Source: Pegea sp. RAD2-039 (lineage: Eukaryota > Chordata > Thaliacea > Salpida > Salpidae). From it: a stretch of 64,000 nt of DNA. The stretch lies in the NCBI GenBank assembly GCA_034620365.1, contig JAQGEQ010000263.1:1240001-1304000 (forward strand), in the 5' to 3' direction. The notes below the pieces were generated by a model. That model was not told the DNA's origin and made no database searches. It saw only the letters and a program-made list of their open reading frames with translations. This document shows, one piece after another, positions 1 through 64,000 of the stretch. Every line of letters begins with the position of its first letter. Within the stretch, counting starts at the first letter, position 1. Made by a program: the position numbers and the translations under genes.

Positions 1-137
1 TTTTCATGAAATTATTCATCAGCTACGTTTACTTGAAAATTAATTTATTAATAATTATTCATCAATTAACTTATTAATTACTCAAATAAATATTTATTCA
101 GTTATTTCAAATGATCGAATATTATCCTACAAAACAG

Positions 138-3914
<3,777 letters not shown>

Positions 3915-6900
3915 TGGCATACATCTAAACAATTTGATTAGATGTTTTTCATCAAGTTCTATTTCGATATGGTTGTTAACCACAGGTGGGCCACATTCCA
4001 ACTTTTGGGTTATGGAGTTATAGTATCTTCTCAAATTTATTTTCTAATTTCTTAATCAAGAAGAAAACTTTTCTGTTATCGAAAGCTCTTATATATCAAC
4101 TTGCTCTTATGAAATCTGCCGATAATATTAAATATCTCATTGCCACTATTTACCGCTATTAAATACTTTTTTCAGTTCTTAAAAACTTATCTTGAAATGA
4201 TAAAAAGCTCAATTGAAAAATAGAAATTGAACAAACGAATTTTATTCAACAAAGATATTTTTATTTTCCACTTGTTGTTTGATTGGTGCTCAATTGTGTT
4301 AATTTGGATTAAGTTTTAAATCAAGTGACTTACGCTATTAATGAGTAGTACATCATTACAAGTGTCTGAAATCAATTCTGTAAATATCCTTATCTAGTAT
4401 TCAAATCAACAAACAAATATCAATAACTTATATTGGAATGATTTCATTTTTATGTATTAAACTGTGATGCTTTTACAGTTTTTTTTATTTTCAAATTTCT
4501 GTTGTATGAGAATTTATGTGATTTGTCTATCAATACAGTTGTTTGTATATTATAAAGTTTTCTAAATAAGACAGTGACAAAATTTGTCAAGACTTCTGAA
4601 TTTTTTACGTTTCTTTATCATCTCTGTTACATCTTTTATTCTCTTCCAGATAACTTTTTCTTCAGTTTTTTTTTCTTTAAATCTCTAGGTTTTTTTACTC
4701 AATAGATTCAACAACTTTCTAAAACAACTTTTTTTTCTTCTTCTGGTGCTTCTTTCATTCCTATTTTCTCTTGTTAAACTAACTAGTAAACAAATCTTCA
4801 TAATCTTCGATATTTTTTTTGTTTTGTTTTTACCGCCGCACATAAGTGTATTTATTTCTTTTATTTTGAATTTTGTCTGCATTCAGTTAAAGAAATAAAT
4901 TTACTGATAAAAAGTTTGCGAGATATAATACTGGATTATAACTGGCTATTTTCTTGCAACTTATTTGCATATTTCAAGTAATCGAATAATTGTAGATCAA
5001 TCAATTTAACACTTTGGAAAGCTTTTTTGTTTAATTTATTTGAAGTTCTTATTATCAAAAGAAATTTGCTTTCCACAAATTTATAAAAATCGTTTTTATT
5101 TCAAAATTATTTTCTTGAACTTAAAAATTTACTTTTATTTAATTGGTTGCAAAAAAAACTTTAAAAGGTGAAATATTTTAGTAAGTAGCTTGAAAAATGT
5201 CTTTAAATATTAAAAGATTTTGAAAAAAACTTAGATATCATAGATAAAAGAAGCTTTAAAAATATTTTGTGAAATAAAAAGTTAAGACTTTTCAATATTA
5301 TATTCTTAATAGGTAGCTGATTTATAAATATTTGTAAAAGTGACCATTTAAAAAAATTCTAGTTCTTTAAGCTTCTCAAAAATAACAAAAGCGATTTCCA
5401 CTACTAATTTGCATTTATATTACCAAATTGGGTTAGCAAATATGGCTTAGTTACTTTCAAATTAACATACAACTGATGTTTTTATCAAAACCATGTAAAC
5501 TCTTATCAAATATTTATGCATTGACGAAAAATTAAGTCAACAACACTTACCTAATATTTTCAATTACAAATGTTTTGAACACTTATAATTGTTTTTAAGT
5601 GAGTTAACTCTACTAATAGTAAACTCACTAATTTTTTTACTGACAAAACAATTGAATAGATTAATTATTTTGTTTTTCATTAGATGATTATATGAACCTT
5701 AGCATAAACTATAGTAAACTCATTTCTAATATAAGTTTTTTGACTAATGTGCAATAAAATTGCTTGAGCAGTTAATGTTTAAAATATTTTCAAAAATTAT
5801 TTTTTACTAATGCGGTTAAATTGACATGAAAAAGCACTTAATGGTTTTTTTATGATTATAACAAACCTAAAATAAGAAATTTTTGTTGTACTTGTTAAAT
5901 AACAGCAAGCTAATACTGAACAATTTGTGAAACTTGTTGAAACATTATTTGATTTATTTTGCTTAGGTAGTATATTTAATATGTATTCATTGACCTCAAA
6001 CAAACTTATTTAGCACTAAATTTATAAAGTTGACATATATGAACAACAAATAAGTTCTTATTTGCATATTTTCATTATTTTTTACAGTGTAAGCAAGCTA
6101 CGGTTTAAGCTACCTACAAATGCTTACAATAATAATAAATTGTTTGTGTGCACACTATTTATGAAATTATAAATCAAATGTAAAGGAATTTGACTTGCAA
6201 AAAGCTACTAGCTTATTTTAATGTCAAGTGCAGTAATTAATGGTTTGTTTACAATTGGATAACCATACTTTAGACTTAACCAGAGTTTAAAACTTTAAAC
6301 TTGAAAACAAATGTATTTTTTCATTAAAAAAGTAATATCTGCCTAATTGTATTAAAAACGATATAACCCTTTTTAAAATTCAGGAAAAGTAATATATGTA
6401 AATATAATAATTCCTATTTTGAAGATGTCTGTTCATCTTGTAAAAACAGTCTTTTTTTAATCTTTTTATTGGATATAATTTTTGTAATTTATTGATTTTA
6501 CTACATCTACCCTGCATTACTGCGTCCATAACAAAAAATTAATCTTTTCAAACGTTTTTCTTTCATAACAACAGTTGATGTGATAATAAATCTTAAATTA
6601 TATAACTTTTTAATTCTAAAATACTAAAAAAATATCATTTAATATTATAAAAAGACAAATACGGCTGATTATTAATGAGTTACAAATTTAACTTTGAAAG
6701 TTAATTAATTTTGAAATGTTTAGAATAATTAAATCTTATCAAAATGTATCTAACTTCTAAGAATGCTTACGTTGTGATGTATTATGAAAAAATGATTTAT
6801 TTTTATTTGTAGAAATTTTTTTATTAATACTTTAAAACTACTAATAAACAATTAAGTAACCAAAAACTATATTTTATATTGATACACTTTATAGTACAAA

Positions 6901-7289
6901 TATTGTAGATGCCATGTACTTATTATTTTGATTTATATTCCAACATAATAAGCAAACATTTAGAAAAAAATTTAACTAAGCTTCATATAAAAATTATTAA
7001 TTTGATTACTTTATATAAGTAATAAAATTTCATTTATAAGACTTTTCAAACTTTACAACTCTTATTAAAACTTACAATTTAAAGAAAAAGATTGATAAAT
7101 TTAGCAATTTCTAAACTGTACAAACATATTAATGAATTTAAAACAGTATATATGTTGACTATAAACGTTTATAGAATAAGCAAATATATTACTTATTAAA
7201 TTTAACATAATTATATGTAAAGCTTATCCACGAGTAATAATAAGACATGTTTTTACCAACCAGTACTGAAATACAAACATACTTTGTAA
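3915..7289. other. AT-rich intergenic DNA
   Basis: This stretch follows the RSPRY1 stop and is very AT-rich with many short homopolymer runs. I find no exon with recognisable protein similarity, no tRNA and no convincing tandem array. The short open frames near 4685-4882 and 5797-6003 have low-complexity translations and look fortuitous. Confidence 0.6.
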
Positions 7290-7500
7290 CTGGCAGTGAA
7301 AGATCTTCTAAGACTTGCTTTCTCCTAGCAGCATGTTGCTACATGTCAGGGTGCTCTTCGAAAATCGTTTCTTGACCTCCTTAATTTACAGATTCCTTTT
7401 GGTTTTTGTACCTACTTATTTTTCTCATGAACTCAATGATCTACTTTTCATAAAAACTGAAATAAAAAATTATTTTGATGATTATATTATATATTAATCT
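7290..7500 (+). mobile_element. Non-LTR retrotransposon relic, reverse transcriptase catalytic region
   Basis: The + strand reading ends in ELNDLLFIKTEIKNYFDDY. This resembles the YINDL...ADD region (RT motif C) of CR1/Jockey-type LINE reverse transcriptases, with the FADD/YADD box degraded to FDDY. The rest of the reading, around SSMLLHVRV, looks like a frame-damaged version of the preceding GVPQGSVLGP block. The flanks are ordinary AT-rich sequence and I cannot set element ends. It is a dead fragment. Confidence 0.5.
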
Positions 7501-8124
7501 AAAAAACTTAACTACTGCCTAAAACCGTTTCATATTTTACCTCGTTTGCAAGATTTTAACTGTCGATAATAAGCCACTGAACTTACTGCAGAACTAACTA
7601 AATATGATTATTTATCAACGATTCAATTACATTATCGTATTTAGTTTGTTTCAGATTTGCTTGTTAAAAAAACATAATTTATAATTACTTTTGTCTTTAT
7701 ACTTTAATTTGTATAGTTCTTTTTGACGCTGGTATTAGATTTGATTCAATTAATAATAAAGTCAAAACTGTAGTAAGGGTTTCATATCATGCCATAAAGC
7801 ACTTACTAAACGTTGGCAATCATCTTGATGCAGCTTTGGGTCTAATTCCTTGATTATTAAATGTTTTTGAATTACATGTAATTTTCAATCATATGCAAAT
7901 TTTAGACGCAATCTTTTTAAGTAGTTTTTTTTTCAAATAGTTTTTTGCTTCTTGCTTGCCAAGTCGATTTTTTTATTTTTAGTTATTCTTTTATTTCCTG
8001 TTGAATTATAAATCTAAAATTGGGATTGTAACATTTGAAATGTCCCTTGACATAAAAGACTCAAATATTTTCATCTCCTATTACTTAAAATGAGCTCCCT
8101 ATGTAAATTATTTATTTATTACAA

Positions 8125-8610
8125 TAAATGCGAAGGAGGGTGCCTGAAGAGAGCACCTCTTTCTAACACATATTCTCACAAATAACATCTATTAAGATAG
8201 AAATACAGAAAAAAAAAGATGTAACACATGGCATTTCGGTAGTCCTCAAAGCATATAACAGAGAACAATTACATAGAATTATAGTAATATTAAAAAAAAG
8301 AAAATCATAGTTTAGAGATGACAATGTTGGCAATATTATAACGGTTCAACTTCTTCTTGAACAACGCGAGTGATTTTTACATGACAATGTCTGATGGCAG
8401 CTGGTTCCATCTACTAATTGTGCGGTATGAGAAAAAATTCGCTCTGATTAACGTACCAGGAGATATAAGCTTGTTAAGATGTAATGTGTGTCGACTGAAT
8501 TGGTATAACTTAAAAATGTGTAGTCCGCTCAAAGATACTTTACTAAGAAAACTTTCCTTAGATGTTAAATACCCTTTCTTCATACTTTACAAATTTTAAT
8601 GGTTTATTTC
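8125..8610 (-). mobile_element. LINE 3' end: RT C-terminus plus 3' UTR and tail
   Basis: Read on the minus strand, the frame contains FFSYRTISRWNQLPSDIV and, past an in-frame TAA, KSLALFKKKLNRY. This is the usual C-terminal signature of CR1/Jockey-like LINE ORF2 proteins (F..R....WN.LP..V....S...FK..L). The stop inside it marks the copy as dead. The downstream UTR ends near 8126-8179 in a conserved tail (GGCACCCTCCTT core) followed by TAAATAAATAAA-like repeats typical of LINE 3' ends. The same tail is found on the SINE at 14351-14403. Confidence 0.65.
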
Positions 8611-10495
8611 ATCTAAACTTCAGTGATTTCTTAAAGAAGCAATCTTTCATACATCCTCAGAGGTTCATCGTTAAAAATTAAAAAACTCAGCAATTTCAAT
8701 AACACCCAGTGGACTAATAGCTTTTTTGATAGACTAATCACGGTTTGGAATCTTTTTTCCGACTCCATCACTACATCAAAATTTTGTTTTTTGAAAATAT
8801 GTTATTTCGTTTAGAAGTGATATCTTTATTTTTTACACTCATTTTCTATTTTCAATCCATAATATATACTTATCTCTATGCCTCTGTAGTGTTTATATTT
8901 ATTATGCATTAAATATGATAAACTGCGGCACTCAACACATTTTCCTTATTTTTCCGCTCACATTGTTTATTTCTGTATAATTTATCATCTTCAGCTTTGT
9001 GTTGGACAAAATGTAAACAAGAAATTTAATTTTTAGTATTAATAAAGATTATGCCTAGAGTATATTCAGAATTTATTGAAGAAATATTTAAATTGACTGA
9101 ACAGTTCGATCTTCAAAAACTTTTTGATAGTATAGACAAACCTTGCGCTCGATAAGGAGGACGCTTGGACGCTTTTTTCTTATAACATCATGTATAAAAC
9201 TTATCATCTTAGTGGTACAATGTAAGCTTCTCTAAAAACAAATTAAAGTCATAAAAGAATCCTATATGATTCACACTTATTATAATAAACAAGCTAATAA
9301 ACGCAGAGCTTTAGTCAAACTTCTGTAACCTTAAAAAAATTGCGGACGAAATACTTGTAAATAAAGCATAATTACAAATAAAAATTTGAGATACTCCGAG
9401 TATTTGAGCTTCTTTTAGATATAGACTGCATTATCAACCCAAAAGAATTTGCTGGTTTTCTAAGTCTTTTGTTTTTATCTTCCCTTAATACTTAGCTATC
9501 ATATTTTTTTTTTAATTTTGTAGCAATAAGTTATTATGAATACTTTAAATGAAATATTTTAAGTCATTTAAAAAACATATGTTAATCAATTAAGTTCTAA
9601 CCGTAAAGAACCATTCAAAAAATATTAAATTTTAACTATTTTTTTACCCATTTTTAGTTTAGAAACTCTGAAATTTTAAGATTTTATATGATTATTCTTC
9701 CAGACAAGTTTATTTTACAAAACTTGGTTCATATGTTTCGTTTCGGATATTTTTTTTATCACATGTAGTTTATGTCGTATCTGTATTTAAAAATTATATC
9801 AAATTTTCGTTTAAATATATTTTTCTATTTCATTCAGTCATTTCTTCTAAAATTTTAATTTCGTTAACTATTTAATGTTTTATTAATGAATTTTAATGCT
9901 TTTAGTAATAGTAGTTTTTATTATTTATTTTTTTTTTCATTTTTTAAAGAAATAATCTGAATAGAATCTAATTAATATTTAAGATATTATTGATGTTTCT
10001 TTATTATGACAATGATATAATATTAAAATAGTATGAAAAATAAGGGTATCAAAATTCCATTTCTCAAAAAAAATTATAAATAAAAAATTTTGGCAAAATC
10101 TTTTTTAGTAAATATTTGTACAAAATAAAATTGTTTAGATTTATATATTATACTACCAGTGATATATACTATTATTTTTATTAACTATTCCAAACCAGTA
10201 AAGTTTATATTTTATTTTATTTGAAATACAATTTATATAATTTATTTTTAGATTATATATCTATTTTTTTAATACAAATAAATCTAAATTAAGCATGAAT
10301 TATTTACTTTTAATAATGTTATTTAATCTTTATAACCCCAGTATTAAGTGAATTTTAAAATTTATAAATTGAAAATAAAATAGATGATTTGAAGATGTTA
10401 TTTATATTTTATATCTATAAATATTATTAGAAATAAATAAAATATATACTAATGTATTATATTTTTCTGATCATTTAGAGATAATCTGATTGAAT
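8611..10495. other. AT-rich intergenic DNA
   Basis: This is strongly AT-rich spacer up to the NCBP1 start codon. No open frame with recognisable similarity is present. 9050-9170 is slightly more complex but I could not match it to anything. Confidence 0.5.
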
Positions 10496-12898
10496 ATGAG
10501 TCATCATAAACGACCCAAGACATATTCTTCTGACGAAGAAGAAAGAGGTACTAACTTTGGAAAGCGAAGAAAAATTGCCTCAATCGAAGGTATTGAAAAA
10601 AGGCTAGAAACAATTTTGTATAAAGTTGGTGAAAAAAATGCTCTTTCAATTGAAACAAACCTGGAATCAGTCTGTGCTATATTAGAAGCTGATCTGACTC
10701 GTTTTAAAAAACAAATTTTAGATATTCTGGTTTTATGTTCATATCAGTTGCCTGAAAACTGTACCATCTACACTACTTTGACAGGCCTTCTCAACAAACG
10801 AAATAGTGAATGTGGTGGAGATTTCGTTGATATGTTGATGTCTGAATTGAAGTATTTGATGATTACTAATCAGTTTGATTATGCAAGAAATTTGATTCGG
10901 TTTTTAAGTGATTTATGTAACTGCAAAGTCGTCAGTGCTTTTTCTCTTATTGCTTTATTTAATTCCTTCATCTCTGTATGTAAAGAAGAAAATATTCCTC
11001 AAACTCGTAAAGATTGGTATGTTTATGCTACACTGTCAGCTCTACCATGGGTTGGAAGATTATTGAATCAGGAATTTCCCGAAGAGTTCTCAACAGTTTT
11101 TCTTAAGATTAAGATGTACATGATCCAACGTAATAAGGATCATCATGAATTTCTACGAGTCTGGTCAAATGATGATCCTCATCCACAAGAAGAATATTTA
11201 GATTGTTTATATATTCAAATATGCAAACTAATGGATGACAATTGGAATGAAAATTTCATCTTAAGACCTTACTTGGCATTTGATATGAAGCAAGCTTTTA
11301 CTCACAATATCTCGAGCTTTGTAGTCCCGCCTCATGTTGAAAATAAATCAATATATCCATGCCCTCAAGTGGTTTTCCGTATTTTTGATTACACTGATTG
11401 CCCAGACAATCTGACAGTTCCTGGAAATCATTCAATTGAAAGGTGGTTGGTTGAAGATGGTATTAGAACTATAATTTCAACTCATGTAAAAGATAGAAAG
11501 GATGTAGCTGCAAGACTTCAGGCTGTATTTGACCCTAAAAAGATTCCATTAAACTATGTACTGGTTGAATGTATATTTGGTGATATGTTTCGTCTACCAC
11601 TTCCACCAAATCATTTGGTTTTCTATACATCATTGTTTATTGAGCTTTGTAAACTCCAACCAGCTAAAATGCCACAAGTGCTTGCATTAGCAACAGACAT
11701 GTTGTTCGAACGTCTTGATACCATGAATATTACATGTGTAGATCGATTTGTCAACTGGTTTTCTCATCACCTCAGTAATTTCCAGTTTACATGGAGTTGG
11801 GACGAGTGGACAAGCTGTTTGGATGATGACCTAGCCCTTCCTCGTCCAAAATTTATCAAAGAAGTTTTAGAGAAGTGTATGAGACTAGCCTATCATAAAA
11901 AGATTGTAGATATGATGCCTGTAAAGTATGAAGTACTGTTTCCAGTTGAACCTAAGTTCAAGTTTAAGTATCAGATTGTTCCTGGTTCATCAAAACAAGA
12001 CCATATGGGAATTACTACTTCACAAAGAATTATTTCTTCTATTCAAAGCAAGTGTAGCGATGAAGATATGATTGCTCTTTTGGAAGAGATAGTTCCCAGT
12101 ACAAACCTAAATGGCGTTGCAGTAGAAAATTGTGATGTTAAACGAATTGAGCTTTTTACTCATTCGTTGTTGTACTTGGCAAAGAAGTCATTCAGCCATG
12201 CTTTTAGTGGATTATCAAAGTTTCATAAAGTGTTTAAGTGGATTACAGCAGAAGATAGCAACAAAAAACCAGTAATTTTACAAGTTGTCAAAGATGCATG
12301 GCAACAACACAATCAAATGGTTGTTGTTTTGGTCGAAAAGATGCTTCGTTTGCAAATTGTTGATTGTATTTCTGTTGTTCAATGGGTTTTTTCTAACGAA
12401 ATGGCAGCTGATTTTACAAGATTGTATGTGTGGGAAATAATTCATTCGACTATTAGAAGAATGGCTAGCCATCTAAAACGGTATGAGAATGAGTTCTCTG
12501 AAATGAAAAAGAATAGTCAACTGAAAAATAATGATGAAAATCAGAATGAGAGTGATAACTTATTGGGTATGTATAATGCTTATGCTCCTAATAACGATGA
12601 CTTGGAGCTTGTTTCAACTCAAATAGAAAATGCTAAAGAGCAACAGAAGAAACTTTTTGTGGCAATTTTTCAAAGATTTCTCATGATTTTATCAGACCAT
12701 TTTGCGAAATGTGACGAAGTTGGTTGCTCTTTTAATAACCCCTGGTATAAAAACACCATCGATAGATTGAAAGAAATGTTTCTCTTGCATGGTTCCACTG
12801 TTAAAAAGTATGAAAGCACTCTTAAGCTCGTGCTTTTTACAGATAAAGTTGACCCAAGAATTATGAGCGTTTACTATCAGTATCTTTCAATAAAGTAA
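10496..12898 (+). CDS. NCBP1: Nuclear cap-binding protein subunit 1 (CBP80), intronless
   Basis: One open frame of 800 codons covers the whole protein (human CBP80 is 790 residues). I start at the ATG at 10496 (MSHHKRPKTYSSDEEERG), because the Lys/Arg-rich stretch just after it resembles the family's N-terminal nuclear localisation signal. Family landmarks follow in order: the MIF4G-like domain near residues 30-240 (KVGEKNALSIETNLESV, GGDFVDMLMSELK, DWYVYATLSALPWVGR), PHPQEEYLDC, LRPYLAFD, then CVDRFVNWFSHHLSNFQF, VLEKCMRLAYH, KSFSHAFSGLSKFHKVFK and TPWYKN-like NPWYKN near the end. CBP80 pairs with CBP20 to bind the 5' m7G cap in splicing, export and decay. Vertebrate genes have over twenty introns; here there are none, which fits a retrocopy or wholesale intron loss. 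The frame is intact. Confidence 0.97.
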   Translation: MSHHKRPKTYSSDEEERGTNFGKRRKIASIEGIEKRLETILYKVGEKNALSIETNLESVCAILEADLTRFKKQILDILVLCSYQLPENCTIYTTLTGLLNKRNSECGGDFVDMLMSELKYLMITNQFDYARNLIRFLSDLCNCKVVSAFSLIALFNSFISVCKEENIPQTRKDWYVYATLSALPWVGRLLNQEFPEEFSTVFLKIKMYMIQRNKDHHEFLRVWSNDDPHPQEEYLDCLYIQICKLMDDNWNENFILRPYLAFDMKQAFTHNISSFVVPPHVENKSIYPCPQVVFRIFDYTDCPDNLTVPGNHSIERWLVEDGIRTIISTHVKDRKDVAARLQAVFDPKKIPLNYVLVECIFGDMFRLPLPPNHLVFYTSLFIELCKLQPAKMPQVLALATDMLFERLDTMNITCVDRFVNWFSHHLSNFQFTWSWDEWTSCLDDDLALPRPKFIKEVLEKCMRLAYHKKIVDMMPVKYEVLFPVEPKFKFKYQIVPGSSKQDHMGITTSQRIISSIQSKCSDEDMIALLEEIVPSTNLNGVAVENCDVKRIELFTHSLLYLAKKSFSHAFSGLSKFHKVFKWITAEDSNKKPVILQVVKDAWQQHNQMVVVLVEKMLRLQIVDCISVVQWVFSNEMAADFTRLYVWEIIHSTIRRMASHLKRYENEFSEMKKNSQLKNNDENQNESDNLLGMYNAYAPNNDDLELVSTQIENAKEQQKKLFVAIFQRFLMILSDHFAKCDEVGCSFNNPWYKNTIDRLKEMFLLHGSTVKKYESTLKLVLFTDKVDPRIMSVYYQYLSIK

Positions 12899-13012
12899 TC
12901 ACATATTCTAAGACAATGTTATACTTTTAGATGGAAATTTTCTGTACAGTAGTGTTCATTATGTGACAGTTTTTTAATCACTTCTTTTCTGACATTATAA
13001 ATCTATGTTGGT

Positions 13013-13018
13013 AATAAA
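13013..13018 (+). terminator. Candidate poly(A) signal of NCBP1
   Basis: AATAAA lies 115 nt downstream of the NCBP1 stop codon and 70 nt before the REXO2 start. It is the first such hexamer after the gene. Confidence 0.5.
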
Positions 13019-13087
13019 ACGACTTGTAGCTAATTCTATTGATGTGACTAAAGTTGAATTTCTTTAAACACTAAAGGTTAAGCACTT

Positions 13088-15111
13088 ATGAGATTAAACA
13101 GAAGTTCTTTAAGTAAAATAATGTCTTCGTTGACCAAAGAGGTACCAAGAAACGAGAGCCTACGAATTATTTGGGTAGATCTTGAAGTAAGTTTGTACTA
13201 AATCTTTATTTTTGTAATTTCAACAGTTTTGAATAATCTTATTTAAGTTTGATGGCATTAAGAAGAATATTTAGAATAGATTTTTCATTTAAGTATAAAA
13301 TCAGTGTTATTGTTAATTTGGTTTAATAAATGATCACTTTTAGAGCTATATTCAGATTTAAACTTCGTCAATTGGTTTAGTATTTGATCATAATTACTCC
13401 TTAAAATTGTTTATAGATGACCGGATTAGATATCAACAAAGATCACATTCTAGAGATGGCATGTCTTATTACTGATGATAAACTAGACTTAATTGAAAAA
13501 GTAATTTTATAATTTATTCAGTATTTCTTTACTAACATCTAAATCTTAAATCTTGTTTTCTTATTTTTACAATCTATTAATCAGTTCGAAGTTGCAAGCC
13601 TACATCTGAATGTTTCTGTTATTTCACCTGGTCTACAGACTGACTGTAATTTAATGGACTTTTAACTCAGGGACCCCACGTAATCATTCATCAACCTGAA
13701 GAAATTTTAAGCAATATGAATGAATGGAGTAAATATCATCATCAAGAGGTTAGCTCTCATCTAATACTATCAAATCTATTTCTAAAATCCAGAGATCTCA
13801 GCATAAACTAGAAGAGAGTCCTATAACCTTTAACCCCTTTTTTTATTCGTGGGGTACCCACACATCTCCTTGTTAGTTTTTGCCCTAGTACCCAAGGACA
13901 GTGGTTGGTGACCCAGGGCGTCAGTCCGTATAGAGTACAAGAACTAGTTGGATGATCTTACAAGGGTTCTGAAGATTATTCTGCTTTGAGGGTTATGTGA
14001 AGATAGACGGAAAGTTAAATCGATTGGTTGCTTATCTATTGTGCTTTGTAGAGGTAGGTTCGAATACCACCTCGTGGTCGAAGATGCAACATTCCGAACA
14101 TCAGAGTATCTTCAAATACTGTCACTACCTTGTAGTTGCTTAGAGAAGTAAATAGAGGTGAACCCAGACATAAAACTTACCATCTGTTGACTATGTTGTC
14201 CCTGGACATTAGACTGTGTCACCGAACAGCGGATTTTAAGGGTGGTGGGGGTATTTGGCAGTGGATCTCAACTTTTATTTATCCGCTGATTCAATTTATG
14301 ACACTTCCAAATAGCAAATCTCATAAACCAATCAAACTTTTTTATATATAAATGCAAAGGAGGGTGCCTAAAAAGAGCACATCTCGCTAACATACATTCT
14401 CACGATTTTTTTTATGATTTTTTCTCAGGAGTTTATAAATATGTCTCCACCTGGGGTCGAACCCGGTACTTCCTAGCGAGAAGGTAGGTGTAGTAACCAC
14501 TTCGCCACCTAGCAGGACATTTTCAGTCATAGAAAATTCACTTTAAATATTTAAAATATGTAAATATAAATAGTTTGGATTACCTCAGAGAGTCAAGTTT
14601 ACTTCAAGAACTTATCAATTTGAATCCAAATTACATTTTTGTTTTCTAGTCTGGATTAACTGAAGCTTCAAGAAAAAGTCCAGTTTCGCTTCAAGCTGCT
14701 GAATACAAAATGCTATCGTTTGTCAGAAAGGTTTTTATTCAAAATAAGTCATCCAAACTGAGATTAATCATCAATCCACTTGTAGCATGTTCCACAAGGA
14801 CATTGTCCTCTGGCTGGTAACTCTGTCCATGCTGATAAACGTTTTCTGGACAAGTTTATGCCACAATTTATGGGTCACCTTCATTACCGAATTATTGATA
14901 CAAGCTCAATCAAGGAACTTTGCAGGTTACAAAACTCTTTCTATTAATTTTCAACAACTGCAGTGACTTCTATAGACGCTGGTATCCTCAAATCTTGCCT
15001 CCACGGAAAATGATGAATCATAGAGCTCTAGATGACATCCTTGAGAGTATTGAAGAACTGAAATTCTACAAAAAAACTATTTTTAAACATCCAAATGATG
15101 TCTTTTTGTAG
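13088..15111 (+). CDS. REXO2: REXO2 oligoribonuclease (DEDDh 3'-5' exonuclease)
   Basis: Six exons: 13088-13186, 13417-13500, 13671-13748, 14650-14730, 14786-14925 and 14976-15111 (TAG), all GT-AG with matching phases, give about 199 residues. DEDDh residues are visible: WVDLEMTGLD (D-x-E) across the first junction, [35 protein letters not shown], and [12 protein letters not shown] (H and final D). The enzyme degrades 2-5 nt RNA oligomers, in mitochondria and cytosol. An upstream ATG (13088) adds [11 protein letters not shown] before the internal ATG (13121, MSSLTKEV). That basic/Ser stretch could be a mitochondrial presequence, so both starts may be used. Intron 3 (13749-14649) is enlarged by SINE material; the other introns are 50-230 nt. 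Confidence 0.95.
13840..14345 (+). mobile_element. Probable tRNA-derived SINE in REXO2 intron 3
   Basis: This block is markedly richer in GC than the flanking intron and looks inserted. It contains a Pol III B-box-like sequence GGTTCGAATACC at 14057-14068 inside a T-arm-like hairpin (GAGGT...ACCTC). I do not see a clean A box, so ends and class are uncertain. The 71-codon open frame at 14136-14351 has no recognisable similarity and is taken as noise. Confidence 0.4.
14351..14520 (-). mobile_element. tRNA-derived SINE with LINE-like 3' tail
   Basis: On the minus strand a tRNA-like head runs from about 14518 to 14444. The A box is TAGGTGGCGAAGTGG (14512-14498) and the B box is GGTTCGACCCC (14463-14453). 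A short body follows, ending in a tail (14403-14351) identical at 45 of 53 positions to the 3' tail of the LINE relic at 8179-8127. Head by Pol III, tail borrowed from a LINE is classic SINE structure. Confidence 0.65.
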
Positions 15112-15145
15112 TATCTTATATTTGTGCTTCTTTTGACAAAATGTG

Positions 15146-15151
15146 AATAAA
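15146..15151 (+). terminator. Candidate poly(A) signal of REXO2
   Basis: AATAAA lies 35 nt after the REXO2 stop codon. The next gene on this side reads towards it from the minus strand and ends at 15664. Confidence 0.5.
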
Positions 15152-15663
15152 TAGAAAGCTATCTTTTGTGTCTGGCTCTAAATCTTCACAGTTTATGGGA
15201 GATCTTTACAAGAAATCTGAAGCTTTTGATCAAATATTTGGTTAATTACAACAGAAAGAGGGTTTATTAAAATGATCAGAATTTATTTGTAATAATTACA
15301 CACTAGATCATGTTTCTATAGATCTTAATAGTTTAAACTGATTTATTAAACCAATTTATATGGTTTGATTTATATTAAAGAAATAAACTTAAAAATATTA
15401 AAAACTTTCTCAAAAATTTACTTCTAAAATAATTTCTTTTACAATAAAACAATATTTTTAAATAAACTCTTTTAAATAATTTCTTATAAGTTTAAAAATT
15501 GACAAATTAGCTGCTTCGAAATAATCAGATATTACAAATAATATTTTATAAACAAAAAAAGTAAAATATGTTTAAATATTTTATTTATTCACGACGTTCG
15601 TTCACAAACAGAAAATACAAATTAACTTCACAGAAACAGCTGACATTGAAAATACAAAAAAGA

Positions 15664-18600
15664 TTATTTAGGAACACAGTTTCCCTCCTGTTTCATTTTG
15701 TTTTTTTCTATCAAAAAATTAATATTTGTATTTAATGAAAAAAAGTGAAATAAAAAAATCAAATTACTTTTTCTAAGACATTTAAACGTCAAAATATTCC
15801 AAACAATTTTTCCAATTCTTCTGATTCTCTAAAATTGTTTAATTAAAATTTAAAATATTCAAACTTTGAATCAAAACATAAATTACAAAATACTTTACTG
15901 GTAACACAAAAACTTACTGATTTTCGTTTTGGTTTAACAGCTGGTTCCTGAAAACGACATTTGTTGAAAAGTAATGCAACAAAATAATTATTTAAATGAA
16001 GATTTAAAATCATAAAATACTTAAATAAGTGGTTAGTTTATAATTTTTAAATGAACAAGTAATTTTAAATCTATAAATTCTTCTACCTTATTACAAAAAT
16101 TAAGATTTTAGAAACAATACATTAAAAGAAATTTTCAAAAGAAGATAAAACTTACCAACACTTCAATTTGATCCGTATCAGCATTCTAAATAAAAAAGAG
16201 ATTTTGAAATAAACAATATAAGCAAGTAGCAAAACTTACAGAAATGTACCAGGGTGTTATTGTATTTGCTTCTTTCAAACTCAATTGACCCTGAAGACAA
16301 AAATCACTTTTAATACAATTTAATCTTATAATTATTCAAACAAATATATCTCTTCATAAAATAAATTATCTTTAATTATTACATCAAGTATCATAACAAA
16401 TTAAAAGAACACTTTTCTGATAACCATAAAAATAATGAAACAATTGAAACTAAATTCATAATTATATTGATCATCTTTTGAAAAGAGAAATAAACGGAAA
16501 TCTTACTTTAAGAGTACTACATCTTGGATCAAGCAACTTGTCTTTAATCATTTTCTTAGTATTTGTACAGCTTACTTCTAAAACAAATTTTAACATTTAT
16601 TAACTAGAGGTTAATGATTTTTTTCTAATAAACAATTATCATGCTTTTTGAAATAAAATTATTAATCTTTATTATTTCAGAATTATCTTTAAAAAAGTTA
16701 AACAATTTTTGATTAACAATTATAAGCTACAAACTTAATAATGAGTAATTTTTACCTCTTTTTTCTGGTAAGACTGCAACTAAAAGATCATTCTGCAAAA
16801 CACCAATTTATTTATACAATTCAAATAAAAAGTCCCAGAGACAAATAGTTTTGAAATATTAAAAGAAAATAGTGAAAGTTGATATAAAATCTACCTTTTG
16901 TTGAGAGACATTGACTTTTAAAGTCTTTTCAGTTTGATTTGCAGGGTTAACACAAATGAAATCTTCAATTTTGAACATTTTCAAATGAGTGAATTGAAGA
17001 TTAATACATTTGTCTGCAAATTATCGAACATTTTTATTTTCATTTATTTTATTCAATGCATGGTTGCAAGTGACAAATTATACAGCTTTTAAATCGAACA
17101 AAAAACGACTATGTCACTAAGACATCAACAAATTTCTTTAAACACTTGATATGCAGCTTTTAATAGATTTTATATTATCTGCTTTGTATAAGATCTACAT
17201 CCAGTTAAGTAAAAACTTACTAATCATCCAATGTGAATACTTTGTCTGAAAAAACAAAAACTTTATGAAAATATTCATTTTATTTAAAACTATTACTTCT
17301 AAACAGTTGCTACTCAAATTTACAAACTTTTATTTTACTATAAGAAAGTAAAGCAACATTTTATACACACCCAAACTTCTACATTCTGTAAAATGTTGTA
17401 GATGCTTGTCTGCATTAATAACAATCACTTAAATTTTTGTGGTTTGATAATAATTTTAATTAAATTATTAATATTAATGTAAAAACTAAAATTACATTTT
17501 TACTTTAGTTTTTTTCATTACATTGTTACAATTTACAGTCGAATTTAATCGCTAAAGTTTTTTATTACAAGATCTTATTTGAGACTTTCTCTTAACATAA
17601 ACAAAATCTAAATCGTTTGATTTTGATTATTTGATTTACAAAAGTAAATGATACTTACATATTTGATCTTGGAATTAAAGTTTTTATTTCGGCTTGATAC
17701 TAAAGCTACGATAAGCTTCTTTCCTCTCATTTCCGTTTTCACTTCACAATCTGCTGCAAACAAGAATTATGTTCGCGTTTACTAGAAAATTAGAATTTCA
17801 AATAATATCGATTTCTTTTACTAACTAATTATAAAAAAACCATCACAACATAACTTACATTTAGTGCTGCTCTCAATAACTGTTTCATTTTTTCTATTTG
17901 TCAGCTACAATATTTGTTAAATTAATTTAATTAAAAGTTATTCAACTTAATATATCAATAAAAAAGACCATTTAAATAAATTTATAATCGATTCATATAT
18001 TTAAAAGCGCTTTTTACAAAATTATACACTTTTAATAAATTCATTATCTACAATTTGAAGTTTTAATCTAACTATAAAATAGAAATAGCAAACAGTTTGT
18101 AGTTTCTGGTTTATTAAAGCAATTAGCACTTACATAGTGATGTTTATAATCAGCTTTAGTTTTATGTCTTTTGATTTCCACAAAACAGGTTACTAAAAGT
18201 ATAAAAATGATATTATAATCTATCACAAAAGATAACTTAAGATTTATTAGTTTGTAAAATAACAAAATAACTGCTAAGAACTTCATAACTCACGTTTTCT
18301 AGAGACGCTACTAGTTCGTCTCTTTTCTTCATTTGCCTGCTATCAAATTTGTACATTTTTAAAATTTGCGGTTTTTTTCTAATCATTTAAATCACAATAA
18401 ACTATCTAAGAAAATTATTTATTAAACTAGTTTATAGTTTTAACAGATATGATTAATGTATTAAACCATAGTTGAGAGCTTGTGTTTGAAAATTTTTGCT
18501 AATAAATGTTTTAGGAAACATTATTGCTTTACGTTCTAATTGTTTGTGATAATCTAAAGTTCTGAAATTTATACTGAAAAGCAAGCTACCTGTGTTATCA

Positions 18601-20085
18601 CCAAAAGATTAACAAGCTCTGTTAGCTCAACTTTCATTGACCCACCTTTAAAAGACAAGTTTTGTGAAACTTTTGTAAGCTCATGTTGATTTTTGAAAGT
18701 TAACTAAAATGATTTAAGTGTTTATTTATTGATTTAGTTTAAGTTAATTAGTTTATCAAATTCCATAAAACACTTACTTATCATCCATTGTGAGTACTGC
18801 ACCTGTAAAAGTTTAAAATTCTTTACATATAAACATTCTAAATGATAAACAGATATTCATAGAAAAGTTTCATTAAAAACATCATTTTATAAAAGTGTAA
18901 GTCGTAACTTTTTTGTTATGTAAAAATAATTTTAATCAAACTTTTATTTGCATGAAAATTATCGCATACAAAGGTCTTATGAGGTTTCACTTAAACATAA
19001 AATGCTTAATAATTACAAAATATAATTGTTGTACATACCCACATATCTCTACTAACAATCGAATTGTAAAGCACCTACATTTAAAAAATGTTAAATTGAT
19101 GAACAATTTTTTTGTGTTAAATAATTGAGGTAGATTTTAAATACATTCATTTTATTTTTTATATTAACTATAAGTAGTTTCATTTGTAAATAATTAAATT
19201 GTTTAGTTTGTTCTAAAATCCCTTAATTTATTTATCTTTAAAAGTTTTAATATTTTTTGACTGCAAATTTAATGTATATGTAGCAAAAGTTAGAAAATTA
19301 AAGAACCTTCATCAGTTTCAAGGTAGACTTTTTAGGTTGCTTTTTATTATTCCATTTCTACATTAAAAGAAATATTTAGTTACAAAAATGAACTTAAAGA
19401 TCATTTTTTAAACCTTTTGAAACTAATCAAAACTAAGTTAACTTTTTATTTAAATATCAAAAGAAATATAATTCTCACTTTTCTAGGTTTCAACTTATTT
19501 GAAGCTACAAGTTCTTCTATAATCAACAGAATTACAAAAATTTGTTAAAATGATTATTAATAGTTTTGTTAACTATTATCAGAAATTTGTTAATGAAAAC
19601 TTTTCTAATCAGAAGCTAAACTAAACTTGATTGTACATAAATAAACCAAAAACTTAGATTTTTATCAACTATTACAAGTGAACTGGTAAATGTTTTATGT
19701 TTGAAGTATTCAGTAATTCTTTTTACCTGGATGTTGAATTACTATTTTTCTATTCATCGCAAAGTATAAGTTATCTTCAAAATAATGGATAATATTTATT
19801 AGTGTTTATTATCTTTTTAAAGTTAGTAAGACTCATAAAAAGATTGTAAAAACATCTTTGAAAAAGTTTAAGTTTCAAATAATCATTAAATTACTAATAT
19901 TGAAATCTTTTAAAGTTTAAAAAAAGTTCTTTTGTCTTGATGAATAATTCTTAATATATTTTATTATTATAACATTTCAAAAACTTGAAACATCAATTTG
20001 ATTAATTTTATAACAACGAGTTTTATTTAAAAAGAAGAACACTTAATAGAATAAAACAGCACGTACCTTTTTCGTGTATACTCAT
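15664..20085 (-). CDS. Unrecognised 19-exon micro-exon gene (intact copy)
   Basis: I assembled 19 exons by splice sites and conservation with the other arm: 20085-20067, 19774-19727, 19516-19479, 19357-19307, 19074-19039, 18802-18778, 18645-18590, 18336-18294, 18192-18134, 17904-17859, 17753-17659, 17245-17221, 17013-16895, 16792-16756, 16577-16507, 16290-16240, 16185-16156, 15947-15918, 15687-15664 (TAA). Every junction is phase 0 or 1, and the sum is exactly 300 codons plus stop. Exons are 19-119 nt. The product starts MSIHEKDNLYFAMNRKIVI, is Lys-rich, and has no signal peptide or membrane segment. Three internal units seem to end in a W-x-I motif: VQYSQWMI, TKYSHWMI and NTITPWYIS. I do not recognise the family. 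Differences from the other arm are mostly conservative. AATAAA(-) at 15589-15584. The U2 gene lies 1 kb upstream in the same orientation. Confidence 0.7.
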
Positions 20086-21103
20086 GAAAAAAATTAATTA
20101 AAGATGAAGAAAACATTTAATTTCAGTAATCGATTCATTCAGAGATTATGACATCATAAGTAAATGAGTTAAAATGAAGTTATCTTATGGGACATCACCC
20201 TGACAACAAAACAAATTGAAAGATTGAATCTAGTTTTGGGAAAGATATTTATAATAACTAAAAAAAAATTTCAAGCTAAAAAAATTAAAAAGAAATACTT
20301 ATAAAAATATCTAAAGTTAGAAAATGTCAAGACTTTAAATGTAAAACATTTTAAACTAAAAATTCCAACATTAACAATAGTACCTTCGATATTACTGCTG
20401 ATTAATCATTGTGTGTTGGTTCTTTTTAGACATCTAAACCAACTTAATTTTAAATAGCTTTCAACTTTTTAATTTTAACAGCATATTCTACAGTTCGATA
20501 TTAAATCATAATTTAAATTTATCTAACTTAGTGATATTCATTATCAGCAAATGTTTGTTCTTCAATTGCTATTATTTGTTTTAAATAGTTTTGGACACCT
20601 AATAATAATCAGTTGAGTTTTTATTCATCTTTTCTGTTTCACCATTTTATTGATTTCGACTAATCCTTCCACTTTCTTAAGAAAAGATTTTATTAAAAAT
20701 GTTTTTACGTTTAAAGTTGGATTATGTCTAAAAAATTATTTATAATAATAATACTCTCAAAGATTTACATAAATGTGAAAAGTAAATAATTTGAATATTT
20801 TATAGAATACTTTCATAGAATTTTTTTAATTTATCTGCAGAAAATTGGAATTACAATATAGGTTTCAAAAAGTTAGATCAAAACTGTGTCTCCTCAGAAG
20901 AATAATAATACTAACATCCTGCTCCGGCCAAATATAATTCAAAATAGTTTAGTAATATCTCAAGAATCATTTTAAAAACTATAAAAAGTAAATTTCAAAC
21001 CAAGGAAATACTGAAAGAAAATGTTTCAAAGCAACTCTGTATTTGCTTACAAGAAGTCCTACATTTTGACGGTAAGTGGATGTTGAAATTAGTTTTAGTT
21101 AGA

Positions 21104-21315
21104 GATCACCCCCCAATGGGGAGTGTGGTGGGCCGTTCCCGGAGGTACTGCAATACCGGGCCGACCCATGATCAGAGGTGAGCAAGCTCTCCGTGCTGAT
21201 CCCATTCCAAAAACTCAGTCAAACATTGGAGTAGGCCAGTGGCCTACCTCTCAGGTTTGAAACTGAGAAGAACAGATACTACACTTGATCTTAGCTCAAA
21301 GAGCCGAGAAGCGAT
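21104..21315 (-). ncRNA. U2: U2 snRNA (copy A)
   Basis: The 212-nt gene begins ATCGCTTCTCGGCTCTTTGA and has the branch-point-pairing GTAGTA at nt 34-39, the IIa stem (CTTCTCAG...CTGAGAGG), an Sm-like site GAGTTTTTGG, and a 3' hairpin CTCCCCATTGGGG. U2 pairs with the intron branch site in the spliceosome. This copy differs from the others at one base of the terminal hairpin (the CTCCCC/GGGGAG stem carries a G.U). It has the full proximal promoter. Confidence 0.95.
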
Positions 21316-21338
21316 AACGTTAGTTGGCTTTCTGCGAG

Positions 21339-21370
21339 TATATATCCACGTTGGAAAGCTTAGTGTTTGT
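21339..21370 (-). promoter_or_regulatory. U2 copy A promoter: PSE-like box and TATA-like box
   Basis: The box ACAAACACTAAGCTTT (21370-21355) sits at -55 to -40, and ATATATA (21345-21339) at -30 to -24 relative to the U2 start. Both are identical in copy B. Beyond the box the sequence stops matching the other arm, so any distal element differs. Confidence 0.6.
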
Positions 21371-21371
21371 G

Positions 21372-22360
21372 GGAGAAGATAACTTCTTGAAAACATCTTA
21401 TACTTTGTGATAAATAGACAAATACTAATTCATCATCCAGGTAAAAATAATTACTGAATGCTTTAAACATAAAACATTTACCAGTTCACTTGTTATAATT
21501 TTTGATTTATTTAAATATAATCAAGTTTAGTTTAGCTTCTAATTAGAAAAGTTTCTTTAAACAAACTACTGATAGAAGTTAACAAAACTATTAATAATGA
21601 TTTTAATAAATTTTAGTAATTCTTTTTTTATAGAAGAACTTGTAGCTTCAAATAAGTTGAAAGCTAGAAAAGTGAGAATTATATTTCCTTTAACTTTTTA
21701 GATGAAGCCTTTAACTTAATTTTTAGTTGCTTCCTTTTTTTATTCAGAATGTTGATCTAAACTAGTAAGTTTATTATTTTTTTATTAAAGCATTTGTTTC
21801 AAAACTAGATAAAATTACTTATTTATTTGAAAATAGTAGATGTTAGAATTATATTTTAATACTTTTGAATTCTTATTTTGTTTTTCTATTTATCAAAATT
21901 ATCATTTTTTGCTTTTAACGAATTTGCAAATCTGCAAGTTTTTGAGTCACTAGTAAATTATTTTGTAATTTATCTTTTGATGCTAACACTGAATACTTTA
22001 AACTTTAATTAAACAATCTGTCTTCTTCTATTCCGAACAGCAAGGTAATGGTTGGTAGATGTGATCTTTTTCCTTTCATTCTTTTTAAGCTCCATTTTAT
22101 GGATACTACCTTACTTATTTTCTAAAGTTTAAGGAAAAAAATAGTTAAATGAAGACTTTAAATTTGACTACTAATTTTGAAAGTGATGACAAAATATACT
22201 TTTTCAGATTTTGTCTTTTACTAACAAATATTAAAGAACAAGAGAGTTCTTAAATAAGTTTATTTTGTTGTATTTTGGTGTAAACTGTTTCTGCAAAGTT
22301 AATTTGTGTTTTAATTTTGTCAACCAATATCTGAATGAATAAAATATTTAACCAGAGAGA
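21372..22360 (+). pseudogene. Third, internally deleted copy of the micro-exon gene
   Basis: Immediately beyond the left arm the sequence turns round. 21378-21441 matches exon 2 of the micro-exon gene, including CATCATCCAG and the following intron, but with inserted bases and stops. 21640-21675 matches exon 3 (GAAGAACTTGTAGCTTCAAA). 21750-21780 resembles exon 17 (AATGTTGAT then a stop). 21930-22020 and 22260-22360 match the introns and 3' UTR around exons 18-19. Exons 4-16 are missing. The copy is head-to-head with U2 copy A and cannot encode the protein. Confidence 0.65.
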
Positions 22361-22654
22361 GTTTTATTTAAAAAAAATGCTATTTCTAATAATTACTTTT
22401 CTGAATATTTTCAAGCAGAGAAATTGCTTGATATCTATTTGTATAGAACTATGGTGCTTCTAATAATGTTTATTGAGTTTTATTCTTATCAAAAGCTCCT
22501 TCTTGATATTTATTTTGATATTCATTATTCGAGTTTTTTAATAATTCTGAGCTTTTAAGTTTGTCAACTTACAACTTGTTGATGATGAAAAAGTTTTGAA
22601 TTATAAACTAGAGCAAACTAAAGACCTCTTAGATTTCAATCATAGAATTATACA

Positions 22655-22985
22655 TCTGTCTACGCAGTGTAGCGGTTACCCTATTCACCTAACACGTAAG
22701 GTCTTGTGTTTTGAGCCAAGGTGGACGCATATTTACGACAATCACAAGCCCCTCAAAAATCGGGAAGAAAGTCATATTTAGTTTGGTTACTGAAAACACT
22801 TCTAGGAAATGCTCGTAAGCAGTTCGCCACTGTGCTCAATGCCGTTGTGGCAGCTTCTCCGACCCCAGCTAGTCCGTTTGTTCCATTTATAACCTTACTG
22901 GCTTAGAGATTGGAATCCTGCTGCATGAGCAACAACTGGGTTCCATATTTTCTGCCCAGGCTTTCGTTCTTATTCTATGTTCATA
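22655..22985 (+). mobile_element. tRNA-Val-derived SINE or tRNA relic with body
   Basis: Bases about 22661-22732 resemble tRNA-Val(AAC): GTAGCGGTTACC (A box region), CACCTAACACG (anticodon loop), then a damaged T arm (GTGTTTTGAGCC) and matching acceptor ends GTCTACG/GGACGCA. A GC-richer body without similarity to anything I know follows to about 22980, inside AT-rich flanks. The mutated B box says it is not a working tRNA. Confidence 0.55.
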
Positions 22986-23401
22986 CTTTAAATAAAGCTG
23001 AATGTCAAAATTCACTTTCTATGTTAAGTTTATTAGGAATTTATGAATAACAAAAAAATTTCCAAAAATATTTCATTAATTAAAATTATTTTAATTAATC
23101 TTTATATATTATAAAATAGGTATTTGAACAAAAGATGTTGATTCTTAAGTGATGTTTAATTTTCAAATATTTTTGATGACTCAATAAAACTACTTTGTAA
23201 TAAATAGGTGAATAGTTTGTTTTAAATAATTTTTATAATTATATTTTCTTTCATTTCACTTAAAAGCATTTTAGTCTATTTTGAAATAATCTTTTTAAAA
23301 ATGAAGTTTTGACTATTTATTTAGAATGTTAGCGCGGCAAAACTTTATCACAATATTTGAGGTATTTTGGTGAATTTATTTTCAAAATTAATTTATAAGA
23401 A

Positions 23402-24502
23402 ATGGAAAGAGACACACTTTTTAAAGATTTACAGGAAAAGGTTGAACAAGCTAATGAAGATTTATTATTTGGAAAAAGAAAACTTGATGAATTAGAAGCG
23501 CTAAAAGTATTTGAGTTATTGATTTTATTTACTAAAATTTATTAAATTTTAATTAGATGAATTTAAAGAAATATATTTTTTTTTTAAGTTTTTTTTTTAA
23601 TTCTAAATTGTTATTTATGTTTTTTACTTAATATAATTTACTCATATCAAACCATTTGTTTTAATTCTTTAAAAATTAGAATAATTTTTTTTTGTGGTTA
23701 TTTTGATATTTTGTTTTTATTTCTTACTTTTTAAAAAATATTAATTATTCCCTCTCATTTATATTTTAAAGTTGTTTATATAAATAGTTTTTATATGAAA
23801 ATAGATATAGAAGTTTTTTATGCAACTAATAATTAAATTCTTTTAATTTTGGTGCTTTAAAAATTGTTCCTTGTGATCAGATTATGAAACTCTTAAAGTT
23901 GAAATTTTTATAAATTTATAATCTAATTTATTGATACTTTGTTTGATATTTATAAAAAATATAATTATCAATATACATAAGTAACAATTATTAATTTATT
24001 ATTAGCTTTTATTTTATAATAAATAGTTTTCTTTTTACTTTTATTATTTATATTTGTTTCATAGAAAAAGAAAAAAATATCTGATGAGAGTTTAGAAGAA
24101 TCGTCTAAAAAGTTTGATGAAAAAATCAAATATTTTGAATCACTTGTAAATCTCCCAAAACAATATGTTAAAGATTTTGATCTCCCTGATGACGTCATTG
24201 CTAAATTCAATGATCAACGTGAAGATAGAAAAAGTTCCTTAAATAAATTAGTGATGCAGCAAATGAACCAATTAAAATTATTTGAAGAAAAGAAGAAAGC
24301 TTTGATGGAAAGAAGAAAAAAGATGTCTGAAATAAAAATGAAGCACGATTTACTTTATAATATTTTGAAAATAAAGTTTATGGAAAATTCTGATCAAAGA
24401 ATTAAAGGTGTGATTCTAAGTGATTCTAAAAGCTTACCAGTTTGTTTTGATCTTGCAAAAAATTTATCAACTACAGATATGTTTTGGAGTCAGTTTAAAT
24501 AA
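23402..24502 (+). CDS. Small coiled-coil protein, possibly SPC24-like kinetochore subunit
   Basis: Two exons, 23402-23506 and 24065-24502 (TAA), joined in phase 0, give 180 residues. Residues 1 to about 125 are charged and heptad-like (MERDTLFKDLQEKVEQANED; KLFEEKKKALMERRKK), suggesting a long coiled coil. The last 55 residues form a compact-looking segment, IKGVILSDSKSLPVCFDLAK then STTDMFWSQFK. Its spacing (I-K-G, hydrophobic strand, F-D, then a helix with a final W) recalls the RWD-like head of Spc24. Length also fits (human SPC24 197 residues). This is a pattern-level guess, not a confident homology. AATAAA at 24563. A TGACGTCA falls in exon 2, encoding DDVI. It ends 508 bp tail-to-tail from Delphilin. 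Confidence 0.6.
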
Positions 24503-25010
24503 TTCAGATTTTTGTAAATTGTTAATTTTTTTTTACATTTCTGTTGAAGCTTTTTGTTTATCAATAAAAAAAAATTGATTTCATTGAATCCGTTTCTTTA
24601 GAACTTTTTAAGTGAAATCTTCAATTTTTTCGATATATTTGAAAATTTGTGTCAAAATTTACTTGAAGTATTTTTATCTGAGTAAAATTATTATTTCTTA
24701 AATTTCTATTGATAATTGAAAGTTAGATAAAAATCCTTTAGTACCTTAGATCACCAAACACAAATCATTAATGTAGTTTTGTTGGCTGACAAGTTTTTAC
24801 ATGTCAAGGTGCTAGACCATCTAATTTTTGCTCAGAGTTTTTTTGGTCTGATTAATTTTAGAAACAATATATTATAAAAATGATATAGAAGTAATCACAA
24901 GAAAGATGATTTGATTTATTCATTTTAATGACAAGAAAATTCAGCTTTTAATAAATGCTTCAACTTCAGTTGATGCTTTCTAGAAAAATAAAATTTTGAA
25001 AAAAATCGAT

Positions 25011-28000
25011 TTAATTAAAAGTTACTTGAAACTTATTGATGAATTCATTGAAGATACTGAAGAAGTTTTGGATGTTGATCTTAGATGGATCCTCTCCAAA
25101 GTACATTGCCGCCTCATGAAATTCTTTTAAACTTGATAAATGCTTTTTCTCTAACTGAGTGATTGATTTATCACTTCTTAAAAGAAATAATTTCATAACT
25201 TCTCTAAAAATTAAATTATTAAAAGAAGATTTGAAAGTTGAAAATATCAAACTCGAATTGATCTTCTTCTGAATATCTCTTTAATAAATTCAAATCTTCT
25301 TTCAATTGTTTCCAAGTTCTTTTCAAACTTTGTAGCTCTTCTAAGACAAGTGGATAGATAACTACAAAAAAGATTACAAAAAGTATAAAGTCCTTGAACT
25401 AAATGATTAGAGAGTTTAAAGATCAAATGGATGATGAAATAAAAAAATTTGTAAATAAAAAAGTTTCAAAAATTTAATAATTGATGATAAAATTACTGAA
25501 AAAACTTTTCAATCGAAAAATGAAATTAGATAAATGTTTAAGATCACCTTTTGATGCTTCTGGAATTGATGTTAAGTCATCAGCAAAATTTAAAGTTTCT
25601 TCAAACTTACAACTCATTGTATGTACCAAGATATGCAACAAATTACATTTTTTGTTTGAAGTTTTTGTAAAATCAATCTAAAAAATAATTAAATAATTAA
25701 AAAGAAAATAGAAAAGCGATGATAAAAATGCTAATATTTCTAGAAAAGCTAGAAAGCGCATTTGTCAGTAAACGAAGTCCTCTACACTAAAGATAGTTTG
25801 TCTGAACCAATTTTATTCACTTCTAGTTGTTTATATTTTGCATTCTAACTTGTTTAATATGCTTTTAGCTAAAAAGTCAAAAATTAAAACTTGCTTCAGA
25901 TAAAAAGTTAATTCTGAAGCCCACGGCTTCGGAAATCCGGTTATTCCCCTTATTTAAATAATTCCCGATCGCTAAAATTAATTGCAAAACTTTCAACAAT
26001 TTCCAACTAGTTTGTAGCTGACGCGAAGCTTTTCGAGTCGAATCAAGAATCTGAAAAATTTTGAAATTAATGAAAAAAATTCTAAAAATTTTTCAGAAAC
26101 TTTTTCAACATTCTTCTTTCGATCATCAAAAGTTAATTTGAAGATAAGAAATTTCAATCTGACGTCATAATCGACGAATGACGTCATCTGTTCGAGAATA
26201 TTCAAATTTAAAACTGAAAAAGAGAAAAAAGCCAAATTCGTACTTTAAGAACAAATAAGTCAGCTTGATTGAGATCGCGCAGGTTGCCATGGAAACAACG
26301 ACATCTTCTCAACTCATCTTGATTTGCAGAATAAAATAAAAGTTGTTGAAATTGAGAAGCTTCCAAAATTCGATGTGACGTCATCAGCAAACATTTGATC
26401 ATATCTTCAGGTGAAATTTTCAAATGAGCAAGAATAATCGCTGTAAATCGATGATCACGTCATCAACATCATCATGACGTCATTAACATCAATATGACGT
26501 CATCACTTACACAGATTGTGAGCTTTTTTGTGCGCCAGCAAGCCCAAAGACTTCACAAATCTTTGAGATGCTCCTAAAACTAATGATGTCATCAATGATG
26601 TAATCAATGACGTCACAAACCTTTCACATCGACGCACTTGATCGAAAAGTGTTTCCTGAGATTAAGACTTTTGATGACGTCATTGATTTCGGTGACATCA
26701 TCATCACGTAATTGCCCCCAAAATGAAGTTTGAAAATCTTCGAAATTAATTTTCTCCCAATTGATTCGCTTCATTGAGATTTGGTTTGTGACGTCATCAC
26801 ATCGTGACGTAGATGGAAGTGGAGGTGGGGTAGGAATTCGTGGTGATGACGTCATCAATCGTTGAAATGTGAATTCATCATCATCTCGATTCTGATTGTT
26901 AAAAATATTTCGTTCCGCTTCAATGAATATCGAATTTTGGATTTTTGAATTTTTGAATTTTTTTTTCTGAAATTTTTTTTTCAGTTGTGACGTCACTGAA
27001 ATTACTCAACCGTGAAAGACTTCACCTTTGAACTTTCTGATCTGAGTTTTTTAGAAACTTTACCAGTTTCAATCACATTGCCATGACAACTTTGATTAGT
27101 GATGACGTCATTAATAAAATCATCAATATTAGTTGTTGAGTCGTCGACCACATCATCATTAAAAGTGATGACGTCATCGTAATCACTCAACTCTAAGGCA
27201 AACTCATTGATGACGTCATCAATAGATGTTACTGCAACGTTTTGCTCCTGATTTTCAGTTTTGATTTGCAATGTTGATGACGTCATCGTGGCTTCAGTGA
27301 CTTCATAATCTACATCCTTAATGACGTCACAACATTCAGCTGCATTGAAAACAAGATCTAGCAAAAATAAGGTTACGTCATCGCATAATGACGTCATTGT
27401 TGTCATGAAAACTTGCCATCGATACTGGTAGATGGTAGCTGAGGTTGTTTGCTTGTTTCTACGTCATCTAAAGATGTGATGACGTCATCAGTTACTTTAA
27501 TAGCAACTTGAATTATTCATTTTATGAAGTCACCTTATGACGTCATCAAAAACTGTGACGTCATTATTACTTACTTGCACGATTGTAAGTTCGTTGTGAC
27601 GTCATTGACGCTTGATCTAAACTGATGTCGTCATCACCAAATGAAAAAATTCTTTGCTTTCTCGTGTTGATGACGTCACGATCTATCGCTGTATCGCTGC
27701 AATCGCTTGATGGGGTATTGAGAAAAGACGAGCAATTAAAAACAACATTAGTGACGTCATCATCACTACTGATGACGTCACAAACGCCTTGAGAACGAAT
27801 TAAACCGATTCTGGCGACTTTAGAAGCTCTGAGAAGCTCAGTAGCGCGCTCAAGTGACCAAATTGTTTCTGAATTTATCTACAAAATCTTTTTTTAATAA
27901 AAACAAACAAAAAACTCGATTCTAACCTCAACGATGACGTCACCGCTTCTGACGTCACTTAACTGGGCGGAAGTGTTCGGTAGAACTTTGCTGACGTAAA

Positions 28001-28405
28001 CCGGAAACGATCCTTCGATTTCGATACCAAACTTCCGCTTTTTTGAAGATCTTCAAAATCGCGTTTTAAACGCTTTGATGACGTCATCAAATCCACTCAC
28101 ATCAAACTAATCGTCTTTAATTGTGACGTCACACTCATCGACGGCGGTAGATGTGACAAATTTCTGACGTAGTCTTTGATGACGTCACAACTCCAATTTT
28201 CTACGTTTTTATCTTCGATCTTCAAAAAATGCAAATGAGACACAAATGACGTCATCAGTAGTGACGTCACCTGCACTATTTTGTCACCAACTTTCAAACC
28301 AGACAGTTTCGCGACACCGAAGTCGCTAAGTGCGATGACGTAACAAGGTCCATGACCAAAAATAGAAAATCCGAAAGATTCAGGCCACATCTTCGCGCTC
28401 TTCAT
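25011..28405 (-). CDS. GRID2IP: Delphilin-type formin (PDZ-PDZ-FH2)
   Basis: Fourteen exons: 28405-28271, 28219-28101, 28050-27927, 27878-27575, 27494-27417, 27357-27064, 26995-26621, 26573-26511, 26440-26244, 26187-26101, 26050-25895, 25677-25497, 25340-25253, 25203-25011 (TAA). Phases all agree and give 797 residues. PDZ1 (about 1-82) has WPESFGFSIFGHGPCYV, close to the Delphilin N-terminus; PDZ2 (about 88-155) has KFGIEIEGSFPVYVSKVLP. A divergent linker follows. The FH1 is a single RIPTPPPLP near residue 408. FH2 (about 426-797) has MKRINWEKI, FWGQLRDDD, AHLKISPEDM, LKVLQLILAIGNYLNK, VGFRINFLSE, MYFGEDPSKINIQNFF, aligning almost without gaps to vertebrate Delphilin. Formins nucleate actin; vertebrate Delphilin scaffolds GluD2 at Purkinje synapses. 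Eleven of 13 introns are 47-80 nt; two have GC donors. TGACGTCA recurs throughout. Confidence 0.92.
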
Positions 28406-28513
28406 CACCTGTCTTCTGACTTTCTAAAAGTTTTCTCGCTGAAAATATTTTCTTTTTTTATCTATTATTCATTAAATTTCACAAACTTCTTCTGTTCATC
28501 TTATGACGTCATC
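26160..28513. repeat. Cluster of 31 TGACGTCA palindromes
   Basis: I count 31 exact TGACGTCA octamers in this stretch, plus near-variants (TTACGTCA, TGACGTAA, TGATGTCA). Flanks are often extended to (A/G)TGACGTCATCA. Spacing is irregular, so it is neither a tandem satellite nor a CRISPR array. Copies lie in Delphilin exons, where they encode DDVI, MTS or VTS according to frame, and in most of its short introns. The octamer equals the CREB/ATF consensus. Confidence 0.9.
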
Positions 28514-29716
28514 AACACGTAACGTTTTGATGACAATTTTCCTAAATTTTTATGGAAACCCAAAAAAGTTGTGAAAAGTTTTCAAATTATTTAAAAAACT
28601 TTTGAAAAATAAATAAATTTTTTCCGATGTTTTTGTTGAATTTTATTAAAATATATTTCTTATTAGATAAATGTATTTGTGGTAATTTTGGATTTTTAAC
28701 AAAAATATTAGAGTTTATGAAATAATTTGAATATAGATTTGTTACTGCCTTACTTGTTTTAATAATGATTCTATTTATTTTTGAAAAAAGTTAAAATAAA
28801 GCATTGAAACATCTTAAAAGTAGAAAATTGAAAAGTTTAGTTTTAGAACAACTGGAAGCTATTTTGTGAAGTTTGAAAAACTTTAAATTGTGATTTTTAA
28901 ATTAAAAAAATCAAAATAACTCAAAAAAAGCAAACTGAAAGTTAAATTCCAAGTTTTGTAAATATTTTAGCAAACTTTTATAAACTTTAAAATATTTTAT
29001 AAGCACAAAATTTGCTTGTTTCATTTCCTAGGTTTTAATTATTTATTAAATTAATTTTAATTGAAACTATAAAAATAAAACGATCTAAAATAGACTTCAT
29101 TTTTTTTGTCAAAAATGATATTTTTCACCAAATTTATTTCTCATTCCTTTCCTATCAAAGAAAAAACTTCAAATGCAAAAAATAGTTGAAGAAATGTTTT
29201 TACAATTCAATTAACTTTTATCAAGTTTTTTCTAAAAGTTAATTCGGATAATTACAAAAATAAGTTAATTAATTAGTTGGTTACTTTATTCACTAATATG
29301 ATATGAGATGTTTATAATTGGTGCTAAAGTAATTTGTGTGTACATCTTGAAGAAGTTTTATTAATTTCAATTTCATGCTATTCAATAATCTTTAATTAAA
29401 ACTAACTCAGAACCGAAAGAAAAAGATAATTAAATTAAACTGACGTGATCATAATATTTTTGCTAATTAGTAATTGATATTTTATGAAAATATTCGTAGT
29501 AGTAGTGTAAGACAAAAAAGCTGACAAAAAAGCATGTTTTACTTTTCACTGATGACTTTTTTGGTTGTTTATGTTATTGGCCCATAATTTCTTATAATAT
29601 TGTTATATTAATATCATTTAAATAACGAGTCTTTAAGTATTAGTTTTATGGCCTGCCTCGGCCGAGAACGCTATGTTGTAAGCCTGGGTAAATGTTGTCT
29701 AAGTGATTTCAGTCGC
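28514..29716. other. AT-rich spacer upstream of Delphilin
   Basis: The 5' flank of Delphilin, up to the right arm of the inverted repeat, has no gene that I can support. One TGACGTCA at 28503-28510 lies about 100 bp upstream of the Delphilin start codon and could be a promoter CRE. Confidence 0.5.
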
Positions 29717-29718
29717 CC

Positions 29719-29750
29719 ACAAACACTAAGCTTTCCAACGTGGATATATA
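29719..29750 (+). promoter_or_regulatory. U2 copy B promoter: PSE-like box and TATA-like box
   Basis: ACAAACACTAAGCTTT at 29719-29734 (-55 to -40) and ATATATA at 29744-29750 (-30 to -24), 9 bp apart. The same box occurs before the U2 copies at 36544 and 42814 and, slightly changed, before U5 and U6. Confidence 0.6.
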
Positions 29751-29773
29751 CTCGCAGAAAGCCAACTAACGTT

Positions 29774-29985
29774 ATCGCTTCTCGGCTCTTTGAGCTAAGA
29801 TCAAGTGTAGTATCTGTTCTTCTCAGTTTCAAACCTGAGAGGTAGGCCACTGGCCTACTCCAATGTTTGACTGAGTTTTTGGAATGGGATCAGCACGGAG
29901 AGCTTGCTCACCTCTGATCATGGGTCGGCCCGGTATTGCAGTACCTCCGGGAACGGCCCACCACACTCCCCATTGGGGAGTGATC
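29774..29985 (+). ncRNA. U2: U2 snRNA (copy B)
   Basis: This is a full 212-nt U2 gene: 5' ATCGCTTCTCGGC, branch-site-pairing GTAGTA at 29807-29812, Sm-like site at about 29873-29882, and terminal hairpin CTCCCCATTGGGGAG. The stem I change (GGCTCTTTGAGCT) is compensatory relative to the vertebrate GGCCTTTTGGCT. It starts about 1 kb upstream of the micro-exon gene copy. Confidence 0.95.
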
Positions 29986-31003
29986 TCTAACTAAATTTGT
30001 TTCAAATTCCATGACTTAATTGTTAAAACGTTAAGACTTCTTTTGAACAATTACAAATACATTAGAGTTGCTAAACGATTTGATTTCACTTTTTAGGTTT
30101 GAAATTTAGCTTTTGTAATTTTTAAAATGATTCTTGAGATATTACTAAACTATTTTAAATTATATTTGGCCGAAGCTGGCTGTTAGTATTATTATCCTTC
30201 TAAGGAGACACAGTTTTGATCTAACTTTTTGAAATCTATATTGTAATTCCAATTTTCTGCAGATAAATTTACAAAATTCTATGAAAGTATTCTATAAAAT
30301 ATTCAAACTATTTACTTTTCACATTTATGTAAATCTTTGAGAGTATTATTATTATAAATAATTTTTTAGACATAATCCAACTTTAAACGTAAAAACATTT
30401 TTAATAAAATGTTTTCTTAAGAAAGTGGAAGGATTAGTCGAAATCAATAAAATGGTGAAACAGAAAAGATAAATTAAAACTCAACTGATTATTATCAGTT
30501 GTCCAAAACTATTTAAAAGAAATGATAGCAATTGAAGACCAAACATTTGCTGATAATGAATATCACTAAGTTAGATAAATTTAAATTTTAATCGAACTGT
30601 AGAATATGCTGTTAAAATTAAAAAGTTGAAAGCTATTTAAAATTAAGTTGGTTTAGATATCTAAAAAGAACCAACACACAATGATTAATCAGCAGTAATA
30701 TCGAAGGTACTATTGTTAATGTTGGAATTTTACGTTTAAACTGTTTTACATTTAAAGTCTTGACATTTTCTAACTTTAGATATTTTTATAAGTATTTCTT
30801 TTTAATTTTTTTAGCTTGAAATTTTTTTTAGTTATTATAAATATCTTTCCCAAAACTAGATTCAATCTTTCAATTTGTTTTGTTGTCAGGGTGATGTACC
30901 ACAAGATAACTTCATTTTAATTCATTTACTTATGATGTCATAATCCCTGAATGAATCGATTACTGAAATTAAATGTTTTCTTCATCTTTAATTAATTTTT
31001 TTC

Positions 31004-34000
31004 ATGAGTATACACGAAAAAGGTACGTGCTGTTTTATTCTATTAAGTGTTCTTTTTAAATAAAACTCGTTGTTATTAAATTAATCAAATTAATATTTCA
31101 AGTGTTTGAAATGTTATAATAATAAAATATATTAAGAATTATTCATCAAGACAAAAGAACTTTTTTTAAACTTTAAAAGCTTTCAGTATTACTAATTTAA
31201 TGATTATTTGAAACTTAAACTTTTTCAAAGATGATTTTACAATCTTTTTATGAGTCTTACTAACTTTAGAATGATAATAAACACTAATAAATATTATCCA
31301 TTATTTTGAAGATAACTTTTACTTTGCGATGAATAGACAAATAGTAATTCAACATCCAGGTAAAAAGAATTACTGAATGCTTCAAACATAAAACATTTAC
31401 CAGTTCACTTGTAATAGTTGATAAAAATCTAAGTTTTTGGTTTGTTTATGTACAATCAAGTTTAGTTTAGCTTCTAAGTAGAAAAGTTTTTTTTTAATAA
31501 TCTGCTGATAATAGTTAACAAAACTATTAATAATGATTTTAACAAATTTTTGTAATTCTGTTGTTTATAGAAGAACTTGTAGCTTCAATTAAGTTGAAAC
31601 CTAGAAAAGTGAGAATTATATTTCTTTTGATATTTAAACACCAGTTAACTTAGTTTTGATTAGTTTCAAAAGGTTTAAAAAGTGATCTTTAAGTTCATTT
31701 TTGTAACTAAATATTTATTTTAATGTAGAAATGGAATAATAAAAAGCAACCTAAAAAGTCTACCTTGAAACTGATGAAGGTTCTTTAATTTTCTAACTTT
31801 TGCTACATATACATTAAATTTGCAGTCAAAAAAGATTTAAAACTTTTAAAGATAAATAAATTAAGAGATTTTATAACAAACTAAACAATTTAATTATTTA
31901 CAAATGAAGCTACTTATAGTTAATATAAAAAAATAAAATGAATGTATTTAAAATCTACCTCAATTATTTAACACAAAAAAATTGTTCATCAATTTAATAT
32001 TTTTTAAATGTAGGTGCTTTACAATTCGATTGTTAGTAGAGATATGTGGGTATGTACAACAATTATATTTTGTAATTATTAAGCATTTTATGTTTAAGTG
32101 AAACCTCATAAGACCTTTGTATGCGATAATTTTCATGCAAATAAAAGTTTGATTCAAATTATTTTTACATAACAAAAAAGTTACAACTTACACTTTTATA
32201 AAATGATGTTTTTAATGAAACTTTTCTATGAATATCTGTTTATCATTTAGAATGTTTATGTCTAATTAATTTTAAACTTTTACAGGTGCAGTACTCACAA
32301 TGGATGATGAGTAAGTCTTTTATGGATTTTGATAAACTATTTAACTTAAACTAAATCAATAAATAAAGACTTAAATCATTTTAGTTAACTTTCAAAAATC
32401 AACATGAGCTTACAAAAGTTTCACAAAACTTGTCTTTTAAAGGTGGGTCAATGAAAGTTGAGCTAACAGAGCTTGTTAATCTTTTGGTGATAACACAGGT
32501 AGCTTGCTTTTCAGTATAAATTTCAGAACTTTAGATTATCACAAACAATTAGAACGTAAAGCAATAATGTTTCCTAAAATATTTATTTGCAAAAATTTTT
32601 AAACACAAGCTCTCAACTATGGTTTAATACATTAATCATATCTGTTAAAACTATAAACTAGTTTAATAAATAATTTCATTAAATAGTTTATTGTGATTTA
32701 AATGATTAGAAAAAACCGCAAATTTTAAAAATGTACAAATTTGATAGCAGGCAAATGAAGAAAAGAGACGAACTAGTAGCGTCTCTAGAAAACGTGAGTT
32801 ATAAAGTTCTTAGCAGTTATTTTGTTATTTTACAAACTAATAAATCTTAAGTTATCTTTTGTGATAGATTATAATATCATTTTTATACTTTTAGTTACCT
32901 GTTTTGTGGAAACCAAAAGATATAAAACAAAATCTGATTATAAACATCAATATGTAAGTGCTAATTACTTTAATAAACCAGAAACTACAAACTGTTTATT
33001 ATTTCTATTTTATAGTTAGATTAAAACTTCAAATTGTAGATAATGAATTTATTAAAAGTGTATAATTTTGTAAAAAGCGCTTTTAAATATATGAATCGAT
33101 TATAAATTTATTTAAATGGTCTTTTTTATTGATATATTAAGTTGTATAACTTTTAATTAAATTAATTTAACAAATATTGTAGCTGACAAATAGAAAAAAT
33201 GAAACAGCTATTGAGAGCAGCACTAAATGTAAGTTATGTTGTGATGGTTTTTTTATAATTAGTTAGTAAAAGAAATCGATATTATTTGAAATTCTAATCT
33301 TCTAGTAAACGCGAACATAATTCTTGTTTGCAGCAGATTGTGAAGTGAAAACGGAAATGAGAGGAAAGAAGCTTATCGTAGCTTTAGTATCAAGCCGAAA
33401 TAAAAACTTTAATTCCAAGATCAAATATGTAAGTATCATTTACTTTTGTTAATCAAATAATCAAAATCAAACGATTTAGATTTTGTTTATGTTAAGAGAA
33501 AGTCTCAAATAAGATCTTGTAATAAAAAACTTTAGCGATTAAATTCGACTGTAAATTGTAAAAATGTAATGAGAAAAACTAAAGTAAAAATGTAGTTTTA
33601 GTTTTTACATTAATATTAATAATTTAATTAAAATTATTATCAAACCACAAAAATTTAAGTGATTGTTATTAATGCAGACAAGCATCTACAACATTTTACA
33701 GAATGTAGAAGTTTGGGTGTGTATAAAATGTTGCTTTACTTTCTTATAGTAAAATAAAAGTTTGTAAATTTGAGTAGCAACTATTTAGAAGTAATAGTTT
33801 TAAATAAAATGAATATTTTCATAAAGTTTTTGTTTTTTCAGACAAAGTATTCACATTGGATGATTAGTAAGTTTATGCTTGACTGGATGTAGATCTTATA
33901 CAAAGCAGATAATATAAAATCTATTAAAAGCTGCATATCAAGTGTTTAAAGAAATTTGTTGATGTCTTAGTGACATAGTCGTTTTTTGTTCGATTTAAAA

Positions 34001-35413
34001 GCTGTATAATTTGTCACTTGCAACCATGCATTGAATAAAATAAATGAAAATAAAAATGTTCGATAATTTGCAGACAAATGTGAATCTTCAATTCACTCAT
34101 TTGAAAATGTTCAAAATTGAAGATTTCATTTGTGTTAACCCTGCAAATCAAACTGAAAAGACTTTAAAAGTCAATGTCTCTCAACAAAAGGTAGATTTTA
34201 TATCAACTTTTACTATTTTCTTTTAATATTTCAAAATTATTTGTCTCTGGGACTTTTTATTTGAATTGTATAAATAAATTGGTGTTTTGCAGAATGATCT
34301 TTTAGTTGCAGTCTTACCAGAAAAAAGAGGTAAAAATTACTCATTATTAAGTTTGTAGCTTATAATTGTTAATCAAAAATTGTTTAACTTGTTTAAAGAT
34401 CATTCTGAAATTATAAAGATTAATAATTTTATTTCAAAAAATATGATAATTGTTTATTAGAAAAAAAACAATAACCTCTAGTTAATAAATATTAAAAGTT
34501 GTTTTAGAAGTAAGCTGTACAAACTCTAAGAAAATGATTAAAGACAAGCTGCTTGATCCAAGATGTAGTACTCTTAAAGTAAGATTTCCGTTTATTTCTC
34601 TTTTCAAAAGATGATCAATATAATTATGAATTTAGTTTCAATTATTTCATTATGTTTAATAGAAAGGTCACTTTAATTCTTTATGATAATTTACCTAAAA
34701 ATTAAAGATAATTTATTTTATGAACAAAAATATTTGTTTGAATAATTATCAGATTAAATTGTATTAAAAGTGATTTTTGTCTTCAGGGTCAATTGAGTTT
34801 GAAAGAAGCAAATACAATAACACCCTGGTACATTTCTGTAAGTTTTGCTACTTGCTTATATTGTTTATTTCAAAATCTCTTTTTTATCTAGAATGTTGAT
34901 ACGGATCAAATTGAAGTGTTGGTAAGTTTTATCTTCTTTTGAAAATTTCTTTTAATGTATTGTTTCTAAAATCTTAATTTTTATAATAAGGTAGAAGAAT
35001 TTATAGATTTAAAATTACTTGTTCATTTAAAGATTATAAACTAACCACTTATTTAAGTATTTTATGATTTTAAATCTTCATTTAAATCATTATTTTGTTG
35101 CATTATTTTTCAACAAATGTCGTTTTCAGGAACCAGCTGTTAAACCAAAACGAAAATCTGTAAGTTTTTGTGTTACCAGTAAAGTATTTTGTAATTTATG
35201 TTTTGATTCAAAATTTGAATATTTTAAATTTTAATTAAACAATTTTAGAGAATCAGAAGAATTGGAAAAATTGTTTGGAATATTTTGACGTTTAAATGTC
35301 TTAGAAAAAGTAATTTGATTTTTTTATTTTACTTTTTTTCATTAAATACAAATATTAATTTTTTGATAGAAAAAAACAAAATGAAACAGGAGGGAAACTG
35401 TGTTCCCAAATAA
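31004..35413 (+). pseudogene. Second copy of the micro-exon gene, frameshifted in exon 13
   Basis: Counterparts of all 19 exons are present, for example 31004-31022, 31312-31359, 32014-32049, 32286-32310, 32443-32498, 32751-32793 and 35390-35413, with splice sites kept. Exons 1-12 read through, with a few substitutions versus the left copy (Q for K, F for L in exon 2; T, Y, S, Q in exon 9). In exon 13 (from 34074) the sequence ACAAATGTGAATC lacks two bases present in the left copy (ACAAATGTATTAATC). The frame shifts and soon hits a TGA. If transcribed it would give a protein cut to roughly two thirds. Because everything else is preserved, the break looks recent, or could be an assembly error. 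Confidence 0.65.
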
Positions 35414-35584
35414 TCTTTTTTGTATTTTTAATGTCAGCTGTTTCTGTGAAGTTAATTTGTATTTTCTGTTTGTGAACGAACGTCGTGAATAAATAAAATA
35501 TTTAAACATATTTTACTTTTTATGTATAAAATATTATTTGTAATAATTCATATAATAGTGATATTTATGTAATAATTTTTCATC

Positions 35585-36000
35585 ATGGCTTCAGTGACGT
35601 CATGATTAATGACGTCACGTTGCTAGAAAAAAATTTAGTGGGTTTATGTCATTGCGTGATGACATCGCTGTTGTCATAGAAAATTGTTATCAAAGCTAGT
35701 TGATGGTAGTTGAGCTTATTTACTCATTTCATCAAAATAACAAACCTTCGTGTAACAACACATCATTCCTTATGACGTCATTCACGCCCGCTTTCAACTG
35801 CTGACGTCATCACCATAGCAAATGGTTATTGTTTGCTTTTCAAGTTGCTGACGTCACCATGCCCTGCTGTTTCGCTACAATTAGTTGCATCGCTGATTTT
35901 TATGCAAGTTTATGCAGAAACGCTGATGACGTCATCACTAGTGACTTCACTTAAAAGATGTAAAGCTGCATCCTTCGAGAACTTTGTATATTGTTCTCAA
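35585..36000 (-). pseudogene. Decayed fragment of a Delphilin gene copy
   Basis: The + strand reads GGCTTCAGTGAC, a TGACGTCA-bearing stretch, then GATGGTAGTTGAG, CCTTATGACGTCA and GTTATTGTTTGC, in the same order as 27288-27850 of the Delphilin locus (exons 4-6 and their introns). Six exact TGACGTCA copies remain. Frames are broken and the spacing is shortened. The fragment abuts the outer end of the right repeat arm. Confidence 0.6.
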
Positions 36001-36079
36001 CTAATGTTTAACTTAAAGTTGGAATGTAGAAAAGCTTCAACATGACAATCAGTATATTCTATTGAATCATTAAATTGAA

Positions 36080-36480
36080 GAAATTATTTCTGATTTCCTG
36101 TCTTCGATTTAAGAAAACATTCAAGCACAATATAAAATTGCTCATCATTAATATTAGCAGTTGGAAAGATATTGCAGCAGATCGCTGCAAATGACGCTCT
36201 CTACTTCACAACAACTGAATAAAGAAGAAAATGTTTTAGTTTGTCTTTAACAACATTTCATAAGCACAACAAGGATATCCGTTGTCGGTCGAAGCAGGCC
36301 ATTATCATTACAAACAGAAGTATCCGCTAGATGTCTCACTAGCCGTCAAACATTTTGTCAAATTATTATAAATTAAAAACAATTTTCAACTCAAATATTT
36401 TATCAATGGAAAATTTCAGTATAAAATGAAAAAGTGACAAAATTTATTGAATCATATAAAAATGTTGTCTCACTGATTTC
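36080..36480 (+). repeat. Direct repeat upstream of U2 copy C (partner 39110-39500)
   Basis: Phrases such as AATATAAAATTGCTCA, CATTATC(A/G)TTACAA, CACTAGCCGTC and TTTTGTCAA recur in the same order at 39110-39500, just before the truncated U2. The U2-containing unit has therefore been duplicated in direct orientation as well as inverted. Confidence 0.6.
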
Positions 36481-36543
36481 AGTCGCCCACAAACACTAAA
36501 CTTTCCATCGTGCATATAAGCTCGCAGAAAGACACCAAAGGTT

Positions 36544-36755
36544 ATCGCTTCTCGGCTCTTTGAGCTAAGATCAAGTGTAGTATCTGTTCTTCTCAGTTTC
36601 AAACCTGAGAGGTAGGCCACTGGCCTACTCCAATGTTTGACTGAGTTTTTGGAATGGGATCAGCACGGAGAGCTTGCTCACCTCTGATCATGGGTCGGCC
36701 CGGTATTGCAGTACCTCCGGGAACGGCCCACCACACTCCCCATTGGGGAGTGATC
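36544..36755 (+). ncRNA. U2: U2 snRNA (copy C)
   Basis: A full 212-nt U2, identical by eye to copy B in the RNA part. The PSE-like box ACAAACACTAAACTTT is at 36489-36504 (-55 to -40). The TATA-like element is weaker here (CATATAAG). Confidence 0.94.
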
Positions 36756-37463
36756 TTTAAGCCAAATGTTTATAACTTGCTGGTATTTATTACCGAGATG
36801 TGGAGGCTTCTAAACATATAAAAAGTTGCTGAACATTTTCTTTCAGTTAAGTTTGAACCCCAACAAATTATATTTGTTGCAAAGTATTTATAGAATGATT
36901 CAATAATTAGAGTTTGAAGCAAAACTACAATTTTTATAAAATTGTTCTGTTTGTTTTGAAGATTTAAAAATTTTGAATTCTTAAAGAAAGATTAACATAC
37001 ATTGGAAAAATCATTTTTTTTAAACATTTTCATTTTATTACAAATATTTTTCAGTAAATACTTTTTTATTCGAATATTCATCATCAGTTGTTTATAACAA
37101 AAATATTATTATGTTGATAACATCACTTTGAAAACAAACTTTTTTATAATTCTTTGAATATAAGGTTATATATAGTTTAATAAATAAAAACTTATGAAAA
37201 TATTTTTCAATTATTATTCAAAATTTAGTAAAATTTCACCAAAGATCTTTTATCAACTAAATTTAATCATCAATTCAATCGCTGTCGTCTGTTGTTCGCC
37301 TGATGTAGTGACGTCAATAACCAAACAAGGATAAAATCGATGAGTAAATTAACGGGAATCTTTGATCCGATTTTTTCAATCTTAAAAATTTGAATTGTGT
37401 TTGCTGACTTGTTCTACTGACAATGTAAAAAGAAATTTGATCAGTTCTATCAAAAATGTCCTA

Positions 37464-37500
37464 ACAAACACTAAACTTTTTTCAATCTGTTGTATATATA
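37464..37500 (+). promoter_or_regulatory. U6 promoter: PSE-like box and TATA box
   Basis: ACAAACACTAAACTTT at 37464-37479 (-61 to -46) and TATATATA at 37493-37500 (-32 to -25), separated by 13 bp. A TGACGTCA occurs further upstream at about 37310. The layout is that of a Pol III type 3 promoter. Confidence 0.7.
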
Positions 37501-37524
37501 GACAGAGTCATTCGGTTCACTTAT

Positions 37525-37541
37525 GTACTTGCTTCGGCAGT

Positions 37542-37581
<40 letters not shown>

Positions 37582-37630
37582 GGCCCCTGCGCAAGGATGA
37601 CACGCAAAATCGTGAAGCGTTCCTCATTTT
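37525..37630 (+). ncRNA. U6: U6 snRNA (left copy)
   Basis: The gene is about 106 nt, starting GTACTTGCTTCGGCAGTACA. It carries ACAGAGA (37565-37571), the AGC-containing GATTAGCATGGCCCC, and the conserved GCAAGGATGACACGCAAAAT, ending at a T run (TCATTTT). U6 forms part of the spliceosome active site. Sequence is nearly identical to other metazoan U6. Confidence 0.97.
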
Positions 37631-37784
37631 GCTACTTGCTTCTCAGCGTGACGAACGTTTAGATATTTTAATATATATCACGTGATTTGAAACCAACATA
37701 AAACACAAATAAGAAAAAGCAGTCAGATCAGTTTCAGTTGTAAGTGTCTTCAATTTAGACACATTTTGAAGAAATTTTATCTAA

Positions 37785-37855
37785 ATATTTAGCGCAGAGT
37801 GACCGAGAGTTCTTGAAGGATGTCGGATTGTAATGGCGTGATGCACCTTCTACAA
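37785..37855 (+). other. Conserved GC-richer block between U6 and U5
   Basis: A block containing GCGCAGAGTGACCGAG and ATGTCGGATTG stands out from its AT-rich surroundings. It is kept in the other arm (41515-41580), where it reads GCGCAGAGTGGCCGAG. The start resembles the D-arm of a type II tRNA, but no T arm or B box follows. It may be a tRNA relic or an unrecognised small RNA. Confidence 0.25.
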
Positions 37856-38131
37856 AATACAATAAATTTAATATTATTTTTCAAATTAAATTCTTTTTAA
37901 ATAAATTTAATTTCTAATAATAAACAGCATAAGTAATTGCAATTGCTAATGAATACAGATTTTGTAAAATCATAAAGATCTTTAGAGTAAAACAACAAAG
38001 AAACAATTTGAGTAATTAGAAGTTATTTAACATTTCAATTTAAGAAATAACAAATTTTACAATTCATTTTTAGCTTTTAAACATTATTTATACAAAAATG
38101 TCGAGACTAAATGAGTTTATTGGAAAAAGTA

Positions 38132-38179
38132 TGACGTCATCACCCACAAATATCAAACTTATAAAGTTGTATATATATA
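38132..38179 (+). promoter_or_regulatory. U5 promoter: TGACGTCA, PSE-like box, TATA-like box
   Basis: In order: TGACGTCA (38132-38139), the PSE-like ACAAATATCAAACTTA (38146-38161, -53 to -38) and TATATATATA (38170-38179, -29 to -20). The CREB/ATF-type octamer lies just 6 bp before the PSE-like box. The same arrangement is kept in the right arm. Confidence 0.6.
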
Positions 38180-38198
38180 GATGAAGTTGCATTTGAGG

Positions 38199-38325
38199 TA
38201 CTCTGGCCTCAGTTCAGTTCACGAATGAATCTTTCGCCTTTTACTAAAGATTTCCGTGGATTGGGGCAATACAATGAGTCTTGATTAGTTTTTGCTTGAC
38301 CTGTAGCTATTCGGCGCGGGTCTTC
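38199..38325 (+). ncRNA. U5: U5 snRNA (left copy)
   Basis: It starts TACTCTGGCC and contains the invariant loop 1 GCCTTTTAC (38236-38244) in TCTTTCGCCTTTTACTAAAG, followed by ATTTCCGTGG, an Sm-like site TTAGTTTTTGC, and a 3' hairpin (GACCTG...CGGGTC). Loop 1 holds the exon ends during splicing. Ends are estimated from the family and from the conserved hairpin. Confidence 0.95.
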
Positions 38326-38639
38326 TTTTCACAAATAATCTGATAAAAGTTTATATTTGAAGAATTACTTTTTCAAGTATAATCGAAATGCTTTTATCTT
38401 TATTCAACATTTCAATTTTCTAGGTTCAAATGAAACTAGTTTTAAAATTTGATTTCAATTTATTTCAGATTAAAATGCTTAGAAAAAATATGATTTATTC
38501 CTGGGCATCAAGTACAGGAAACATGCAAAGAATAATACAGGCTTTGGATACCAGGTTCATCAACTTTGGCAAAATTTTTAACTTTGTCAGTAGGATAAAT
38601 CTGTTCTCGATGTTGTTGAAGATTGGATGTCAGCTAAGC

Positions 38640-39080
38640 CTCTTTAATATGGTGAAATCATTACGCAAAAACTAAATTAACAGTCTAGTATGATGGAAGT
38701 TCTTCTGAACCATTTACCATCAAAAATGGAGTAAAACAAGGATGTGTTCTTGCACCAAAAAAATTGTTGTTCCTGACTAACGCTCTTTTGGATTATCTTC
38801 TCATTGTTACTGAAGCAAGCTTTTTGTGCATCTAGATAAGTAACCTGTTTTCTCTCAAGATTTGATGGAAATATTTTTAATAAATCATATAGTTGAAGAA
38901 CAAGTTTAGAAATGTTGATGAACCGATTTCACGTTTAAGGTGGCTGCAAAAGACCTTATAAAGGAAGTTATGAAGCATACTGCCCTAACGACAGTGTACA
39001 GCATTCTTGACAAGCAAATGCTTCACTGGCTCAGATATATTTGTTGGATGGGTGAAAGATATATCTTAAAGAGATCTGTT
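38640..39080 (+). mobile_element. Non-LTR retrotransposon fragment (RT region)
   Basis: The frame YDGSSEPFTIKNGVKQGCVL matches the (S)xPF.(V/I).NGVKQGCVLAP motif of LINE reverse transcriptases. Then come a damaged LFSLRFDGNIFN-like block and an LDKQMLHWLRYICWMGE-like C-terminal block. Several frameshifts and stops make it dead. It lies in the spacer of the snRNA inverted repeat. Confidence 0.65.
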
Positions 39081-39109
39081 AAGTGAGTATACATCAAAAA
39101 GTAAACATA

Positions 39110-39510
39110 GCATCAGCCTTCCCTGTCTTTGCTTTAAGAATACTTGGAAGCATAATATAAAATTGCTCAACATCATGACAGAGATTTGCTCCGAATGGCG
39201 ATCTTTACTCCGCAGAAAAAAATGAAGGATAAAGAAGAAACTCTAAAAAATTGTTTATCTCTTTTGCATCTCACAGCATTTTGATTTGTTTTTAACAACA
39301 ATCAGAGCTCTTCCCAGCCGGAGCATGCCATTATCGTTACAACAAATAGAAGAATCCGCAAGATTTCGCACTAGCCGTCCAATATTTTGTCAAGTTATGT
39401 TTGAAAACAATAAACAATTTTTTAGATTCAAACGTCTCGTCAATTGAAAATTACAAAATAAAAAGATTAATTAACACAAATTGTTAAATCATATGAAATA
39501 TATCAATCAA
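39110..39510 (+). repeat. Direct-repeat partner of 36080-36480
   Basis: This is the second copy of the U2-upstream unit, ending where the truncated U2 begins. The U2 promoter and the first half of the RNA gene are missing at the junction. Confidence 0.55.
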
Positions 39511-39632
39511 AATGTTTGACTGAGTTTTTGGAATGGGATCAGCACGGAGAGCTTGCTCACCTCTGATCATGGGTCGGCCCGGTATTGCAGTATCTCCGGG
39601 AACGGCCCACCACACTCCCCATTGGGGAGTGA
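39511..39632 (+). pseudogene. 5'-truncated U2 snRNA
   Basis: From AATGTTTGACTGAGTTTTTG onwards this matches nt 90-212 of the other U2 genes (Sm site, 3' hairpins), with only a couple of changes (TATCTCC for TACCTCC). The 5' half with the GTAGTA branch-site box and the PSE-like box is absent. Flanking matches to 30110-30170 and 36870-36930 show it arose by genomic duplication plus deletion, not by reverse transcription. Confidence 0.85.
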
Positions 39633-41026
39633 TATTTACTAGAAACTTCTTTCATCTTACAAGGATTAATCTTGAAATTGTTAAGGGCTTTTGTCAACGA
39701 TTGCAAAAACAGAGTTGGTAAACATCTAATTTTAGTGTTTCATTGGTTTGAAATTTACTTTTTATAGTTTTTAATATGATTCTCGAGATATTACTAAGCT
39801 ATTTTAAACTGTGTTTGTTGCAAAGTATTTTTACAAAATGATTCTATAATTTGAGTTTTATACAAAACTACATTTTTTTTTGAAATGTTTACCCTAATTT
39901 TAATTACAGTTGTTTTATACAAATTATTATTGAATATATAATATTGGACATATTGAACAGTTTCACTAGAAAACGTGTTTTTGACTATTTATGGGAAAGA
40001 TTTGTTATCCAAAAAAGCTTAATTGCCCGACCTTATTATGGGGTAGGCTTTATTTTTTTAAAGGCTAAATGTTGAGGATCAACGTGTCTCACTGGGGTTT
40101 TTATTCATCCTCAAACTGGTTTGTAAGAAAATGTATAAATGTGCTAACAAATATTTTACTCTTTCGCCGAAAGATATTCTTTATTTTAAAATTGGGAATA
40201 CTAAAGACGTCTCTTTACGTTTAAGATTCTATGATTTAAAAAAACTCTCTCGACTTAGTTTTGTTTTTACCATTATATGTGTATAACTGTAAAAATCCCT
40301 TGAAATGCAAAGAGCACTTATTCTAGAAGGATTATGAAGATTAACTGATGAAAGTGAGAACGGATAACAAATCAAATATTCAAAATTAGATAATTGTCAA
40401 ATCACTAATTTCTCAACAAAAGTTAGAATATAAAAAACAAATTGTTGAAGATCCGTCAGATCTTGAATAAAGATAGATTCTTTCAGTAGATGAATAAAAC
40501 GCTTGCTATAAAAACTTTGAAAAGAAATTTGAAAGAAAAGAGTAATATTTTTGTAAGTTATATTTGCTGGCGAGAGAATATCATTTGATGTTACATTTGA
40601 ACTGAATTTTAGTCGAAATAAATAATTCACAAACTGCTGAGATAGGCAGAATTGATAAGATCAAATTTAGATTCAAATAAGCATCTTTCAGCATGTGCAA
40701 CTATAGATAAAGCCGGCTTGGAATAAGCACAATCAGATAAGAGTTGGTCGAGTTAATAATAAAACTGTTCAAGGTTTACGGGCTTGTCAGTTTCAAACGA
40801 AAACATATAAAAACAAACTGATCTGAAAATATTATTTACTAAGTTAAAAGCGAATTTGAAAAAATATGGTTTTGTACTAAATTAAACAAATATAAGAAAC
40901 AAGTAAGAAATGTTACTGAAGAAATATATAAGTTGAATAATAATAAAAAAACATTTCGATTTGAAAAAGTAATTCTTCAAATATTAACTTTTATCAAATT
41001 ATTATTCATCAGATTATTTGTGAAAA

Positions 41027-41153
41027 GAAGACCCGCGCCGAATAGCTACAGGTCAAGCAAAAACTAATCAAGACTCATTGTGTTGCCCCAATCCACGGAA
41101 ATCTTTAGTAAAAGGCGAAAGATTCATTCGTGAACTGAACTGAGGCCAGAGTA
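41027..41153 (-). ncRNA. U5: U5 snRNA (right copy)
   Basis: Mirror copy of 38199-38325 with loop 1 GCCTTTTAC intact. One difference in the 3' part is seen (TGTTGCCCC against TATTGCCCC on the + strand reading). TGACGTCA and the PSE-like box are conserved upstream (41191-41220). Confidence 0.95.
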
Positions 41154-41723
41154 CCTTCCAATGCAACTTCATCTATATATATACAACTTTATAAGTTTGA
41201 TATTTGTGGGTGATGACGTCATACTTTTTCCAATAAACTCATTTAATCTCGACACTTTTGTATAAATAATGTTTAAAAGCTAAAAATTAAATTCTAAAAT
41301 TTGTTATTTCTTAAATTGAAATGTTAAATATCTTCTATTTACTCAAATTGTTTCTTTGTTGTTTTACTTTAAAGATCTTTATGATTTTACAAAATCTGTA
41401 TTCATTAGTATTTGCAATTACTTATGCTGCTCATTATTAGAAATTAAATTTATGTAAAAAAGATATAATTTGAAAAATAATATTAAATTTATTGTATTTT
41501 GTAGAAGGTGCATCACGCTATCACAATCCGACATCTTTCAAGAACTCTCGGCCACTCTGCGCTAAATGTTTAGATAAAATTTCTTCAAAATGTGTCTCAA
41601 TTGAAGACACTTACAACTGAAACTGATCTGACTGCTTTTTCTTATTTGTGTTTTATGTTGGTTTCAAATCACGTGATTTACATTAAAATATCTAAAAGTT
41701 TGTCACGCTGAGAAGCAAGTAGC

Positions 41724-41772
41724 AAAATGAGGAACGCTTCACGATTTTGCGTGTCATCCTTGCGCAGGGGCC

Positions 41773-41812
<40 letters not shown>

Positions 41813-41829
41813 ACTGCCGAAGCAAGTAC
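41724..41829 (-). ncRNA. U6: U6 snRNA (right copy)
   Basis: Mirror copy of 37525-37630, identical by eye across the RNA. The upstream TATATATA and PSE-like ACAAACACTAAACTTT are also kept (41850-41890). Confidence 0.97.
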
Positions 41830-42602
41830 ATAAGTGAACTGAATGACTCTGTATATATATACAACAGATTGAAAAAAGTTTAGTGTTTGTTAGGACATTT
41901 TTGATAGAACTGATCAAATTTCTTTTTACATTGTCAGTAGAACAAGTCAGCAAGCACAATTCAAGTTTTTAAGATTGACTGAAAAAATCGGATCAAAGAT
42001 TCCCGTTAATTTACTCATCGATTTTATCCTTGTTTGGTTATTGACGTCACTACATCAGGCGAACAACAGACGACAGCGATTAAATTGATGATTAAATTTA
42101 GTTGATAAAAGATCTTTGGTGAAATTTTACTAAATTTTGAATAATAATTGAAAAATATTTTCATAATAAGTTTTTATTTATTAAACTATATATAACCTTA
42201 TATTCAAAGAATTATAAAAAAGTTTGTTTTCAAAGTGATGTTATCAACATAATGATATTTTTGTTATAAACAACTGATGATGAATATTTGAATAAAAAAG
42301 TATTTACTGAAAAATATTTGTAATAAAATGAAAATGTTTAAAAAAAATGATTTTTCTAATGAATGTTAATCTTTCTTTAAGAATTCAAAATTTTTAAATC
42401 TTCAAAACAAACAGAACAATATTATAAAAATTGTAGTTTTGCTTCTAACTCTAATTATTGAATCATTCTATAAATACTTTGCAACAAATATAATTTGGGG
42501 TTCAAACTTAACTGAAAGAAAATGTTCAGCAACTTTTTATATGTTTAGAAGCCTCCACATCTCGGTAAAAAATACCAGGAAGTTATAACAATTTTGCTTA
42601 GA

Positions 42603-42814
42603 GATCACTCCCCAATGGGGAGTGTGGTGGGCCGTTCCCGGAGGTACTGCAATACCGGGCCGACCCATGATCAGAGGTGAGCAAGCTCTCCGTGCTGATC
42701 CCATTCCAAAAACTCAGTCAAACATTGGAGTAGGCCAGTGGCCTACCTCTCAGGTTTGAAACTGAGAAGAACAGATACTACACTTGATCTTAGCTCAAAG
42801 AGCCGAGAAGCGAT
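42603..42814 (-). ncRNA. U2: U2 snRNA (copy E)
   Basis: Full 212-nt U2 in mirror position to copy C. The PSE-like box is ACAAACACTAAGCTTT at 42869-42854 and the TATA-like ATATATAC is present, so the promoter is closer to copies A/B than to its palindrome partner C. Confidence 0.94.
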
Positions 42815-42853
42815 AACGTTTGTTTGCTTTCTGCGAGTATATATGCACAATGG

Positions 42854-42869
42854 AAAGCTTAGTGTTTGT
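42854..42869 (-). promoter_or_regulatory. PSE-like box of U2 copy E
   Basis: ACAAACACTAAGCTTT on the minus strand, 40-55 bp before the U2 start, as in the other U2 genes. Confidence 0.6.
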
Positions 42870-43139
42870 GGGCGACTGAAATCGGTGACAACATTTTTCA
42901 TATGATTCAATAATTTTTGTCACTTTTTCATTTTATACTGAAATTTTTAATTGATAAAATGTCTGAGTTAGAAAATTGTTTAAAAACTAAAACAGAGTCA
43001 GATGCAAAAGAAATTTATTGTAGATTTTCTCTATTTTTTTATGTTGGTTTTTTTTACTATACTTCATCTATTTGTGGAGTAAAGAGCGCCAATGGGAGTG
43101 ATCTGTTGCTATATGCGTTTGAATTCTGATATTAATGTT

Positions 43140-43780
43140 GAGCGATTTCATATTGCGCTTTCTAGTGTCTTTAAAACGGAGACAGGGACGGTTAATGTTG
43201 TGTTAGTCTTTTGATAACTCATAATACAACATATTCTTTATAATTCGTTCGTTTTTCGACCGACAAACTGTCCAAGCCTTTTCTTGGTTAGCATGCTGTA
43301 CACTGTACTTAGGACAGTATGCTTTAAAACTTCCTGATTTGAGGTCTTTTGCTGTCACCTTAAACGTGAAAATTGCTCTATCAGCATCTGTAGGACTTTT
43401 TACAAATCATTGGCAAAAAAATGCTGATCATTTGTAAACTTATCTTCTTACTTTATAGAGTATTCATTAAAAATGCTTCCATCAGATGTTGAATGAAAAC
43501 AGGTTACTTCTGTAGATGCATGGAACGCTTGCTTTAAAAACTTTGAAAAGAAATCACAAAAAACTTCGGGGTAAGGCTTAAAGGACATCGAGAGCAGATC
43601 TTTCCAACTGACAAGGTCAAAAACTTCAAATTTTTGTCAAATTTTTCTGAAGTTAACTCCTTGTTAGTCAACATTCAGAAGAGGCCAACAAGAAAGATGC
43701 CCTGAAAAATATCACCAATCATTTCTTGGATACTTGGACACAAATTAGCCAAAAGGTCAGCATCTCAAGATATGTGAGTA
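43140..43780 (-). mobile_element. Decayed LINE fragment, same family as 38640-39080
   Basis: On the minus strand, GTTTAAGGTGACAGCAAAAG, then ACCTCAAATC, then GCATACTGTCCTAA and ACAGTGTACAGCAT follow the same order as 38930-39000 on the plus strand. A neighbouring stretch (43510-43560) recurs at 40490-40530. No frame survives. Confidence 0.5.
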
Positions 43781-45289
43781 CTCCAGATACAAAAAGGTCA
43801 AAGATCAATCACAAAGACCTTACTATGAACTCAGTCTCTTTTCAGGATATTCTAACAGTTCAGGATGCTATAATTATTTTATTATTTTAGTTTTAAGCAT
43901 CAAGAGTATTTTGCCGAAACATTTTATATCTCAAAGTTCTGAAAAGTAAAAGTTCTTTGAACTTCACTGACTGCTAAGCTCACTAAATCTCTAAATAAAA
44001 CAAAATTGTTGGTAAAGAGCTGGAAAGCATTGTGTTAGGAACAATGAAATTACTGCATGAAACATAAAAATGTAAAATATTCAGTAAAGTATTCCTTATT
44101 CACATTTATTCTTTCTTTTTAAACACCTTTTTTTAAATAATGTTTAATATACAACTTCAATCTGTTTACTAATTGTAAACTTTTATTTATGCATCAGTTT
44201 TTAGATGGTTTAATCTTGAAGAACTATCTCAACGTTTTGATATGATTAATCGGCATTTTTTTAAACTCTAGGATAATTAGCTCATTAAAAGAATCCCAAA
44301 GTATAAAAGTACAACAAAAGAAAAATTATACTTATTATTCACTTTCCTTTTTGATCTAAACTGCTAAAGATCTTATCAGAGTAAATTTAATTAAGCAAAT
44401 CAGCTGCAAAACAAAGTTGAAGTAAACCAAAAAAATGTTTTTGAATTAATTGTAATTAAACATAATTCTTCCAAGAACTGATAATATTACTTTATTTTTA
44501 TCAATTGTAAATTCTTTTATTCGAATATTTGCTGAAACTTTACTACTTGAAACACCTCAAATTTGCCTGAAATATCGAAAAATGCTTTGAAAGATTGAAA
44601 TTTTTGTAATTAATTGGTCATTACTATGCAAAGATAATTGTAAAAAAGTTTGTCAAATTATTATTTGATGAATTCATCAGTTAAACAAACTAGTACTTGT
44701 CACTACTTGAAACACCTCAATTTTATTTTAACAAAATGTTTCATCAAATAACGTCTTAAATGTTAACAGAGAAGAAGTAATTGAATGAGACAAACACTGT
44801 TGGTTTTTATCAGTATCAAGAAACTGTGTGGAAAAATCAACTGACAAAATAAAATAATTTAAAGATAAAACTCTTTCCTGCAATTAACAATCAATTAGAC
44901 GTTCTGAAGAATGAGTAGAGATGTAAATATGTTTCACAACACCGACTGGCTGACATTTCAATGTAAATAACAAAAGACCTTGTCAGCCAAAACTGGATAA
45001 ATTAATAAAAATAACTTATGTAAGCGTGTCAATCTCTCACCACTTCGGACTTCTAGATTTAAGAATCAACTTTTCATGCTGTTCAACTATCTTCTTAAAA
45101 CTAAATTGTTAGCAAAGGAGTCAAGGCAGAATCAATCAATTAATAAATCAAAAGACTCTATTTGGTAGAAAGAAATATTTTTATTTTATTGATTTTAACA
45201 ATAATTTTGTGAATTTGACAAGAAACTTTCAGATGAGATACTAAAAAAATTAGTCGCATAAAAAGTATCTTTATATTTTTATTGAATCT
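43781..45289. other. AT-rich DNA without genes
   Basis: I see no exon, RNA gene or clear repeat unit here, except that the phrase ACTACTTGAAACACCTCAA occurs twice (about 44541 and 44702). Confidence 0.5.
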
Positions 45290-45560
45290 GTTCTGACAAT
45301 GTCGAGCTATCCACTGAAAAAAGAAGTCTTCCGCGCCGCGTCATAAGAGGAACTACTGAGATGGTATTTGTTCTTCTTCCAAGAAAAATATCGGGAGCAA
45401 AATAAGGGTCTTTGTATCATTTTTGCAGACCTCACAAAAGCCGTCTATACTGTTAATAGAAAAGTCCTATGGACGATTACTAAACGTCTTAAGTGTCCAC
45501 CAAAGTTTACCAGTCTAACTTACTATTTATTTATAAACAAAATTACTAACTTTTTTTAAA
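45290..45560 (+). mobile_element. LINE reverse transcriptase fragment
   Basis: The frame reads YREQNKGLCIIFADLTKAVY then TVNRKVLWTI and CPPKFTSL. This is the LQEKCREQNKGLY..F.DLTKAFDTVNR..LW segment (RT motif A) of non-LTR elements, with the catalytic F-D changed to V-Y. It is preceded by RGTTEMVF in the same frame. Dead fragment. Confidence 0.75.
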
Positions 45561-46122
45561 TCTTTGTAACTCTCGTTGAAGTTCTCTGCTTTTAACGGAT
45601 TAATTTACAATAAATTAAACTAAATTTGATTATTTTATACTTTATTGCTTGGATGAAAGATCTTTAACTCCTTTCAATTTCTTGCTTTCAAACAACATAA
45701 TGTTTTTTTTCGAATTTAGATTTTAAGATTTAATCTTAAAACTAAAGATGCTTGATCAATTTCAAATAACTTATTTATATGGAAGTATAAATTGTCAAAC
45801 CTTTAAAAGGATCAATTAGAGTTTTCATACAACTTGAGGATACTTTAAGAATGTGTCTTGCTTCAAAGTGTAATGCCAAATATAAAACTAAATGATAAAT
45901 TCGTTGGCCAGATACTCAGAAGAATTCTTTAAATGATATTTTAATAACTTTGTTCAGTTGTCGGAATAATGTTTATACCTTGTACAAAAATTTATTTAGA
46001 TCAAAATATGAATTTGAATTCTAATTAAGTTAGTGTTACTGAACTAATTTAAATATTTTAAGCACTGAAACGGTTCTGAGAGTAAAAAATAATTATACGT
46101 AAATTTTTATTCGAAACAGCGC

Positions 46123-46204
46123 ACTGGGTTGGCCGAGTGGTTAAGGCGTTGGACTTAAGTTCCAATGGACGGTGTCCGCGTGGGTTCGAACCCCACACCC
46201 AGTA
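46123..46204 (+). tRNA. tRNA-Leu (anticodon UAA)
   Basis: An 82-nt type II tRNA. The acceptor stem ACTGGGT/ACCCAGT is perfect over 7 bp with discriminator A. A box TGGCCGAGTGGTTAAGG, anticodon stem TTGGA/TCCAA with loop CTTAAGT (TAA at 46156-46158), long variable arm (GGACGGTGTCC), and B box GGTTCGAACCC. No intron. The only intact tRNA gene I find in the window. Confidence 0.96.
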
Positions 46205-46979
46205 TAAACTTTTTGAATTGTAGCTTTTAGATGAAATATTTAGATGAAATGTTTATTTGAAGTTTTAATCACAAGTATCTTGTATGAGATTTATGATTTT
46301 AAAGTTGAAACTAATGTTTAACATTTGGGTTTGATTCAAAAGTTGGTTCTCACCCCAAAAAACTTTGAATATATTAACAACAAATAAGGAGATGACATTG
46401 TCATGAGTCACACATGTTTAAAACTGAGTAAATTGTTTTCTACTGTTTTAAAATCGGTGCTGTAAATATCTTTAGTGTTTATTTCTTATGATAATTTGTT
46501 TTAGAATGGTTTTGTTTTTTAATAAATTTTAAGATTATTTATTTCCAAGAGTTCAGATAACTATATCAATCAAGCTAAAAATGTTGATATGTATTTATCT
46601 TTGTTACAAAATTCATATAGCCTTGTATTACTTGATTTCCAGAAGAAAGACATATTAAGTTTCGACAAGCACAAAATTGTTCAGATGAAGATCTAAAGAC
46701 TGCTTTGCTTTCGCTGTTTTACAGATTTTCTTTCTAAAAAAGAAAAAAAAAACTCCACAATTGGTCTGATTTTGCAACAATTCAAATTTCTTATATCAAA
46801 TCTTTATCAGTTTAAAGTTTTGGCGTTCTCATTTAACAACCAAAGTTTTTCTAAGAGAATTATTCTTTACTAATTGCTTGATAAATTTCAAGATGTTAAT
46901 TTGCATATTTAATTTATGAAATCTAAAATTTTATCCAACAAATTCTAATTCCTATTTTATAGCTTAATATTATATATTA

Positions 46980-47240
46980 TATAAAAGAGTAGAGGAGTAA
47001 TAAAAAGCTCAAAGCCGAGACAAAAGCTGTACAGAACTATCGTTTTGATCTCACTTCTGTACATCTCAAAATCTTGGATTGTTTACGACCATTTCTATAA
47101 TTGCTACTTCCGAAATATCCTGTCAACTGGTCCTGTTGAGCTTGGAATAGGTCCCTAATGCACTTGGTAGAGTTGCCCAGAATTAAAACTAGGCTTACGA
47201 AATACAGACACGGATGGATTGATCATAACTCCAGAATGGA
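46980..47240 (+). mobile_element. LINE fragment, RT C-terminal region
   Basis: One frame reads LKSWIVYDHF then YNCYFRNILSTGPVE, resembling the GSETWTVY....F...CLR.IL C-terminal region of non-LTR elements. Frames are interrupted. A further scrap, LLYGSDILFTQL, is at about 47920-47965. Confidence 0.5.
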
Positions 47241-47965
47241 AAATAAATGTTTACTCAAAACTGTATTGCAAACTATCATTTAATTGTAGAAACAGAAGAG
47301 CTTTAAAAGAAGTACGAAAAGCTTTTCTTTGCTTAGTTTCTTTATCTGCCTTTTAAATAAAATCAAAGTCCTTGATGCAACAAAACAAACTCTATCTGTG
47401 GTATGTTTATATGAGAAGGTTATGAAATAAATTGAATAAAATAGATTCAAACAGAAAATTAGATAAGCTTTGAAAGTTAAACGTAAGTTATTATTTCAAC
47501 TTTTTAGAAACCATAGTTTTGATTTTTCTTTTTTAATTTTGGTTTCAAAGCTTTCGATTTTTATAGCTCGCTTTTACTTGAAATCCAGTTTAGCAGAAGG
47601 ACAGTTTGTTCAAAACTGCCATCTTGATTAAGACTCAACAACCAATGTGCTTTTCTGGTATGACGATAAAGCCTTAATTTTCGGTACCGGTAACGTTAGT
47701 TAACATTTTGCATAGATACAAAAGCTAATTTAAGCTGGGTCGATTCATAAACCTTTTTAATCTATAAAATCAAGCCAAGAAAACATATCTTGAACATGAT
47801 TTTGCATTTGTTGGTTGAAAGTTAAAAATCAGCAAAGATGTCTTTTAACTCCAGAACAGATTCAAATAATCTATAAATTTTTGATTAGAACTGTTTCAAA
47901 TGTACATCTTTTGTAACACAAACTCCTGTATGGTTCGGACATACTATTTACTCAACTATATTTAA

Positions 47966-50712
47966 AGCTTCGGCCAGTTAGATAAGAAAATTAAAGTTTA
48001 AATTCAAAGTTAGAAGGAGCAATTTGTCAAACAAAAAATTGAAATTAAAACGGAACAAGAGAAATTTACTTTTAGCAGGTTTTCTGTTTATAGTATTTCC
48101 AGATTTTTTGAAAATTTTAAACTAAATCTCTCGTCTTAATCTAAATCCAATATCATTTTTATAACAGCAAGTCTCATATGTGTGTTTCTTCTTCTTCTTG
48201 TTCTTCTTCTTCTTCATTTAAATGTGCTCTGCTAATTCTTCTTTCAATTTCGAAAATTGCTATAAGCGATAGTAAAAACACAATAAAAAACAAAAAAAAA
48301 CTCTAAAAGCGTATGTTCATCAAAAAAATTAGAGATTTGCGTTTTTAAAGATCAAGACATTGAACTGTTTTTGATAAAAAATCTTTAAAATGAAAATTTT
48401 TTGCTTTTTTTTGAAGCTTTTGAGCAGTGGGTTTCCTTTCAGTTCCATTGTTCAACAAAAAGTTCATCAATTTCTGTCGTGATAAGTAGAACAGCAGTTG
48501 ATGACGTCGGTCAATTGAAAATCACCTTCATAGTTAAGTGAAAAATTGTTTGGTTGACAAAAATTACTTTTAAGATATTAACTCGGATTACTGAAAGTAG
48601 CTTTTTCAGTTGAAAGAAGATATATTTGATTAATATCATTTACGTTTGATTGCATCTGAAAATATGACAAAAAAATAATATGAATATCTAAGTGATATGA
48701 AAACAAGTTTACAATCGATAAAATTTTTTTTAAAGAAGTAAATGACAGACAAAAAACACCAAATATACAAGCGCCCTTAGAATCAAGAATCTTTTTATTT
48801 TTTATGTTTTCTTCTAAAGTATGATTCAAGCAGGCTAATGTTTGAATCTAATTATTCGGGATTCTACTCATTTGTTTATTCTTATCAAATGCAGATCATT
48901 TTGTTGAAAAATTGTATTTTAAATATATTCATCTACTCCTTCTTTTGTAGTTAGTACATCAAGTTATTCTTTCTCAAATAGGAAATTTTTACCTTAAGTT
49001 TATTCTTTGCAACTTTTGGTGTCAGTGTGAGCTGTTTTTTTGTACAGCGTACTCAAACTCATCGGCTAAAATTTTTAAAGCTACATTCACTGCTTTGGCA
49101 TGGATTAACTTAGCTAACTTCACCATGTACCTTAACCAGTCTCAACACTATTCAGATAAACCTTAAATTTAAAAGAAACATTTAGTGAATGCACAGAATT
49201 AAAAGCTAATAATTCATGGATACTAAGAGCGATTAGACATCTTATACTTCTTCTGCTATAACCCTATTTACCTTTTAACTATTAAAGATTGTTAATTAAT
49301 TTTCAACGATCAAGGATTTAAGGATTATAGTTTGCTAAGGATTGTAAGGCAACTCACTTTTCATACCACGTAACTGCATCATTTGCATTGATAAAATTAT
49401 GTTTCTATAAAAGCAATATTGTCGACGGCCAATTTAAAGAATTAACACAAGAATAAGATTCCTTTCTTTACAAGGGTCTGCTCGTGCAGTGAATTTACAT
49501 ATGATTTGAAATTAAGTTATTTAATTTGAAAAATATTTTTGGCAATACTAGTAGTGCAGTATTTCTATTGTAACTTACTATATGATTTGTCTACAAAAAT
49601 TTATAAATTTTTGTATTTTGACTTGCTGTATAAATGTTCTCTATATAGTTTCAACGTGAATAGAATGGATATGTAGTTATGTATGAATAAGTAAAAAGTT
49701 TATTTTTGTTTATCCAATAATACATTCTGGTCATTGTAGAATTATCTATTAACTTCATATGTAGCAGTATAGTTTGTAAATAAATATTGATAATATAAAA
49801 TTTGAAATTTTGTTATATCTAATACAATAATTTTAATTAGATCACTTAAAAAATGCGGTAAAAACTATCTTGTTTAATCAAACTAATTTTGTTTTTGTAA
49901 TTCTTTTTATCTGAATTTTATAAATATTAGTAAAATTTGAAAAAATCCATTTTATCTACTTTGAACTTTTAAATTTCATTATTGCTTCTAATTAGAGCTT
50001 TTATTGTAACTTCTTAAGTTAGCAACTATTTAATTTTATATATTTATTTAGTTTAAATATATATTTTATTATTTTATGAATTTAAACTTGATTAATATAT
50101 TTAGATTATAATCTAAATATTTAAAATGATGGATTTTTTTTTATCATTTATGAAATTAAGTTTACCAAGTTTATATTTTTAGAATTTATTTTTTTGTTCT
50201 TTGTTATATTTAGAAGGTAAAATAATTTATAGTGATTTAATTTTCAAATTGTTCTAGTGGACAAATTTTGCTAAATGTTTTATTATCTGCTTTTAGTTTG
50301 TGATTGGCTTTAGTATTAGTTTATAAAAATGAATTTATCTTTACTTTTTATTATTAATCTTCAAACTTGTATATTTTATGTTTTTGTTTATTTGTAAATA
50401 ATAAAAACTTAACAAATATATGGATAGTTTTTCACATAAAGTAATATTTCTTTTTTAAAACAATATTTTTTTTCTTTTAAAAGACTTATTGTGAATCTTT
50501 ATATCAAATAGTTTTCTCAATTTCAAGTAATATGTGAATAGTTGACATCTTATTGGCAACTTATCTCACTTCACACTTGTGTGTCACTTCTACCCTACTT
50601 TATAAACTATTACATGGTACAACTCAGTTTTCTGTCACATGTTATCTTGTTTACTTTATCAAGTTGTCAGTTTACAAGAAAATCTGATTTATTTGGTTAT
50701 TTTCAATTGCAG
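47966..50712. other. AT-rich intergenic DNA before XRCC2
   Basis: No gene is supported. 48188-48215 is a short pyrimidine microsatellite (TTC/TTG units). The frame open upstream of the XRCC2 ATG (50542-50712) has a low-complexity hydrophobic translation and ends in a good splice acceptor (TTTTCAATTGCAG), so it is more likely an intron following an unseen 5' exon. Confidence 0.5.
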
Positions 50713-51417
50713 ATGGCTACTAATATTGATTTTTATAAAAACGATGATAAACTTTTTAGTTTGTTTAGTACTGGTGTTGTAGAACTTCATTATTATGACA
50801 ATCAAGCAAAATCTTATCTATTAAATCATCTTATTCAAAAATGTATTCAGCCTGCTGAATTAGGTGGTAAAAATTCACGTGTTATGTATTTGGATTTAAA
50901 TTTTCATTTTGATATTTTTCAATTGGCATCTTCATTAGAAAATAAAACAAATGCAAGAGAAGAGGAAATGAAGACGTGGCTAGCTAACCTATATCTTGCA
51001 AAATGTAGTAGTTATGAAGAATTGTTGATTACTCTGCACTCAATTGAGCATATTATTGCAAACAGCAAAACACCATTTAGTGTGATTATTATTGACAGCT
51101 TAACAAGCTTTTTTTGGAGTGATAAGAATTGTGAAATGAGAGATTCAATTTTAGTGAAGATTATTGAAATCCTGGAAATTTTAAAGAACAAATATAATAT
51201 AAGTGTAGTTGCTACTACTTCTAGACTTGTGGTTAATAAAGAACAAGAAGGAGAACAAATAAAATATAAACCTCTACTCATAGACCAATGGCAGAAATTT
51301 ATTATGCAAAAATATGTCATTACGTGTAAGACTGTATCTCCAAAACTGTCGTTTATATTAAATTGCATTCACCCAAAGCATTTAACTTATGATTTTATTA
51401 TACCTACATCTTCATAA
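50713..51417 (+). CDS. XRCC2: XRCC2, RAD51 paralogue
   Basis: 234 residues in one exon from the ATG at 50713. This ATG directly follows a splice acceptor and begins MATNIDFYKNDDKLFSLFST, which lines up with the NLFADEDSPVHGD region of human XRCC2. An upstream exon carrying the first 30 or so residues may be missing. Family matches are CIQPAELGGKNSRVMYLDLN then HFDIFQLA, CSSYEELLITLHSIE, the Walker B strand FSVIIIDSLTSFFW, VVATTSRLVV and KPLLIDQWQKFI. The Walker A (human GPEGTGKT) is YYDNQAKS here, lacking the glycines. XRCC2 acts in the BCDX2 complex in homologous recombination; its own ATP site is known to be dispensable in mammals. AATAAA at 51484. The gene runs tail-to-tail with the KMT2 gene. 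Confidence 0.9.
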   Translation: MATNIDFYKNDDKLFSLFSTGVVELHYYDNQAKSYLLNHLIQKCIQPAELGGKNSRVMYLDLNFHFDIFQLASSLENKTNAREEEMKTWLANLYLAKCSSYEELLITLHSIEHIIANSKTPFSVIIIDSLTSFFWSDKNCEMRDSILVKIIEILEILKNKYNISVVATTSRLVVNKEQEGEQIKYKPLLIDQWQKFIMQKYVITCKTVSPKLSFILNCIHPKHLTYDFIIPTSS

Positions 51418-51483
51418 AGCATTTTACTACAGTTGAAATAGAATTATCATTGATTGTTTCACTGTTGGGACTTTTTACGTTAT

Positions 51484-51489
51484 AATAAA
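51484..51489 (+). terminator. Candidate poly(A) signal of XRCC2
   Basis: AATAAA lies 66 nt downstream of the XRCC2 stop codon. Confidence 0.5.
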
Positions 51490-52132
51490 ACGATTTGTTT
51501 AAAAAATGAAATTATTTTTGAAGTTATCTGAGAATTCAAAGAACAATCTCAACTATCTCATTTGTTTTAACATAATTTATTCAATTAATTCAAAATTAAT
51601 CCGTACCATTGCAAAAGTTTGTACGACATTTATACTTGTATTTACAGACGGTAACGAAAACAGTAAAAGTTGATAATTAATGGAAAGAAAAAGTAGTAAT
51701 AAGCCTAGACCTGTTCTCTGACAAATTCTTGATAATTCATTCATAGAACAGATGATAGTTCTGTTTAATTAGGTTTATACAAAGTTCAGATGAATATTCA
51801 TCAGACAAAAAAGGACGAAAAAAGTTTAAAAAAAAATGAAATAAATGATGGCAATTAACTTTCTAAAAATATAAAGTGAAGTGATGAGTTTATCAGATTG
51901 ATTTTGCTAAAATCATCAATATAAGAAATAATTTAATTGCCATCAATAAAAACTTGTTACTTTTTCATCTTAGTAAAAGTTAAAGGCAGACTTCACTACA
52001 AAACTGAAATGTACAAATGAAGACAGATATACTCCTAGTGGGAAGTCAGAAGAGCTTTCTCTTATCTTCTACTAACTAGACCCAAAAGGGTTTTGCTTAC
52101 TCATTCAGTTAAAAACTGTTTTATTAAATATT

Positions 52133-55100
52133 TCAATTCATCCATTTTCGGCAGTTGATAGCTCCACACATACAAGGTATCTTGTTGCCTTCATCTTCGA
52201 AATCAAACTTGTAATCATAATTCAGCTGTGAATCAAATCGGATGAGATAAAGATCTAAAGACACATTTCTTCACTTACCTCTTCTCCCTTCAATATCTGT
52301 CGGTTCGAAATGATCATAATCTTCTTTTCCTTTTCAAAATTAACAACTTCAGCCACACAGTTTGGATTACAAGAATGGTTGATGTATCTACAAACACACA
52401 ATTTGAAGATATCTGCTGCTACTTGCTTACTGGCATATAAAGCACCTTGCTGGTCCACCGCATACTGTAGCATCTACAATGTAATCAGCATCCAAACGAA
52501 ACATGTAAACTCCACGGTTAGATGCTTCGTATTGTTTTTCGCGTTTTTCAGCGACTTCAGAACGGATTATTTGTCCGATATATTCAATCACCATCACCCC
52601 AGGTTCGATATCACGAGATGCAAATAATCCTAATCCCTGTAAAGAGCAAGAGTTGAAAATCTCGGTGGAGATGATGAAGACAGTCAGACCTGAATCCGTG
52701 ATCTTCCTAAGTAGACATTATTTCTCCATTCTTGTTTCATTCGTCGATATTGAGATGATTTTGAATGGAAGAAATGCTTCACGTAGATAGAAGACTCTCC
52801 GATTCCAGTCCAATCGTAACATTCACTTATCAGGTTACTGATTAGTGTATGAGCTCTGTTGACAAGACTCGTTGAGAGGAGATAAGATGAAGATTGGAGA
52901 GATTGATGAAGACGTCTGTTTAAAGTATCACTAAACATCTGACCTGCCTCGCTGCCTATCATCTGATATCTGATGTTCTATTCTTGACAGAGATCTCATC
53001 ACTTTCAGGGAATATCTTTTAAGTTTTTGTCGATAAACAAATCGATAGTGGACGGGGAATAAAGATCTGATAAATCTAACCAAAAAAACTGATCACTGCA
53101 TCTCACTCTGACCAGCTATTTCCAACCATGCAGACAAACCACTTACTTTTTACGAGTTGGTTTGATATGAGGCTCGCTTCGGGCGCTACCAGTCGGGTTG
53201 ATCGCTAACGGAAGTTCGAGAAGTGGCGAGCGACCGTACCGGAACTTGTACTCGCTACATAACTCGATGTTAGGAAGCTGAAACAACTGATTGAGTTAAC
53301 TGGAAAGAAGCTCAGGTCAAATTACCGATTCCAAGATGCGACAAACAACTGGTGAGTTTAAACCGAAGAGACTTTCTCCGTTGATGTACTTGGGAAAGAG
53401 CTTCAGCATCTTGTTTTGCTTTCGGACATCTGATAATTGATCCAATAAACCTTGCCAGTGATCTAATCAAACAAACAGGAATGAGAGAAAGAAAAGAAGA
53501 GTTGTGTTGAACTTCATCAATTATTAATGATTGATTTTCATTCGCTTGTTTCAAACACAAACCATTTAATTGGTCTCCTGACCGTTCGACCCATTCTCCG
53601 TACACCGTTTTTTCGGATGCTTTGGGTCGGGATAGTACTGCTTGAAAGCGGGTCGTGAACCAGGGCTTGTTGTCCTTCTCTGTGATCATACAAGTGTATC
53701 TGCATCGTTTGCGAGTGTTCTGTGGATGTTGGAAGAACTTTTAGAGATTGTGGACAGGTAGTTGAGGACTTAGTGACATTGCTGGCCCAGTAGATCCGTG
53801 TGGCTCGGTAGCCCACGGGTAAAATGGCGGTTTTCGAATGGAAGTTTGCCATTTGATGAGTTGAGAGTTGTCCAATGGCATGAAACATTAAAGCTCCTAC
53901 ACGCAGGATGTAGTTTCGTTCACCTGTTGATAGAAAATTGAGTAAAGATGATAGAGGGGGCGTGTGGGGAACCTTGGATGAATTCGCCTTGCTGCATGAT
54001 GCTGGCTATCTGCTTCGTCTCTTGTCTTTGGATGTAGACTTTACGGAAGACAGCTAGTGATGAGAGGGGTTCTTGGGGTGTGAGGGAGCTTGCAGGTGAA
54101 GAGCCGGCATGTAAGGGACACAAAACAGTTTTATCCTGTAAGAAGATTAGTTGATGAGATGTAGATGAGATGAAGACATAAAACTGACCGTCATGAAACG
54201 ACACCCAACATGTAGGGCACAACCACAGTGGTAGGTGCTAGCACATCGGTTCCGGTTACACTGGATAGTGGCTCCACGCTTCTGACAATACGAACAAACC
54301 CGATTCATACCATGTTGGATGGCCAGGTCCACATTAATCAGTGCCCCACACTGAAAAGTCATTTGTAAGTTGGTTCAGAGACACGTGGTCTACTAACCTG
54401 AATCTCATATACTTCATACGACCATAAAGCACAGTTTAGATGGACCCACTGGTCCACATCTACGTTAAGAAGGCGGGCAACTCCATGGGTGTCCCCATCT
54501 CCAACACAACCACATAAAGTACAAGATCGTGTATCAGCAAGATTTGAAGGAGGCTGAGACATAAATTGATGCTGAATTACAGATTAAACTCTGATCAAAG
54601 ATACCTTGATGGCAACCCCATATTTGTTGAGTAACTGGTCAGGGTCTACGGACTGTTTCTGATTAGGCTTGGCCACAAATGCAGCTGATGACCAGCGCTT
54701 CCATTTGATTCCTTTCAACCTTTTGTTTTGTGATTTGATTTCATCTTCAAATTGAAAAGATCAAATTGAAAAGATCAAATGATGAAGATCAAATCACAAC
54801 TCACCAGTATTGGTCGAACACTTCCTTCGTCCGCGACCGCGGCCCTTACCCTCAGCTGTGGTCAGGCGGGGCGAGACCCCTTCTTTATCACAATCTGCAC
54901 CGGTCAGGATATTGGAGTAGTTGGATCGATTAGATCTTGAAACTTCTAGCTCGGGTTGTTGTTCGATTAGTTGCGAGATCTCAATACGTCTCGTGTGCTC
55001 ATGATAGATCTGAGACGCTTGACACTTCTTCTTCGGGGACGAGAAACTCTTGTGAGGGTTCTGGGAAGTGGGAAGTTAGTTTGGAGTCGTATCTAGGGAT

Positions 55101-58100
55101 CAACTGACCTTTTTTTGGAATTCATTTTCAAAGAAACATTGTTTATGACAATAGATGATGTCATGATCAGGATACTCAAGCTGATGAAGATGAGGATTAG
55201 TAGATGAAGGAGCAGATAAGATTAAGAGTCTTACTTCGCATAAGGGTTTTCTTACCCCATTACCTAGTACAAATCGCCCGCAATTGTGACAACTTCTGTG
55301 GTTCAAAAGTTGCTGACCAAACTTCGCGTCATCATTCGTGATTGATTGAGAAGAACCCTGATGATGAAGAGTTAATTTGCATAATCGCGTGTATCTTACA
55401 AACCTGTGAGGCTTCGACGCGGTTGTATTCACTCTTCAAATGTTCCTTCTGTAATCAACAAATATGCAAATGAAGTGGTCATCACGTGATCATCTTTACC
55501 TTGTTATGGTCAGATACTACTTTATCATCGTCTTCCTGGGCATGTTTGTATGAAGTAATTGGAGTCCCAATGATCCTACTCAGCACCGACACGGTTTTAC
55601 GAAGAGTCTAGAATCAAATCAAAGTCAACTTCCGGAAGATCTTCATCGTGATCTTACCTTCAGATTCATATCTTTGAATTTGAACTCGAGCGTGAGTCCT
55701 TCTTCTTCTTCTACATTCAAAAAGCTCCCTGAAAATAAGATTCAAGTTGAGATCGAGTTGCCGACCAGTGGACAGGTAACTGACCGAAGAGTGGTGATGG
55801 TGTCCTGGTCAGTAGTGGATCGGTACCAGATTCGTATTTGATTGGTTCATAGGTGTCCTCTGTGGACCGGCCCATCGTCCCAATCATCAACATCCGCTCA
55901 CAAGCCAGTTGGTCCTCAATAATAGAATCGTGGTCCGGTTCCGGTGAAGATGGGACGCCGATATCGACCTCAGCCAGGTCACGAGATTTCAAACTGGACA
56001 ACAAGACCATGACTTGGTGGCCACCGTAACCAGTGGACCAGTACCTTCGTTGTTGGATACTTTCAAGGTCCTGACCATCTGCTCCGATATGTGGAGGAGT
56101 CGGGAAGGAATCTGGGACCTTGATAGCGGTACTGACAGCGACTGTGGAGGAAATCTTACTCCCTTCTTCAACAGAATCCAATCTCTCCCTCTTTGGAGAC
56201 GGAGGATTCGAATAAGGAGGGGTAGGAGGTTGAAGATAGCTGAGTGGATCCTGCAAAGAGTCCTCTGTGATCTTGTGAAGAGCAAAGAGCGACGACTTAC
56301 TTTAGTGAAGACGAGATCATAATAATCAGGAAGACTCTTAAAAGAGCTGTTCCCGAGTGCCCCTTCTAAAGTGGACTCTGATTGAACCAGACCAGTGCCC
56401 TTGGGCATACACATACTGTAATTGGTCTTAATCTCAGGTTCCACAAGTTGAAGAGGTGGCAACTGCAAACATCTTCTTATATGACGTCACCAAATGACGT
56501 CATCAACTCACCGGCGTCCAATCAGGCTTCAGCTTTGGGATTTCCATCATATTGAGATCTTTGGACTGAGAGAGTTGAATAGGAGGAGCAGTAGTGAAGG
56601 AGTCACGATCGTCGATGAATTTCTGTTTCTTTCTCTTGTTCCCGCGCTTCTCCTTCGCGCCTTTACCCTGTCTTCGTTTCTTTCCCGCTTCTTCCTGCTT
56701 AAAGTGATCTGATTGGTTAACAGCAGATGACAAATACAAGTGATGATGCCGGTGTCTGTATCTTCACTCTAATCTGACCATGTGTTGACAACAACATGCA
56801 AATTAACCCCAACAACATTCAACTAATCAGCTGTTTTGTTCTCGAACATAAAAAAATAAAGATCTTTGCTCGATTAGAAGAGAAGAACTAAGCAAAGAGC
56901 TAGTGAGAGACACTTATGATCAATTGTTTCATGAAAAAGATGATCTCTCGGTGATTTTAGAGAATGTGAAGATTAGTAGAGCACAAGATACGGCTACATG
57001 CTTATGCGAATAGCTTATGTTAATCAACTGCGATTTGTAGAGATGCATATCGAGTTAAAACAACTAAAGTAACTAAAAAGCAAGCTACGAAACCGACTAC
57101 AAGACATTGGTAAGAATTAAAGTGCATCTTCTACTAGCTTGGGGAGATTTAGTTTAGTGAGCCCCTGTCTCTTCCCGGCTAGTATTTTGTTACGACAAAT
57201 TTCAACTTTTAATTCCATCATCCATCTGAAACTTACAATATTCTCAGCTTTTATCAAATGGCGGAATAACTCTTGATGCTGATTGGTGGAAAGGAATGTG
57301 ATATTAGCATTCGATGAATTTGAAGAAGAAGATGAAGTTAAATGTAGTTGTTGATGTTGATTGCTGCCCATTTCCATCGTATTATTTTTGGATATAATCT
57401 GGAAAAGGTGTTTAAGTTTGAAAAACTGTCCCAACCACTGACTGATGATTCGATACGAGGACACTGACTGATTCTAACTGTTTCATGATGATGTGTGAGC
57501 TAATCAGAAGGGAGAAATTAGGGGGGGGGGAACAAAAACCGGCCCTCACGATAATATGTAAATTTAAACAGTTTTAAATATTTTAAACAATCGATGCCTT
57601 GTCATCATCAGTATCACCATTGGAAATATCAACAAGGAGGACTAACTCTGGATTCGCTTTCATTTTGATCACATCCATGTAGTAGCCAATGGGGTGCGAT
57701 TACCTTTTGACCGGCAAGATTCGTATTTTCCAACCGATTTATGTAGGCAGCGCCTTCTCGAACAACGGACTCGATGGTTTCATCAATTGAATTAATGGTC
57801 TATAAAAAAACAAACGTCACAACACACTGTCGCGACCAATCACCTCGGCCTTAAGTCCCCCCCTTAAACTGTCCTTTCATGGTGGTCGAGGACTTTTAGG
57901 GCAACGACTTTGACTAGGCGTCAACTAAAGCAAAAAAGTCTGCTTTGATCTTGAGCAAGTAAAAAAGGAAAGACATAAGGTAATCAAGTTTGCTCAACTA
58001 ATGTGAGCTTACATGCAAGATTTATACATCGGTTGTTATTTGCAAAAATTAGTTGATATCGATTAGAACGTGTTACAAAGCTCCCTGTATTGTCTACAGG

Positions 58101-61100
58101 AAGAGAAGTTGTTGAAATTGTGGTGTTATTTTGATTATAAAAGTGATTTCTAATGAGATTTCTAGTGATAAACGGATATAAAAATCAATGAAAGAAAAAT
58201 AATCAATGTCTAATTTTTTAAATGAATAATTAAAAAGATTAAATTGATGTATGTTGCGTATAATGCTGATGCTAATTTCCAAGAGGACCCGCTGGATATG
58301 ATCAACAGGTTTCACAGATTAATTTGCACAAAAAATTAAACACAAAATTACATAGTTGTTGTTGACAGCACTAAATTAAGTTACAAAGCACCAAACAACA
58401 GTAACTACTTGTCGTGGTTGGTTTGAAAAGAACAAATATCTAACCATGGCTTCAGAGAAAGTATTAAAGTTATGATTTGAAGATTTAGATAACTTGTCAG
58501 GATCAGTGGCCATCAAAAGATCGTATTCCTCCTTGGAAAGTCTGCTGGGAAGGGGGTTTGTGACAGAAAGAGGTCCTGATGGGTTTATGAAGCTGTTGTG
58601 AGCGCTCATGGAAGAGCAAGGACGTCTAGGGAGATATATGGATGTTGCAGCTGGAGGTGATGTAAGAAGATCTGAAAATTAGTTGGTTTGGTGTCCAAAA
58701 AAATCATCAACCAATCAGAAACCAACCTTGACTCTTCATATACAAAGTTTTAGAGATTTGAGAGTTTTGATCTAAACATTTTCCTGGAATAAAAATGCTT
58801 GTAGGTACAAGAAACACAAAAATGATGATAACCTGTCGACGTGTTGATCAGGGGACCCTGTTGGACCATGGACTGTACCAACTGGTGTTGAGGTTGCACT
58901 GATACCTGCTGTGGTTGACCAGGTATCATTTTAAATCGAGTAAATTGACGCAAGGGTTGATTGATGCCAATTCTTTGGTGTACGGAACCAATTGGGATGC
59001 CACTGACAGTTTGTGAATTCATGAAGGTCTGCTGCTGTTGTTGCTGTTGTTGGATTAACTCGTTCAAGTTGCCCTGTTGGGGCGGTTGTCCTATGACAGC
59101 GGGCAAGGTGTGTAAGCAGGGATGCTGGTGTTGCTGGATTTGCTGAAAGATGAAGATTAGGATCAAATTGAGATCAGTTGTTGGAAGATGAAGACTTTTT
59201 AATTATTTAGTTGATTGTAGTCGAGAATTAAATGAAAAATTTCAAGAAATTCAAGAATATTTTGAAATGATTAAAAATCAGATAAAAAAATTTACAAAAA
59301 AAAGTTTCGAGTCGATAAAAATTCTGTGGAAATATTTCATTCGATTTTGTGAGGAGGATTTAAAAGTGGAAAGGGTAACATGAAGAATAGGAAGCTGGTT
59401 AAAGTAAGCCAAGTTCTTCAGTGTTAGAAGTACGTAGCGCAGAAAACTTCATCTAAAATCGATATTTGAAGAATATCTGATGCTTCAAGTAATTTTCAGC
59501 TCTACTACCCGCCGATATCAAGAAAATATTCAAAGAAATAAAAGCAATTAAAAGAAAAGTGTAAATTAGTGGATGAAGATTTAATAGAGGAAGATTGAAT
59601 CACAAGTTGAAGATCGGATCTAGAGATTAATTTGAGACTTTTATGATTAAAATAAAGATTGTGAAAATCACACGAGTGAATTAAAATGAAAAAGTTCTAT
59701 TTTAATATGTTTAAGCTCAAAATGAATAATTAAACGATTCCATTAATAATTTGTAGATTTCACGTAAAATTCTCGATGGTAATGACATGAACGCGAAACT
59801 TTGTTGAAACCAAATCTAGTTAATAAATCAGAAATTATCACAAAAGTTCAGAATAATTTAATATTCAAAAAAAAGAGAAATAAATAATTGAAGGAAGGTG
59901 AAGTTAACTGACTTGTTGCTGGACAACAGTGACGTCCATGCGACCAGTGACACTGACCGGCAAATTAGTTTCATTTTTCGATTTCTTCTTTCGTCGCCTT
60001 TTCGGTTTATCCTTTAAAGATTGAAGATTAAGATGAGGATGCACAGCATGAAAGATCACCTGATCTTGTTCTTGTTGCAACATCACCAACTGCATTCTCC
60101 CTGGATATTGAAGATGTTGTTGACGTTGGTCCACTTGTAGCAGGTTAGACTGATTATGTGGCTGGGCCACATTAACAAGGTTTCGGTCCACTGGTCCTTG
60201 GTAAGTATTTGGATGTGTAATGACTGGTTGTGAGTTGAGGACGCTGAGAATGATAAGAAGAGTATTTAAACGCTACATCAAAATTTGATTGAAAAAATCG
60301 ATGAGATGAATAATTAAAAAGCGAGCTTCATCGCTTGTTGCGTGATAAATATTTCATCAATAAATAATCACCCGGACAGACAGACAGACAAACAGACAGA
60401 CAGCTTGCTACAAAAACAACTAACTAGGTAAACTAAACACTGACCCTGGTTGAATACTTGCCGTCCCATTACTAGTTTTGACCATCTGACCACTTGCCAT
60501 GGTAGGGCTGGTACTGGTGGTCTCTATACTCTCTCCTGAATCAAATAAATATAAAATAAATTCGTCAAAAGCTTCGATAATAGTCGAGTAGATAACTTTT
60601 ATTATTTTGTTTATTAATTATTAACTCACCAGCGCCACCTGCTGGCTGGTTGGTGGAAGCGCGGTGTGTCACGGCGGGTTTCGCTGCAGCAGTCGACGTA
60701 GGAAGCGATGACGTCATCACGATGGGATCAACGGATGAGTTGGTACGTCCGGTTGTCTGCTGATGGAGAAGTGAGTGGTGCGTGACAAGAGCGGGTGAAG
60801 ACATGCGCGCGCGTTCGATTAATTGCGATTAATAAGTGGCTAGCTAGCTGATTGGTTGGTTGGATGTCGAAGAGAAGGTGAAGTAGTTTTTCAACTTTTA
60901 GATGATATAAAAACAAAAGTCGCTACCTGAGGATTTGTACAAGGACCTCGGGTGGATGGTGATTGGTTCTCCGTTTCTGCCTCTAAACTCTGTGAGCCGA
61001 ATTAAAGTGATTACATGAAAGGCTTGTGAGGATTAGGACACGTGGTTGATTGAGGACAAGTAGGTGAGGGTCGATTGATTTGTTAATTGATGTTGGTTTA

Positions 61101-64000
61101 GTAGTGTCAGGTTTGCAATTGGTTTGGATGAAAAAGAAAGATTTAAAAGATTTAAGGAGCTGGATTAGATGAAGCAACATGCAAAGATGAACTGAGTGAT
61201 GAGAATCAAGCAACAAATTGATCTCACCTCGAGTAAAGAGTGATGTTTTGAGAGCCAATCTTTGTAACCAGTTTTTTTGGTTTCAGAATTGTCATTATTT
61301 AAACCTTGATTAAAAATTGATATTTTTGAAGATGTAGTTGTTTGGGATATTAAGAAGACTTACCTGATACAAAGCTCCCTTGAACTACAAGAGGATTATT
61401 AGTAGCTTGACCTACAGCAACTATTTCTTCTCCATCAGCATTGGTTGCAGTAATCGCCTGATAACAAACGAATCAGTTGATGATTTAATCAGATGAAGAT
61501 TCAAACTGACTTGTGTGATATTTGACAAAAGTTTAGCTTTTACTTGATGTAAAGCTTCAGTAGATACATCATTAGCAGTTTTGTCGTTGTTATCAACAAC
61601 ACCAGGGTATAATTGACGAGTTGTCGCTGAATTTTGATGCTTCTTTTTTTGATGTTGTTGTTGTTGCATCACTACTTGTTGTTGATTCATTCTTTCTTGT
61701 CTGTAAGTTTTTTGTTAATCTCTAGCTCCACCAAGTGGTGAACACATACCTTGCGCGTTCTTGTTCCTTCTTTTCTTGATCAAGAAGATCTTGTAGAAGA
61801 AGAGGTTGCTCTTTGACGAGAAGAGTTTTTGGTTTCATAGGAGTTGTAGTGATGGAGCTTGTATTTAGGGGGTAAATTGCAGAAGGGTTTGGTGGTAGAG
61901 CTGTTGTGATTCGTTGTGTTTGTAGATTTGGATGTCTAGGAATAATAGTCGAAGTACCAGCTGCTGCTGTCAGAGGTATTTGAATAACTGGTGCGGGATT
62001 GGCCACCACTGGTCGTATTGGACCACTACCACATAATTGTTTGGTTGCAAACGCTGGTTTACTGACTTTTGAGGTCACTACCGCAATAGGACCAGTAATA
62101 GCTGGCGAAGCATGACCATATGCAAATGTGGCGGCGGTAGTGGACACGATATCTTTGATGTTGTTACAAGCAACTGACGTTGAAATATTTGTTGTTGTTG
62201 TTTTGTTTTCTGTCGATGTCGCCATGGTGACGACGCTCGATGTTTCCTCTATCTTAACCAATTCCACTTTTTCTTTCAATTCTTTTTCATTTGAATCTTT
62301 GGATTCAACTTCTTCGGACTTTTCGTCTTCAGGTGACGTCAGCTTCTTTTCTACGTCATCAACTACCTCTTTTGAATCTTCACTAGCTATCATCTCAGTC
62401 TTTTCTTCTTTTATCGAATTTATCTCAGCCTTTTTCTCATCATCTTTGCATTCTTCAGTCGTCACCACAACGCTGTCTGTTTTCTTCGTGACGTCATCAG
62501 CGCGCGAAACAACAGCGCTGGTCTTGGTATCAACAGAAGTAGTGGTCATCAGAATCGGACCATCAGATGGTTCAATTTTGACAGATGAAATCGCGATAGT
62601 GGTCGCTTGTGTGGTCGTTGCTACTGGTGTCTTACTGCTTTCCGCTTCACTGCTTTCCTGTGACGTCACCACGCTTCTCGGTGACGTCACTGTCGTGTTG
62701 GTAACAGAGGGAAGTCGTGACTGTTGCGGAGTTGAAATGGACATGGTGACCGGGACCACTTGACCTGCTTTCAGGATTTGTTCTCGTCGCGTTGACGCGT
62801 CCACACCTTGTTTTGAGTGACGTAATTCGATGAAGCCACCCGTCTGTAAGTGGTCAGTAAGTTAGTGGTGGTTGTGGGACAGGTGGTTCTTACATGAATA
62901 GTTGACTGCTGCAGGTGTTCGCTACACGCTACTTCCTGTTTGATGTTCGCGAAGCGTTCCATAGCAACCGTGTTGACCATAGCAACGCTGTTCACCATTT
63001 GTGATTGTTGCAGTGATTGTGGGATTCCTACAAAGACGCGATTACGCGATTGTCTCAATAACAGCGTGACGTCATCACCTGTGCTTACTCCAGGTTGGAG
63101 TTGTCGGACTCTGATCCCGGTTGGAAGAGTCACAGTTCCAGTAGGAGCAGATGGGATGTAGTAACGTGGACACAAAGGGTCGCTAGAAACGCGCGCGCCC
63201 AGGATTTGGGTGGGGTAAGCGGGCGAGAAGGAAGTTGCGGTGATTTGTGTTTGTTGCGTCATCACTGGTGACTGGGAAGGGTAGGGCGGTGGCGGGCGGA
63301 TATCGTTGCTACGCGATGACGTCATCCACATATTTGTAGTTTGATCAAAGCTGACAAGTCTGTACATAAGTGAACATGTGGACAGGTAGAGGTGGTTGAT
63401 GGGCCACACTGACCTGTGTTTTGATTTAGTTGTGGTCCGTTGATTGGCAGGTGATGGCGACGAACTAACAATTTCATTTGCTTCAAAATTCGATTTATCT
63501 GCAACGTCATCACTCAATCGCGGTTTGTATGACGTCATCAACGCACTAACCTGCTTGTGGTGTGTGGTAACCAACGCTGTAAAAGGGGGTTCTACTGCCA
63601 TCTACCGGAGACGGTGTCGCTCTCATCAACGACCCAGGGGCAGGACTCATTGGTCGTGGAGTCCCTCTCATCATTATATGTGGACTGACTGGGGTCATGG
63701 GCCGGACCATGGGGCTTTGAGGATAATAGGATGGACATGGGGAAGGTGAGGTGCCCATATTTGCTATTTCATGATAAGAACTGGTCCTGGGCAGCTTGTG
63801 CTGATTACCTGATGACGTCACGTTGTTTGGTGACGTCATCATCATCGATGTGTTCGCGATTTGTGATGCATTGATGACTGATGAGTATCGAGGCGACGCG
63901 TTGTGATGTTGTTGAAGTTGTCCATCATTTTTGATGGTGGTCACGTACATGGGTGTATGTGACATGATGCCCTGGTCACAAAGTGGTCATCAAGTTAGCC
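52133..64000 (-). CDS. KMT2C/KMT2D: KMT2C/D-type (MLL3/4, Trr) histone H3K4 methyltransferase, 5' end outside window
   Basis: C-terminal exons: 54571-54398, 54350-54189, 54135-53973, 53923-53778, 53719-53563, 53462-53326, 53277-53147, about 52969-52690 (acceptor uncertain), 52636-52446, 52387-52279, 52225-52133 (TGA). Extended PHD: CTLCGCVGDGDTHGVARLLN, WVHLNCALWS, CSYCQKRGATIQC. FYRN: MFHAIGQLSTHQMANFHS, PVGYRATRIYW. FYRC: LFPKYINGESLFGL. SET: FFHSKSSQYRR, NNVYLGRSRIQGLGLFASRD, EYIGQIIRSEV, RYINHSCNPNCVAEV. Post-SET: IPCMCGAINCRKWMN. The KFDFED..KIPC ending marks the KMT2C/D class, not KMT2A/B. Upstream lie Q-rich stretches (59020-59060, 60050-60130, 61640-61690), LLLQDLLDQEKKEQER (61760-61810), and Ser/Thr/Pro-rich exons 61722-62804, 62830-63600 and 63546-63965. 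The enzyme mono-methylates H3K4 at enhancers. Introns are short, mostly 45-90 nt near the 3' end. Internal exon borders between 54600 and 61700 are only partly resolved. Confidence 0.93.
57465..58370 (-). other. Low-information stretch inside the KMT2 gene
   Basis: Between the Q/S-rich exon ending at about 57260 and the exons near 58376 there is a run of nine G (about 57522) and AT-rich sequence. The reading 57660-57800 (minus strand) may contain a short exon but I cannot prove it. Probably intronic for the most part. Confidence 0.35.
59170..59900 (-). other. Long KMT2 intron
   Basis: AT-rich sequence with stops in all minus-strand frames lies between the Q-rich exon ending at about 59150 and the exon 60191-59904 (PKRRRKKKSKNE). 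I see no gene within it. Confidence 0.4.
60375..60402. repeat. CAGA microsatellite
   Basis: Several tandem CAGA units with one interruption (CAAA), inside a KMT2 intron. Confidence 0.8.

Follow-up and report, generated by a model that had tools for sequence, protein, structure and literature searches.

A short palindrome, TGACGTCA, forms a genome-wide DNA-level signal with dense gene-body clusters in a tunicate

The octamer TGACGTCA is a genome-wide, single-sequence signal at the level of DNA in a tunicate, and this signal is real and, for an animal, seemingly unusual. In the assembly searched (105,744,746 bases in 387 contigs) we found 27,792 exact copies, i.e. 1 per 3.8 kb. The window, by which we mean the whole 64-kb stretch of DNA analysed here, contains 54 copies, compared to a mean of 0.43 and a maximum of 2 in 100 dinucleotide shuffles.

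The densest part of the window is a gene for which the original prediction had proposed a Delphilin identity and 31 irregularly spaced exact copies in about 2.35 kb, far more than expected by chance. Indeed, an exact count returned 31 copies at 26160..28511, with a spacing of 15-242 bp. A Pfam profile search of the open reading frames (ORFs) revealed, on the minus strand, the domain order PDZ, PDZ and five FH2 pieces, ending at 25011, which is the order known for delphilin and agrees with the proposed identity. Taken alone, the first PDZ stretch falls just short of the curated cut-off of PF00595 (23.2 bits), and three of the five FH2 pieces pass that of PF02181 (34.8 bits), while two do not. 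The linker ORF at 27005..27463 gave no match in the Pfam search. The individual features are as follows.

26160..28511, no strand assigned: dense cluster of 31 copies, located within ORF stretches, in the intervals separating these and immediately upstream of the gene
28100..28423, minus strand: first PDZ-containing stretch, 4 copies; PF00595, E 2.5e-4, 21.8 bits
27894..28052, minus strand: second PDZ-like stretch, 2 copies; PF00595, 24.3 bits, above the cut-off
27005..27463, minus strand: linker ORF, 6 copies, translated DDVI, MTS, DVI; relative P0122 75% identical over 78% of the query
26616..27005, minus strand: FH2 start, 4 copies in the ORF; PF02181, E 0.001, 18.7 bits, below the cut-off alone
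26208..26459, minus strand: FH2 stretch, 1 copy (KCLLMTSHRIL); PF02181, E 3.2e-7, 30.3 bits, below the cut-off alone
25877..26092, minus strand: FH2 stretch, 0 copies; PF02181, E 5.4e-13, 49.3 bits
25474..25677, minus strand: FH2 stretch, 0 copies; PF02181, E 6.1e-9, 35.9 bits
25011..25280, minus strand: last FH2 stretch, which reaches the end of the profile, 0 copies; PF02181, E 2.1e-11, 44 bits

As had been proposed, the copies are found in exons (translated as DDVI or MTS), between ORFs and upstream. With the gene model being approximate, 17 of the 31 are located inside five ORF stretches (1,583 bp) and 14 outside of them (769 bp), so that the octamer is denser outside the ORFs. The stretch 28100..28423, as read, crosses an apparent micro-intron that contains two of its four copies, and one apparent intron starts with the octamer. 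The claimed saturation of the locus, however, applies to the 5' part and the upstream edge of the gene, since the exact count gave no copy in 25011-26150, which encodes the remainder of FH2.

Other copies that the original prediction had placed in the window were recovered as well: one in exon 2 of the gene at 23402-24502, four in the flanks of small nuclear RNA (snRNA) genes, and about a dozen in a gene that it had named KMT2. A further group of six was absent from its list.

24190..24197, no strand assigned: single copy; neighbouring ORF 24065-24502, translated DDVI
35595..35934, no strand assigned: six copies in 340 bp (exact count)
37309..37316, no strand assigned: copy 216 bp upstream of the U6 snRNA (37525)
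38132..38139, no strand assigned: copy 66 bp upstream of the U5 snRNA (38198)
41214..41221, no strand assigned: copy 67 bp upstream of the inverted U5 copy
42042..42049, no strand assigned: copy 220 bp upstream of the inverted U6 copy
56482..63838, no strand assigned: 12 scattered copies in the putative KMT2 gene, several of them in long minus-strand ORFs

The copies flanking U5 and U6 occur in both arms of an inverted repeat with 96% identity, and four full-length U2 genes have no copy within 300 bp upstream.

The original prediction would have been reduced to a local accident by genome-wide counts near expectation outside a few loci. Instead, the 27,792 exact copies compare with 173 to 4,614 for seven of the 23 other palindromes of the same letters: ACTGCAGT (969), TCACGTGA (4,614), AGTGCACT (237), AGTCGACT (694), TCAGCTGA (2,917), CTACGTAG (173) and GATGCATC (746). 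Since the E-box TCACGTGA is also enriched genome-wide, TGACGTCA is not the sole favoured palindrome. A 14-mer, TGATGACGTCATCA, occurs 1,972 times in the genome and its reversed control 0 times. The transition product TGATGTCA amounts to 5,503 and 5,567 copies on the two strands, a sum below the count of the exact word; these 11,070 copies compare with 2,673 for the reversal of TGATGTCA.

For the ranking of octamers we used a sample of 204 kb, consisting of the window and 14 ten-kb stretches, of which L016-L018 and L020-L029 lie at round coordinates and L019 was picked for its richness. Divided into 408 blocks of 500 bp, this sample contains TGACGTCA in 37 blocks, with 1.3 expected, which is the highest excess of all octamers present in at least 10 blocks, and the next five octamers by block excess contain parts of it. 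After removal of the Delphilin cluster and L019, it was still the top octamer (23 of 384 blocks, 1.0 expected). Other top octamers in the raw ranking derive from tandem arrays in L021 and L025, and TGACGTCA, which is not driven by arrays, ranks first once these are discounted. Chance or base composition as the cause of the excess was rejected on the basis of the shuffles and the genome counts of like palindromes.

The copies are strongly clustered. No copy was found in 7 of the 14 ten-kb stretches, and the remaining ones contain 1 to 18; at the level of one-kb bins, 175 of 204 are empty, ten contain four or more copies and the maximum is 15. A second saturated gene is located at C1:2,049,490-2,053,418, where 30 copies lie within 2.5 kb and the ORFs match RCC1 and BTB; this second hot spot (L013-L015) and L001-L012 were found with the 14-mer as query, and L019 and L032 were picked from the resulting list. 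A third rich stretch of 2 kb contains 10 copies in a gene that, read by eye, we take to be an adenylyl cyclase, and further ORFs with copies appear, from our reading of the translations, to resemble FHOD formin, tankyrase, HERC, RFC1 and PIKfyve.

The equal density of the RCC1/BTB gene speaks against the suggestion that local amplification had concentrated the octamer in one gene. More generally, an origin by local amplification, from a satellite or from a dispersed mobile element carrying the octamer would leave related sequence around the copies. A tandem stretch of ~36 bp units in the second hot spot, recognised by eye, is of this kind, but the spacers of 30 close pairs look unrelated by eye, and when the two hot spots are compared with each other, the 20 best matches span just 16-44 bp. 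Neither the regular period and related spacers of a satellite nor, in the two hot spots and the 30 close pairs, a longer sequence common to the copies was found, and we consider such an origin highly improbable. We also noticed an apparent preference for pairs 15-21 bp apart. Phasing of the copies on the DNA helix was rejected, since the two clusters disagree: the Delphilin cluster shows R of 0.16-0.19 at 10.8-11.0 bp (0.107 expected) and nothing at 10.0-10.6, while the second cluster shows 0.26 at 10.0 and 0.17 at 10.2 and nothing at 10.4-11.0. The peak in the second cluster may be caused by the local tandem stretch.

The clusters are rich in CpG even if the octamer itself is masked. In 400-bp bins, the Delphilin cluster has a GC content of 0.32-0.39 and a CpG observed/expected ratio (o/e) of 0.95-1.62, with mostly lower values in the flanks, and the second cluster has a GC content of 0.32-0.39 and a CpG o/e of 0.63-1.44. 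However, copy-free neighbouring bins also reach a high CpG o/e (1.36 at 25701-26100, just below the Delphilin cluster, and 1.67 above the second cluster, whose lower neighbour has a GC content of 0.29), and the edges of the clusters and of the CpG-rich stretches are therefore not exactly coincident. Across the sample, the mean masked CpG o/e is 1.09 in the ten bins with at least four copies and 0.65 in the 175 copy-free bins. This difference would be in line with the octamer being a by-product of CpG islands, in which CpG-containing words survive as a result of missing methylation in the germline. Against it, the counts of other CpG palindromes with these letters are much lower (173, 694 and 4,614), and most other ACGT octamers are near expectation. 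As the sole cause it is largely refuted, and we regard this explanation as very unlikely. The likeness to vertebrate CpG islands consists in kilobase-sized CpG-rich stretches in a CpG-poorer genome; in contrast to these, the clusters described here are not confined to promoters, are dominated by one word and have edges that do not exactly match those of the CpG-rich stretch.

A striking property of the copies is their exactness. The two hot spots contain 61 exact copies, and the 24 one-letter neighbours add up to 19, of which about 4 are expected from composition; in the other 201.5 kb, 60 exact copies compare with 44 neighbours. With mutation alone we would expect the neighbours to outnumber the exact copies many-fold. 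Their small number leaves two options, namely that the copies arose very recently or that they are being maintained. Of the 19 near misses in the hot spots, 9 concern letters 4/5, 8 letters 2/7, and one each letters 3/6 and 1/8. In the hot spots, the variants TTACGTCA, TGATGTCA and CTACGTCA (10-fold) are enriched, as is TGACGTAA (5-fold). Most other variants are near background; in the wider sample, TGACGTAA (6 copies, 4.0 expected) and TCACGTCA (6 copies, 2.6 expected) are near background.

Maintenance could result from biased gene conversion, in which the bound motif would shield against or attract breaks, alleles with the motif would overwrite those without it, and the GC-rich clusters would represent its footprint. 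If the counts reflect an equilibrium, 61 exact copies against about 0.6 background-corrected copies per neighbour correspond to a scaled bias of about 4.6. With the octamer masked, the GC content of the Delphilin cluster exceeds that of most of its flanks, and the lower edge of the cluster lies inside the gene, which fits this process, although genes may in any case have a higher GC content than intergenic DNA and, with two clusters profiled in detail, the GC contrast of the second one is weak on one side (0.32-0.39 vs 0.29). On balance we judge biased conversion to be an unlikely candidate.

Within coding sequence, the octamer is used in both frames that avoid a TGA stop. In the hot exons, 15 of 23 Asp-Val pairs are encoded by GACGTC and 12 of 19 Thr-Ser pairs by ACGTCA, whereas outside of Asp-Val pairs GAC accounts for 9 of 46 and GTC for 9 of 41 codons. 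Eleven moderately rich ORFs show a similar usage, with GACGTC in 12 of 19 cases of Asp-Val and the word in 11 cases of Thr-Ser, and in five cold ORFs the numbers are 1 of 9 for Asp-Val and 1 of about 17 for Thr-Ser. These counts are partly circular, because the hot exons, one of which crosses an apparent intron, and likewise the moderate ORFs were picked for carrying copies. One exon of the second hot spot encodes two BTB copies, and by eye HRFFLMMTSSLF of the first aligns without gaps with HRCVLAARIPYF of the second. The octamer here replaces the usual residues at unchanged length, which points to substitution and not to insertion.

Protein searches gave one relative each for two fragments, P0121 (88% identical to the BTB exon) and P0122 (matching the Delphilin linker). 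Residues encoded by the octamer are identical in 49 of 52 cases, compared to 205 of 251 other residues (Fisher p 0.023) and to 90 of 118 positions elsewhere with matching amino acids (D, V, I, T, S, M, N; p 0.005), both p values being uncorrected and based, at the protein level, on two fragments with non-independent residues. It is thus suggested by sequence comparison that motif-coded residues are better conserved in relatives and that the copies are probably maintained and not just young. Such conservation would also be expected if selection acted on the encoded peptides (DDVI, MTS, VTS). As a sole cause, such selection is contradicted by the use of both stop-free frames and by the 14 Delphilin copies outside ORF stretches, where the octamer is denser, and we give this explanation very little credence. 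One MTS encoded by the octamer is replaced by KTS in P0122, which points to turnover of the copies.

The sequence TGACGTCA is the textbook binding site of the CREB/ATF family, and the matrices of BATF3 and ATF7 are of the same kind. Among 42 sites not selected for the 14-mer, 72 of 84 readings have T or C directly after the octamer, 42 have C at the next position and 46 have A at the third; a larger count of 172 sites includes loci picked for the 14-mer. These preferences extend the core to GATGACGTCATC, with a weak final A, and the preferred outer flanks point to a footprint of more than 8 bp. In PMC9164029, the sites GATGACGTCATCA for FOS, ATGACGTCAT for FOSL1::JUN and TGACGTCA for CREB are tabulated, and PMC9930257 names GGATGACGTCATCC as ATF4 motif. 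The observed flank preference fits the FOS and FOSL1::JUN sites. The genome contains 12 bZIP Pfam matches. Because the flanks match tabulated sites, bZIP genes exist and the snRNA copies lie at promoter-like distances, the reader of the octamer is most likely, but unproven, a bZIP protein. A CRE-like function, as in the idea of a dense CREB/ATF array, is suggested by the flanks and the snRNA promoter positions. Compared to known CRE/bZIP sites, which share the core TGACGTCA with R..Y and GATGACGTCATC flanks and the extension GATGACGTCATCA, the octamer described here differs in its number, its exactness and the saturation of gene bodies including exons.

The original prediction had compared the octamer to HIP1 of cyanobacteria. 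According to PMC4390886, HIP1 and alternate HIPs are, like TGACGTCA, eight-base palindromes that are over-represented throughout the genome, inside and outside of ORFs; they lie at about 1 per kb, and HIP1 near misses affect mostly letters 1 and 8 and rarely 4 and 5. The over-representation and the presence in coding and non-coding DNA (17 and 14 of the 31 Delphilin copies, respectively) are thus shared. Spread, near-miss pattern, sequence and host are not: the tunicate octamer occurs in an animal nuclear genome at 1 per 3.8 kb in clusters, deviates at inner letters (9 of 19 at letters 4/5, 1 of 19 at letters 1/8), has preferred flanks beyond 8 bp and differs from the cyanobacterial GCGATCGC and its listed alternates. 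HIP1 is therefore a fair analogy for TGACGTCA, not a class to which it belongs.

The same comparison bears on a HIP1-like ratchet, in which a repair or methylation system recognising the word or its CpG would favour the strand carrying it, with the copies as a by-product without regulatory role; a model of that kind was proposed by Elhai for HIP1 (PMC4390886). The exactness of the octamer and its presence in and between ORFs suit such a ratchet, as do 11 PF00145 matches in the genome, seven of them with open frames of 832-873 aa, and one methylase frame, as read, combines a BAH match in two stretches with a C5-methylase domain. These C5-methylase frames might be linked to TGACGTCA in the manner of a cognate methyltransferase of HIP, and because of them we keep the ratchet alive. 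However, the clustering, with most bins empty, contrasts with about 1 HIP per kb, the preferred outer flanks suggest a footprint exceeding the octamer, and the departure of the near misses from the HIP1 pattern makes its odds slightly lower, so that we rate it as improbable. DNMT1-type enzymes are not known to require an 8-bp context, which also counts against the ratchet.

Weak selection for binding, conversion or repair bias and a methylation-linked ratchet all fit the data. In our ranking, selection on bZIP binding comes first, based on the preferred flanks and the promoter-like snRNA positions, and conversion second, since the Delphilin cluster stops inside the gene and is GC-rich. As the best reading as a whole, which in our estimation has an even chance of being right, TGACGTCA would be a DNA word held by weak selection for bZIP binding or by repair or conversion bias. 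A bZIP dimer of the ATF/CREB/FOS-JUN type would recognise the octamer as DNA, new copies would originate by point substitution in place, and each bound site would give a small benefit visible to selection in a very large population, a size that we assume. Alternatively, repair or conversion could favour the bound allele and retain the copies. The dense gene-body clusters might act as kilobase-sized, CpG-rich and perhaps unmethylated bZIP platforms, and the copies near U5 and U6 would sit at the positions of promoter elements. Against this reading, we know of no enhancer that resembles a 2.4-kb stretch of exons and introns with one site per 76 bp; transcription factor sites usually tolerate variants, and the near-background numbers of TGACGTAA and TCACGTCA in the wider sample count against it as well, as does the inconsistent helical phasing. 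A broader proposal, which we put forward tentatively and regard as doubtful, is that of an animal iterated palindrome: recognition of the exact octamer through bZIP shielding, conversion or methylation-linked repair would favour the alleles that carry it, and the word would spread across exons and introns by point substitutions, giving rise to kilobase domains by which the encoded proteins are reshaped.

Iterated palindromes have been described from cyanobacteria, where the reason for their existence is under debate. A chordate counterpart with an obvious candidate reader (bZIP) would make this cause testable with chromatin, methylation and population data, and would show that a DNA-level signal can rewrite protein sequence at large scale. 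Judged by titles and abstract openings among the entries listed, we found no description of an iterated TGACGTCA in a tunicate or other animal genome in the open-licence PMC literature, nor any mention of the 14-mer TGATGACGTCATCA there; the nearest title on the topic is that of PMC1796609, on CRE variants. Among other systems, PATC clusters in C. elegans germline genes represent, like TGACGTCA, a DNA-level signal that saturates some gene bodies, but they consist of phased A/T runs in introns and not of an exact octamer in exons. DNA uptake sequences are non-palindromic. Those of Pasteurellaceae and Neisseriaceae (PMC1939737) are likewise a short word over-represented throughout a genome; they differ in being bacterial and tied to DNA uptake.

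The window also contains an NCBP1 ORF (10496-12895, 800 aa), by whose protein similarity the organism is a tunicate. Within the best 120 of 555 matches, its closest two proteins, from metagenomes or assemblies, are 96% and 58% identical. The best matches with a species or genus name are all tunicates, namely Ciona intestinalis (56%), Phallusia (54%), Ciona savignyi (53%) and Clavelina (52%), with the vertebrates in this list at 45-48%.

Besides the octamer, the E-box palindrome TCACGTGA is also enriched across the whole genome assembly (4,614 occurrences vs 237 for the reversed control), and it overlaps TGACGTCA at three of the listed places on contig C1, which are located near 23084, 555832 and 1212792.

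Within the window, six octamers are found within 340 bp (35595-35934), in a patch that lies some 600 bp 5' of a U2 gene and in which no ORF of at least 110 aa was detected. In the window and in the stretches fetched from the genome, distances of 15 and 18-21 bp are apparently preferred between adjacent octamer copies, and this apparent preference extends beyond the dense, octamer-saturated clusters.

The U2-U6-U5 snRNA cluster is duplicated in inverted orientation, its arms being 96.2% identical over 1,982 aligned columns, and the genes in the duplicated cluster are preceded on their 5' side by a CCCACAAACACTAA-like element and a TATA-like box.

Arms of the inverted U2-U6-U5 snRNA duplication
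window 36377-38347, one arm
window 41005-42981, other arm

The window also encodes NCBP1 (10490-12895), which consists of one uninterrupted open frame of 800 aa.

Genome-wide, we found seven long open frames of 832-873 aa with a C5-methylase match.

C5-methylase open frames (n = 7), by contig
C57:819728-826344, C5-methylase match
C249:1740707-1742050, C5-methylase match
C32:10146-38173, C5-methylase match
C52:9209-10639, C5-methylase match

The one frame that was read, at locus L030, also carries a BAH match, spread over two stretches, and resembles a DNMT1 relative contained in a single open frame. The number of these frames seems odd and could be due to retrocopies or element-borne genes.

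Two 10-kb stretches at round coordinates, L021 and L025, contain heaped-up words such as GGTTGCTAGG.

Long tandem arrays readable as open frames (QLVPNHINWSQTTSTGPKP; CLLRLLFVTIVVCYDC)
L021, about 5000-7000
L025, 1-2900
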